DNA from: Hygrophila difformis
Taxonomy: Eukaryota; Streptophyta; Magnoliopsida; Lamiales; Acanthaceae
Assembly (NCBI GenBank): GCA_030278955.1
Contig: JAOANR010000003.1
Location: 34,490,054-34,554,053 of the forward strand
DNA length: 64,000 nucleotides
Reading direction: 5' to 3'
Shown here one piece after another: positions 1 to 64,000 of this stretch (its first letter is position 1; the number at the start of each line of letters is the position of its first letter). Both the position numbers and the translations under genes were made by a program. The notes under the pieces are model-generated. The model ran no database searches and was not told the DNA's origin. It saw only the letters and a program-made list of their open reading frames with translations.

Positions 1-777
1 ATTACTTTTTTTTTCCCTTGTTCTCTTTCTCTCTCTGTTTTTTTTTTTTCCTTTTTAAGATTTTCAAATTTTTTTCTTTATTGACATTCGAGCGTCTCTT
101 GTTATTAAAAAAAAAGGGTAATGAATTGTCCGACAAGGAAAGCTGCAAGAGGCCATGATGGAAGGTTTGCCCAATAAGATCATCTCCACTGGGAATTTTG
201 TTGAATGATACCCATAGAATGCAGTATATGCGTGCTTGAATAGTTGAATGTACTCTGTTTTTGTTCTTTCAATTCATTTTGTTATTTAAATAGTAGATTT
301 TATATTTCCATGAATTATTTCATATTTTATTACAATCATCTAACAAATACGAGTACTAGTTAGATGGACTCCTAATTTTGGATGTGTAGCAATTTTAAAA
401 TTGTAAATCTAGTTGAATCTTTTTTATTGGGCCTAACAAATACGAGTAATAGTTAGATGGACTCCTAATTTTGGATGTGTAGCACAATTTTAAAATTGTA
501 AATCTAGTTGAATCTTTTTTATTGGACCTATTTGGGAATTAATTGTTGGGTGTTAACTGATTATGTGAGTAATTTGAGCAATAAATTAGTGAAAATTAGC
601 CGTTTGACAGTTTTGAAGCAATTTTTTTTGTCTGTAATAAGTTAATTCTAAAATGCTGATATTTACAACGGTTTCAAAAAGAGTTGATTGAATACTATTT
701 TAAGTTATTTTATCTTTTTAAATAATTTAATTTATCATAAATTTCGTCTCCAAACACCTTGATATTAAGCTATAAAT
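1..777. other. AT-rich flank upstream of the RING gene
   Basis: No coding region is recognised here. The first 120 bases are T-rich and low in complexity. The rest is AT-rich sequence that may hold the promoter of the gene starting at 778. A two-copy tandem duplication at 341-529 is listed separately. Confidence 0.5.
341..529. repeat. Two-copy tandem duplication, ~94-bp unit
   Basis: Unit 1 (341-433) and unit 2 (434-529) both begin TAACAAATACGAGTA and end TTTTTTATTGG plus a few bases. They differ by a single substitution near the start, a 2-bp insertion (CA) in the middle and one base at the end. This is a recent local duplication with no evident coding content. Confidence 0.85.
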
Positions 778-963
778 ATGCCTGCGGTGTTAAAGTCAAA
801 TGCTTTGACACACAAGTTGATCTCTGAATCTTTTCAATTCTCATCATCAACATATATCTCCTCTGAAATCAAGAAAGCATTAATGGCACCGCCGCCGGCG
901 CCGCCGTTCACAGTTCATCAAACTACGGGAGCGTCGTCGTCGTCTAATTCTAGCGGTGGTCAT
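778..963 (+). pseudogene. RING-H2 gene, 5' fragment
   Basis: The frame opens at an ATG (778) with a second ATG at 883 that begins MAPPPAPPFTVHQTTGASS. It runs to codon CAT at 961, where a solo LTR interrupts it. The peptide is low in complexity (Pro/Ala then Ser) and has no recognisable domain. The link to the RING gene rests on FTVHQTT: the same string is encoded again at 3767-3787, in the frame that leads into the RING end at 17961. With both transposons and one copy of each target duplication removed, this fragment is one base out of frame with the RING end, so the gene was probably already broken or has an unrecognised intron. The true start is uncertain; ATG 883 is equally possible. Confidence 0.5.
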
Positions 964-1317
964 TGTAACACCCCGGATTTGATAACCCAGGCCGGGATGT
1001 CACCGCCACACCCCCCTAGCAATACGCGGTTTCTCCGAGCTTGTTAGAGAAATGCAAGGCTATGGTTTTTCAGAATTTAAAACATTTCAAATAGCCCATT
1101 TATAAATATATAACAAAAATTAATAATATCAAAGTTGCAGCGGAGAATAATATTTTAGTACATGTATTGCAGCGGAATTTAAATATAGGGCCGACATGGC
1201 CAAAACACGGGTTAAACAGGCTCGTTCATGCAAGTCGTAACTAAATGCAGGAATTTAAAATAGAGATTTCCCCAAATGTTCCCATGTATGCATATGATGA
1301 TGCATAATCCTCATACT

Positions 1318-1364
1318 CTGAAAGAAAAAGGGGAAAAACGGTTTGGGTCAGCAAAACGTGCTGA
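1318..1364 (-). promoter_or_regulatory. Conserved LTR stem-loop plus acceptor-like signal
   Basis: Plus-strand arms are TCAGCA (1348-1353) and TGCTGA (1359-1364). In element sense the 3' arm ends CTGAC, a branch-point-like motif, and a pyrimidine-rich tract ends in CAG (plus-strand CTG at 1318-1320). The site lies 384 bp from the LTR 3' end. The same arrangement recurs in six other LTR copies in this window. The splice role is inferred. Confidence 0.55.
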
Positions 1365-1655
1365 GTAAGTTAACACCTAGCATGATTTAGGGGTTTCAAA
1401 GCCTTTAATTAAATTAAATAAAATCATGCTTGTAGGTAATACACCATTTAAGTTAATCATCCACTAATAAATAAATGGCATAATTTAACACAAGGATTTC
1501 CACGTGATCATAATTCAATTTACATGGTAAAATGATTTGCAAGGCATAATTTAAACAAAGAAAATATTCAAATCTCTAAATTTTCTCATGACTTCAGGAC
1601 TTGGTATTTTAAGGATTTCACTCTTTCACTTTTGTTCGATATGATCTAGTATAAC

Positions 1656-1899
1656 TTGTTCTCGGGGAAATGGACCCGCAAGAATTTAAACGCATCCTAG
1701 GGAATCAAACCCGTAGGAATCAACACTCGTCCTTGGGAATCGAACCCGCAGGAAAACAAACAATCGCCCTTGGGGAATCGAACCCGCAAGAACTCAAATA
1801 CATCCTAGAGAATTAAACCCATAGGAATCAACAAACATCCTGGGGAATCGAACCCGCAGGAGAACATACAATCGCCCTTGGGGAATCAAACCCGCAAGG
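1656..1899 (-). repeat. Array of ~22-nt inverted-repeat units
   Basis: Seven units share a core GGGAATCRAACCC and are bounded by complementary arms that differ from unit to unit. Examples: CCTA/TAGG at 1696-1717 and 1804-1825, CTTG/CAAG at 1769-1790, CCTG/CAGG at 1839-1860, and CCTTG/CAAGG at 1876-1899. One unit (1731-1752) has a single mismatched pair. The array occupies the U3-like part of the solo LTR. Confidence 0.8.
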
Positions 1900-3726
1900 T
1901 AAGAACACATTTCGTAAATTTCACAAGTTTCTCAAAATATAACTTTACACAAGTCGTTGTCTTACTCCGTAATTACTTAGAAATTCATTTTAAGTCCGAA
2001 AATTCTGAAATTTCACCGGTAACTTGAAAACACAGAGACGAACAAGTTTCGTATAAGTTTCCCGATCCGGGTTAAGGATACGAGTCAAAAATCAAGTCTT
2101 TCACCAAAGTAATATGCTGTCAGGTTTCAGATTCGACACCGTTCAAAGATTCAACCTTTTAACATATCAAATGGACTCCAAAAATTCTGAAATTTTATAT
2201 GCACATACTAGACATGATTTCCTACAACTTTTATTTAGATTGTAAATATCAAATCGGACTAGAAAATATAGAACCATGCTCATCAAATTCGGACCATTGC
2301 ACTATCAGATTTCGAAAAAGGTTTTAAATCATAGTTTATGTTCGGATCGATTTGGGGAAGCAAACGTTGATGAAAATTGATGAAATTTTTACACAACATA
2401 GTTCAATGTGTTAGGATCAAAAGTCTAGTTTTGAGTTTTTCAGTTTGAACTCTTGAAATAAGGGTTTTGATCCGATTTCAAATCTGTCACAGTTTCAAAT
2501 TCGACTTTTATAGCAGGTTTGTTGGAGGCCGTTTTCGGATAGCAAAACACAATAAAAAATTATGAAAATTTTACACGAACTAGGCCTATGTCTTAGGAAC
2601 GCTTTTCGTGTTTTGAGTTTTTCCGTTTGAGAAGTTTTAAGGGTTCGAAAAATTCGCACCAAATCGTTGCGCCGGGGGTTTTTCGTGTTGACAGATTTTA
2701 GAGTTGTTAAATCCCTACGTTTGGTTGCATTTTAAGTCACCCAAAACCAAGTAAGCATTAATTTACAGTGGGGATGATGTCTAGGACGTTTTCGGATTGA
2801 TCGTGGCGCCCACGCTTGCTACGAACACGTCTCAATTACTCCGTCTCCTTTCCGTTGGCCCCACAATCTGGAACACTAGAGATGTTGCTCTCCATGCCTT
2901 CTTCGTCAATTTTCGTCGCCGGAAAATGATCGGAAAGTCGTCGGATCGGTTTTGGATGAACAAGGGAGAAGTTTTGAGAGTTTGGGAGGAAATGGGGGCT
3001 GTTCTAGGGTTGTGTGTCGAAAATAATGAGTCCCATCACCTCCAAATCCGACCATATAGCCTTTCCTTTGCTTAAGATTGAGTTACCAAAGTCGGGGGTC
3101 GAAAATATGGCAAGAAAATCGCATAATCGCGCAAGTTGGCAGCTGATGCTGCACTGGCGCGGTGGTGGCGCGGTGCTAGGCCAACGGGCGCGCGGCGGGC
3201 GCGCGGCCCGGTCTGGGCCGTGCGTTCGGACTGGGCCGTGCGATCCCGTCGGGCCTTTTCTCCTCTCTTCCGGACTTCTGTGCTCCTACGTTTTCGGGCT
3301 CGATTTTTCGGGTCATTCTCGGATTATAAATTCTTATCTTAAATTAATCTCGTCTCGAATTAATCCCGTACTCGAAATCTTGAGTCCGTCGCGTTTGGAT
3401 TCGTCGGCTTCTAATTCGTCGTCTTTTGACTCCCGTGCAACAATTTATCTAATTAAATTATTTCCGACTTCACGGGTTCCTGGAATTAAAATTCTTTTCT
3501 TTCTTGAATTTAATTCCAATTCTTTTGACTCGATTCATGGAATGTCTTCGGGCTTCCTTTCCCTCTTTTATTCCATTTTGAATTTTTGAATCTTTCGGCG
3601 TTTAATTTCCGAGCAATAATTTATTGTGATAAATTATTTTCTTCTTCTCGGAGATATTTCGACCTTGATTGGATAAAGAAATAAATTTTATTCCTTTGGA
3701 CGCCGATAAAAATCTCGGGTATTACA

Positions 3727-3821
3727 GTCAGATCATAATTGGGGATTCCGTCGTCCTTCCACAACGTTCACAGTTCATCAAACTACTATTGTCTCCTTGC
3801 CCTCAATGTCCTCACTGCTGC
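3727..3821 (+). pseudogene. RING-H2 gene, middle fragment
   Basis: This 95-bp stretch lies between the solo LTR and the large element. In the frame continuous with the RING end it encodes FTVHQTTIVSLPSMSSLL and then joins PYYGTIHPF at 17965. The string TVS.MPS is echoed twice more downstream (about 18000-18110), so this part of the protein was built from a degenerate internal repeat. There is no domain of known function. Confidence 0.6.
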
Positions 3822-6627
3822 TGAAACTTTTGACAAATTTCGTAACACGAGTATTTTCTAAAATATCCCAGGTTAAATTTATTAAATGGAAAGAATTATG
3901 ATTCATGGGAAGGGGTTTAAGGATATATTTCTCTTTTTATTACTCATGAGGGGAAACTTTGAGTTCAAATGGCGTTATGGACCTCCCCGGCATGAAAATT
4001 TTGACAACTTTCACGGTGCAGCCGGGATGGGTAGTTCAATCTTTGTCCTTCAGTCTGTCACACTGAAGGTCCCCGGCAGTTTGCATCATGAAACTTATCA
4101 TAGTTTCATGTCATGAATATTTCCTGAAAAATAATAATCTCGGTTTTCAATTTTATTTAATGAAACCAATTTATGAAGGCGGAGTTGGGATTAGGGATAT
4201 ATTTCTAGGTTGTCACGTTTTTATTTACTCGTGTTAAGAAACTGTGCCCCCGAAATCGCACGGAGTCAAAAATTGCAATATTTATAGTAAGTACCGGATC
4301 GTTCACTGGAGGATGTGCGATGGAAGCAGGGCCCACGTCATTTACTAAGATTTTCCACTCGGTTACTCGATTCAAGTTTGTGTTATGACTATCAACTACT
4401 TGACAGAATTTAAACTAAGCTATGAAAGCAATTAAAATAAAGCAGGTAAAATTATTCTAGAAAGCGAATTAAATTTAATCTAAGAAAGCAATAAAATTAA
4501 TCTAAGAAAGCGATTAAGATTATTCTAAGAAAGCAGATTTAAAATGAGACAGAAGGGACAGGAAGAAAATAATAAAGATTGGACAAGACTCAGATGAAAC
4601 ACAGTTAAACTTCCATTTTTATATACAGATCTTTGTTTGGGATAATTCTTCAGTTAGCTAATTCTCATGTTCTCTGTACCATGTTCCCTTTAACAGACAG
4701 GTACTTACAGTAAGAGTTCACATGCTCTTAAGGAAACATAATCTAAGATACCACAGACTCATAACTCCCTTCACAGGCCTTGCAAAGTTATATTATTTAT
4801 CTGTGGTGGACAAGCAACACCTGACAAATCATTAGTTGAAGTGTCAAGTACCGCTATCATTCCCCCATGTCACACCCAAAGATTCTAATCAAGCCTGAAC
4901 TATCCCTTAACTCTCAGTCCTAGTAGCAGTTACGCAACTCTCAATGCAACCGAGTGACCTCTAAAGAAAGCAGTTAAAAGAAAGCGGTAAAAGAAGCGGT
5001 AAAGAAAGCATTTAAAATCCTATCACTCGGAGGTTTTTGAAAGTCTGACCCTGGTAGTAAAAGAAAGCCCCCAGTCAGAATGACTGGGTGTGGATCAAGA
5101 ATTCCCTATTCTCGGTGAACCGCTCACAGTGTTCACTTCCCGTCGGGTGGTTATGAGATACAAACTAATGAAACGAACTAATAAATTAGTTCATTCCGGA
5201 TGCACTCACTCAGGACTCAAAAATAGGCATTGGCAGAGGAGGATAGCAGTTGAAAGGAACTCAACCCTATCTTAGAAAATAACCAAGGCCTATGTATTGT
5301 TCCTCTAGAATTATCTATCACACCGTATTTGAATCCAAGTGGACCCCATCTCTGTGTGATATTTAATACCAGATTTCCAACACACAGCAATTTTGGAAAA
5401 TATTTGATATTTGAAAATCATTCCCTAAATAGGTACTAGACTCTCAATTAAAACACAGACCCTTTCAGTCTAGGTGAGACCTACTCGTTGAATCTGCTTC
5501 CAATTTCCCAAAATCAACCCCCAGTCGGATATGAATTAGTCATAACTGTGGAATTTATCCCTTACTTAGATCCGGATTTTATAAATGAATTTTTGTTGGA
5601 AATTTATTGTGAGACATCTAATTTAAATCACGACTTCTATGTCCAAGGGAATGATCCCAAAATAATTATGACCACAATATTTACATAATATTATCATGCA
5701 TAAATTTATAAAGAAGTGTAAAATTAAATAACCCAAAATATAAGGCGGGTTTAGACAGAATGTGAAACACAGAGGTGAAATAGCCGGAGATGAGAAGAAT
5801 TTATTTTGGCTAAAAAGATGACAAAACTAATCAGGATAACCCGGACTGCAAACATCTGCTATCCAGGTCCTGACTATTCTAGGTGGAACGGTTTTAGATA
5901 GTGGAATTCCCTAAATGACAGTTGCCACCGTCATCTTAGACTCCACTATCTGTGAATTTGGATAAAAACCCACATGTTCTATCACTGCAATAATTATTAG
6001 ATGACATTGGCAAATATCATCTAACATTACTACAGCTCCAGATTCGGGTTTGAAATTAAAATAAAGAAAAGAAAACTGTATCCGGATAGGAGTCAGCTGA
6101 GCAGCTATTATAATCCCGGATGGACGAACCGCCAAGGCTTCCACCGGCCACTATCCAGACCATGCAAAATAACATCTAGTAATTAATATACAGACCACGA
6201 GCTAGTTTATCCGTGTGGGAATACCCGCCAACATTAGTCTGTTATATATCTTACTAGTTGTTTCACACAACACGGGTAAAGACAAAATAAATAAAATTAA
6301 ATATTTTTGGTCCATCTTGTATGAGAGACATTGGTTTCTCATGCAAGGGTATGGAATTAAATCCATAATTACTCTTTATGTCTAAATAATCACTCATTCC
6401 ATAATTAATTAATTAATTACAGTCCGGATTATATACTTAGATCATTAGAGTTTAATTTTTATTTTATTTTGTAGAAAAGTCTTTTAATGGAAAATTGAAC
6501 AAAGTTCTTTATATCAAATTAATCATGGGTTGAGATCATTGGATTTCAACCTCAAAATATTAATATAAAGGTTCAATTAATTAAATGAGGAAAATGGAGA
6601 AATGGAAAATTTGGCAAAAATGCCAAT

Positions 6628-7104
6628 TACGGCGCTAGGCGGATTTTACGACGCTATCCTAGGATAGCGTCGTAGGTATAGCGCCGTAGTGGTTTGGTGA
6701 AAGAGATGTGAAATTTTGGGGTTAAAGGGGTGTGTACGACGCTATACACTAATTTACGGCGCTATACTAGGATAGCGTCGTAGGTGTAGCGTCGTAGGTG
6801 GTTTGAGAAATTGGGGAAGAAAGAAGTTTTTTTGGAAAAAGGAGAGGTGCTACGGCGCTAAACATTAAATGACGGCGCTATCCTAGGATAGCGCCGTGAG
6901 GATAGCGCCGTAGATGGGTTTTTATGAGAAATGAAGTATTTTGGGGTCCTACGACGCTGAACAAAAATTACGACGCTATCCGAGGATAGCGTCGTTGGTC
7001 TAGCGCCGTAAGGCCAAATTTTTGTTTAAGTCTGGATGACTACGGCGCTAAACCTCACCTACGACGCTATCAAAGGATAGCGCCGTAGGGCGGTTAGCGT
7101 CGTA
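6628..7104. repeat. Five nested palindromes, TACGRCGCTA / TAGCGYCGTA
   Basis: Each unit has an outer left arm, an inner palindrome with core ATCCTAGGAT or a near relative, and an outer right arm. Outer left arms start at 6628, 6735, 6851, 6950 and 7041. Inner palindromes span 6647-6674, 6755-6782, 6871-6898, 6969-6996 and 7060-7087. In unit 1 the inner palindrome is perfect over 28 bp; its arms use CGACG/CGTCG, while the outer arms use CGGCG/CGCCG. Confidence 0.9.
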
Positions 7105-8106
7105 GCTAGCCCAGAATGTTGTTGTTCGGGTAATGCAATCTCTGCGATTGCAAACCCTATTTTCGGATTTAATGGTTCGTTATTTGGTATTAACCAATTA
7201 AGTTGTGACACTATGCGTGTCCCGAATATGGTATATGCCAAAAATTTTCCAAAATTTCCTCAAATTTCAATATACACAAACACATGAGTATCATCCACTT
7301 TTTAGATCTATAACACTAAAGCTAGAAAAATAAAATAAAATAAGAAAATGAAAATAAAATAAAATAAGAAAAACAACTAAAAAGAAATGAAAACAACCAC
7401 TAAGCAAAAATAAAAAAAACTCAACTATACTAATAAATCTACAAGGGGATGAACATCAAGTGTTTGTGTATTTTATAAAATCTAATAAAGTATCTAGACT
7501 ATCTAAAACATAAAAAAAATAAACATGGTCAAATAACCACATAAGCAAAACTAAAACAGTAAGAAAATTTGGGACAAACCCATGACAGATTATCATTTTT
7601 TTAACATTTCTTGTATACCATTGTGGAAATAAAAGATGGTTTATAAATACCCATTAGTTGAGTAAACCAAACCCACTACAATAATGAAAGCTGGAAATAA
7701 TATAAAATCTGGCTACACTAAGAATGGTAGAAACAACTATTTAAAAACTAATCTATAACTAAAACTTAACAGAAATGAAATTACATTGCATAAATTAAGC
7801 TAAACTAACTATCTAAAATTTGTGGGAGCAACCCAGCAGCACTTAGGCATGCTTTTGATTTTTTTGTGAGCTTCCCATTAACAGCACTTGGCACTGTTCA
7901 AAAATGGGGGCTACTGTTCAACGAGCTGGAAGCAGATATTTATAGAGGCTAGAATAAAACCCTAGGCCCAATAGGCCCATTAACAGAGTGGGAGGGAGCA
8001 GGAGCTGGAGTCCTGAGAGAAAAGACAAAGCTTTAATGTGCTGCGGGAGCTGAGGTCCCGGGTCTTCCAATTGAATTTGGCACATGGGGAAATTTAATTT
8101 GATGCT

Positions 8107-8265
8107 TACGGCGCTATCCCATTTACGACGCTATCCTCTTTAACGGCGCTATACATAGCGTCGTAGCTCTTTTGTATAGTGTCGTAGCTCTTTTTGGATA
8201 GCGTCGTAGCTCTTTTTGGATAGTGTATAGCGCCGTATGCCTTTTCTTGGCAGTATAGCGCCGTA
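8107..8265. repeat. Second cluster of TACGRCGCTA arms
   Basis: Three left-type arms (8107-8116, about 8124-8133 and 8142-8151) are followed by right-type arms spaced by the tandem filler GCTCTTTTT, including 8156-8165 and further copies to 8265. The cluster could fold into one long branched hairpin. It lies about 1 kb beyond the first array. Confidence 0.8.
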
Positions 8266-11051
8266 ACAGGTATTTCCATTCCAATCTTTTTAATTCTTTT
8301 TCTCTTTCCTTTACCTCTCTCCCATTTCTCTTTCCAGTTTCAATTCTATTTCTTCTTCGTGTTCTTCTTTCTGTTCTATCTTCTTTTTTCTTTTTCATCT
8401 CTTTCTCGATCTCAGTTTCCTCTTCATCCATTTCTGCTCTCGTTTCTTAACAGGTTCTTCTCCACAGCTTCTTCTTTCTTCCTTCTTCCTTTTGCTCTCT
8501 TCTTCTTCTTTTTCGTTCTCTCTGTCTTCCGATTCTGTCTTCTCTGTTTTCTATTTTGGTTTCTGAAATTGGGGATGAAGATGGCCGGAGGGGCGGATTG
8601 AGGATTCCGGTGATGGTGGGCGGCTGTGGAGTGGGCGATGGTGGAGATAGGGGGTGGCGACGGAACAGAGGCGGTGGAGGAGATGGCGATGGTGTTGGCC
8701 GGACGCGGCGGAGGCTTGACTGTGGAGGTGGATTTGATTTAATTTTTTTGGGGTTTTGTTGGTTGTGGTGGAGGTGTTGTTGGATGTGGGTATGGAGGTC
8801 GACCGGAGATGGGAGGGGCTGTGGCGGCTGGATGTTGAGTTGGTGGAGGAGGAGGAGGCGGCCGCGACTGTTGGATGAACGCCGGAGAGGGTGGATGAAG
8901 GTGGTTGGATTTGGAATGGAGCTTCGCCGGCCGGCCGCCGGCGGCGGCGGCGGTGGCGGCGGCGGGAGCAGGGTTAGGTTTTAGGGTTGGGATTAGGGTT
9001 AGGGTGGTGTTGGGTTTTTGTGATTGGGCTTGGAGTGTTTGGGCTTCCAGAATTGGGTTTTGGGCTTGGACAATGGGATTATTTTGGTGGGCTTGGGCTT
9101 GAATGGACTGAATAAATTTGGACTGAAAATTGGATTGGACTAAAGGACTCTTGGGCCACCTGACTTAATTCACCTGCAATTAATTAAAATTAAGAGTGAT
9201 AAGTGGACCAATTGTTTAATTATAGCAGAAAAGCAGAAATAGAAATAAAAATAACCATAAGAATTATTATAAATATATACATCAAAGTATAAAATAATAT
9301 AGATAGATGTATTTATTTCACTTGATCATTTGGTTTGTGTTCCATTTAATGAACCCGTGTTCCACCGAATAGACAATACCGAACCGAAATTAATCAAGTG
9401 AAGGATTTTTAATATTTTTATCATGTTTTTGGATTTTTAAAACGAATTTAATAAAAATAACAATATTTTTGTGTTTTTCAATAACAGCTTATTATTTATA
9501 CAAATTTGCATATATCTGTCAAGTTCAACTGCTTTCTTATTTAAATAAGACCGGAATGCGATCAAATGTCCGTATTAGACACGGAAATAGATTGAAAATA
9601 ATGGTCAATTTTGGCCATTATCAACATCCTCACATTTAATACTGATCGTCCCCGAGCAGTCAGAGTCAGTGCTCCTAAGAGCATAGACGCTGCATATTCA
9701 ATCTATTTTCGTGGCTACAAAAATATCATTCTTTTTATATTGGGATAAGACAATCAAAAACTACAGGTATTAAATTCTCTTGATTGCAGTGTTTAATAAA
9801 ATGATATTTCTCACTTAATCAGGCCGACAAATCAGTCATTATTGATAATTCTTTATGAATATCATGTTTAGAAATAATCATTGATTTAATTCTAGAATTA
9901 AAGTATGACATGAACATAATTAAAAGCAGAGCCTCTCATATAGCAGAAACGGAAATTTCACTCACTCTCAAAAAGGGGTTTTATCAATGAGCACTCATAA
10001 TCAAATTTAATTAAATTATTCCATATGCTTGCAATTGGACCAACTCGCCACCGGCTCCTTTCTTCAAATCAAGATCATGAGGTCTTATTTAAGGGTTATA
10101 ACGGGGCATACGGTTGTAACATTTGGTAAGGAAGGAAATTATTGGGCTAAGAAGTGGCAAGAATTAACATTATCATAACTAGGCATATTTTTATTTAGAA
10201 TTTATGATCATCAATATTTTTCTTTCTTATGCTTTTCTTTTCATATTGCATGACATTAGACTAAGTCTAATTTGCTTTGTCATTTGCAATTTATTTTTTT
10301 GTTGAATGGAACTCAACATTTTTTTTTAATTAATCGGTTTTTCTGAATACCGATTGAAATTTATGATGATCATAAATTGTAATGCCTTGATAAAATTCAT
10401 TCTTGCCCACTCGGGTTTGAATTTTTTTTTGGTCTTTTTAGAAGGCTATGAATAATATAGAGGGCTTCAAAGAAGAATTAGGCTTAAGGCTCAAATTGGT
10501 TAATCCTAATGGGAAAATATTTTTGGTTTGGATTTCAAAAGAAGGCCAAAATTTGGGGTTTTCTAAGTGCCTCGATCATATGCTCGATTTTTGGAATATG
10601 GCATGGTCTTGAATCGGTCCCAATCGCAAGTTCTAGTTTCCTTTAATTAAAATGATTTTCACACATCAAAGAAAAGAATGAGTAAAAATGACTCATGGCT
10701 CAAATCTCACATGGAATGGTTCATTCATGTCATACAATATTCTTAAATTTAATCTTTGAAAAATTCTTACAATCTATTCAATTAAATTCTCAACATGAGG
10801 ACTCATTACCAAACAAGATGATTATATCATTAAATTTTTTATAGCTCAAAACCTCAAAAATTCATATCATGCATGTCTTCAATAATATTATCCCAATTTA
10901 AAAGTTTGAAAATTTAATCATAAACCAAAATCAAATATGTGAATTTTTAGACAGAGTTATGCATGCTTTGCACTGGGTATAAATATAAAATAATAAAAAT
11001 AAACAAAAAGAAAAATATCACACTTTTTTTTTTAAGTGAAGAATCAACATC

Positions 11052-11082
11052 CTCACATTTTGAGCCTTGCTCGAAATGTGAG
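11052..11082 (-). repeat. Junction-like stem-loop, copy 1
   Basis: The arms CTCACATTT.GAGC and GCTC.AAATGTGAG enclose a 3-nt loop. The plus-strand flank ATCAACATC is the same as at the interior/3' LTR junction at 9621. The stem has one non-Watson-Crick pair. Confidence 0.8.
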
Positions 11083-11569
11083 TAAATCAATTCCTACTTA
11101 AACAAATTGTCAAAATCAAAATCAAAATAAGAGAGGAGGGAGGGAGGGAGAAAATATTAACATAAAAGATAGAAAAATAATTCCGATAGCCTTTTTCGTC
11201 AAACCAATTAAATGTTCGACGATTTTGGCTATGTGTGATCGTTTGGTTCGTCGAACAAGGCGATTGTTCGATGCCCAATACTTAAGAAAAATTCTGATTT
11301 TCATCAAAATTGTTCAATCACATTTTTGAATTTTCTAAACATATAAAAGTTAATCTACTTGCAAAAATTTGGTTGGATTAATTCTGTTCTTATAAAAATT
11401 ATTCCGGATCTTAAATTACTTTAAATTCCAAGAATATTTTCTATTATTCACAGAATTGATCCAACCGGGAACCTGTTTTGAAGCTTTAATTTTCTTTTTG
11501 GTAGTTCCACAAATTCCTGCAAAGCAAACACAGAAGAAGTTATTGGGTTTTCTCAAAAATATCAACATC

Positions 11570-11603
11570 CTCACATTTAGAGTCTTATTACTCTAAATGT
11601 GAG
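11570..11603 (-). repeat. Junction-like stem-loop, copy 2
   Basis: A perfect 14-bp stem, CTCACATTTAGAGT (11570-11583) with ACTCTAAATGTGAG (11590-11603), encloses a 6-nt loop. It is preceded by ATCAACATC, as in the other copies. Confidence 0.85.
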
Positions 11604-12376
11604 TTAATTGATTAATACCCAATTTATTTAATATAGTATGCACAAGAGCTTTATATATATATAAATATATATGTGTATATATAATTTTGACTTGCAGAAA
11701 TTTAGGTTGGATTAATTCCGTGCTTGCGAAAATTATTCCGGATTTTAAATTTCTTTGAATTCCGGATATAATCTTCGGTCAATTACAGAACTAATCCAAC
11801 CGGGAACCTGTTTAGATGCTCAGACGGAACAGGGGCGACGGAAAGTGAGATAGTGGCTGTGGCTTGTCCGATGGTGGTGAGCAAATGGCAGTCCGGATGT
11901 GATGGAGATGACAAACACGTGAGTCTCACGTGTTTTGCAATTTACAATTGCGAATTAGTGTAGCTCCACTGCTACACTTCTCCATTTTTCTTTGATTTTT
12001 CGTTTAATTAACCTAGATGTAACACCCCGGTTTTTGGTCACCCAGGTCGGGATGTCACCGCCACATCTCCCTAGTAAGACACGGTTTCTCCGAGCTTACT
12101 AAAGAGATGCAAGGCTAGGTATTGCAGTATTTAAAACATTTAAAGCATTCAAAATAGCCCATACAATATAATTCGAAAATAATAATAGCATAGCGCAGCG
12201 GAAATATTTAGTTTAGTACAGTATCGCAGCGGAAAATTTAAAAAGAGCCGACATGGCCAAAACACGGGTTAAACAGGCCCGTTCATAATATAGTCTAAGT
12301 ACGAAATTTAAAAGCAAAATAACAATTCCCAAATCCCATGCATGATTCGTGCTCATACAGGCTCATTCCACATATT

Positions 12377-12422
12377 CTGTAAAGAAAGGAATAAAAATGG
12401 TTTTGGTCAGCAAAATTGCTGA
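12377..12422 (-). promoter_or_regulatory. Conserved LTR stem-loop plus acceptor-like signal
   Basis: Plus-strand arms are TCAGCA (12407-12412) and TGCTGA (12417-12422). In element sense CTGAC is followed by a pyrimidine tract and CAG, seen as plus-strand CTG at 12377-12379, 30 nt from the branch-like A. It lies 389 bp from the LTR 3' end. Confidence 0.55.
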
Positions 12423-12782
12423 GTAAGTTAACACATGCATGATCGTAGGGTTTAAAAGCCATAAATTTAATAATTTAACAAAAGCATGATAATATCATAA
12501 TATTTAGTTTCATCTAATCCATATCCAATAGCATAATTTATCTCAGGCTCTATTTAATAACACATATCACATGGTTCAAGATAATAGCCATAATTTAAAT
12601 AAAGCATTTAAATAATTTTAACTTGACAACAATATCATTTAATTTAGTTTAATTTAATTTAGAATCCCCATTACATTCCCGATTTGGTATTTCAAAGTTT
12701 CACGATAAAAATCGCGATGTCAACAAGTTTAGCCGGTAGCCCGGCGGCCGCAACCGTATCAGCCATACCCAGTACCACTCCG

Positions 12783-12826
12783 GAGCCTCGGGAAACCCAT
12801 ACGGATATTCACGAGAGTGTAGGCTC
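12783..12826 (-). promoter_or_regulatory. CCGGAG-type stem-loop
   Basis: The inner stem is CTCG.GAA with TTC.CGAG (12787-12815) around the loop ACCCATACGGATA-like core. The outer arms are GAGCCT (12783-12788) and AGGCTC (12821-12826). The block recurs at 50122-50151, 58896-58926 and, inverted, at 27284-27312 with different but still complementary arms. Confidence 0.6.
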
Positions 12827-14784
12827 TAAGTTTCGCCGTTTAGGCAATCCATATCTCAAATTTAGCGTGCGGGGTCACCATCGTCCATTACGGCACGAAG
12901 TGAATCGTTAGGGGGCACCCTGCAGAGCACTCACCCCTAATTTTAATCTATCAAGTTTGTAAGGGGATTTAATTTTTAAAATCTGCCTTCCATTGTATTC
13001 ATTTAGAAATAATATCTCAATTCGTTTCAACCCTAAAGGTTAATTCCATGTTTCAACAAGATTTCAAGATTTCGTTTCGGTAAATCACAGTTTACTCCAA
13101 AATTCGTCTAAAATCCGATTTTAATTCCAAAAATTCCAAAATTTCATATCTGACTCGGAAACATCAAGATCTACAACTTTCGTGTTTTAACTTTTTCAAT
13201 CCGAGATACCTAAGTAGGTCAAAATCGCCAATCTTCACATAAGAAGAAATCTTTCCGAGTTTAATATGTCACAGTTTAAAGATTTCAAATTCTACCATAT
13301 CAATTCAACTCCAAATTTAATGAAATTTGACAGGGATCATCTTAAGACATTTATCAACAACTTTCATGTTCGGCCAAAGATCTAAAACAGCCTAGATCCT
13401 ATGTCAAAAATGTGATCAAGATCATTCCTAAGTTCTGTCCAAGATTTCGAGATCTAGAATCAAACAGTTCGGTTTCAACGGGTTTTCACATATCAAATCA
13501 ACTCCAAAAATTCCCAAATTTTTACAGTAGCTAGGTCTAAGTCTTAGGAACGTTTTTCGTGTTTTAAGTTTTTCCGTTTGAGTTCGTTTTAAGGGTCGGA
13601 AAAATTCACCAAATCTGTTGCGTCGGTAGAAACACAAAAGTGGACAGATTTATGGTTCTTGTTGAATCTTTTAGGTTTCGAATGTTTTAAAATCTCCCAA
13701 AACCATGTAAGGTTAACTTACAGTGTCTATGAACATCGGGATGTCTAGTTCGGAGGCGTGGCTTCCAGATCACCGTTTCTCCTCTCCGTTCGTCGGGTTC
13801 TACGATCTAGATCCAATACGGGGTGTAGAAAGAAAAAGGAGATGATTAGGATTCGTTTTCGAATCGTTTATTGACTAGAGATTGGATCGAGACTTACCAC
13901 GACTATGGAGATCTGTAGGGAAACTCGTCCAACAGCGTTCGTCTTGGTTTCGTGCCTTCGACGACTCCGGATTTAGGGTTTCGAATGTATAGAATGTTAT
14001 AGGGTTTTGTAAACTTGTTTGGGGCTCCCAAGGGGCTTATTTATAGAATTCTTAATCCCTAGGGCGTCCACAACCGACCTAAAGGTCTGGAGTCAAGAGA
14101 TGTTCAACCGAAAGTCGAAAAATCCGCGTTCGGGCGAGAGATTCACGCAACAAACGAATCTGTGGGGTGGCGCGGTCGTGGCGCGCTGAAGCCACTTCAC
14201 CGCGCGGCCACCGCGCCGACTTCGCCTGGACTTCGGTCCTGGCGGGTCGTGCGATCCGTCGTGCTTTTCCGCCTCTCTTTCGGGTTTCTATCCCTCTATG
14301 CTCCCGAATTCCGATTTCCGGGGTATCTTCGGGTTCATACTTTCTCTCTAAATTTTCGCTCGAGTCTAATTGGATGTTTTGGACTCGAATACTCGAGTTC
14401 ATTAGTGTCGGGTTTTGGTGTACCATTTATCCATCCTTTTGTTTAATTAAATTCCTTTAATTCCTTTTTAAGTAAAAATCTCATTTCTCATTTCCTTATC
14501 TTTATTTATTTCTTTTATTTGCTGGATTTGTTTATTTATTTATAGTATTTATTTTATTTATTATTTATTTATTTAATTATTGTTTTACTTTATGTTGGAA
14601 AATTCTCGGGTATTACACTAGATCTTGCAATTGGAGAAGTGTAATTAAACGAAAAATCAAATTAGTGTAGCCCCAATGCTACACTTCCACATTTAACTCC
14701 TTATACCAATTTTTGCGGCTCCATGATTCCTGCAAGCAACAATACCCAATTGGTTAGGTCTTCCCCTCAAATCAACATCCTCAT

Positions 14785-14808
14785 ATTTAGAGTCTTAGTA
14801 CTCTAAAT
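14785..14808 (-). repeat. Junction-like stem-loop, copy 3
   Basis: ATTTAGAGT (14785-14793) pairs with ACTCTAAAT (14800-14808). The flank ATCAACATCCTCA matches the other copies. It lies just inside the interior near the primer-site end. Confidence 0.75.
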
Positions 14809-14920
14809 GTTTAATTGCTTTGAGGGTACTTCTCTGTTCTGAAATAAATACACTAAACTAACACCATACTAACTATGAGTAATCAGGAGTGTAATTCTCT
14901 TAATAAACAACGCTGCATCC

Positions 14921-14938
14921 TCCCCGGCAACGGCGCCA
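14921..14938 (-). promoter_or_regulatory. Primer binding site, tRNA-Asp type
   Basis: On the minus strand the bases directly after the LTR read TGGCGCCGTTGCCGGGGA. This is complementary to the 3' end of plant tRNA-Asp including its CCA. It fixes the element orientation as minus. Confidence 0.9.
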
Positions 14939-17900
14939 TGAAACTTTTGACAAATTTCGTAACACGAGTATTTTCTAAAATATCCCAGGTTAAATTTATT
15001 AAATGGAAAGAATTATGATTCATGGGAAGGGGTTTAAGGATATATTTCTCTTTTTATTACTCATGAGGGGAAACTTTGAGTTCAAATGGCGTTATGGACC
15101 TCCCCGGCATGAAACTTTTGACAACTTTCACGGTGCAGCCGGGATGGGTAGTTCAATCTTTGTCCTTCAGTCTGTCACACTGAAGGTCCCCGGCAGTTTG
15201 CATCATGAAACTTATCATAGTTTCATGTCATGAATATTTCCTGAAAAATAATAATCTCGGTTTTCAATTTTATTTAATGAAACCAATTTATGAAGGCGGA
15301 GTTGGGATTAGGGATATATTTCTAGGTTGTCACGTTTTTATTTACTCGTGTTAAGAAACTGTGCCCCCGAAATCGCACGGAGTCAAAAATTGCAATATTT
15401 ATAGTAAGTACCGGATCGTTCACTGGAGGATGTGCGATGGAAGCAGGGCCCACGTCATTTACTAAGATTTTCCACTCGGTTACTCGATTCAAGTTTGTGT
15501 TATGACTATCAACTACTTGACAGAATTTAAACTAAGCTATGAAAGCAATTAAAATAAAGCAGGTAAAATTATTCTAGAAAGCGAATTAAATTTAATCTAA
15601 GAAAGCAATAAAATTAATCTAAGAAAGCGATTAAGATTATTCTAAGAAAGCAGATTTAAAATGAGACAGAAGGGACAGGAAGAAAATAATAAAGATTGAA
15701 CAAGACTCAGATGAAACACAGTTAAACTTCCATTTTTATACACAGATCTTTGTTTGGGATAATTCTTCAGTTAGCTAATTCGCATGTTCTCTGTACCATG
15801 TTCCCTTTAACAGACAGGTACTTACAGTAAGAGTTCACATGCTCTTAAGGAAACATAATCTAAGATACCACAGACTCATAACTCCCTTCACAGGCCTTGC
15901 AAAGTTATATTATTTATCTGTGGTGGACAAGCAACACCTGACAAATCATTAGTTGAAGTGTCAAGTACCGCTATCATTCCCCCATGTCACACCCAAAGAT
16001 TCTAATCAAGCCTGAACTATCCCTTAACTCTCAGTCCTAGTAGCAGTTACGCAACTCTCAATACAACCGAGTGACCTCTAAAGAAAGCAGTTAAAAGAAA
16101 GCGGTAAAAGAAGCGGTAAAGAAAGCATTTAAAATCCTATCACTCGGAGGTTTTTGAAAGTCTGACCCTGGTAGTAAAAGAAAGCCCCCAGTCAGAATGA
16201 CTGGGTGTGGATCAAGAGTTCCCTATTCTCGGTGAACCGCTCATAGTGTTCACTTCCCGTCGGGTGGTTATGAGATACAAACTAATGAAACGAACTAATA
16301 AATTAGTTCATTACGGATGCACTCACTCAGGACTCAAAAATAGGCATTGGCAGAGGAGGATAGCAGTTGAAAGGAACTCAACCCTATCTTAGAAAATAAC
16401 CAAGGCCTATGCATTGTTCCTCTAGAATTATCTATCACACCGTATTTGAATCCAAGTGGACCCCATCTCAGTGTGATATTTAATACCAGATTTCCAACAC
16501 ACAGCAATTTTGGAAAATATTTGATATTTGAAAATCATTCCCTAAACAGGTACTAGACTCTCAATTAAAACACAGACCCTTTCAGTCTAGGTGAGACCTA
16601 CTCGTTGAATCTGCTTCTAATTTCCCAAAATCAACCCCCAGTCGGATATGAATTAGTCATAACTGTGGAATTTATCCCTTACTTAGATCCGGATTTTATA
16701 AATGAATTTTTGTTGGAAATTTATTGTGAGACATCTGATTTAAATCACGACTTCTATGTCCAAGGGAATGATCCCAAAATAATTATGACCACAATATTTA
16801 CATAATATTATCATGCATAAATTTATAAAGAAGTGTAAAATTAAATAACCCAAAATATAAGGCGGGTTTAGACAGAATGTGAAACACAGAGGTGAAATAG
16901 CCGGAGATGAGAAGAATTTATTTTGGCTAAAAAGATGACAAAAATAATCAGGATAATCCGAACTGCAAACATCTGCTATCCAGGTCCTGACTATTCTAGG
17001 TGGAACGGTTTTAGATAGTGGAATTCCCTAAATGACAGTTGCCACCGTCATCTTAGACTCCACTATCTGTGAATTTGGATAAAAACCCACATGTTCTATC
17101 ACTGCAATAATTATTAGATGACATTGGCAAATATCATCTAACATTACTACAGCTCCAGATTCGGGTTTGAAATTAAAATAAAGAAAAGAAAACTGTATCC
17201 GGATAGGAGTCAGCTGAGCAGCTATTATAATCCCGGATGGACGAACCGCCAAGGCTTCCACCGGCCACTATCCAGACCATGCAAAATAACATCTAATAAT
17301 TAATATACAGACCACGAGCTAGTTTATCCGTGTGGGAATACCCGCCAACATTAGTCTGTTATATCTCTTACTAGTTGTTTCACACAACACGGGTAAAGAC
17401 AAAATAAATAAAATTAAATATTTTTGGTCCATCTTGTATGAGAGACATTGGTTTCTCATGCAAGGGTATGGAATTAAATCCATAATTACTCTTTATGTCT
17501 AAATAATCACTCATTCCATAATTAATTAATTAATTACAGTCCGGATTATATACTTAGATCATTAGAGTTTAATTTTTATTTTATTTTGTAGAAAAGTCTT
17601 TTAATGGAAAATTGAACAAAGTTCTTTATATCAAATTAATCATGGGTTGAGATCATTGGATTTCAACCTCAAAATATTAATATAAAGGTTCAATTAATTA
17701 AATGAGGAAAATGGAGAAATGGAAAATTAATCAAGTGAAGGATTTTTAATATTTTTATCATGTTTTTGGATTTTTAAAACGAATTTAATAAAAATAACAA
17801 TATTTTTGTGTTTTTCAATAACAGCTTATTATTTATACAAATTTGCATATATCTGTCAAGTTCAACTGCTTTCTTATTTAAATAAGACCGGAATGCGATC

Positions 17901-17960
17901 AAATGTCCGTATTAGACACGGAAATAGATTGAAAATAATGGTCAATTTTGGCCATTATCA
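14939..17960 (-). repeat. 5' LTR (right copy) of the LARD-like element
   Basis: The 3022-bp LTR is nearly identical to the left copy apart from the 2775-bp segment missing between 17726 and 17732. Differences are scattered single bases, for example at 15729 and 16205, indicating a modest age. It ends GGCCATTATCA next to target duplication GCTGC. Confidence 0.9.
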
Positions 17961-18477
17961 GCTGCCTTACTACGGGACCATCCATCCTTTTCCAAGTAGT
18001 ACTGTCTCCATTATGCCCTCATCATTGTCCTCAACGCTGCCTCCTCAGCACACGCCTCGCCCTCCTTGCTCGAGTACTAATACTGTCTCCATTATGTCCT
18101 TATTGTTTCCTCCTCATCGTTATGGGAATATTATTCAACAACATGATGATTATGATGACTATGAGGACCACGACTATGATGATGATGATGATGATTACGA
18201 GTATGTTGATGATGGTGATGATGATGATCTGTTTGTATCCACAGAATTGGTATTGAAACACATTCAAACCAGAATCTGCACCACTGAAACTGATGATGAT
18301 GATGGGGATGAGAACGGCAGTAGCATATGCATGGTCTGTCAGGATGCATTGAATCAAAAAGATGCCACAATTGAAATTCTGCCCTGCACCCATGAGTATC
18401 ATGTTCCTTGCCTTGTACAGTGGCTGCAACGCAAAAATTCTTGCCCTCTTTGTAGAGCTATAGCTTTAGTTCATTAG
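17961..18477 (+). pseudogene. RING-H2 finger E3 ligase gene, 3' part
   Basis: The open frame from the LTR border to TAG at 18475-18477 ends in a canonical RING-H2 finger at about 18328-18453. Spacing is C-x2-C-x15-C-x1-H-x2-H-x2-C-x10-C-x2-C, with CMVC, PCTHEYH and CPLC visible. An Asp/Tyr-rich acidic stretch (about 18140-18230) and a Ser/Pro-rich repeat precede it, a common layout for plant RING-H2 ubiquitin ligases. The RING binds two zinc ions and recruits an E2 in that family. Here the 5' part is separated by a 14-kb element, and the upstream exon piece at 778 is out of frame. The only in-frame start for the open frame lies in LTR sequence and is not an ATG. It is best treated as a broken gene, though transcription from the LTR is possible. 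Confidence 0.75.
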
Positions 18478-18860
18478 TTCATCACCCTTTCCTTTCTTCG
18501 AAAGACTCCTTCTTTGGATTGATTGAACAACATCTCTGCTGTGATCTGAATCAACCAACTGTTGTTCCCACAAATGCCCGAATCCTGTCTTATTGATACA
18601 AATTCAATAATTTTTGTCTTTTTAATGTAATGCTTGCTCACTCATAGACTTATTAATTGTCGTGGATCAAGCGATGCTTGTTGTCGAAATCTTTTCTTGC
18701 ACATCAGTACTTTATTGTGTTCACTGTTCAGTGCTGTGGTGAAATCTGATTTTATTGCATGAATCCATTTGTTGAATATTCGTACTACATTTGATGATGG
18801 GTGACACAGGCATTCATTCTTCAATCTTCATAGAGATATAATCAATTAGGACAAAATATA
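18478..18860. other. 3' flank of the RING gene
   Basis: AT-rich sequence downstream of the stop, probably the 3' UTR and terminator region of the RING gene. No other feature was recognised before the LTR fragment at 18861. Confidence 0.5.
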
Positions 18861-19240
18861 TGTAACACCCCGGTTTTTGGTCACCCAGGTCCGCATGTCA
18901 CCGCCACATCTCCCTAGCAAGACACGGTTTCTCCGGGCTTGCTAAAGAGATGCAGGGCTAGGTATTGCAGAATTTAAAACATTTAAAACATTTTAAAACC
19001 GCCCATACGATATAAGTTCGAAAGTAATATCATAATGCAGCGGAAAAACAATATCTAAGTATGAGTATTGCAGCGGAAAATGTAAATAGGGCCAACATGG
19101 CCAAAACACGGGTTAAACAGGCCCGTTTATTCAATAGTCTAATGCAAGAATTTAAAATATAAAAATTCCCAAAAGTTCCCCATGCATATACGTGCTCATG
19201 TTCATTCCACATACTCTGTAAGAAAAAAGGAAATAAATAG
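18861..19240 (-). mobile_element. Gypsy LTR fragment, truncated at 380 bp
   Basis: It starts TGTAACACCCCGGTTTTTGG, closely like the solo LTR at 12018, and breaks off at 19240 where a different LTR begins. The break falls just before the position where the conserved stem-loop would start. The acceptor-like CTG in CATACTCTG is retained. The other end of this LTR was not found. Confidence 0.8.
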
Positions 19241-19555
19241 TGTAACACCCCGAATTTGATAACCCAGGCCGGGATGCCACCGCCACACCTCCCAAGCAAG
19301 ACACGAGTTCATTCGAGCTCGCTTGAGAGATGCAAGGCTAAAGGTATTTCAAAAATAATTCAAAAACAAGCCCAAAGGATTTACTTTAAAATAACATAGT
19401 ATAATTCAAATAAGTCGCAGCGGAAAATTAAAATATGGGCCGACATGGCCAAAACGCAGTGGGTAATTTAAGTCTAACAAAATACAATATTCACAATTCC
19501 TAATTTAATTCCCGAGCCCCAATGTGCGTGCATGCTCATGCCATTCCTTCATACT

Positions 19556-19605
19556 CTGTAAAAGAAAAATAAAACAACGGGTTTTATCAGTATATAAAAT
19601 ACTGA
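19556..19605 (-). promoter_or_regulatory. Conserved LTR stem-loop plus acceptor-like signal
   Basis: A 7-bp stem, TCAGTAT (19587-19593) with ATACTGA (19599-19605), lies 346 bp from the LTR end. In element sense CTGAT is followed 31 nt later by CAG (plus CTG 19556-19558) after a T-rich tract. Confidence 0.6.
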
Positions 19606-19895
19606 GTAAGTTAATTCTTAACATAACAATAATGGGTTTTAAAAATGTAATTAATAAAAATTCTCTTTTTTTTTACTCATGCACATTTTATAGTATAAAA
19701 ATGTATTTTGTCAACATTAATAATAAGAATTTAACTGCATGATTCTAAACGTAAAGAGACGTACACAAATACTAAGGATATAAATTTTAGAAATTAGCAT
19801 AAAGGAATTTATTATAAGTCAAAGGGTTTCATAATTCATGGGATAGATTATATGTTCTCGCATAGCTAATATTTCATTCTTCTACTTTTGTTTTC

Positions 19896-20027
19896 ACTTG
19901 GGCACTTATGTCCACAAGTCTTACAAATCACCATTCGCTAGGGCTCTTATGTCCACAAGCCTCATGGTCGATATTTCACTAGGGCTCTTATGTCCTCTAG
20001 TCGTACGCTTGGGCTCTTATGTCCACA
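19896..20027 (-). repeat. Hairpin array with core GGGCNCTTATGTCC
   Basis: Units have co-varying arms around a constant core: ACTTG/CAAGT (19896-19918), GCTAG/CAAGC with one mismatch (19937-19960) and ACTAG/CTAGT (19978-20001). A fourth unit is cut at 20027. The same core, inverted, appears at 27367-27390 and 27440-27463. Confidence 0.75.
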
Positions 20028-20195
20028 TGTAACACCTGAGAAATTTAATTCACGTTCAAAAGAATGGAATAAATTTCTTGTGGAAGACGTTTATCCTTAA
20101 GGAAAGTAGATGGAAATACCCCAACATTAAATTGAGCCCAAAAGAAAGCGAGGGCGCAACTTCGGGGACGAAGTTGATTCTTAAGGGGGGTAGAC
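20028..20195 (+). mobile_element. Internal 3' tail and polypurine tract before an LTR
   Basis: It begins with an LTR-like TGTAACACCTGAG and ends with ACTTCGGGGACGAAGT (a short hairpin), TTAAGGGGGG and TAGAC just before the LTR at 20196. The same tail occurs at 32194-32228 and, inverted, at 52545-52580. It therefore looks like the 3' end of a Gypsy interior whose upstream part is missing. Confidence 0.65.
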
Positions 20196-22226
20196 TGTAA
20201 TACCCGGGGTTTTTACAACGCCCAAAGAAACGAAATAAAATTTATTTCCGAGAAGAAAATAATTTATTACAATAAATTATTGCTCGGAAATGGCGTGACC
20301 GATAAATTCAAAGAATTCGAACCCAAATTTTGGTCAAGTCGAAATGGGATGAAAGAGGGAAAGGAAGCCCGAAGATATTGCATGGATTAATCCCAAAAGA
20401 ATTGGAATTAAATTCAAGAAGGAAAAGAATTTTAATTCCAAGAACCCGTGAAGTCGGAAATAATTTAATTAGATAAATTATTGCACGGGAGCCACAGGAC
20501 GACGAATTCAAGCCGACGGATTCGAACTCGACGAATTCTTGATTTCAAATATGAAATTCATTGGAGTCAAAATAAAATTCAGAAAGGAATCGTAACCCCA
20601 GAAATGACCCGAAAAGTCGAACCGAAAACGTAGGGGATAGAAACCCGATCGAGAAAAGGAGGAAAGACCCGACGGAGCAAGCGAACCGCCGAACCGGCCG
20701 GTCCGACCGGCCCGCGCCCGCCGTGCGCCGCCGCGCGGCCACCGCGCGGACGGAGACATCGCGACTCCAGGCTGGTCGCGCGTGCTCCGCGCGGGCAAAA
20801 GCTTAGGTGCGCGTCACCAGCGCGCCAGAGGTGCTGAAGGTGTAAACTTTCCTTCCATGGCAATTTTCTTGCCAAAAATCCGACCTCAATCGGTGGCAAG
20901 TCGATCACAACAATTGGGAAGGGCATAAGAACAGATTTGGGCGCCCCCAACCCATAGTTTCAGAAAACAAAACCCTAAACACTCCCAAACTTCCTCTCCA
21001 AGTCAAAACCCCTCCGAATCGACTTTCCGGCGAGTATTCCGGCGACGGCAAGGCGAAAGGAACCAAGCCCTGCCCTCTAGATTCTTGGTAAGCTATTGTA
21101 CAAAGTTTTAGTTCGTCCATATATCTCAGAAACTCGGATTCTAACCCTTTTTCCTTACTACGATTTCACGTCGGAAAACGAACAAAAAGCGATCGGAGAA
21201 GTTGGCCGTTCGTCGTGACCCTAGGACGTCCGGAAACCCAATCCAGCGACCCTATTCTCTAACTAAGTAAGTTAAAACCTTACTCACAAATTTTCGTGGT
21301 TGTTTGTTGTTTAAATCTCGAGATATAGGCTAGTAACAAAAATCGGTTTTCAAAAACCCTATTTTCGTCCAATTTTAAAGACTCGCCAAAAACTCGACCT
21401 TCGGGAATTCAAACCGAAAACCTTTCAACATAAAAGTTGTTCCTAACACCTTTATCAATCTTGTGTCCAAATTTCAGCCGTTGACATTAAGTTTTGCTAT
21501 CCCAATTTTTGCCGTGAACTTTCTGTATCGAACCGAACAATTTAATTCTGTGACAGATTCCTTCATTCAACTTGATGCATGTTTTTCACCCATTTTTCGA
21601 ATGATTTAACTTTGCATTCCTAAACAAAAGTTGTAGATAATTGTGTCTAGATTATGCATATAAAATTTCACGGATTTTGGTGTTCATTCGATATGTCAAA
21701 CGTCCGAGTTTTCAAAACTGTTTTGAAATCGTTTTAAGGGCCATGAGTATGCAGTGAGTTGCACTCGATTTTTGAGTACCAAGAATTCATTATTTCCAAA
21801 TTCTTAAAACACAAAAGTTGTTCCTTAATGTGTCGTGTAGTTACTGTAAAAATTTCACTTCGATTGGTTTTGAAATGAATTTTTAATCGGCGTTGCACGA
21901 ACCTGTGACGAAAACAGTTTTCAAGACATAAATTAATCTTTGCAATAAACTCGAATTTCAACTCACTTCGGAACCTTATTTCCAAAAACTTAAAACATGA
22001 AAGTTGTTCGTGTGCGTGTTTTTGAATTACTGTAAAAATTTCAGAATTTTTGGAGAAAAGACGAATTTTTAATTAAGAAAGGCGTAAACTGCCTCGAATA
22101 GGATTTTTTCGAACTTGAGAAAACTCGAACTATGAAAACGCGATATCGATCATTTGATAACATTGAAATACGAACTTTCGAAAAATCCCGTTCACTATGC
22201 TGAGCCGATCTTCATACAAATTATTT

Positions 22227-22589
22227 GGACTGCCTCGTTAGTGGTCCTACTATCTTTTGAGACTGCCTCGTTAGTGGTCTCCCTTATTTGGACTGCCTCG
22301 TTAGTGGTCCTACGATTATTGAGACTGCCTCGTTAGTGGTCTCCTTACTATGCCAAAACGGCAGTTGTGCACATGGCCTGCCAAATCGGCAGTGGGAAAT
22401 ACACGGCCTGCCCGAGTGGTAGTGAAACCGTTTGAAAGGCCTGTCAAATGACAGTTGATATACATGCCTGTCAAATTGACGGTAGATACACATGGCTAGC
22501 CAAAACGGCAGTCAATACTGATATGGCTGCGGCCGCCGGTTCATCGGCTAACTGATTGTGATTTTTGAGATTGCCTCGTTAGTGATCTC
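22227..22589 (+). repeat. Two interleaved hairpin arrays with co-varying stems
   Basis: Five units share the invariant loop TGCCTCGTTAGTG. Arms are GGAC/GTCC (22227-22247, 22290-22310), GAGAC/GTCTC (22259-22281, 22321-22343) and GAGAT/ATCTC (22567-22589). Between them lie shorter units with an A-rich loop: CTGCC/GGCAG (22378-22392), CTGCC/GGTAG (22408-22422), CTGTC/GACAG (22441-22454), CTGTC/GACGG (22468-22482), and GCC/GGC types at 22351-22363 and about 22497-22511. The array ends about 40 bp before the TATA-like box. Confidence 0.9.
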
Positions 22590-22898
22590 TCTTGTGTGGT
22601 GTCCTCTTCTTAGTTTACGGGATGAAATATAAAAGACTTGTGTGAGTGTTTATTTACGCTTAAATCGTATTTACTATGTTTTTAAATTATATATTCAAAT
22701 TACGCAGTCTGAAATTATGTTTTAAATTATGCTTTTAAATTAAGTCCTTAAATTATGTATTATCGTCTTGAATAAATTAATCATGCTTTTCCGCTGCAAG
22801 TAAACTATGAATTTTAAATTAATTTCGTAACGCATGAAAAGTGTAATTTCAATTAAACACATGTAACCCCTTAAATTGTTAGTTAGGGATTAACTTAC

Positions 22899-22947
22899 TC
22901 AGTATTTTATATACTGATAAAACCCGTTGTTCATTTTTCCATTACAG
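22899..22947 (+). promoter_or_regulatory. Conserved LTR stem-loop plus acceptor-like signal
   Basis: TCAGTAT (22899-22905) pairs with ATACTGA (22911-22917). CTGAT then leads through a T/C-rich tract to ACAG ending at 22947, 30 nt from the branch-like A. The upstream flank TAACTTAC is shared with the other LTRs. Confidence 0.65.
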
Positions 22948-23265
22948 AGTACGGAGCATGATCATGCATCGGGGGATTACTTTGGGCATTTAATTATTTG
23001 TTTTACATGACATGCATACGGGCTTGTTAACCCGAGTTTTGGCCATGTCGCCCCTGTATTTTAATTTCCGCTGCAACTTATTATTTTTATCATGTATGGA
23101 TGATATTACATTGTTATTTTTAAGTAATTCCGGACTTGCTTTTAGAACATTTTCCAACGCTCATAGCCTTGCATCTCTTTAGCAAGCTCGGAGAAACCGT
23201 GTCTTGCTAGGGAGGTGCGGCGGTGACACCTCGGCCTGGGTTATCAAATCCGGGGTGTTACAGAG

Positions 23266-23277
23266 TGGTATCAAAGC
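23266..23277 (+). promoter_or_regulatory. Primer binding site, initiator-Met tRNA type
   Basis: TGGTATCAAAGC lies 3 nt after the LTR end and differs by one base from the usual plant Met-tRNA primer site TGGTATCAGAGC. A 520-bp leader without ORF follows. Confidence 0.85.
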
Positions 23278-23796
23278 CCGGAAATATTTTTAAATTATTA
23301 TTATTATTTTGGCCAATATAGAGGCCCAAGATTTTTAAACAAATATTAATATTATTTTAAAATTTTTAAGTACCATTATTATTATTTAAATTTTAAGTTT
23401 CATTTCCATGGAACAAAATTTATTTGAAACCCATGGAAAATATTTACATATGCATAGAAATTTTTCCAACAAGTTTTTAAAGTCACGAAAATATTTTTCG
23501 GGGTTGGGGTAGCATTGTATAAAGCATACATGCATTCGCATACATACATACATGAATATCGCGCTAATTTTTTTTTATGTGAGTTAACAGTGTCAAAACT
23601 CTTACCTTCAAATTGGTCATGACATTGACTTAGAAGCGTTTGCTTTAAACTAATTCTGCCTCAGCCTTATAATTTGATCACCTAAGTTTAGCATTCTCCT
23701 ATCTATTACCTCTTTCCAATCCTACCTTGTAGATTTTCTTGAACGCTAACTTGCCTTAGATTAGAAACTCATCTTCACGTGTGTTGATAACAGAGA

Positions 23797-24209
23797 ATGG
23801 CACCTAAGGGAAAATCGAGAAAGGAAATCCCAAATAACACTAACGCTGACCTCCCCAACACACCGAACAATAATGAGATCCCTCAGAACATAGAAGGGCG
23901 AGTGCCTCATGTTCCCAACAATATGGATGGGCGTCTAAGGACTGTCGAGGAAGTTCTCGTAGTATTAGGAAATGCTGAAGTGCAACGTGCACAAGCGGGT
24001 GTACCACCACCGGTAACCCGGGTCAACTACTTAGCCTTGATAAACCCTTACCAACCACCCCACTACGCCGGCGAAGAGGACCCGGCTCAGCTAGAGGAAT
24101 GGATACGGACGTTCGACAAGCTGTTGAACGCCGTAAAGTGTCCCGACGGGGAAAAGGTTCACGTAGCTTCATACTACCTAGGAGGCGAGGCGGATGATTG
24201 GTGGCAAGT
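23797..24209 (+). CDS. gag: Gag, N-terminal part, cut by assembly gap
   Basis: The ATG at 23797 opens a frame that runs 137 codons into the gap. The start is basic and Asn/Pro-rich. From residue ~75 the sequence resembles plant Gypsy Gag (retrotransposon gag domain): PYQPPHYAGEEDPAQLEEWI, then VASYYLGGEADDWWQ. The decayed element at 57198-56327 encodes a clear relative (LEDWI, VASYFLGGDADDWW) on the minus strand. Gag forms the virus-like particle. The C-terminal half and CCHC knuckle are not available, since the sequence after the gap is unrelated. Start choice follows from the first ATG after the primer site and its position in the family. Confidence 0.85.
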
Positions 24210-24709
24210 NNNNNNNNNNNNNNNNNNNNNNNNNNNNNNNNNNNNNNNNNNNNNNNNNNNNNNNNNNNNNNNNNNNNNNNNNNNNNNNNNNNNNNNNNNN
24301 NNNNNNNNNNNNNNNNNNNNNNNNNNNNNNNNNNNNNNNNNNNNNNNNNNNNNNNNNNNNNNNNNNNNNNNNNNNNNNNNNNNNNNNNNNNNNNNNNNNN
24401 NNNNNNNNNNNNNNNNNNNNNNNNNNNNNNNNNNNNNNNNNNNNNNNNNNNNNNNNNNNNNNNNNNNNNNNNNNNNNNNNNNNNNNNNNNNNNNNNNNNN
24501 NNNNNNNNNNNNNNNNNNNNNNNNNNNNNNNNNNNNNNNNNNNNNNNNNNNNNNNNNNNNNNNNNNNNNNNNNNNNNNNNNNNNNNNNNNNNNNNNNNNN
24601 NNNNNNNNNNNNNNNNNNNNNNNNNNNNNNNNNNNNNNNNNNNNNNNNNNNNNNNNNNNNNNNNNNNNNNNNNNNNNNNNNNNNNNNNNNNNNNNNNNNN
24701 NNNNNNNNN
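24210..24709. other. Assembly gap, exactly 500 N
   Basis: Five hundred N interrupt the gag ORF. The round number suggests a placeholder scaffold join of unknown true size. All ORFs spanning it are artefacts. Confidence 0.99.
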
Positions 24710-25034
24710 TGATTTGCACGTATTGATCCATTTTGATGTCTTATTGGAGTGTTCTGCATTTCAGGTACAAAATTGGAGTAAAAATGAATTTGGCTTGAAA
24801 AACATCAAAATTGTGGAATAAATGGAGAAGTAGCAGGTGGTATGCCCACGCATAAGGGCTTTGGTCTGAGCTGCTGTCAAATACGGTTGCTGACATATTT
24901 CCAGCTCGATCGCTGAGGTGTTCTGTGACTTGGAGATTGATTTTCACCATCTTGAAAGATAAATCCTTGGGATTTTAGGATCTTGGAAAGTATCTAGTGG
25001 CTGGGAAACTTATTTCCAAAAGAGAAGTGAAGAA
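24710..25034. other. Unclassified sequence right of the gap
   Basis: No gag or pol similarity is visible. The phrases TGATTTGCACGTATTGATCC, GCATTTCAGGTACAAAATTGG and CATGCCCACGCATAAG resemble Athila/Tat-type LTR regions as I remember them, but no border was found. It is not the continuation of the gag on the left of the gap. Confidence 0.35.
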
Positions 25035-25363
25035 TTCAGTCCTAAACTTTTATTTTGTTCTATTTAGTCCTCTACCCCAATCACTCATTTTTATATTAAT
25101 TGGCCTTAAACCTTTCAAATTATTTCATTTTAGGCACAGAACCTTAAATTTTTTATTATTACTAATACATTTATCAAATAAATGCCCAACATACTTCCGT
25201 AAATAAAATTAAATACCAAACCTCATACATTGGGTTTGACCGCCTTGTTACCGGGTCTTTGAAGTTCCGAATTTTACGGACTCTCTCTAACCACCCGACC
25301 GTAACGATGGTTCATTGGTTCTGGTTTCCTTCAGCAACAATCAGCACAATCATACTTTGTGGA
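25035..25363. repeat. Left arm of a large inverted repeat
   Basis: It is the reverse complement of 34945-35290, roughly 90 percent or more by eye, with small indels. Outer ends match from AATTCAGTCC; inner ends fade after the ATCATACTTTG region. With the Gypsy element at 25405-34847 removed, the arms would be separated by only ~130 bp. Confidence 0.88.
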
Positions 25364-27283
25364 CAATAAAATTCAGGCTATTTTTTTAATATTTTTAATA
25401 ATATTGTAATACCCGAGAAATCAACATCGAGTATTAAATCCGAAAAAAAATTATTAATTGAATTAATTAATTGGATTTAACTATCGCAATCGAAATAATT
25501 CCGGGAGAGCGGAATTAAATATTTTCGCACGATAGCAACTCGAAGAGAGTTATCGGAATATCCAACAATCGGATAATCCAATATGATTTTTAAGATCAAA
25601 AATCATATTATAAAAAAAAAAAAAAAGGGGATGAGAAAATCGCTGCCTGGGGTGGCGCGGTGGCCGCGCGGTGGCGCGCCACCAGCGCGCCGCCACCCCA
25701 GTAGCAGCGTTTCAAACGCTGCTACGCGTTTTCATGCTTGTTTTGGCATTAAGTTCGATCTTAATGCCTTGAATCTATCCAAACCCCTTTCTCAGATGTT
25801 GGTGAGTGTATTGAGACTCTAATGGACGAATCTAGAAGCTTCTAGAACCATTTTATGGCTGTGAAGTTGGGAGAATGCATGCATTAGGATGACTCTTGCA
25901 CCAAGGAGTGATTAGGTGGTTTGGATGAGTTTTGGGGGAGTGTTTTCCAAGAGGGACTGCCATTACTTCGTCCTTCATAGTCCCTAGGGCCTTTAAGCCA
26001 CCATTGGGAACCTTAACATCCCATTCTTTACCCTCAATCAGTCCCCAAAATCCCTCATACACACTAATCCGAAAATCAGTCTTCTCTTGAGTGTTGTGAG
26101 TTGGTGAGAGTTATCCATCTTGTTCTTGGGGCTTTGGTCGAGTTGAAGCATTCCAATCCCTTCTCCTACGTCCAGGTAAGGTCTCTAAACCAATTCCTTG
26201 TTCGTTACTTCGAATTCTAGGCCCTAACATCAAGCTTTTATCCAAACACCTCAAAATAGGATTCGTTCGGTAGATCTCGGAGGTTTGAGGCTGTTCCGGT
26301 CGAGTTTGAGGATTCAACCAAAGAGGTTTTCGACACTACACTCTTGAGAAGTAAGTTAATGATGTGTATATCAATTTTTAGAGTGTTTGGTTGAGTAATC
26401 TTCGAGATATAGTTCAATCTTCATCTTGTGCCAAATCTGTCAACTAGGGTTTCTATCCGAGTAGTTTATTTGTTCAGCGTTTTTCGTCAAGATCCGTTCA
26501 CTTTTGGAAGAACTTGTCTAAATGAAAAATGTTCCTAACACTTTAAAGATGATGTCTGTAAATTTTCATAATTTTTGGAATTGATTTGGTCGACGAAAAC
26601 GGATCTGGTATTTTCTGCTATACTTGGTGACAGATTTTAATTCCTAGCATGTTCAGTTTTGTAGTTCATATTTCTCCTAGCCATGGTCGTTTTTGATGGT
26701 CGACTTCTTCATGAAAATTGTTCATCTATGTGTCTAGTTTACTCCTGTTAAATTTCAGAATTTTTGGAACAACCTTCGAATTGATATGGATTTTTGAGTA
26801 AGCTGTGGTCGGATGAACAGTGGTACTTGCACCCTTTTGAAAACAAGTTTCTGAAATGAATTTTTTTGAGTGACTTAGAGTCCGAATTTGCTAAGGCCTA
26901 TTTCTGAGAAAAATGTTTATTTTGATGTCGCCTAGCACCTGTAAAATTTTCAGAATTTTTCACAAAGTTTTACTACATTTCCTAATACGCTTTTGAAAAC
27001 TGCCACAGTGTAGTCTTACCGGTGAAATTTGGTTTCGTACGTTTCGGTAGTTTTTGAGTCGATTGCTACTCTTTTACGAATCCTATGAATTCTGGAAATG
27101 TAGATATATGTTGTGATGATCAAAATGTGGTTTTGAAACTTTGTGAGTTTTGATCGAGTTAGATGTTCAATTTGGAGGGTAAGTGCACTTGGCGTGGGCT
27201 CGTTGGGCCGCCCCCTCTTTTTTGGTGGCCAAAACGGCGCCAAGGAAATATTATTATGTTGCGTGATTGTATGAGTCTATACT

Positions 27284-27463
27284 CCTAGGTGTATCCGTAG
27301 GGGTTACCTAGGGCTCCGGAGTGTGTCTGTATAGGGTCCGCTGCTCTCACATTGTGGATACCGTCGGCTTGTGGACATAAGTGCCCAAGCGGGTAATTGA
27401 TCCCAAAACGGCTAAGGCCCTGGATCGTCGATACCGGCAGCTTGTGGACATAAGCGCCCAAGC
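27284..27463 (+). repeat. U3 hairpin cluster
   Basis: CCTAGGT (27284-27290) pairs with ACCTAGG (27306-27312) around a loop containing TATCCGTAGGGG, the inverse of the block at 50122-50151. Two further units have GCTTG/CAAGC arms (27367-27390 and 27440-27463) around TGGACATAAGNGCC. The copy in the 3' LTR is at 34107-34286. Confidence 0.85.
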
Positions 27464-27513
27464 GGGTAATGTTTTGGATGTCCTCGATCAAAATGAACAA
27501 TGGTGTGGTAAAG

Positions 27514-27520
27514 TATATAA
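27514..27520 (+). promoter_or_regulatory. TATA box of the LTR promoter
   Basis: TATATAA followed by AGG lies 50 bp after the hairpin cluster and 104 bp before the leader stem-loop. Transcription would start near 27545-27555, so the stem-loop would lie in the leader RNA. The copy in the 3' LTR is at 34337-34343. Confidence 0.6.
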
Positions 27521-27623
27521 AGGAATCCCTGTAAATTATTTTTACTCGTTCGTTAGATTAAATTCCTAACTTTTTATTACTCTTCTAAACCTTTAAATTT
27601 TGTTATGCTATACGTTAACTTAC

Positions 27624-27671
27624 TCAGTACCGTTTGTACTGATAAATTGTTATTTCCTATTTTTTTCGCAG
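27624..27671 (+). promoter_or_regulatory. Conserved LTR stem-loop plus acceptor-like signal
   Basis: TCAGTAC (27624-27630) pairs with GTACTGA (27636-27642) around CGTTT. CTGAT is followed by a strong pyrimidine tract, then CGCAG ending at 27671, 29 nt from the branch-like A. A possible donor CTGTAAAT lies near 27530. Duplicated in the 3' LTR at 34447-34494. Confidence 0.65.
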
Positions 27672-28027
27672 AGTAAGTGTTGGCGCATTGGGATGGGACT
27701 TTCCAAGAATAAGGACTTGTCGCATTTTATGATTACTTTAAATTTCTGCACTTTGGACTTTACTATTGGACTTTGGACTTTGGTTTTTGGCCGTCTGTTT
27801 GGCCCCATTTTTATTTGTTTTAGCTTCCGCACTGATTATTACTGTGATGCATGAGATACTCTGATTTTAATTCGGGTATGATTGAATAGTTTTTAAATTG
27901 TTTTGAAAAATTGATACAACTTAGCCTTAGCATTTTTCTAGATGAGCTCGACTTGGGTCGGGTCTTGTTTAGAAAAGTGTGGCGGTAATGCCCTGGCCTG
28001 GGAAATCAAATCCGGGGTGTTACAAAG

Positions 28028-28039
28028 TGGTATCAGAGC
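28028..28039 (+). promoter_or_regulatory. Primer binding site, initiator-Met tRNA
   Basis: TGGTATCAGAGC, the standard plant Met-tRNA primer site, lies 3 nt after the 5' LTR. Confidence 0.93.
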
Positions 28040-28288
28040 CCGAAAATTTTCAAGCTATTATTTTTCGGCCCACTATAGAGGCCCAAATTATTTAATATTA
28101 TTTTTAAGCATTTTAAGTATTATTTCCATGGAAAAAGGGAATTTTATTTTTGAAACCCATGGAAAAGTATATCTTGCAAATTCGACAAGTCTTAAAAACT
28201 TAGTACTATTTTTGGGGGGGAAGCATGTGCATTAACAAATTATTTTCTATGTGTGGCATATCCCTTAATGTAAAATTTGCATGATTAG

Positions 28289-28570
28289 ATGGCCGACCCG
28301 AGGTTACAAGATTCCATCATGCGTTTATTGTGCTCCATGTCGGATATCACGCACGAACTTCGCCATATCTCTAGGGATGCCGCAAACGATAGAAATAGGA
28401 TTGTGGCTATAGAGGAGGAGGAGTTTGACCCCGATGAGTTCATCAACGTTGAGGAGGAAGAGGAGGACCCCGAGGAGGTTGTGGAGAACCCTCCACTGCC
28501 TCTTGATACCGACGAGGAGATCGAGGCTGATCGCCGGATGCTTGGCTATTCTCCCGACTACTTGATCTAG
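28289..28570 (+). CDS. Acidic 93-aa ORF in the gag position
   Basis: The ATG at 28289 opens 93 codons. The N-terminal ~45 residues are mixed and possibly helical (MADPRLQDSIMRLLCSMSD). The C-terminal half is strongly acidic with two Glu runs and ends MLGYSPDYLI. There is no CCHC knuckle and no gag domain. It occupies the place of gag between the primer site and pol. The frame is intact although the element is otherwise only partly coding, which fits either youth or a function. It could be a replacement leader ORF, a captured gene piece or chance. I do not recognise the protein. Confidence 0.5.
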   Translation: MADPRLQDSIMRLLCSMSDITHELRHISRDAANDRNRIVAIEEEEFDPDEFINVEEEEEDPEEVVENPPLPLDTDEEIEADRRMLGYSPDYLI

Positions 28571-28842
28571 ACTTTATCATGCGTTCTATCTTGTTGGACT
28601 TTTACCGCTTTTCGCTACTAGTTCCCTATCATTTCCGTACCTAATATTATCGCATATTGATTATCTTGATGGTACCACATTTTCTGTAGTGGTGACCTAG
28701 TAGTATTTGATGTAGTAGCCTTGTTATTAAATCGTTATCATCTAGTGGAATTTCGTATTTAGTTTTCTCTTTCCTTTCTTGCCCATGTCAGTGATCTTTA
28801 ACACTTAGAACCTATGAGATTGAGTTCTAACCCTAGTCTAAC
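28571..28842 (+). other. Non-coding spacer before truncated pol
   Basis: These 270 bp of mixed sequence carry stops in all forward frames. They replace the gag C-terminus, zinc knuckle and protease N-terminus expected here. The deletion join lies near 28846-28860, where similarity to the protease of the other Gypsy element begins. Confidence 0.6.
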
Positions 28843-31800
28843 TTGACTATTAACTTTCATCTAACTGCGAATCTCATAGAATTTGACCTTAAGGATTTCG
28901 ACATCATTTTGGGAATGGACTGGTTGACGAGGTACAAGGCTGTTATCGAATGCCAGAAGCAGAAGATCTCGTTGGCGAAGAGTCGCGGAAAGAAGGTCAT
29001 TTACTATATGCAGCCTCAGAAGAAGGGTGCCAAGATAGTAAATGCATTAAAGTTCTGCAATCTCATGCAGAAGGGATACCAACTGTACGCGTGCTACGTG
29101 CATAATCTGGAAGGCGAGGAGAACAAGATCGACAATATCCCCGTCGTGAACGAATACCCAGATGTCTTTCCGGAGGATATTCCAGGAATGCCTCCTGAGC
29201 GAGAAGTGGAGTTCACGATCGATCTCGTGCCCGGAATCGAACCGGTGTCGAAGGCACCATATCGCATGGCGCCTGCTGAGATGAAGGAGCTGAAAGAACA
29301 ACTAGAGGAGTTGTTATCTAAGGGATATATTCGGCCGAGCACATCACCGTGGGGAGCTCCAGTCCTGTTCGTGAAAAAGAAGGACGGCGGACTCCGATTG
29401 TGCATCGACTACCGAGGTCTTAATCAAGTGACGATTAAGAACAAGTACCCGCTACCTAGGATCGAAGATCTCTTCGATCAACTGAAAGGAGCGTCGGTAT
29501 TTTCAAAGGTTGATCTAAGGTCGGGATACCACCAATTGCGTATCGCCGAGAACGATATACCCAAGACAGCTTTCCGAACAAGATATGGACACTACGAATT
29601 CACCGTAATGTCCTTCGGTCTGACTAATGCTCCCGCAGTATTCATGAACCTCATGAATAGCGTTTTCCGAGAGTTACTAGACACATGTGTAGTCGTATTT
29701 ATCGACGACATCCTAGTTTACTCAAGGAATAAGGAAGAGCATAGTAGTCATTTGCACCAAGTACTCGGACTTTTGAGGAAGAATCAACTCTACGCGAAGC
29801 TGTCTAAGTGCGAGTTTTGGAAGAATGAAGTCGCTTTTCTAGGTCATATAGTATCGGCTAAAGGAGTATCAGTCGACCCGGCGAAGATATCAGCAGTGTC
29901 TGAATGGCCGGCACCAACAAACCAGACCGAGGTAAGAAGTTTCCTAGGTCTAGCCGGATACTACCAAAGATTCGTGAAGGACTTTTCTAAAATTGCGAGA
30001 CCGATGACCCAACTCCTGAAGAAAGGATTGAAGTTTGATTGGACAGCTGAGTGTGAGCAGTCATTCCGTGAGCTTAAGGGGAGACTCACATCAGCACCGG
30101 TTTTAGCGTTGCCATCAGAGGCTGAGGATTATGAGGTGTATAGTGACGCCTCAAAGGAAGGTCTTGGTTGCGTGCTAATGCAAAACCGTAGAGTGATTGC
30201 TTATGCATCTAGGCAACTCAAGACGCACGAGGTAAACTACCCGACACATGATCTGGAACTAGCAGCGGTAGTGTTCGCTCTTAAGATCTGGCGACACTAT
30301 CTATATGGACGAACTTGTCGGATGTTTACAGATCACAAAAGCCTCAAGTATATATTTACTCAGAAAGAGTTAAATATGAGGCAGAGGAGATGGCTCGAGC
30401 TGATCAAGGATTACGATCTGGATATAGCCTACCATGAAGGCAAGGCGAACGTCGTAGCAGATACGTTGAGTCGCAAGATGAGGCACACGGCGAACACACT
30501 CATTCTACCTTCGGGACTGTATATGGACCTAGCTAAGTTAGATACTGAACTAGTCCATTATGGAACCGTGGTGGAGACAGTGAACGCCATAACATTTGAA
30601 TCTACCGTATTTGACGAGATTCGAGAAGCCCAACCGGACGACGAGAATCTCCAGAGGATCAAAGAAAAAATAAGTGAAGGTAAGGCGGTAGGATTCACGA
30701 CTCATGAAGACGGAAGTGTTCGTTTTAAAGGAAGATGGTGCGTTCCTCATAAGTGCGAGGAATTGAAGAGGAAGCTTATGGAAGAAGGCCACAGTACACC
30801 TTATTCAGTCCACCCTGGTGGGGATAAGTTGTACAAAGACTTAAAGAAAATCTATTGGTGGCCGCGGATGAAGAAGGATGTTGCCGACTTTGTGGCTAAG
30901 TGCATAACCTGCCAGAAGGTGAAGGCAGTAAGGCAAAAACCGCTAGGATTGGTAAAGCCATTGGAGATCCCAAGCTGGAAGTGGGACAGCATCTCCATGG
31001 ATTTTGTTTCAGGGTTGCCAAGATCTCCCCGAGGAATGAATAAGATTTGGGTAATAGTCGACCGGTTAACAAAGACCGCCATTTTCATACCAATGAAGGA
31101 AAATTGGTCGATGGATCAACTAGCTAAGGCATACATCGAGAACGTGGTCCGAAGGCACGGAGTACCGCATGATATTATCTCAGACCGGGATAGTAGATTC
31201 GTCTCCAACTTCTGGACTAAATTACAAGAAGCCTTAGGAACCCAAATCAAGATGAGCACAGCTTTTCATCCAATGACGGACGGTCAGACTGAGCGCACGA
31301 TTCAGACGCTCGAAGACATGCTAAGAGCGTGTGTACTCGAATTCAAGGGAAGTTGGGAAGACCACTTGCCGTTGATTGAATTCTCGTACAACAACAGTTA
31401 TCACGCTAGCATAGGCATGGCACCGTTCGAAGCGCTTTACGGACGGAAGTGTCGTAGTCCGTTGTGCTGGACGAAGGATGATGATTCGGCAGTTGTTGGA
31501 CCGCAGCTCATTGAGGATATGAATAGCAAGATCAAGGTGGTTCAACAGAAAATGAAAGCCGCGCAAGATAGGCAGAAGAGCTACGCCGACACTAGGCGAC
31601 AAGAGTTGGAATTTGAGGTGGGAGACAAGGTCATGCTGAAAGTATCGCCCATGAAGGGGGTGATGCGATTCGGTAAACGAGGGAAACTAAGTCCTCGCTA
31701 CATTGGTCCGTACGAGATTTTGGATCGTGTAGGTACCTTGGCTTATCGATTGGCACTTCCACCAGAGTTGTCGCGAGTGCACAACGTATTCCATGTTTCT

Positions 31801-32064
31801 CAACTGAAGAAATATGTGCACGACCCAACTCACGTGTTGCAACCCGACGTGATTGAGCTAGATGATGACTTGACATACGAGGAGTATCCGATCGAGGTAC
31901 TTGACGTCAAGGAAAGGGTCACAAGGAACAAGACTGTGAGGATGGTGAAGATCCTATGGTCGAATCATGGCACCGAGGAAGCAACGTGGGAATTGGAAGC
32001 GGATATGAAGCAGAGATATCCCAACCTTTTCCGAAGCGACTCAGGAGCAGTTATGGGGGCATAA
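28843..32064 (+). CDS. pol: Gypsy Pol: partial protease, RT, RNase H, integrase, chromodomain
   Basis: The open frame of ~1073 codons has no break. The first in-frame ATG is at 28915; the upstream stop is at 28834, so the natural start is unclear. The N-terminus holds only the C-terminal half of the aspartic protease ([10 protein letters not shown]); the catalytic DSG is absent. RT follows with FIDD at residue ~285, RNase H with [10 protein letters not shown] at ~431, an HHCC integrase zinc domain ending CITCQK at ~690, and the DDE core (MDFVSGLP ~718, ISDRDSRF ~779, QTERT ~815). A chromodomain with [13 protein letters not shown] and [13 protein letters not shown] lies at ~1010-1062. Reverse transcription and integration functions look intact. 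Particle proteins and a working protease would have to be supplied in trans. Confidence 0.92.
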
Positions 32065-32228
32065 CTGCAGTCCTAAGGGGGAGAGGATGTGATACCCCGC
32101 GCAGAGTCGTCGCGAGCTGAGGTAAGAATTTTAAATTGCGAGCCTCAATAAATTCTTTGTGCCAATGATTAATTTTCCGAAGTGCGACCCAACTTCGAGG
32201 ACGAAGTTGATTTCTAATGAGGGTAGAC
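32065..32228 (+). promoter_or_regulatory. 3' tail with two purine tracts before the 3' LTR
   Basis: After the pol stop, CTAAGGGGGAGAGGATG is followed by TGTGATACCCC, which looks like a purine tract plus LTR start. About 140 bp later the real junction follows: ACTTCGAGGACGAAGT, a short purine run GAGGGTAGAC and the LTR at 32229. Confidence 0.7.
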
Positions 32229-34847
32229 TGTAATACCCGAGAAATCAACATCGAGTATTAAATCCGAAAAAAAATTATTAATTGAATTAATTAATTGGAT
32301 TTAACTATCGCAATCGAAATAATTCCGGGAGAGCGGAATTAAATATTTTCGCACGATAGCAACTCGAAGAGAGTTATCGGAATATCCAACAATCGGATAA
32401 TCCAATATGATTTTTAAGATCAAAAATCATATTATAAAAAAAAAAAAAAGGGGATGAGAAAATCGCTGCCTGGGGTGGCGCGGTGGCCGCGCGGTGGCGC
32501 GCCACCAGCGCGCCGCCACCCCAGTAGCAGCGTTTCAAACGCTGCTACGCGTTTTCATGCTTGTTTTGGCATTAAGTTCGATCTTAATGCCTTGAATCTA
32601 TCCAAACCCCTTTCTCAGATGTTGGTGAGTGTATTGAGACTCTAATGGACGAATCTAGAAGCTTCTAGAACCATTTTATGGCTGTGAAGTTGGGAGAATG
32701 CATGCATTAGGATGACTCTTGCACCAAGGAGTGATTAGGTGGTTTGGATGAGTTTTGGGGGAGTGTTTTCCAAGAGGGACTGCCATTACTTCGTCCTTCA
32801 TAGTCCCTAGGGCCTTTAAGCCACCATTGGGAACCTTAACATCCCATTCTTTACCCTCAATCAGTCCCCAAAATCCCTCATACACACTAATCCGAAAATC
32901 AGTCTTCTCTTGAGTGTTGTGAGTTGGTGAGAGTTATCCATCTTGTTCTTGGGGCTTTGGTCGAGTTGAAGCATTCCAATCCCTTCTCCTACGTCTAGGT
33001 AAGGTCTCTAAACCAATTCCTTGTTCGTTACTTCGAATTCTAGGCCCTAACATCAAGCTTTTATCCAAACACCTCAAAATAGGATTCGTTCGGTAGATCT
33101 CGGAGGTTTGAGGCTGTTCCGGTCGAGTTTGAGGATTCAACCAAAGAGGTTTTCGACACTACACTCTTGAGAAGTAAGTTAATGATGTGTATATCAATTT
33201 TTAGAGTGTTTGGTTGAGTAATCTTCGAGATATAGTTCAATCTTCATCTTGTGCCAAATCTGTCAACTAGGGTTTCTATCCGAGTAGTTTATTTGTTCAG
33301 CGTTTTTCGTCAAGATCCGTTCACTTTTGGAAGAACTTGTCTAAATGAAAAATGTTCCTAACACTTTAAAGATGATGTCTGTAAATTTTCATAATTTTTG
33401 GAATTGATTTGGTCGACGAAAACGGATCTGGTATTTTCTGCTATACTTGGTGACAGATTTTAATTCCTAGCATGTTCAGTTTTGTAGTTCATATTTCTCC
33501 TAGCCATGGTCGTTTTTGATGGTCGACTTCTTCATGAAAATTGTTCATCTATGTGTCTAGTTTACTCCTGTTAAATTTCAGAATTTTTGGAACAACCTTC
33601 GAATTGATATGGATTTTTGAGTAAGCTGTGGTCGGATGAACAGTGGTACTTGCACCCTTTTGAAAACAAGTTTCTGAAATGAATTTTTTTGAGTGACTTA
33701 GAGTCCGAATTTGCTAAGGCCTATTTCTGAGAAAAATGTTTATTTTGATGTCTCCTAGCACCTGTAAAATTTTCAGAATTTTTCACAAAGTTTTACTACA
33801 TTTCCTAATACGCTTTTGAAAACTGCCACAGTGTAGTCTTACCGGTGAAATTTGGTTTCGTACGTTTCGGTAGTTTTTGAGTCGATTGCTACTCTTTTAC
33901 GAATCCTATGAATTCTGGAAATGTAGATATATGTTGTGATGATCAAAATGTGGTTTTGAAACTTTGTGAGTTTTGATCGAGTTAGATGTTCAATTTGGAG
34001 GGTAAGTGCACTTGGCGTGGGCTCGTTGGGCCGCCCCCTCTTTTTTGGTGGCCAAAACGGCGCCAAGGAAATATTATTATGTTGCGTGATTGTATGAGTC
34101 TATACTCCTAGGTGTATCCGTAGGGGTTACCTAGGGCTCCGGAGTGTGTCTGTATAGGGTCCGCTGCTCTCACATTGTGGATACCGTCGGCTTGTGGACA
34201 TAAGTGCCCAAGCGGGTAATTGATCCCAAAACGGCTAAGGCCCTGGATCGTCGATACCGGCAGCTTGTGGACATAAGCGCCCAAGCGGGTAATGTTTTGG
34301 ATGTCCTCGATCAAAATGAACAATGGTGTGGTAAAGTATATAAAGGAATCCCTGTAAATTATTTTTACTCGTTCGTTAGATTAAATTCCTAACTTTTTAT
34401 TACTCTTCTAAACCTTTAAATTTTGTTATGCTATACGTTAACTTACTCAGTACCGTTTGTACTGATAAATTGTTATTTCCTATTTTTTTCGCAGAGTAAG
34501 TGTTGGCGCATTGGGATGGGACTTTCCAAGAATAAGGACTTGTCGCATTTTATGATTACTTTAAATTTCTGCACTTTGGACTTTACTATTGGACTTTGGA
34601 CTTTGGTTTTTGGCCGTCTGTTTGGCCCCATTTTTATTTGTTTTAGCTTCCGCACTGATTATTACTGTGATGCATGAGATACTCTGATTTTAATTCGGGT
34701 ATGATTGAATAGTTTTTAAATTGTTTTGAAAAATTGATACAACTTAGCCTTAGCATTTTTCTAGATGAGCTCGACTTGGGTCGGGTCTTGTTTAGAAAAG
34801 TGTGGCGGTAATGCCCTGGCCTGGGAAATCAAATCCGGGGTGTTACA
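32229..34847 (+). repeat. 3' LTR of the gag-less Gypsy element
   Basis: The 2619-bp copy of 25405-28024 is offset by 6823-6824 bp. It has the same internal signals (hairpins 34107-34286, TATA 34337-34343, stem-loop 34447-34465). It ends GGTGTTACA beside target duplication AATAT. Confidence 0.93.
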
Positions 34848-34944
34848 AATATTAATATTTTTCAATAATACCAAGGCTTCATGTATCCATAACCTTCCAA
34901 AAATTCAAGTTAAATCATTTACTTTTAAATATTGCTACATCCTA

Positions 34945-35290
34945 AGGTAGGACGCAAAGTAAGATTCTGTTGATTGTTACTGAAGGAAACCAAAACCAAT
35001 GAACAATCGGTTGCGGTCGAGTGGTTATTAGAGAGAGTCCGTAAAATTCCGGTACTTGAAAGACCCGATAACAAAGCAGCCGAACCCAATATATGAGGTT
35101 TGGTGTTTAATTTTATTTATGGAAGTATGTTGTGCATTTATTTGATAAATGGATTAGTAATAATAAAAAATTTAAGGTTCTGGGCCTAAAATGAAATAAT
35201 TTGAAAGGTTTGAGGCCAATTAATATAAAAATGAGTGATTGGGGTAGAGGACTAAATAGAACAAAATAAAAGTTTAGGACTGAATTGGCA
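34945..35290. repeat. Right arm of a large inverted repeat
   Basis: Reverse complement of 25035-25363. The outer end is TTTAGGACTGAATT. Beyond it the sequence GGCAAAAGATAAAAG has no counterpart on the left. Confidence 0.88.
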
Positions 35291-35504
35291 AAAGATAAAA
35301 GAAAAAGGACTAATATTATGCACACGTGTCAGGTTTAAATTAAAACCCTTGCCACGTCAGCAATTAGAATATAATTAGTGAAAAAAGGACTGATTTGAAC
35401 ATAATTAGCATTTGTAGCGGACTAAATCGGTAATAAAATAGAAAAAGGATGGATTTGAAATTTTTGGAAAGATAAAGGACGTTTTTACCTTTTTTTCCCG
35501 TTTA
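35291..35504. other. AT-rich sequence, nothing recognised
   Basis: It contains the phrases AAAAAGGACTGATTTGAAC and GGACTAAATCGG, common in plant intergenic repeats, but no border or coding frame. Confidence 0.4.
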
Positions 35505-35690
35505 AGAGGGTAAGATCGTAAGATCGTAGAAGCGTTTTATGGAGTATAACTATAAGATCGTAACATTCTACTATCAAGATCGGGATCTTACTAATTTTAA
35601 GATCCTACAAGGATCGGGATCGTTTTAAAGAGGCGTGATCGTAAAATCGTAAGATCCTAAGATCAAGATCGGGATCTTAACAACTATGAT
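35505..35690. repeat. GATC-rich degenerate short repeat
   Basis: About a dozen GATC tetramers occur as AAGATCGTAAGATC, AAGATCCTA and AAGATCGGGATCTTA variants, several forming short inverted repeats. No larger unit or border could be fixed. Confidence 0.6.
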
Positions 35691-37697
35691 TACAATCACC
35701 AATTAATCCAAACCCAATTATTATTTTAATCCATAATCAATTAATTAATTGGGATATTATATCCCTTGTATGTTTATGTTCTTCCTTAGGCTTCAAGTTG
35801 TCTTTTGTTTTGTGATTTCATAGATGAACTTTAAGAATCAAAAAAAATTGTCATTTCTTTTAGTTCATTTTATGTTATTCTATAAGTGTGGGTAAAATTC
35901 TATATATGTAAAATCACGAGCACATTTTTCATGAATTGGTTGATGTTCTGGGCATTCGTAACATAGCTCTACCTGATTCGGTGCATATATATGAATTCTT
36001 TGTTGACAGTGCATGCAAATGGTTTATAAGGGAAATCTTTTCCAGTATTGTGCAATTTGGAGCACAGCGGAATCAAAACGAGAGTTTATTGAAAATCTAG
36101 GCATTCCCTCAGCATGGTTGCATGAAGCTTAGGGTAAATTTGTATTTCTTGAACCGCTCAATTTTGTATGATCTTGGATGACGGATTCGAATTGGATTCA
36201 AATTCATCATAAGTAAATTTATCCCGTTACGTGCAATGGATTTATTATGATAGGTTTAAATCATTCTTTTGATTCAACTGCTTTGAATGTCTTTGTGTAT
36301 GACTTCTATGGCTAATAAGATTTGGAAAATGAGTTGCTTTTATATTGAGGTGTTAAGCGAACACATAAAAAATGGACTTATTTCATATTTTGTCTGCAGT
36401 GCTACCGTAAGTGCTAAATTAAAAGTGAGCTTTGTGTATTTTGAATTTACCATCATAAACTGAAGCTTCTGTAGCTATGCATTCTTAGGGTCAGGATCCA
36501 CTTCTGCTATTTCGAGTTGTATTCAATAATCTTTGCCCTCTCATCTAGAGTTTTCTCTAGTGACTTCAATTTTATAATATATGTGCAGATAATTAAAAAT
36601 GCAAACCCTTTTCAGATATAACCAATAAGAGTTTCCAAATGGTGGGAAAATGAAGATCAAAACTAAAGTTAAGATAAATCTCCACAGAATTTGTCAGCAC
36701 AGGCTCTGCCTCGGTGAGTAAACTTGATATGTATGTATATATATATGTACACTGTGTTATGGACCTGGATGATGCCAAATTTGATTTGAAATATCTCATT
36801 ACCTCTTTACAGTTGTTGGACGATCATGTGGATGATTCAACTGTAAATGATAATAATGATTCTGTTTCTGAAAGTCTGGAGCAAAGTAATAGCAACACAA
36901 ATGTGCAGTAAGTGTGCTTAACCCCCTTTGAAATTCAAACATGTGAATATTAGATTTTCAACCATACGGGTTCCATTTATTTGTGATGGTATTCATATCA
37001 TATTGCTATCACGTTAAGTCTGGTGTGTGGATTGTTAAGTTGACAGTGGCAATGGATTCATTTATTTGAATTCTCTTTTCAGAAATTTCAATGTGGAAAA
37101 ATCCCAATTTCTTTTGCCATAAATGGTTAAGCCGTGTTCTCCCTTTTTCCCAAACCTGCATCATTTGTTTCAACAATATATTTATTTTATATATTCTTTG
37201 TAAACTCTCCCCATTGTTGTTCAATGCTTTTTGTCATTGGGTTAATTTTCTAGGGAATCTTTCTTTTGAAATTCTAGGCTAATTTTAGCCTTTATTGAGA
37301 GTACTGTGAAATCTTAGAGTTGAGAATGCCCTTTTTCTTTTTTTATTTTTTTTTCAGTTCCCTCAGGATAAATTGTCCAAGAATGTCTCAATTTTAGATT
37401 TAGAAGTGAATGTCAGAGTAATTTAATGCTAATTAAAAGAAGCTGTTTAGATGGTGTACTAATACATTGTCGTCTATATAAAGTGGGGGCATTACAGAGA
37501 AAAATAAGCTCAGGTCTGATCCTCATCATCTTTCTGGTTTGTTGGCAGAGTTTAAACATTGACACTGATAAGGATATGCTGAAACAATTTGTTGACACTG
37601 ATCAAGTGATTGTAAATGATAAAAATATCAAGTCCCAGTCTGAGGTGCTTCGAGCTTTGTCAAGGGATACTTCTTGATCCTGAATACCATTTAATAA
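35691..37697 (+). pseudogene. Remnant of an unidentified multi-exon gene, 5' part
   Basis: Exon-like pieces with plausible splice borders occur on the plus strand. 35912-36097 is open for 62 codons (IFHELVDVLGIRN...). An overlapping frame at about 36012-36129 reads YKGNLFQYCAIW...GIPSAWLHEA, then TAG, between TTGACAG and a GGGTAAAT donor. 36813-36907 lies between CTTTACAG and GTAAGT and encodes LLDDHVDDSTVND. 37549-37677 follows TTGGCAG and reads SLNIDTDKDMLKQF to a TGA. The SIRE element starts 20 bp later and the gene seems to resume at 47474. I do not recognise the protein. Conflicting frames and internal stops suggest decay. Confidence 0.4.
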
Positions 37698-38651
37698 TGT
37701 TAGTACCCATATTTTGAGATAATGTGTTCCAACCCAATGATGAACACTAGTTAGGTCCCCACCCCTTGATCTTATCCGCTTGTATTCTTGGCAACATATC
37801 TTCGGCTTGCATCTTTGAGCTGGATAAGGGAAGCCCTGCATGGAAAGGAGCGTCCCCCCAACGGTCTCCTGGCATTTCCTTATGGCGACCATTCGAGCTA
37901 TGGCAAGTGGATCTTCCCAACCGAGTAAGGACTGCATCGGCTATGGAAGGAAGAAGATTTCATGGGATAGTTTATTCCCTTCCATAGCAATGGTGATTTC
38001 GAACATCCTTTAAGTAGGACGATTGGCTGTGCACTACTTACCGACCCTATTGTTCTTGAGAAAATACAAACAGCAAATCGTGTGAGAAACCCTAAGATTC
38101 AATCTCTTCACCCCATCCGCAAGGTTCATCACTTGTGAAAGAGATTGATGCTTGAGTGATTATTTCTGTCATCATACACATTGAACCCTTGATTGATTTC
38201 GACACATTCGATCAAGGGAAGCACTCAAGTTCGTGTCAACAAGATTCCACTCTTCATTGCTACATCAAAGGGAGGATCTTTTACAGGTTCACTCAAGGGA
38301 AACTTGGAGAAGGAGTCTTCAAGGGGTCGAAGCAGAATCGGAGCATTCTCACCAGAAAAGGGAGTTTCTGGTACCATCGATCATCCACTTGGGTGTTGGA
38401 GTAAAAGGTTACTGGTTCACTATTGTTCGTGTTGTAACGTGGTGTTCGAACACATAGTGGAACACTCCTGGATTGGTATCCCCCAGACGTAGGCCTTGGG
38501 CCGAACTGGGTCAACAACTCTCTGTTTGTTCTTGTTTCTTTACTGCACTTATTTACCTTTGAGTACTAACCTACTAACAAGTCTTTTAAGTGTGCGATTG
38601 AACAAACAGTTGAGGTTAAGGTTTTTAATCTTGACGTATAAGGGACCAACA
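37698..38651 (+). repeat. 5' LTR of the SIRE-like element
   Basis: 954 bp, TGTTAGTACCC to GGGACCAACA. Essentially identical to the 3' LTR. Short ORFs inside (e.g. 38193-38492) are incidental. Confidence 0.95.
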
Positions 38652-38653
38652 AG

Positions 38654-38665
38654 TGGTATCAAAGC
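38654..38665 (+). promoter_or_regulatory. Primer binding site, Met tRNA type
   Basis: TGGTATCAAAGC starts 2 nt after the LTR. The gag ATG follows 33 nt later. Confidence 0.9.
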
Positions 38666-38698
38666 CCACACACCTTCGGGTGAGATCCAAACGTCAAG

Positions 38699-41600
38699 AT
38701 GAGTCGGGAAGGAGGGAACATTTCCAGGCCACCTTTGCTAGATGGAACAAATTTTTCTTATTGGAAGACCAGGATGAGGGCCTTTCTCATGGCCATTGAT
38801 GAAGGTGTTTGGGATGCTGTTGAAACCAAGTTCGAACGCCCCACTGTGGAGGACGATGAAGGTGTCAAAACACCCAAACCCAAGGACAAATGGACTGCGG
38901 AAGAAAAGACCCTATCATCCATGAACTCCAAGGCTCTTAATGCTATTTTCAATGGAGTCACTGAGGATCAATACAAGCTTATCTCCGCATGTGACACAGC
39001 GTATGATGCATGGGAAGTACTGGTAAACTCCCATGAAGGTATGGCATCTGTTAGATCCTCCAAGTTAATTTCCATTGAATCCCAATTTCATAAACTTGTT
39101 ATGGATGAAAATGAGAGCATTGTTAGCTATGTTGGTAGAATTCGTGACTTGACCAACCAGGCACATCAACTTGGGAAAACCTATTCCCAACAAGAGTTGG
39201 TGAGAAAGATTGTAGGAACTATTCCCGACAGGTTTAACCCCAAGATTGCTGCCCTAGAACTCTACAAGGATTACTCCACCATGCAAGTGGATGAACTAAT
39301 GGGGATACTCCAGTCTTGGGAAATGGATCATTGCAAGGAGGTTGGTGGCAAAAGGATAGCCTTCAAGGCCGAATCAAAGGTGGTGAATGACAAGGAAGCC
39401 GAGATTGATAGTGATCACAGCGATGATGACGAGATCTCTCTTCTCACAAAGAGACTGGCCAGACTCCTCAAGAATAAGAAAGGGAAGGAAGGTTTCTCTA
39501 GTGGGAAGGGCGATGGATCAAACTCGAGGAGAGATTCCAAAAGAAGATCCAAACCCTATGGCAAGGATCAACAGGCCGAAGAAAGGCCCAGGGGACCAGA
39601 ATGCTACGAATGCAGAGGCTTTGGTCACATTAGGGCAGATTGTGGAAATCTAAAGAAGAAGGACAAGAAGACCTATCACATTACCTTTAGTGATCATGAT
39701 GAGGAACCTGAATGCAGTGAGGGAGAATCTGAGCATGGGATTGCTCTCATGGCTCCAGGATCATGGGATTCAGACTCATGTTCGGACACTGAGTCACAAC
39801 ACGGTACTGATTCTAACCCTATGAATAATGATTTCCCTGACCATGAGTGTGCATCTCTTAGCAGCAAAGAAGCAGACAAAATAGAGCGTCTTACAGACCT
39901 CTATAATGAAGTTTTTGAGAAATTAGAAACTTCTATGACCGAGATAGAAGATCTGCAAAGAACCAATCAGGATCTTAGAGATGAGGTCGAAAGGCTCCTG
40001 GACGAGAACAAAGCCTTACTAGCTAAGGCTGAAGCAGTATCCATCCACGTGACTGAACTTGAGGCTGGAATTCTCTTTGAAAAAGAGGAAAAGGAGAAGA
40101 TGTCCACCAAGCATGATTTTGTTACAGTGGAAATCACTGAACTCCGGGAGAAACTCAGCAGATCTGAAAAAATTCTGTCGGACATGAATAAAGGGAAGGC
40201 CAAACTCGATGACGCTCTAGCCGCTGGAAAATCTCATGGGAACAGGCAAGGTCTTGGGTACAGCCACTTCAGTACTGCCTCTACTTCCAAAGGGAATATC
40301 AAGTTCGTTACAGGAGGACAACTGAGTGACCGTACACCAAGTCAGAACACTAAAACTGTTCACAAAGGTCCCAAGGGGTATAACAAAAGGAGGAATTCGT
40401 TCAAAGGACCTCTCATATGCGACTATTGCAAGTTCAGAGGGCACAAGACCGAACACTGTCGAAAGATCATCAAGGATCTTCTTGAAGGAAAACCGGTGAG
40501 ATGGCCTAATGAAGAACTCAAGAAGAGGATCTCCATAAGACGGGAATGGGTTACTAAAATCTCTGCAAGATGCAATGTGGCTTTCCTATCTTCTAGACAA
40601 AAGGGCAAGAATGCAACTTGGTACTTTGACAGTGGCTGTTCGAGGCACATGACAGGAGACAAAGACGTCCTCAAACCATTCAAAGATGTTGATGGTGGAT
40701 CGGTGGTCTTTGGAAACGGTAAAAAGGGTCGTCTCTCTGGACAAGGAACTCTCTATGGAGATGGTCTACCTAAGCTCAACAATGTCTACTATGTGGAGGG
40801 ATTGCATGCTAACCTCATTAGCATAAGTCAGCTTTGCGATGAAGACTTGACTGTATCCTTTAACAAAAAATATTATGAAGTTCTCGACCCTAACAATGTA
40901 TGCGTCATGAGGGGACTAAGATCTCGGAATGACTGCTATTTACTTGTACAAACTTGTAATTTTGTGAAAGATGCAGGAAGCTCCCGAAATCTACTCTGGC
41001 ATGAAAAGTTAGGTCATCTGAACTTCAGAGATCTGATCAAGTTGAGCAGGACAGGAGCTGTTCGTGGACTTCCAGACCTAAAGAAACATGACTCTGACTT
41101 TTGTGAAGATTGTGCCAAGAACAAGCAAACTCGGGTGTCCCATCCCGTGACTGAACACAATGCCACAACACACTGTCTGGAACTCCTACACATGGACCTC
41201 ATTGGGCCAACTGAAATTTCTAGTCTGGGAGGTAAAAAGTATATTTTCGTTTGTGTAGATGATTTCTCCAGATATACGTGGGTTGACTTTCTCAGGGAAA
41301 AGAGCGAAGCTTTCAAAGCCTTTATGAAACTGTGCAATCAAATTATGAACGAAAAGGACTGCAAAGTGAAGAGAATTCGCAGTGATCATGGGAAGGAATT
41401 CGAGAATCAAGCATTCGAGGATTACTGTTCCAGCATTGGGATCAAACACGAGTTTTCAGCACCAAAGACTCCTCAGCAGAATGGAGTAGTGGAGAGGAAG
41501 AACCGCACCTTGCAAGAAATGGCACGTGTCATGATGAACTCCAAGAAGGTTCCTGAGTTCCTCTGGGCAGAAGCAATCAACACGGCGTGCTACATGATAA

Positions 41601-42112
41601 ATCGAGTGTATATCAGGCCTAAAACACTCATGACTCCATACGAATTATGGAAGGGTAAAAAGACCTCAATATCATACTTTCACATCTTTGGTTGCAAGTG
41701 TTTTGTGCTTAATGACAGGGAACACACCGGGAAGTTCAAAGAGAAAAGTGACGAGGGCATCTTTGTTGGGTACTCAACATCTAGCAAAGCTTTTCGAGTA
41801 TACAACTCCAGAACCAGGAAGGTAATCGAATCCACAAATGTCATTGTGGAAGACGCGCCCAACAGAGGAACACCAGTCGAATCCCAAGAGGAGGATGCAG
41901 AGAAAGACACCCAAAGCTCTGGACAAACTCGATCTTTGTCTGGAGACAAGCAGGAAACCACCACGGAGAGTGATGAGGTCCAACCCAGTGTTCAAACACC
42001 CGTTGGAACACCGTCACAGTCAGAGGTTGCTGCCCCCAAGTCAGAATCCATCGTAATCACAATCCAGAGGATGTCATTGGGGACGTTCTTGAAGATCGGA
42101 GAACTCGTGTAA
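38699..42112 (+). CDS. gag-pol: Copia Gag-protease-integrase polyprotein
   Basis: 1137 codons from the first ATG after the primer site. Residues ~1-215 are Gag of the UBN2/Copia type ([17 protein letters not shown]). A CCHC knuckle [14 protein letters not shown] lies at ~300, a long coiled coil at ~400-510, and a second knuckle [14 protein letters not shown] at ~573. The aspartic protease motif FDSGCSRHM is at ~643. The pre-integrase zinc motif (HEKLGHL...CEDC) is at ~767-800. Integrase has D at ~831 (HMDLIG), D at ~894 (RSDHGKEF) and E at ~930 (VVERKNRT). The frame ends prematurely near 42112. From about 42045 the expected coding continues in another frame ([10 protein letters not shown]) into the RT ORF. 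This single break, between integrase and RT, would block full Pol synthesis unless bypassed or a sequencing error. Confidence 0.93.
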
Positions 42113-42219
42113 AGAAGAAGATCGACTATAGAGAGTTTGCAGGGTTACATTGCTTCACCTCAAGGATTGAACCCTCAAGAGTTGAAGAAGCTCTACAAGA
42201 CGAGAATTGGATCAATGCC

Positions 42220-43695
42220 ATGCAGGAAGAGCTCGCTCAGTTCAAGAGGAATGAAGTATGGACTTTGGTCAAGCGTCCACATAACATCAACGTCATTGGA
42301 ACAAAGTGGGTGTTCAAGAACAAAAGTGACGAGAATGGGAATGTGGTTCGAAACAAAGCTAGGCTCGTAGCTCAAGGGTACACCCAAGTGGAAGGAATAG
42401 ACTACAGTGAGACCTTTGCACCCGTAGCAAGACTCGAAGCTGTGAGACTACTCCTTGCCATTGCATGTTCGATGGGCTTTAAACTCTATCAGATGGACGT
42501 GAAGAGCGCCTTTTTAAATGGTTGGTTGAAAGAAGAAGTATATGTGGAGCAACCCAAGGGCTTCGAAGACACAGACTTCCCAGACCATGTCTTTCGGCTA
42601 AACAAAGCTCTCTATGGGCTTAAACAAGCTCCTAGGGCATGGTATGAGAGGCTTTCAAAATATCTATTGGAAAATGGATATAGAAGAGGAAGCACGGACA
42701 AGACCATGTTCATCAAGGAAGACTCCAAAGGGATCATTGTGGCTCAAGTCTACGTGGATGACATCGTGTTCGGATCAACCTCCCATGTGCTCAAGGACAA
42801 GTTCATCGAGACTATGGGTAAGGAATTTGAGATGAGTATGGTAGGTGAATTGACATTCTTTCTTGGCACGCAGGTTAGTCAGAGAAAGGAGGGCACCTTT
42901 CTGAATCAATCCAAGTATGCCAAAAGCATTGTCAAGAAATTTGGGCTGGAGTCCAGTAAGCCTGTCCGAACACCGATTGGAACATCTGATAAGCTTCACA
43001 AGGATCCTACAGGGAAGAGTGTCGATCAAAAGATGTACAGAGGGATCATTGGAAGCCTCCTCTACCTCGCAGCTAGCAGACCCGACATCAGCTACGCCGT
43101 AGGAGTCTGTGCTAGGTACCAAGCGGATCCAAAGGAGTCTCATCTAAAGGCAGCAAAGAGAGTGATTCGATACATTGCTGGAACACCTGATTTGGGCATC
43201 TGGTACTCCAAAGAATCCAACTTACAGTTGATTGGATACACTGATGCAGATTGGGCTGGCAATGTAGACGATAGAAAAAGCACCACAGGAGGGTGTTTTT
43301 ATGTTGGAACCAACTTGGTGAGCTGGTATAGCAAGAAACAGAACTCTATATCTCTCTCCACGGCAGAAGCGGAGTATATTGCAGCCGGGAGTTGTTGTGC
43401 TCAGCTCTTATGGATGAGACAAATGATTAGTGACTATGGCATTGATCAAGAAAAGCTAGTGGTTCTCTGCGACAACATGAGTGCGATAAGTATCTCAAGA
43501 AATCCAGTGCAACACAGTCGAACCAAGCACATTGATGTTAGACATCATTTTATCCGAGAACTCGTGGAAGATGAAGTAGTGTCCCTGGAGTATGTTGGAA
43601 CACAAGAACAGAACGCGGACATCTTTACCAAGGCTCTTGATGGAGAACGGTTTGAGAAGCTGAGGCGGGAACTGGGTCTATGCACAATAGTCTAA
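42220..43695 (+). CDS. pol: Copia reverse transcriptase and RNase H
   Basis: Open to TAA at 43693-43695. The same frame is already coding from about 42048, so the ATG at 42220 is not a real start. RT shows the Copia signature ([28 protein letters not shown]) with the catalytic YVDD near residue 177 of this frame. RNase H of the Copia type carries [26 protein letters not shown] and [11 protein letters not shown], ending in DIFTKAL. All expected motifs are present, so apart from the upstream frame break the enzyme looks functional. It converts element RNA to DNA within the particle and degrades the RNA strand. It normally forms part of the same polyprotein as the preceding ORF. Confidence 0.93.
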
Positions 43696-44054
43696 GATCC
43701 AAAAGGATCTCGGGGATCTCATGAGTCAACATTAATAACGGCTAAGTTTCTCTTATATATTTCAATAGCCTTAAGAGATCCCATACTTATTTAATTTTTT
43801 ATTGCAGGAAATTCTATCTTTATCCCTTGGCAACCGATTGTCCAATTTTTCAAAAAAGGAAGTTATTTCTTATTTTGGTAACCGGCTACCTATGAGGAAT
43901 TCTAATGATCTCACGCCTCCACTAAAAGGGAAGTTTCCTTATTTTTAATTGTGCTCCTCTCTTGTGATTTCCCCCGCTTTCTCTGCCCTCGTCTCTTCTC
44001 CAACATTTGTAAGGATCGACTACTCCCGTATCACTTCTTCTCTGCGCAGGAACG
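43696..44054 (+). other. Spacer between pol and the third ORF
   Basis: 359 bp of AT-rich and pyrimidine-rich sequence. TCTCTTCTCC and TTCTCTGCGCAG just before the ORF3 ATG (44055) look like a 3' splice site, so ORF3 might be expressed from a spliced RNA. This is inferred only. Confidence 0.5.
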
Positions 44055-46157
44055 ATGGTGACAACGAGAAATAGGAGTTCCAACACTGAGAACGCACCTC
44101 TCCCAGCTCGTGGAAGCCCTCGCACCAGAGGTGGAAATCGCGGTGGCAATCGAGGAGGTGGACGAAGCCGCGGAAGGGGTGGACGTGGTCGTGGGCGTGA
44201 TCAGAATGAAGTAGTTGCCCCAAATGATGCTCCGACCACCATTGCTACTCCAGAAGTTCCTATATCAGACCCACTCGACATCCGCATTGAAATGGCACAT
44301 ATACTCGGAGAAACTGCCGCAATTGGAGCCCTAATTTCGTCTCAACTGGAGAATCCTCAATCGGAGGTTGAAACTGCACCATCTCATGGGGAAACCACTT
44401 CCAGCACGTTGCCCACATCTCATGCCCATGTGCCAACCGTTCAAGTGCCTTTATCTACCCTGGCGGATGTGGCAATGCAATCTCAGAACCCTCCAAAAGG
44501 GAAAGGTACAATGGCTTCTCAGAATATCTTGGTTTCTGACAATGTTGATGCAGGGAGTTCGAATCCTATATCTGAGCACCAAGATGGCACTCAACCCGGC
44601 CCTCAATCTGCAACCCCTGCCCCTAGCACTGGCGCGCAATCGCCCTCCAGGGCTTCTGGTGAAACAGACACTGTGACAGGTCATGTTCCGAAGGTTGCCA
44701 TCAAGAATGCTGGCGGTGGGAGCTCTGGGAGTTCAGATGATGTCTCTGAACACACCACTGAGTCAACTGAGTTATCAGATGAGTCAGACAAGAATGTTGA
44801 GATTGATCCGAATGAGGAAGAATCCAGTGGAGACTCGGGAGATGAGGAACCAGTGATCAACCGTACTACTATCTCTGCTGAAGAGTTCCTCAGGCGTGAA
44901 GGACTCACTGAGGACGAACTAAGAAGCGAGGAAGATGATCAAGTTGCTGCTAACACTGAGGCTGAACGTGAGGGGGAGAAATCATCCTCATCAGATTGTG
45001 TTCCTCTCAGGTCTCTTGCACGCAAGAAGGCTGCTGTTTCCAAAGGGAAAAGGAAAGCTGATGAGATTCCCTCGAGTTCTCAACCCCAGAAGAAGAAGAA
45101 GGCCTCCACTGATGATGTTGAGGAGGATGTTGCTCAGGATGAACCCCCTGAGATAGTGGATACCAATCTGGCGTACAGCTCTAAGTTCTACTCCTTGAGC
45201 TCTATGACATTCTTTGAGAATGTCTTGAGAGAGAGGAAGCTGAAACCTGAGGTTGCCTTTAAGGGTCCCAAGTGTGATGAGATTGGCTGGACAGACTACC
45301 TTGAGAAAAGGCATCTCCTTCGTTGGGCATCCGATCTTCCAGGGAGCAAGCAATCAGTTGTGAAGATGTTTTATGCAAACCTTAGAAAGTCAGTCATCGT
45401 CCCTGGAAGCAGCTGGTTTGGGCGAGTGTTTGTCAAGAAGCAGCTTGTGCCTCTCACTGATAAGGATATCTGTGACTTCCTTGGTGTTCCACAGTGTGAC
45501 TTTGACACTGTATTCAGACCAGGCACTCAGTTCAACAATGTCCAGATTGCCAAACTGTTGACTAAGGACAAGGAGAAGAATATCAAAGGCAGAGGCTTGA
45601 GATCAGGAAATCTGACCCAGAGGTTCTTTCTGCTATACAAGTTTATATCTTCCAATGTGATGCCCACTGCCAACCACTCAGTAGTCTCGAAGGAGATGTG
45701 TCAGCTACTGTTTGCCATTGATGAGAACAAGAAGGAAATCAACTATGGAAAGCTTGTCCTAAATCAAATGGTTGATATAGCTGAGAACCTAAAGAAGGAC
45801 AGCTCATCTCTCATACCTTTTCCAGCATTGATCTATGGCTATCTGGAGTCTGTTGGTATTGATGGACATCCCAAGGAGTTGGTGGATACTACCAAAGTGT
45901 TCAAGTTCACAGCAAAGTTGCAGAACAAGGTTCAAGACATTCCAGGCCCAGATGGACCTCCTATTCCTCAGACAGCCCTTGATCAACTCAGAGACATGAT
46001 TGCAGAGCGCCAAGATGCTATTAGAAGGAAGAGAGAAGAGCTGGATGAAGAAGAACGCGCCCTTGCTGTCTGGGACACTGATCCAGAGGATGAGGTGACT
46101 GATGCTGCTGCAGACTTTTATGCCACCACTGATGAGGATGACTCCTCTCATGAGTAA
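44055..46157 (+). CDS. Third ORF (env-position) with plant transposon-protein domain
   Basis: 700 codons, ATG to TAA, no break. Residues ~1-50 are very basic (RGGNRGGNRGGGRSRGRGG). Residues ~55-370 are low in complexity, Ser/Glu/Asp-rich, with short basic clusters such as KKKKAS. From ~380 to 620 there is a globular region with KFYSLSSMTFFENVLRERK, VKMFYANLRKS and LTDKDICDFLGVP. I recognise this as the 'putative plant transposon protein' type found in Athila-like and other plant elements. The C-terminus is a charged helix (RQDAIRRKREELDEEERAL). No signal peptide or membrane segment was seen, so it is not a typical envelope glycoprotein despite its position. Function unknown. Confidence 0.85.
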   Translation: MVTTRNRSSNTENAPLPARGSPRTRGGNRGGNRGGGRSRGRGGRGRGRDQNEVVAPNDAPTTIATPEVPISDPLDIRIEMAHILGETAAIGALISSQLENPQSEVETAPSHGETTSSTLPTSHAHVPTVQVPLSTLADVAMQSQNPPKGKGTMASQNILVSDNVDAGSSNPISEHQDGTQPGPQSATPAPSTGAQSPSRASGETDTVTGHVPKVAIKNAGGGSSGSSDDVSEHTTESTELSDESDKNVEIDPNEEESSGDSGDEEPVINRTTISAEEFLRREGLTEDELRSEEDDQVAANTEAEREGEKSSSSDCVPLRSLARKKAAVSKGKRKADEIPSSSQPQKKKKASTDDVEEDVAQDEPPEIVDTNLAYSSKFYSLSSMTFFENVLRERKLKPEVAFKGPKCDEIGWTDYLEKRHLLRWASDLPGSKQSVVKMFYANLRKSVIVPGSSWFGRVFVKKQLVPLTDKDICDFLGVPQCDFDTVFRPGTQFNNVQIAKLLTKDKEKNIKGRGLRSGNLTQRFFLLYKFISSNVMPTANHSVVSKEMCQLLFAIDENKKEINYGKLVLNQMVDIAENLKKDSSSLIPFPALIYGYLESVGIDGHPKELVDTTKVFKFTAKLQNKVQDIPGPDGPPIPQTALDQLRDMIAERQDAIRRKREELDEEERALAVWDTDPEDEVTDAAADFYATTDEDDSSHE

Positions 46158-46519
46158 TTGGCCCTTTTGACATATTGAGATCCAGAGGGGGAGAAGGTGT
46201 GCGTGATCAAAGATGCCTGCCTCTGGTAAGTGTTTTTGTTTTATGTTCGTTTGTTATGATGGAACTCTGTTATTGAACTCTTTTTAGTATTGCTTTGTTT
46301 TGGACTGGTATATGCCTTTTTGGATGTTCTGCTGGTTTTATTGTACATGCTCCTCTGCTTTAATTGTTTTATTTGTACGGAGCATTAGATAGGTTGGTGA
46401 GGATGTTTTGTTGCTATGTAATGGTGGTTGGGACTCTGTGTTTTGTCTCTACTGTATTGTTTTATCATTGGGAGATCTTTGATCTTTTCTGGCTCACATT
46501 ATGTCAAAAAGGGGGAGAT
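46158..46519 (+). promoter_or_regulatory. 3' untranslated region and polypurine tract
   Basis: Non-coding, T-rich. It includes an early purine run AGAGGGGGAGAAGG (46183-46196) and ends in the polypurine tract AAAAAGGGGGAGAT at 46506-46519, directly before the 3' LTR. Confidence 0.8.
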
Positions 46520-47473
46520 TGTTAGTACCCATATTTTGAGATAATGTGTTCCAACCCAATGATGAACACTAGTTAGGTCCCCACCCCTTGATCTTATCCG
46601 CTTGTATTCTTGGCAACATATCTTCGGCTTGCATCTTTGAGCTGGATAAGGGAAGCCCTGCATGGAAAGGAGCGTCCCCCCAACGGTCTCCTGGCATTTC
46701 CTTATGGCGACCATTCGAGCTATGGCAAGTGGATCTTCCCAACCGAGTAAGGACTGCATCGGCTATGGAAGGAAGAAGATTTCATGGGATAGTTTATTCC
46801 CTTCCATAGCAATGGTGATTTCGAACATCCTTTAAGTAGGACGATTGGCTGTGCACTACTTACCGACCCTATTGTTCTTGAGAAAATACAAACAGCAAAT
46901 CGTGTGAGAAACCCTAAGATTCAATCTCTTCACCCCATCCGCAAGGTTCATCACTTGTGAAAGAGATTGATGCTTGAGTGATTATTTCTGTCATCATACA
47001 CATTGAACCCTTGATTGATTTCGACACATTCGATCAAGGGAAGCACTCAAGTTCGTGTCAACAAGATTCCACTCTTCATTGCTACATCAAAGGGAGGATC
47101 TTTTACAGGTTCACTCAAGGGAAACTTGGAGAAGGAGTCTTCAAGGGGTCGAAGCAGAATCGGAGCATTCTCACCAGAAAAGGGAGTTTCTGGTACCATC
47201 GATCATCCACTTGGGTGTTGGAGTAAAAGGTTACTGGTTCACTATTGTTCGTGTTGTAACGTGGTGTTCGAACACATAGTGGAACACTCCTGGATTGGTA
47301 TCCCCCAGACGCAGGCCTTGGGCCGAACTGGGTCAACAACTCTCTGTTTGTTCTTGTTTCTTTACTGCACTTATTTACCTTTGAGTACTAACCTACTAAC
47401 AAGTCTTTTAAGTGTGCGATTGAACAAACAGTTGAGGTTAAGGTTTTTAATCTTGACGTATAAGGGACCAACA
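46520..47473 (+). repeat. 3' LTR of the SIRE-like element
   Basis: 954 bp, nearly identical to 37698-38651, ending GGGACCAACA beside target duplication AATAA. An ORF running from it into the downstream exon (47015-47809) is a chance fusion. Confidence 0.95.
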
Positions 47474-47599
47474 AATAAGTTCAAGGGGTTTGTTGGAATG
47501 TGTTGGTATCCGTTAAGGGTAGGTCTTGTAATCTATATCATTAACTTCTGTTTGTCGTTCATCTGTGGTGTCATGGGAAGTCATTTGATTTCTATGCAG

Positions 47600-47809
47600 A
47601 TACTTAGAAACCACTGTTCAATGTATTCCAAACTGGACATGGCCATCCTAAGATGGCATCGTATGATTGATGACCACTTAAAAGTATTGGGGGAAAAAGA
47701 TCAGCCATGTGTTCATATTGTTCCTGCATTTTCTCCCTATCATGCATCTCAAGCTGAAGTACTTGCTTGCCCTCAACTGTCTCTAAATGGAAGAATCAAC
47801 TATATGTAA
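47600..47809 (+). pseudogene. Exon of the unidentified gene, downstream of SIRE
   Basis: After a T-rich run and CTATGCAG (to 47599), 69 codons run to TAA: ILRNHCSMYSKLDMAILRWH, later HIVPAFSPYHAS. The composition and clean acceptor suggest genuine coding sequence. No family was recognised. It lies on the same strand as the pieces at 35912-37677 and may belong to the same gene, which would then be split by the element. Confidence 0.5.
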
Positions 47810-48135
47810 TTTTAAAATTATTTCCTGCAAGGCCCAGAGCTCTTACTTGTGATATGTTGATAAATATAGCATGCAGTGTGAGTGGTTGATAAATCAAAGG
47901 CCCAGTGTAATTTTTTTTTTCAGGTAAGTTGGTAAACACATTGTACGTAATTCTCTCATTTCAGTATTTTGTTTTCATGTATGAAGCTGACATAGCTACA
48001 CAGTACATGTAATTAGTTTGTTAATGGTACTTTTAATTTTGGAGTACAGACTTAGTCTAATTACATTGTTGTTTTATCCACCATCATTGATTATTAGTCC
48101 TTTTCTTTCCCATTTAATTGAGCATTCTAATGCAG

Positions 48136-48200
48136 GAGATAACATATTGGTTCAAGCGCTTTTGATGCTGGTGAATCTTTACTACAAGCTTTTGATTTAG
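48136..48200 (+). pseudogene. Possible last exon of the unidentified gene
   Basis: Follows ATGCAG and encodes DNILVQALLMLVNLYYKLLI then stop. Short and without a recognised domain. It depends on the preceding exon being real. Confidence 0.3.
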
Positions 48201-49239
48201 TAATAAAGTCTGGAATTTGTTTGATTTATTTGTTGGACAACTATGCTTTTAGTAATTTATTTTTGTTTGATTTATTTTAGTAATATATTTTTGTTGTGAC
48301 TTATCTTATTCAATTAGTAATATTCTTTTATTTTAAAAAATGAAGTACTTGAGTTCAATATTATGTGATCGGTGTTCAATTTAGACCTTAACTGTCATCT
48401 GTGTGCTTTCCTGCCATGCCCATTACTAACATATGATGTTATGAGACAATATTTATAACAAATTTTATTGAGCCGGTGGATATTTGGGTTAAAAGCAGCA
48501 GCTTTCCTGCACCAATTTTTAATGGAGAATACCATGGTTAATTGTTAGGATTGGTTTCTTTATCAGTATGCTCTAGCATTAGGCCCCTTTTTATTAGCTG
48601 TTGCAAATTGGAGATTTTGCGACTGTAAATACAGTGCCAATTCAAATAGTCAGTTGAATCCATTGATGTCATAGAGCAATGAACAATGAGAAATGATCGA
48701 CTGCTTGCATTTGATGGCTCTCTATTACCAGAGAAATTTATAAAAATATTTTAAGTCCTCATCTCCAATCTTCATTGATTTAATCTGGTTGATATTTTCC
48801 CAATTGTAAACAAAGCAGTTTATACATACTACATCAAACGATATGCAAGTTAAAAGTCAACCACCTGTCAAGTCAATCATTCCGGCAGCAAATTAATTCA
48901 TCTACACCTGGAATCATCCCATTGAAGGAAGAGCTTTTTGCTAGAGTTGTTCCGCTTAAAGTGATGACACCACAACTGGGATTCCAAGAAACATAACCTT
49001 AAACTGAGGCAATTTACAAAGAGCGAAAGAATGACATCTTTTGGATTTCATCTAAGGATTTCATCTTTTGGGCATAAAAATAAGTTTAATGAGTACCAAA
49101 TGGTTAAAAAAAATTTTGAATTTATTTATTGATTTTGTTTGAATGAAAAATATTCATTTATAGCAACATAGGTTCAATTTATTGCGTTAATTAAATTAAA
49201 AAATTATTTATTTTATCGATGAAAAATAAAAATACTGTC
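48201..49239. other. AT-rich intergenic or 3' region, nothing recognised
   Basis: No ORF of interest, no retroelement border and no RNA gene seen. The first part may be the 3' UTR of the preceding gene remnant. Confidence 0.5.
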
Positions 49240-49375
49240 GAATGAATTTGGTGTGATGAGAATGAATTTGGTGATTAAATTATTTAATTATTTTTTAAAA
49301 AAGAAATGTGACAATTGTAGTGGGACGGACCAAAAAAGAAAGTAGGACCGAATTAGTGGGACGAAGAGAGTATAA
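49240..49375. mobile_element. Possible Stowaway/mariner-type MITE end
   Basis: GTGGGACGGACCAAAAAAG and the terminal TGGGACGAAGAGAGTATA resemble the CTCCCTCCGTCCC ends of plant mariner-type MITEs. Only one end is clear, so this is a partial copy or a misread. Confidence 0.45.
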
Positions 49376-49807
49376 TATATTTAGGTTTAATTGTTTACTT
49401 AGGGCATTTTTGTAAATAAAAATGAAATTGTGATGGACTTTCAATTAATAGTGTAACACCCCGAAATTCATCCTCATAAGGTTTCAGAATGTTACCGCCA
49501 CACTTGTCAGTCAGGCTCGCCCTTTGGCTAACTTAATTGACAAGTGCTACGGCTAAATATAATTTTTTGTAGTATGAACTTTAAAAATAATTGCCAATTT
49601 TATAAAATATAGACATAAGAAAATTTAAAGTACTTAATACCAGAGTCATTGTTCTTTCTCACGCGGAAGCATAAACTAAAGACAATATATAGGACATTAA
49701 TAATTAAAAGTACGTGGTTCCTTAAAGCAACAATCTTTTTGATGAAAGGTAATCCCATCCCCAAATGCTCATGTTATGAGATGCAGTTCACATGTCAGCT
49801 CCAATAT

Positions 49808-49853
49808 CTGTAAAAGATAACACAACAACTTTTTATCAGTACAATGGTACTGA
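49808..49853 (-). promoter_or_regulatory. Conserved LTR stem-loop plus acceptor-like signal
   Basis: TCAGTAC (49836-49842) pairs with GTACTGA (49847-49853). In element sense CTGAT is followed 28 nt later by TTTTACAG (plus CTG 49808-49810). 384 bp from the LTR end. Confidence 0.65.
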
Positions 49854-50121
49854 GTAAGTCAACCCGCTCCACTTTAAGAAGTGGGTTTTAAAATAGTGGT
49901 TGACACTAAAAAAAAATAATAATAATAATAATAATTTTCACTTTTTCTTTTAAAATGATCACACACATTACCTTTAACAAAATAAATAACTTTCATTCTT
50001 ACCATTGTAGCAACTATGCACAAGAGGACACCATTTTCCATATATCATATCATATCATATCATATCGATCATAAGTCATGATCAGCATGCAGCGGACTCA
50101 TATACAGACACACTCCGGAGC

Positions 50122-50151
50122 CTTGGGTAACCCATCACGGATACACCCAAG
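50122..50151 (-). promoter_or_regulatory. CCGGAG-type stem-loop
   Basis: CTTGGGT (50122-50128) pairs with ACCCAAG (50145-50151) around AACCCATCACGGATAC. The adjoining GAGT...ACTC forms a second small hairpin. Confidence 0.7.
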
Positions 50152-52544
50152 AGTATAGACTCATACATGCAACAACGCCGTTTTGGCACAATTTATCAAC
50201 AATGCCGTCTTGGCATATTTAGAGGGGGAGGCCCCGCAAGACACATCCCTAGTGCATTAGCCCTCTATCAAGTATGGCATCTTACTCAAGTTAATAGTGC
50301 ACAATGGATTTAAAAGAGTTTTCCACAATTTTTCACATAATATCCTCTTTAAAAGAGTTTTCAACAATCTCAAGGGAGTAACCTCATCACAAGGGCATTC
50401 AATAATGCCAAATATCATTTCAACATTTAACTCCCATATCAATATCTCATAAATATAGAAATATCATTTCATGGATCTCAAAATCCAACAATTTCTCATT
50501 TGGACAAAAAATCAAGTCCAACATCGCAGTTTACGCCAAGTCAGTTTAAAAATTCATATGAAAAGGCGATTGCTATGAAATTTAAACTGTAGATACTCAA
50601 CACATAGTTGAACAAGTTTCATGTTTTACACTTTTCAAAATAAGGTATGGAAACATTTCAAAAATTAAGTTCTTTTCAGAACATGTATTCTGCCTGAAAT
50701 TCAATAGTGACTCTATAATTTTCAAAAGGTTTTTAAAAATAGTAATTCGCGACCAAAAATTCTAAAATTTACCACAAGGTAGATAACACATAGATAAATA
50801 TTTTTCATGAATAAACGTTTTGGGTTTGAAACACTTAAGACCTTCAAAAACGAGAATTTCAGAAACACTCATTTCTTAGATTTTAACAAAAAGAGATTTC
50901 GACCTTTCGATAAAGTGGATCCCATAACTTTTTCATATGAGTTCTAAAAATTATAAAATTTTTCAGAAAGATACTCAACTCAATAAGGAACAAGTTTTAT
51001 GAAGGAACCTTTGAGGGATAATGAACCAAAATGGTTTAAAAAGATGGATCTTTACGTAAACGAAAAATTGACAGATTTTGGTATAATGGGGAAATTCTAA
51101 TTTTGTACTCTTAAAACATGGATTGGATCTCCAAAACTTGAAGTAGAGAGTGTTAACTTACTGAATTGATGTATAAGAGCAAGGAGATTCAAAGATAATG
51201 GCCGTTATAACACAAGATTCGCACCACAAATTACGGGTTTCGCTGAAATTTGACAAATAGAGGGAGATCAATTTATAGTATAAAAATAAAAGATTTAGAT
51301 CTCTAAGATACAAGTTTACAAGGAGGATATCTTACTAACCAAGTGTTGAGAAGAGTTAAAACTCTTAGAATGATGAAGGTTGCCAAGCCTACAAGACTCC
51401 ACAATCCTTAAGATATGCTCACTATGTGGGAGAACTTTAAAGAATAAAATGGGTAGTGAATTTGGCTAATGAGATGGATGAGATTGGTGTGTTTGAAGGC
51501 TAGAAACTCCCTCTATTTATAGGCTAAGATTTGAACAATTGAACATGACACATTGTGAGAGTGATTACAACCTCACCAATCATCCAATTAAGTGTGTCTT
51601 GAGCAATAATGGTTAGAGTATTTGTATCCACTCATTTGGTCCTTATAGCCTAACAAAGAGGCTATTAATTTGGGAGGCTATTAATTTTGTTCATCATGTT
51701 GTCTATTAACATAATGGTTTGCCTATTATGGAGGCTATTAATCTTGGTGGGTTCAAGAGATAATTGATCACCTTTCTTTGCTAGCCATTCATCCAAGACA
51801 CTTGTTAATCATGTGGATTTTTCATCTATTTGTTTAGGAAGAAAATTTCTTGCAATTGCTTTTAACCTTATATTTGTGTAAGTAGTGTATCATGAAAATG
51901 ATTGAAGTATTAGCTTGTCTACAAAAATCATTATTCTTGCCATTATTTAGTGGCTTGCATTTATACTCAATGAGTTGGATATGATAATATAATATTTATT
52001 TATTTATTTCAAGTATTGTATTTATATTAATGTGCTTTCAAAAAGATAATAATAATATACTTGCATGGTTTTATTTTATTCATAACAATACTCAAACCAC
52101 AAAGTCTTCATGTCATCATCAAATAAAAATTATAATCTATGAATATATTTTCTTATATATAAAAGTTAATTCTCATAGATTCACATAAAAACTCATACTT
52201 TTATTTTTATAAAAATTTATTCCATAATGAATATCAAAGTACTTAAAATATTCACATACTATCCTCATAATAATTTTCAAGACCAATGTGTATATATATA
52301 AAAACTTATATATATAATTTAAACAATAGATTTAAAAAAAATATTCCCTAAACTATATAATTCTATTACCCATGATATTGAAATTCATATTTCTTTTGGA
52401 AAAGACAAATTTACATATATAGTTTTTTCAAGTGTTGTTTTGTAGAAAAATCAATATACTAATTCTTTAAGCAAGTGATTAAATATTTAATAAAAGTCTC
52501 TTTAGTGAATTACAATTATTTCGGGTAATTTCTATGGTATTACA

Positions 52545-52580
52545 ATCCACCCTCCTTAAGAATCAACTTCGTCCTCGAAA
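52545..52580 (-). promoter_or_regulatory. Polypurine tract side of the minus-strand element
   Basis: Minus-strand reading TTCGAGGACGAAG, TTGATTCTTAAGGAGGGTGG, then the LTR start. It matches the tails at 20160-20195 and 32190-32228. Confidence 0.8.
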
Positions 52581-52749
52581 TTTTAATGAAAACTACTATG
52601 GCAATCTAATATGCGGAATATAAGATAAAAGTTAATGGAAAAGAAAGAAAAAAAATTTGGAGATTTTGAACATACCCTATCAAGATTGTGTCGGGTGGTT
52701 ACATCCTCCTCCCCTTATAAGCCTACAGTTATGTCCCCATAACTGTTAT

Positions 52750-53960
52750 TTAGTCGTTTAAAAAGAGATTGGGGTAGCGTTGCTTCATATCATCCTCTAG
52801 TTTCCATGTTGCTTCTTCCGTACCATGATTGGACCAAAGTACTTTAACAATCCGGGTGGTCTTGTTCCTTGTCGTTCTTTCTTTGATGTCGAGTATTTGG
52901 ATTGGATACTCTTCATAAGTTAGATCTTCTTTGAGTTCAATTACTTCCTGTTGAAGTACATGGGTTGGGTCATGCACATATTTCTTTAACTGTGAAATAT
53001 GGAACAAATTGTGCACTCGAGATAGTTGTGGCGGTAGGGCTAGTCTATATGCCAGGGTTCCGACTCGTTCCAGAATGTCATACGGTCCAATATATCGAGG
53101 ACTTAAATTTCCTCGCTTTCCAAAACGCATCACTCCTTTCATAGGTGATATTTTCAACATAACCTTATCTCCAACTTGAAATTCTAGGTCTTGTCGCCTA
53201 ACATCGGCATAACTTTTCTGTCGATCTTGTGCTGACTTCATTTTCCCTTGGATCATCTTGATTTTTTGGGTCATGTCTTCAATGAGTTGCGGCCCCACCA
53301 CAATAGAATTCTCACATTTTTCCCAACATAATGGGCTTCGGCAATTGCGTCCATAGAGTGCCTCAAATGGTGCCATACCTATACTAGCATGATAGCTGTT
53401 ATTGTAAGAGAACTTTATCAAAGGTAGATGCTTTTCCCAACTTCCTTTAAATTCAAGAGCGCATGCTCTCAGCATGTCCTCCAGTGTTCGGATTGTCCTT
53501 TCTGTTTGTCCATCCGTCATCGGGTGAAAAAGCGGTGCTCATTTTAATTTGGGTACCAAGAGCTTCTTGCAGCTTGGTCCAAAAATGAGAGACAAATCTG
53601 CTGTCTCTATCAGAGATTATATCATGTGGCACTCCATGTCGTCGAACCACGTTATTGATATATGCTCTTGCTAATTGATCCATAGACCATGTATCCTTCA
53701 TTGGTATGAAGATCGCAATCTTTGTCAATCTATCAACAATTACCCAAATTTTATTCATTCCTTTTGGTGATCGTGGTAGTCCTGAAACAAAATCCATTGA
53801 TATACTATCCCATTTCCAACTCGGGATTTCCAATGGTTTCATGAGTCCTAAGGGCTTCTGACGTACTGCTTTAACCTTTTGACAGGTTAAACATCTAGCC
53901 ACAAACTCAACAACCTCATTCTTCATCCTTGGCCACCAATAAACCTTCTTTAAATCCTTA
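52750..53960 (-). pseudogene. pol: Gypsy integrase and chromodomain, frameshifted
   Basis: Two overlapping frames cover one integrase: 53926-53453 carries [19 protein letters not shown] and [12 protein letters not shown] (the zinc-domain end and first two catalytic Asp), and 53520-52750 carries [11 protein letters not shown] (Glu) and the C-terminal part. A frame change at about 53515-53525, in [10 protein letters not shown] versus MTDGQTER, looks like a single-base insertion. The chromodomain region ends in [13 protein letters not shown] and MKQRYPNLF. All catalytic residues remain, so the damage may be light. Integrase inserts the cDNA, and the chromodomain directs it to chromatin in this family. 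Confidence 0.88.
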
Positions 53961-53969
53961 TAAAGCTTA

Positions 53970-55728
53970 TCACCCCCCTAGATGTACTGAATACGGGGTG
54001 TTGTGGCCTTCTTCCATTCTTCGTTTTAGCTCTACGCATTTATGCGGTACGCACCATCTCCCTTTGAAGCGAATGCTTCCATCCTCATGGATTGCAAAAC
54101 CAATTGCTTTTCCTTCAGCAACCTTCTTCTTGATCCTTTCAAGCTTTATGTCGCCTGGTTGAGCACTGCGTATTTCATCAAATACCGTAGATTCAATGGT
54201 CATAGCATTAATGACATTTTCCACAGTTCCATAATGGACTAGCTCCGTGTCTACCTTGACCAAGTCCATATACAGTTCCGAAGGTAAAATAAGAGTATTT
54301 GCCACGTGTCGAGTCTTGCGGCTCAACGCATCTGCGACCACATTAGCTTTCCCTTCATGGTAGGCGATGTCCAAATCATAATCCTTGATCAACTCTAACC
54401 ATCTGCGTTGCCTCATGTTTAACTCCTTCTGAGTAAATATGTACTTAAGGCTCTTGTGGTCGGTGAATATCCGACAAGTTCGTCCGTACAAGTAGTGTCG
54501 CCAAATCTTTAATGCGAACACTACCGCTGCTAATTCTAGGTCGTGCGTCGGATAATTCTCCTCATGAGGCTTCAATTGCCGTGATGCATATGCAATGACT
54601 TGTTGCTGTTGCATTAAAACACACCCTAGCCCCTCTTTTGAAGCGTCACTATACACTTCAAAATCTCCATTCTCTGTTGGCAATGTTAAAATTGGTGCTG
54701 TTGTGAGGCGTTTCTTTAACTCTTGAAATGATGATTCACACTTTTCTGTCCATTCATACTTCAAGCATTTCTTCAAAAGTTGAGTCAGAGGTCGTGCAAC
54801 TTTGGAAAAGTCCTTGACGAACCTCCTGTAATATCCAGCCAGTCCAAGAAAACTTCTCACTTCGGTTTGATTAGTAGGCGTAGGCCACTCGGTGATTGCT
54901 GATATTTTTGCTGGGTCAACAGAAACTCCATCAGCTGATACAACGTGGCCTAAAAATGCTACTTTTTCTAGCCAAAAGTCACACTTGGACAACTTGGCAT
55001 AGAGTTGGTGTTTCCTTAATGTCTCTAGCACCTGATGCAAGTGTTGCTCATGCTCTTCATTGCTCTTTGAATAGATCAAGATGTCGTCGATGAAAATGAC
55101 TACACATTGATCTAACAATTCTCGAAACACATCATTCATGAGATTCATGAATACTGATGGGGCATTTGTTAGCCCAAAGGACATCACTGTAAATTCGTAA
55201 TGTCCATAACGTGTCCTGAAAGCAGTTTTCGGAATATCCTTTTCAGCGATTCGCAGTTGATGATAACCGGATCGCAAATCTATCTTGGAGAATACCATTG
55301 CACCTTTAAGTTGATCGAAAAGGGTCATCAATCCTAGGTAACGGGTATTTGTTTTTAACCGTTACCTGATTTAAACCTCTATAATCGATACAAAGACGTA
55401 ACCCTCCATCTTTCTTCTTGACGAATAAGACTGGTGCTCCCCACGGCGACGTGCTAGGTCGTATATACCCCTTTTGTAATAATTCCTAAAGTTGCTCCTT
55501 GAGTTCATTCATTTCTAGGGTTGCCATGCGATAAGGAGCTTTTGATACAGGTTCTGTTCCGGGAAGTAGATCGATTGTAAACTCGACTTCACGTTCTGGA
55601 GGCATTCCAGGAATTTCTTCTGGGAATACATCTGGATACTCCCTCACTACTGGAATGTCATCAATTTTATTCTCCTTTAACTTGAGGTTATGGATATAGC
55701 ATGCATAAAGCATATATCCTTTCTGCAT
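53970..55728 (-). pseudogene. pol: Gypsy RT and RNase H, interrupted
   Basis: 55728-55486 encodes the start of the RT region ([20 protein letters not shown]) and ends in a TAG where the sister element has Glu. RT and RNase H continue from 55331 to 53970 with [22 protein letters not shown] and [18 protein letters not shown], after another frame change near 55330-55345. The frame stops at about 53970, before the integrase zinc domain (YSVHLGG). Compared with 28843-32064 the order and spacing are normal. Confidence 0.88.
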
Positions 55729-55734
55729 AAGACT

Positions 55735-56268
55735 CTAAAATTGTAAGGCATTTACTACCTTAGTCTTACGTTTGGGGAGTTGGACATAGTAGTTGACCTT
55801 TTTGCCTCTCGTCTTAGACAGTGTAATTTTGTGTTTCTGACACTCAATTACAGCTTTATATTGGGTAAGCCAATCCATTCCCAATATAATATCAAAATCT
55901 TTAAGGTCAAATTCTACTAAGTTTGCATAGAACTCAAGGTTCTTAATGACTATAGGAATCCCATCGTATCGTTTGGTGCACGATACAATTTTTCCCGAAG
56001 GCAACTGAATTCCTAAGTTAATCATTTTAGGTTTTGGCATCTCTAATTCAGGCAAGATTCTAGAAGAGATAAACGAACAACTTGCTCCAGAATCGAATAA
56101 AACCTTAACAGGCACACTTAAAGCCGTAAATGTACCTGTTATCACATCCCCTTGAGTTGAAAGATCTGCCTGATTAATAACATTGAGCCGCCCTATAGGT
56201 GATCCATGGTTCCCTTGTTGGTTTCTATTTTGCTGAGGCCTCTGTCCTTGATTATTTCCGTTTCGCAC
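55735..56268 (-). pseudogene. pol: Gypsy aspartic protease region
   Basis: 177 codons, with the catalytic motif VLFDSGASCSFIS and later [20 protein letters not shown]. It ends NALQF then TAG, where the intact relative reads [12 protein letters not shown], so a substitution truncated the polyprotein. The N-terminal part (NNQGQRPQQNRNQQGNHGS) is the linker from the Gag zinc knuckle. This segment is what the gag-less element at 25405 lost. Confidence 0.88.
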
Positions 56269-56326
56269 ATCCTGATTATTTGGCTGAGTGGGGATATTGA
56301 TAAGGTCATCTCTTTTTGTAACATTT

Positions 56327-57470
56327 TCAATGCGGGGTCTTACACTCCTTCCTCATATGACCTTCTCGGCCACATCTATAACATGTACCCGGCTTGGGGC
56401 ATCCTCTAGCCAAGTGGGGCTTGTTGCATTTTGGGCATTGTGGTATGTACCCTTCATGGTTTCTAGTACCATTGTTGCCCCCTCCTTTGTTTCCCTGGAC
56501 GGGTCGATTCTGCCCACCTCGAATATTGCCTTTATTGTTGCTGAGGTGGTTGTTGCTGCTGCTGCTTCCTCGGTTGTCCCGAATCCTCTTGTCCTGTCCT
56601 TGGAACCCGCGGCTAGACTCCCCCGCTTTTCTCTTCATCTGTTGTACACGAGAAACTGCGACAGCTCGATCGTAGATCGCTTTGAGGGTAGGATACTGAA
56701 TTCCAGCCACCACTTCTCTAATGGAGAGGTTTAATCCCAATTCGAACTTCTGTGCCTTCTCGGCATCGGTGGAGACTAACTTAGGAGCAAATCTGACTAA
56801 CTCCTTGAATCTGACATAGTATTCTTGTACAGATTGTGCTCCTTGTCGTAACGACTGAAACTCTTCATACATTGCTGCTTTGGTACTCATCGGGTAAAAC
56901 ATTTCTCATAGAGCTTCTGTAAAGTTTTCCCATGTATACTCCTCATGATCATCTAGCTCTCTCTTCTGTAACTCGCCACCAATCATCTGCGTCACCTCCT
57001 AAAAAGTACGAGGCTACAGTAATCTTCTTCTCATCTGGGCAACGAGTCGCCTCGAGTAGCTTGTTGAAACTTTTTATCCAATCCTCCAATTTAGTAGGGT
57101 CCCTCCTGCCCATCATAACGAGGTGTTCTGTATTGGTTCACCACTGCTAGGTGATTGAGCTGGGCTTGAGGATGGCGGCACAACTGCTGTGGCTTGATTA
57201 ATTTGACCCTGACCCAAGGCAATGAGGCATTTGCTCAATGATCCTTAGGCGATCATTGTCAAGCGAGTTTGGCGTATTTTGATTCTGACGGGTTTTGGTT
57301 TTTGGGTGCTCCCTGATTAGGAGGTACCATGTTGTGTCCAACGCCCTGATTGTTGGTGGTGTCAGGGTGATGTATATTGTGTGCAGGTGGTACAGCTTGT
57401 TGATTGGATACACCCCGGGTGCTGCTGGCACTTCGTGGTTAGTCATGTTCGGATTTTGGTGTGGCTCCAT
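56327..57470 (-). pseudogene. gag: Gypsy Gag, frameshifted
   Basis: An ATG at 57468-57470 opens a Gln/Asn-rich N-terminus (MEPHQNPNMTNHE). The frame breaks near 57200. The Gag core is visible in shifted frames at about 57140-56905 (LEDWI..., VASYFLGGDADDWW). The C-terminal part is open at 56902-56327 with MFYPMSTKAAMYEEFQSLRQ and a CCHC knuckle CYRCGREGHMRKEC. An upstream CPKCNKPHLARGC makes a second, variant knuckle. At least three frame changes are needed to read it through. Confidence 0.85.
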
Positions 57471-57509
57471 GTTGTTGAGGGCATTAACACTTCGGAGGGT
57501 TTTCTAGTC

Positions 57510-58213
57510 CTTAGCACGGGGAGTGCCATTCTGCTAAGGATGGTTAAGCAAGAGTGAGTTCAAGTCTAAGGGATGATTATGTCCTAAAACTCGTTAGGTC
57601 ATAGTATAAGGATGAGTTAACGCAGAAATGTCTAAGTTAGGAGTATGACTTTATTTAGAGATTAACCAGAAGGAATGAAATAACAAGATTTATTTCATAA
57701 ATCTAGAGAATATTACAAGATAGAGAATTTAAAAAGAGCACTTATGATAAGGTCAAATGACTTAGTATATAATAACAATATATATTATTTTTTTTTAAAA
57801 AAAAATTTTATAAAAAAATGATGCATGCTCATGAATGCATATGTCCCCACCCCAAAAATAATTTCTAAGTTTCAAAATTTAACATAGCCCATATGGGCCT
57901 TTGAAAAATATTTTGCATATTTCTTTCTCAAAATGGACTTTTTTTTTTAAATCCATAAACCGAGTTAAACTGTCGCATCCCTTAGTCAAGCTCGCCTTGT
58001 TGCTAACTTAACCAAGAAATGCTAAGATTAGAGGGTACCGCCTTCTAAGTAGTTTGCCACTAGTTAAAATATAGAGCTACAAAGTTGATTTCCCTGGAAA
58101 GACTGTAGAGCCACCGGTTGGCGGGCAATATTTGAAAACCAGACTCCTTAGACAGAATCACCTCATGCAGTTCTATATTTAACAGTTTACAAATACTTAG
58201 AGTTTAAAAATAC
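57510..58213 (-). other. Leader between primer site and gag of the minus-strand element
   Basis: About 700 bp without a coding frame, AT-rich. It includes a poly-A/poly-T run near 57790-57815 and a CTCGCC..TTGGCTAAC-like stretch near 57980-58010 that repeats part of the LTR end. Confidence 0.5.
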
Positions 58214-58225
58214 GCTCTGATACCA
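58214..58225 (-). promoter_or_regulatory. Primer binding site, initiator-Met tRNA
   Basis: Minus strand reads TGGTATCAGAGC directly after the 5' LTR (plus strand GCTCTGATACCA). Confidence 0.93.
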
Positions 58226-58228
58226 CTT

Positions 58229-61200
58229 TGTAATACCCCGAAATTCATCCTCATAAGGTTTCAGAAATGTAACCAGCCACACTTGTCAGTCAGGCTCGCC
58301 CTTTGGCTAACTTAATTGACAAGTGCTACGGCTAAATATAAAATTTTGTAGTATGAACTTTAAAAATAATTGCCAATTTTATAAATATAGACATAAGAAA
58401 ATTTAAAGTACTTAATACCAGAGTCATTGTTCTTTCTCACGCGGAAGCATAAACTAAAGGCAATATATAGGACATTAATAATTAAAAGTACGTGGTTCCT
58501 TAAAGCAACAATCTTTTTGATGAAAGGTAATCCCATCCCCAAATGCTCATGTTATGAGATGCAGTTCACATGTCAGCTCCAATATCTGTAAAAGATAACA
58601 CAACAACTTTTTATCAGTACAATGATACTGAGTAAGTCAACCCGCTCCAGCTTTAAGAAGGTGGGTTTTAAAATAGTGGTTGACACTAAAAAAAAATAAT
58701 AATAATAATAATTTTCACTTTTTCTTTTAAAATGATCACAAACACATTACCTTTAACAAAATAAATAACTTTCATTCTTACCATTGTAGCAACTATGCAC
58801 AAGAGGACACCATTTTCCATATATCATATCATATCATATCGATCATAAGTCATGATCAGCATGCAGCGGACTCATATACAGACACACTCCGGAGCCTTGG
58901 GTAACCCATCAACGGATACACCCAAGAGTATAGACTCATACATGCAACAACGCCGTTTTGGCACAATTTATCAACAATGCCGTCTTGGCATATTTAGAGG
59001 GGGAGGGCCCCGCAAGACACATCCCTAGTGCATTAGCCCTCGTATCAAGTATGGCATCTTACTCAAGTTAATAGTGCACAATGGATTTAAAAGAGTTTTC
59101 CACAATTTTCCACATAATATCCTCTTTAAAAGAGTTTTCAACAATCTCAAGGGAGTAACCTCATCACAAGGGCATTCAATAATGCCAAATATCATTTCAA
59201 CATTTAACTCCCCATATCATATCTCATAGATATAGAAATTTCATTTCATGGATCTCAAAATCCAACAATTTCTCATTTGGACAAAAAATCAAGTCCAACA
59301 TCGCAGTTTACGCCAAGTCAGTTTAAAAATTCATATGAAAGGCGATCGCTATGAAATTTTAAACTGTAGATACTCAACACATAGTTGAACAAGTTTCATG
59401 TTTTACACTTTTCAAAATAAGGTATGGAAACATTTCAAAATTGAGTTCTTTTCAGAACATGTATTACTGCCTGAAATTCAATAGTGACTCTATAATTTTC
59501 AAATGGTTTTAAAAATAGTAATTCGCGAACCAAAAATTCTAAAATTTACCACAAGGTAGATAACACATAGATAAATATTTTTCATGAATAACTCTTTTGG
59601 GTTTGAAACACATAAGACCTTCAAAAACGAGGATTTCAGAAACACTCATTACTTAGATTTTAACAAAAGAGATTTCGACCTTTCGATAAAGTGGATCCCA
59701 TAACTTTTTCATATGAGTTCTAAAAATTATAAAATTTTCCAGAAAGATAATCAACTCATAAGGAACAAGTTTTATGAAGGAACCTTTGAGGGATAATGAA
59801 CCAAAATGTTTAAAAAGATGGATCTTTACGTAAACGAAAAATTGACAGATTTTGGTATAATGGGGAAATTCTAATTTTGTACTCTTAAAACATGGATTCG
59901 GGATCTCCAAAACTTGAAGTAGAGAGTGTTAAACTTACTGAATTGATGTATAAGAGCAAGGAGATTCAAAGATAATGGCCGTTATAACACAAGATTCGCA
60001 CCACAAATTACGGGTTTCGCTGAAATTTGACAAATAGAGGGAGATCAATTTATAGTATAAAAATAAAAGATTTAGATCTCTAAGATACAAGTTTACAAGG
60101 AGGATATCTACTAACCAGTGTTGAGAAGAGTTAAAACTCTTAGAATGATGAAGGTTGCCAGCCTACAAGACTCCACAATCCTTAAGATATGCTCACTATG
60201 TGGGAGAACTTTAAAGAATAAAATGGGTAGTGAATTTGGCATAATGAGAAGGATGAGATTGGTGTGTTTGAAGGCTAGAAACTCCCTCTATTTATAGGCT
60301 AAGATTTGAACAATTGAACATGACACATTGTGAGAGTTGATTACAACCTCACCAATCATCCAATTAAGTGTGTCTTGAGCAATAATGGTTAGGAGTATTT
60401 GTATACACTCATTTGGTCCTTATAGCCTAACAAAGAGGCTATTTAATTTGGGAGGACTATTAATTTTGGTCCATCATGTTGTCTATTAAACATAATGGTT
60501 TCGCCTAATTATGGAGGCTATTAATCTTGGTGGGTTCAAGAGATAATTGATCACCTTTCTTTGCTAGCCATTCATCCAATTACACTTGTTAATCATGTGG
60601 ATTTTTTCATCTATTTGTTTAGGAAGAAAATTTCTTTGCAATTGCTTTTAACCTTATATTTGTGTAAGTAGTGTATCATGAAAATGATTGAAGTGGTAGC
60701 TTGTCTACAAAAATCATCTATCTTGCCATTATTTAGTGGCATGCATTTATACTCAATGAGTTGGATATAATAATATAAATATTTATTTATTTATTTCAAG
60801 TATTGTATTTATATTAATGTGCTTTCAAAAAGATAATAATAATATACTTGCATGGTTTTATTTTATTCATAAACAATACTCAAAACACAAACGTCCTGCA
60901 TGTCATCATCAAATAAAATTATAATCTATGAATATATTTTTCTTATATATAAAAGTTAATTCTCATAGATTCACATAAAAAACTCATACTTTTATTTTTA
61001 TAAAAAATTTATTCCATAATGACATATCAAATTACTTAAAATATTCACATACTATCCCTCATAATAATTTTCAAGACCAGTGTGTATATATATAAAAACT
61101 TATATATATAATTTAAACATAGATTTAAAAAAAAATTCCATAAACTATATAATTCTATTACCCATGATATTGAAATTCATATTTCTTTTGGAAAAGACAA

Positions 61201-61338
61201 ATTTACATATATAGTTTTTCAAGTGTTGTTTTGTAAGAAAATCAATATACTAATTCTTTAAGCAAGTGATTAAATATTTAATAAAAGTCTCCTTTAGTGA
61301 ATTACAATTATTTTAGGGTAATTTCTATGGTATTTACA
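58229..61338 (-). repeat. 5' LTR of the minus-strand Gypsy element
   Basis: 3110-bp copy of 49452-52544 with many one-base insertions and deletions but few substitutions. Its stem-loop is TCAGTAC (58614-58620) with ATACTGA (58625-58631), one mismatched pair, and the CCGGAG-type stem is at 58896-58926. Confidence 0.92.
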
Positions 61339-61343
61339 AATAG

Positions 61344-62566
61344 AATCTAACATTTAGATTGGGAAACAGAGGTACGAGAGGAGCTGATGTTGACTAACAA
61401 TGGTTTGAATATGAACAGGTATGCAGAGGACAGAGTGGTTTGGGTGGAAGAGAGCAATGGTGTATTTTTCTACTCGATCCTGGTGGAAGCGTAAAGTAGA
61501 AGGAACACCCAAGGAGCAGAGTCTGGTCTGGCGTTGCATTTGGAGTATAAAGGCCCCTATGAAGATAAAATTGATGGTCCGGAAACTTGCCAATAATGGT
61601 CTTCCAACCAGGGAACTTCTACTCAGGAGGGGTATCATATAGTCCTCAGGAGCAATGTGTCCACTATGTGAGAAAGATGTGGAGTCAGCCAACCACCTGT
61701 TCTGCCACTGCGAAGTTACAACGGTGCTATGGAACCGCGGGCTAGATTGGTGCGGTGTGAGTTGGGTCATGCCTGGGAAGGTAAAAAACATGCTTGAAGG
61801 CTGGTTTGGCTGCTACCCAACACAAGGTATGAAAGAATTGTGGTTTCTGTTGGGAGCACGATATGGAATAACAGAAATGAGAAGGTGTTTAGGGGGAAAG
61901 ATTTCAATATTCAGGCGTCGGTGGAGGCTACCCGATGGAGAGTGTGTCTGTGGTGGAAGGCGATGTCTAATGTAAGTTTGGATCCTTGGTGGGCCGAGGC
62001 GTCCAGATTAGAAGGAGGTTTGCTGAAGTTGACAAATGGACGGGTGAAGGGGCCCCGTCGTGGCCTAGTGTGGGAGAAACCGGAGAGGGGTTGGTGGAAA
62101 ATTAATTCAGACGGATCCTCCTTAGGAAATCCGGGGCCAGCGGGGATAGGGGGTGTTATTCGGGATGATGAAGGAAAAGTGATCTTCATCCTCTCAGATT
62201 TCATTGGTATCGCTGACTCATCTGAAGCTGAAGTGACGCTATAAGTAGAGTTTGCGAGGCCATAATTCGTGACCAAGGATCCCCCCTGCAAAGGTTAGTG
62301 TTCGAATGTGATTCTATAAATGTTGTTCGTTGGATACTTGAACCTGGGAGGATACCATGGCGGTTTTGCAAAACTGATCGGTCCTATAGTTGATGTTTTG
62401 AGGTGCGCCGGGGAGGTTCGTGTGCAACATATTTTAAGGGAAAGGAATGGAGAAGCTGATTATTGGGCGAGGTTGGGAGCATCGGGAGATGGAAGGGTGG
62501 AGGCGTGGCTCTGAATGTTAAACGGGCGAGGGGTTTGTTGGATTATGTAAAAAAAAAAAAAAAAAA
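61344..62566 (+). pseudogene. LINE 3' end: zinc-binding RT domain and RNase H, decayed
   Basis: Three frames together cover the C-terminus of a plant L1-type ORF2. 61421-61642, continued after one TAG to about 61850, shows the RT zinc-binding domain (IWSIKAPMKIKLMVRKLANN, CPLCEKDVESANHLFCHC). After a frame change near 61845, 61840-62244 gives a plant-type RNase H (INSDGSSLGNPGPAGIGGVI, SSEAEV). A third frame at 62320-62514 carries its C-terminal catalytic Asp (ERNGEADYWARLG). An 18-A tail at 62549-62566 marks the 3' end. The endonuclease and RT core are absent, typical of 5' truncation. No target duplication could be fixed. Confidence 0.85.
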
Positions 62567-63300
62567 GAAGAGTTGCTGTTTTGCAGGTATCCAAGAAGCG
62601 GGAGTGGGGAAGGTCAAGTGGAACGATGCTGCTTCATTCAGGAAGTGAAGAGGATCGATGATATAACATCTATCGTGCGGATTGTTCAAGTTAAAAGGAT
62701 TGGAGACACTATGATGCTGGGATTGATAGTGCTTAGCTTGATGGGTTACTTGGCTGATTGTTGTCTGCTCAGAATGGGCCGCTCCCATAGCAGCCAGGCG
62801 GAATCATCTCGTCTATCTCCTGGTGTGACCTGAGCCTCACGACTCTTTATGCATACACTTGCGGGTTTATCCGGACATTCTTGAGCTTGCTTAATCATTC
62901 ATATTGTGTCTGCATTTACTCATGTCCAGTGTATTGAAAATAGTTGAGCTTGATGGTGATGTACTTTTCCCACAAACTTCCCCGTATGCCCAATGAGTCA
63001 TTTCAGAGCCATAATTTCAAAACCAGAGCATCTTCTTACCTCATCTCCTGTCCTATTATCCTTAAGCCGTCCATTATTTCCTGTTTTTTTTGTCTGGGAT
63101 GGCCAGGAACTGGTCACGAACCTACATATGGTTTCCTCTGTTGTAGTTGTAGTTAGGGGTTGGAATGTTTAGAGGGAGGTGTGTATTGGGTTGTGAGTGG
63201 GTGCATCATAACCAGAAGGTGATTAGGATACAAGTTTCGAAACATAGTAGAAGTGTTGTTGCTTGGACATGTATAACTTTTTGTTTACAGGCTGCCCCAA
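62567..63300. other. Unclassified sequence after the LINE
   Basis: Begins TTGCTGTTTTGCAG, acceptor-like, followed by an open stretch (62573-62833, 86 codons, no known domain). It may be a host exon or more repeat. Nothing else recognised. Confidence 0.3.
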
Positions 63301-63748
63301 ATATTTTTTTTTTTAAAAAAAAATGAGTTGTCAGAATTGAATGAGAAAATAATAAAAAAAAAGAGAGAGAAAAAAAAAGAAAAAAATAATATAAAAAAAA
63401 AAAGAGAAAAAGGGTGATGAGACAAGAGAGGGGGGCAAGAAGTCTCTAGTTTGCAGCTTGAATTGAGAGGATTTATATGGGATTCTGGACTGATATGTGT
63501 ATGGGTTGGGATTTCTTTTGATTATTTATTCAAGGTGAGAGACGAGATATGCTTATTGGACTTCTCTGTTAGGATTGCATAATGTTTCTGTAACCTCTTA
63601 AAAAAAAAAAAGGGGGGGGGGGGTTCCAGACTTCTTAAAAAAAAACCTTTTTTGACCTTCATGGACGGCTCCTCATCCCAGGCTATCTCTATATTCTCCC
63701 AATATTGGTCCCGTTTTAACCTGCCATCTGTCCCTCAGCTTTCTTTAC
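63301..63748. other. Low-complexity purine-rich and homopolymer region
   Basis: T/A runs at 63307-63323, an A/G-rich tract at 63345-63412 and an A-run followed directly by a G-run at about 63600-63622. No gene seen. Confidence 0.6.
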
Positions 63749-64000
63749 TGTAATACCCGTAAAATTTTAGAATATAAAAATAGGAATTAAGCCAATAGGA
63801 GAGAAGGTTTCGTTTCCGAGAACCGTAGACGCGGAAATGCACGGAAGTCAAAGGACGACGAATTAGAACCCGACGGACCCAAAACCGACGGTCTTAGGAT
63901 TTCAAGCACGTAATCGAATTGAGACGGAATAAATTTATGATGAGAAGCATAATCCGGAAATGACCCGGAAAAATCGAGCGCGAAAACGGGGAAGGATAGA
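63749..64000 (+). mobile_element. Start of a Gypsy LTR, cut by window end
   Basis: TGTAATACCCGTAAAATTTT opens a sequence whose end, CGGAAATGACCCGGAAAAATC then GGATAGA, resembles 20600-20641 in the LTR at 20196. The remainder lies outside the window. Confidence 0.7.

Follow-up and report, generated by a model that had tools for sequence, protein, structure and literature searches.

A candidate leader intron in the LTRs of plant Ty3/gypsy elements, with a conserved strand complementary to its own donor-like site

Based on the comparison of the LTRs, it was concluded that a conserved acceptor-side motif, TTRACTTAC followed by a small hairpin, is complementary to a donor-like splice site located more than 1.2 kb upstream in the same LTR; this donor-lock pairing was well supported. 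We proposed, at somewhat better than even confidence, that the leader of these LTRs contains an intron in which a 13-nt strand, TTRACTTAC-TCAG, covers the donor and the branch site of that same intron, so that a portion of the RNA is not spliced. An earlier sequence-only reading of the same DNA had described the acceptor side and missed the donor half, the hairpin probably belonging to a structure that joins both intron ends. The conserved parts, the complementarity, the compensating flanks and the sense preference of the long helix were all supported by the alignments and duplex calculations given below.

The LTR elements and the acceptor-side motif

The window, i.e. the whole stretch of 64,000 nucleotides that was analysed, looked like plant DNA and contained numerous nested LTR retrotransposons. 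The LTR set used consisted of A5, A3, B3, B5, C, D and G (2.6-3.1 kb; 5 and 3 mark the 5' and 3' LTRs of elements A and B) and of the truncated F and E. The sampling was one window with five full-length LTR types, or six with the acceptor side, which amounted to about four independent types because C and D were close relatives. The types were strongly divergent, and BLAST found only common pieces of 41-79 nt between the LTRs of A and B. The LTRs of the finding ended in GGGGTGTTACA (B5 ended in GGGGTATTACA instead), those of A, C, D and G started with TGTAATACCC, and the primer site TGGTATCAGAG adjoined the 5' LTR in elements A and B, G having TGGTATCAAAG.

Element A, with the 5-bp flanks AATAT/AATAT, was identified as Ty3/gypsy by the pol domains between its LTRs: RVT_1, RNase H, Integrase_H2C2 and SH3_Tf2-1 scored above the cut-off, rve scored below it, and the integrase followed the RT. 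Cuscuta proteins of 68-72% identity were among the 120 matches listed (7940 scored) for its pol. A Chromo match in element A, at E 0.002 and 18.4 bits, was below the curated cut-off of 25.1, and no chromodomain was found in the scanned frame of element B. The elements were likely Tekay/Del-like chromoviruses, a name guessed from the primer site, the long LTRs and the domains.

Several features of the elements were observed in passing. A 93-codon frame followed the primer site of element A (28289-28570, +), and the pol frame (28837-32061, +), whose start was late within the protease domain, gave no match to a gag family. An inverted repeat (25033-25359 and 34955-35286, 92% identical) flanked element A on both sides. 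LTR G (20196-23262, +) was preceded directly by a polypurine-like stretch and followed directly by a primer-site-like sequence, an arrangement resembling two elements joined head to tail. LTR F started inside LTR E at 19236-19245, right at the pyrimidine tract of E and, by alignment with D, 18 nt before the matching CAG.

The motif, TTRACTTAC with a TCAGYA...TRCTGA hairpin and a CAG, was carried by six LTR types in a total of eight copies, two each from A and B and one each from C, D, F and G. The sequence-only reading had listed motif sequences that were all found in place, and had assigned one layout to seven copies of five types; the layout was indeed shared and the count was too low. It had put this layout 345-389 bp before the LTR 3' end, a range that had to be replaced: the hairpin started 364-405 nt and the CAG ended 315-359 nt upstream of the LTR end. 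The spacing of 28-31 nt between the A of CTGA, which is the last base of the hairpin, and the end of the CAG was measured as it had been given.

The pattern ACTTACTCAGYA-N3..14-TRCTGAYMMA-N14..28-CAG had 8 exact matches in the window vs 0.00 expected from 100 shuffles; it was written after the copies had been seen, and the shuffle test therefore showed rarity, not independent discovery. For TTRACTTACTCAGYA, 8 exact matches were found, and 10 with at most two mismatches vs 0.57 expected. A 12-mer common to at least four of the five full-length types occurred at only two places, the motif (TTAACTTACTCAG) and the LTR 3' end. The block TTRACTTAC+TCAG was constant in six types except for the R, and the neighbouring columns agreed in four of six.

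Hairpin pairing was found in 47 of 48 cells (7 distinct rows). The earlier reading had described the stem pairs as changing together; of the seven pairs, two showed two-sided changes (4 cells, a value reached in 5 of 500 shuffles) and five were invariant. The plain count of pairs with two-sided changes was ordinary (119 of 500 shuffles as high), and so was the number of different pair types (424 of 500). Hairpin covariation alone was modest evidence because of the five invariant pairs. F and G had an identical hairpin sequence. The small hairpin showed no preference for the sense strand, the antisense being slightly better in A, B3 and C and equal in D.

The CAG was ranked among all YAG sites of each LTR by a simple pyrimidine score. 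It was the first of 41-53 sites in A5, A3, C, D and G, the first of 14 in the truncated F, and the third of 43 in B3 and B5, i.e. the first in six of the eight copies. The branch-pairing bases of U2 and the end of U1 were used for scoring, and CTGAY was the best U2 match in each of the five types examined in this way, equalled by UGUUAAC in C and D; UACUGAU or UGCUGAC matched the branch-pairing bases at 6 of 6 positions in each of them. The earlier interpretation of the motif as a 3' splice site was supported by these ranks and matches. The truncated LTR E (18861-19240) also retained the tract and CAG/AGTATG. ACTTACTC and GAGTAAGT could pair locally across the acceptor in A only, and this pairing was rejected.

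The motif pattern was further searched for in other collections. It occurred in 67 stretches of viral_contigs, none of which had the full layout with the CAG or the primer site TGGTATCAGAG; TTRACTTACTCAG was present in 9 of the 67. By eye, the flanks of the motif in these viral_contigs stretches read as coding. The full pattern was found in two stretches of genome_contigs, both without LTR ends or primer site, and the RT of element A had no relative in viral_contigs. These collections are microbial and viral and therefore said little about other plants. No Rfam family reached the gathering threshold anywhere in the window, and no TPP aptamer was recognized there.

Coordinates of the LTRs, motif copies and donor-like sites in the window
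Feature	Positions	Strand	Basis or remark
5' LTR of element A	25405..28024	+	TGTAATACCC...GGGGTGTTACA ends, primer site after LTR
3' LTR of element A	32229-34847		LTR pair 99.9% identical
TATA-like site, LTR A	25990..25999	+	picked by eye; start inferred about 33 nt downstream
Upstream donor-like CAG/GTAAGG, LTR A, possible small intron 1	26176..26181	+	similar sites in other types
Conserved donor-like site GTAAGTTAA, LTR A	26351..26359	+	
Donor arm of predicted long-range helix, LTR A	26351..26384	+	
Lock arm, LTR A (TTAACTTAC at 27615-27623)	27590..27623	+	
Hairpin TCAGTAC/GTACTGA with branch-like A, LTR A	27624..27642	+	
Candidate acceptor CAG, LTR A	27669..27671	+	pyrimidine-score rank
Donor-like GTAAGTTAA, 3' LTR of A	33174..33182	+	
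Lock motif, hairpin, tract, CAG; 3' LTR of A	34438..34494	+	pattern match
Donor-like GTAAGTTAA, 3' LTR of B	51153..51161	-	
Lock motif TTGACTTAC, hairpin, tract, CAG; 3' LTR of B	49808..49862	-	pattern match
Donor-like site with one-base insertion (GTAAGTTTA), 5' LTR of B	59930..59938	-	
Lock motif, hairpin, tract, CAG; 5' LTR of B	58586..58640	-	pattern match
Donor-like GTAAATTAA, LTR C	2758..2766	-	
Lock motif, hairpin, tract, CAG; LTR C	1318..1373	-	pattern match
Donor-like GTAAGTTAA, LTR D	13713..13721	-	
Lock motif, hairpin, tract, CAG; LTR D	12377..12431	-	pattern match
Donor-like GTAAGTTAA, LTR G	21267..21275	+	
Lock motif, hairpin, tract, CAG; LTR G	22890..22947	+	pattern match
Lock motif, hairpin, tract, CAG; truncated LTR F (donor region absent)	19556..19614	-	pattern match

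The donor-like site and its predicted pairing with the motif

A donor-like site, GTAAGTTAA in A, B3, D and G or GTAAATTAA in C, was located in each full-length type 1.32-1.68 kb before the end of the CAG and 1.26-1.62 kb before the motif; the B5 copy carried a one-base insertion. GTAAGTTAA occurred 11 times in the window vs 0.95 expected, all 11 within these LTRs, as five donors (A twice) and six motif complements. Nine columns of the donor block were constant in the five types save one base in C, and the adjacent columns agreed in 2-3 of five. The site was without a G at -1 in all five types, and better U1 matches were present elsewhere in most LTRs. The order of donor, branch site, tract and AG was usable as a plant U2-type intron in A, B3, C, D and G, with GTAAATTAA as the donor in C.

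The donor suggested by the sequence-only reading, near 27530, was not shared across types, the common site being GTAAGTTAA/GTAAATTAA, and was rejected because transcription from the TATA at 27514 would be expected to start about 32 nt after it, downstream of this donor. The TATA at 27514 was not a shared feature either and was not supported as the general start of the leader: TATAWAW was absent from the 250 nt before the motif in B, C and D, and F had one at 78 nt and G one at 202 nt.

Between an assumed start, set 33 nt after a TATA-like site chosen by eye, and the donor, two ATGs were counted in 1522 nt (five types); the putative intron held 26-42 per LTR. The LTR part of exon 3 retained 7-12 ATGs downstream of the acceptor, and therefore splicing would give no clean leader. 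In A, B3, D and G, but not in C, the main donor was preceded at 174-179 nt by a second donor-like site, which may open a small intron. A loss of this putative intron 1 from C through a spliced copy was considered and set aside as evidence, since the MAFFT gap fell at the upstream donor of G in local, not in global mode.

Two further repeats or blocks were observed in the region. A block of about 80 nt within the putative intron (27265-27345, +, in A; 58862-58945, -, in B; 12760-12835, -, in D) was about 89% identical between A and B, and the part found by BLAST recurred at 34091-34167. RNAalifold gave 22 pairs for this block, 5 of them changed on both sides, from only 3 sequences, and its single folds were unremarkable (z of -1.67 and -1.44); a second structured element may be present there. 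LTR A also had a 47-nt direct repeat (27351-27397 and 27424-27470, 42 of 47 identical) around CTTGTGGACATAAG, pieces of which, 22-26 nt long, recurred in LTR F.

TTRACTTAC was the reverse complement of the donor-like site, and the conserved blocks of both coincided. TTAACTTAC was the exact complement of GTAAGTTAA, and TTGACTTAC of B paired with it via one G-U. In A5, A3, B3, C, D and G, no site of the whole LTR was a better partner of the lock arm than the donor. The decayed B5 differed, with three other loci pairing better than the donor and with a more stable antisense duplex. A random 9-mer with G-U allowed had 0.6-1.2 full partners per LTR, and therefore some partner somewhere was not rare.

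The type-specific flanks also paired, and they did so best within their own type, C and D being interchangeable. When the 9-mer was left out, just two of the 120 matchings reached this stability at 15, 20, 25 and 30 nt alike, namely the true one and its C/D swap. Single exceptions were recorded: A with D was better than the own pair of A at 15 nt, the donor flank of D preferred the partner flank of C, and at 25 nt the donor flank of C was slightly better than the own one of G. Shuffled flanks of 25 nt reached the own value in 0, 4, 4, 3 and 1 of 200 trials for A, B, C, D and G, respectively. By the motif-side scan, 0.6-17% of windows of the same LTR were as good at 20 nt (17% in A), 0.4-2.6% at 25 nt and 0.3-5.7% at 30 nt; the donor-side scan gave a weaker result, with 0.4-7.7% of windows as good at 25 nt and 1.1-10.5% at 30 nt. 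The Fisher p for the motif-side scan with one of C and D kept was 4e-4 to 7e-4 at 20 nt, about 1e-5 at 25 nt and about 2e-5 at 30 nt.

The sense duplex was more stable than the antisense one by 0.7-15.2 kcal/mol in all five types, and a long antisense helix was rejected on this ground, with B5 as the exception. In unconstrained folds of 1.55-1.91 kb, the lock had a probability of about 0.99-1.0 for A and 0.66-0.68 for G, but only about 0.10 for D and 0 for C. For B the value was 0.9, though the one structure of minimum energy was without the lock. The 9-mer duplex was calculated at -7.3 to -7.4 kcal/mol vs -5.4 to -5.6 kcal/mol for the U1 duplex in A, B, D and G, whereas in C it was weaker (-1.1) than that of U1 (-1.6). 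The U1 end pairs with donor positions +1 to +6 only, so the constancy of +7 to +9 was unexplained by U1. The predicted openness of the donor before the lock is transcribed was 0.66-0.69 in A, 0.20-0.46 in B, 0.43 in C and 0.17-0.18 in D and G.

Proposed lock and alternative explanations

The earlier suggestion that folding could gate the splicing of the leader gained support; we infer both the splicing of the leader and its gating. In the proposed model, several related Ty3/gypsy families carry in their LTRs a leader intron, 1.32-1.68 kb long, that has the motif as its 3' end. Transcription would begin in the LTR upstream of the donor, GUAAGUUAA, and the CAG located 315-359 nt before the LTR end would serve as the acceptor. 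Nine bases of the lock, UURACUUAC-UCAG, would pair with the donor in a helix extending into the type-specific flanks, and its last four would open the hairpin that includes the branch site CUGA. UURACUUAC-UCAGYA would face the donor GUAAGUUAA and an adjoining arm that finishes with CUGA, whose final base is the branch A, so that in the closed state the donor and the branch site would adjoin in one stacked helix under a single 13-nt strand.

The choice between U1 and the lock would be kinetic. The lock arm follows the donor by 1.26-1.62 kb in transcription. If U1 bound the donor before this arm could close, the leader would be spliced; if the lock closed first, the RNA would stay unspliced and retain the LTR sequence needed for reverse transcription. 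Closing would repress splicing, and its purpose would presumably be to divide spliced from genomic RNA. Hairpins over the 5' splice site reportedly inhibited splicing in a plant study of the 1990s. The low openness of the donor in D and G before the lock (0.17-0.18) and the 7-12 ATGs in exon 3 point against a simple kinetic version. The full proposal of an RNA switch in several plant retrotransposon families, in which the 13-nt strand closes donor and branch site and a race with U1 sets the spliced and genomic shares, was held only tentatively, at somewhat under an even chance.

The alternative that fared best, though unlikely, was an ordinary leader intron near the transcription start, perhaps an expression-enhancing one, with an incidental or minor donor pairing. 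Good acceptor and donor-like sites agree with it, and expression-enhancing introns sit near the start site in the available text of one source (PMC12371167); however, TTRACTTAC, the TAA at +7 to +9 and the compensating flanks would be left unexplained. It was also considered, as a rather less probable case, that the helix acts as a zipper promoting splicing, looping out most of the 1.3-1.7 kb and joining the donor and the branch site. The outer flank helix could remain closed while the 9-mer opens, and yeast zipper stems aid splicing as far as the accessible part of their description goes (PMC12350175). Against this, the helix begins at +1 and covers the donor, and the flank part alone leaves a linker of 34-37 nt, shorter than the 42 nt given there for zipper stems (PMC12350175).

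It was judged improbable that the branch site is TTRAC itself, with the hairpin concealing the first AG (in TCAG) and bringing the CAG closer. TTRAC agrees with the branch consensus and precedes the end of the CAG by 51-55 nt, and UGUUAAC ties with CTGAY in C and D, but CTGAY scores higher in A, B and G, and both CTTAC and the donor match would have no explanation. An RNA structure serving another step (packaging, dimer formation, strand transfer or export) with no intron at all was considered very improbable: a second hairpin with two-sided changes does lie in the same region of A, B and D, yet the tract and the CAG, neither of which belongs to the paired parts, are conserved, and the 9-mer that pairs starts with a donor consensus. 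A remnant of inverted ends left by a DNA element that had inserted long ago, or a DNA or antisense-RNA structure, was barely credible, since the inverted complementarity 1.26-1.62 kb apart and the antisense preference of B5 are set against flanks that differ among types while pairing within each, and against a better sense helix in five of five types.

Relation to known systems

According to the consulted portion of a 2025 review (PMC12786077), plant LTR elements are generally without introns, Ogre and EVADE being notable exceptions. In BARE1, Ogre, CRR and Bagy2 splicing takes place within coding regions or between them, and the division of one LTR-element transcript between translation and replication is named as a major question, both in the available text of PMC3735527. 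If true, a lock built into a conserved leader intron would be a sequence-encoded answer to this division, and the lock reading predicts exact junctions that are searchable in existing RNA data. The accessible part of a survey of spliced isoforms in sunflower gave over 15,000 copies of Tekay and no Tekay element in the expressed set (PMC7730604); the group would be very abundant if the present elements are Tekay-like. An intron inside a plant LTR was not found among literature titles and abstract openings, a search in which motif letters were not used and most subscription papers lay outside the coverage. No arrangement with donor and branch site masked by one strand was found in those parts of the literature that were surveyed.

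If spliced, the leader would resemble Ogre, EVADE, BARE1, CRR and Bagy2 in partial splicing and in different RNAs per element (PMC12786077, PMC3735527). The introns of those elements lie in or between coding regions in the text available, whereas the candidate intron lies wholly inside the LTR leader. In Giardia Hsp90, complementary 26-nt stretches are present in both intron halves, which is a likeness, but according to the same partial source the splicing there is in trans and the pairing assists the reaction (PMC8494341).

A closer likeness was found in the plant TPP riboswitch of THIC, where an intron sequence pairs with the 5' splice site and controls splicing, as the available text describes it (PMC10226581). 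Unlike the present case, with its long-range partner in the LTR leader, that riboswitch has a ligand-binding aptamer in the 3' UTR. Yeast zipper stems (RPS17B and others) share a long-range stem between the donor side and the branch side (PMC12350175); by the same partial account they leave the donor and the branch site free, while here both fall within the paired region. Zipper stems and the THIC riboswitch were the nearest mechanisms, and neither, as far as these sources describe them, masks the donor and the branch site with one strand, as the lock is proposed to do.
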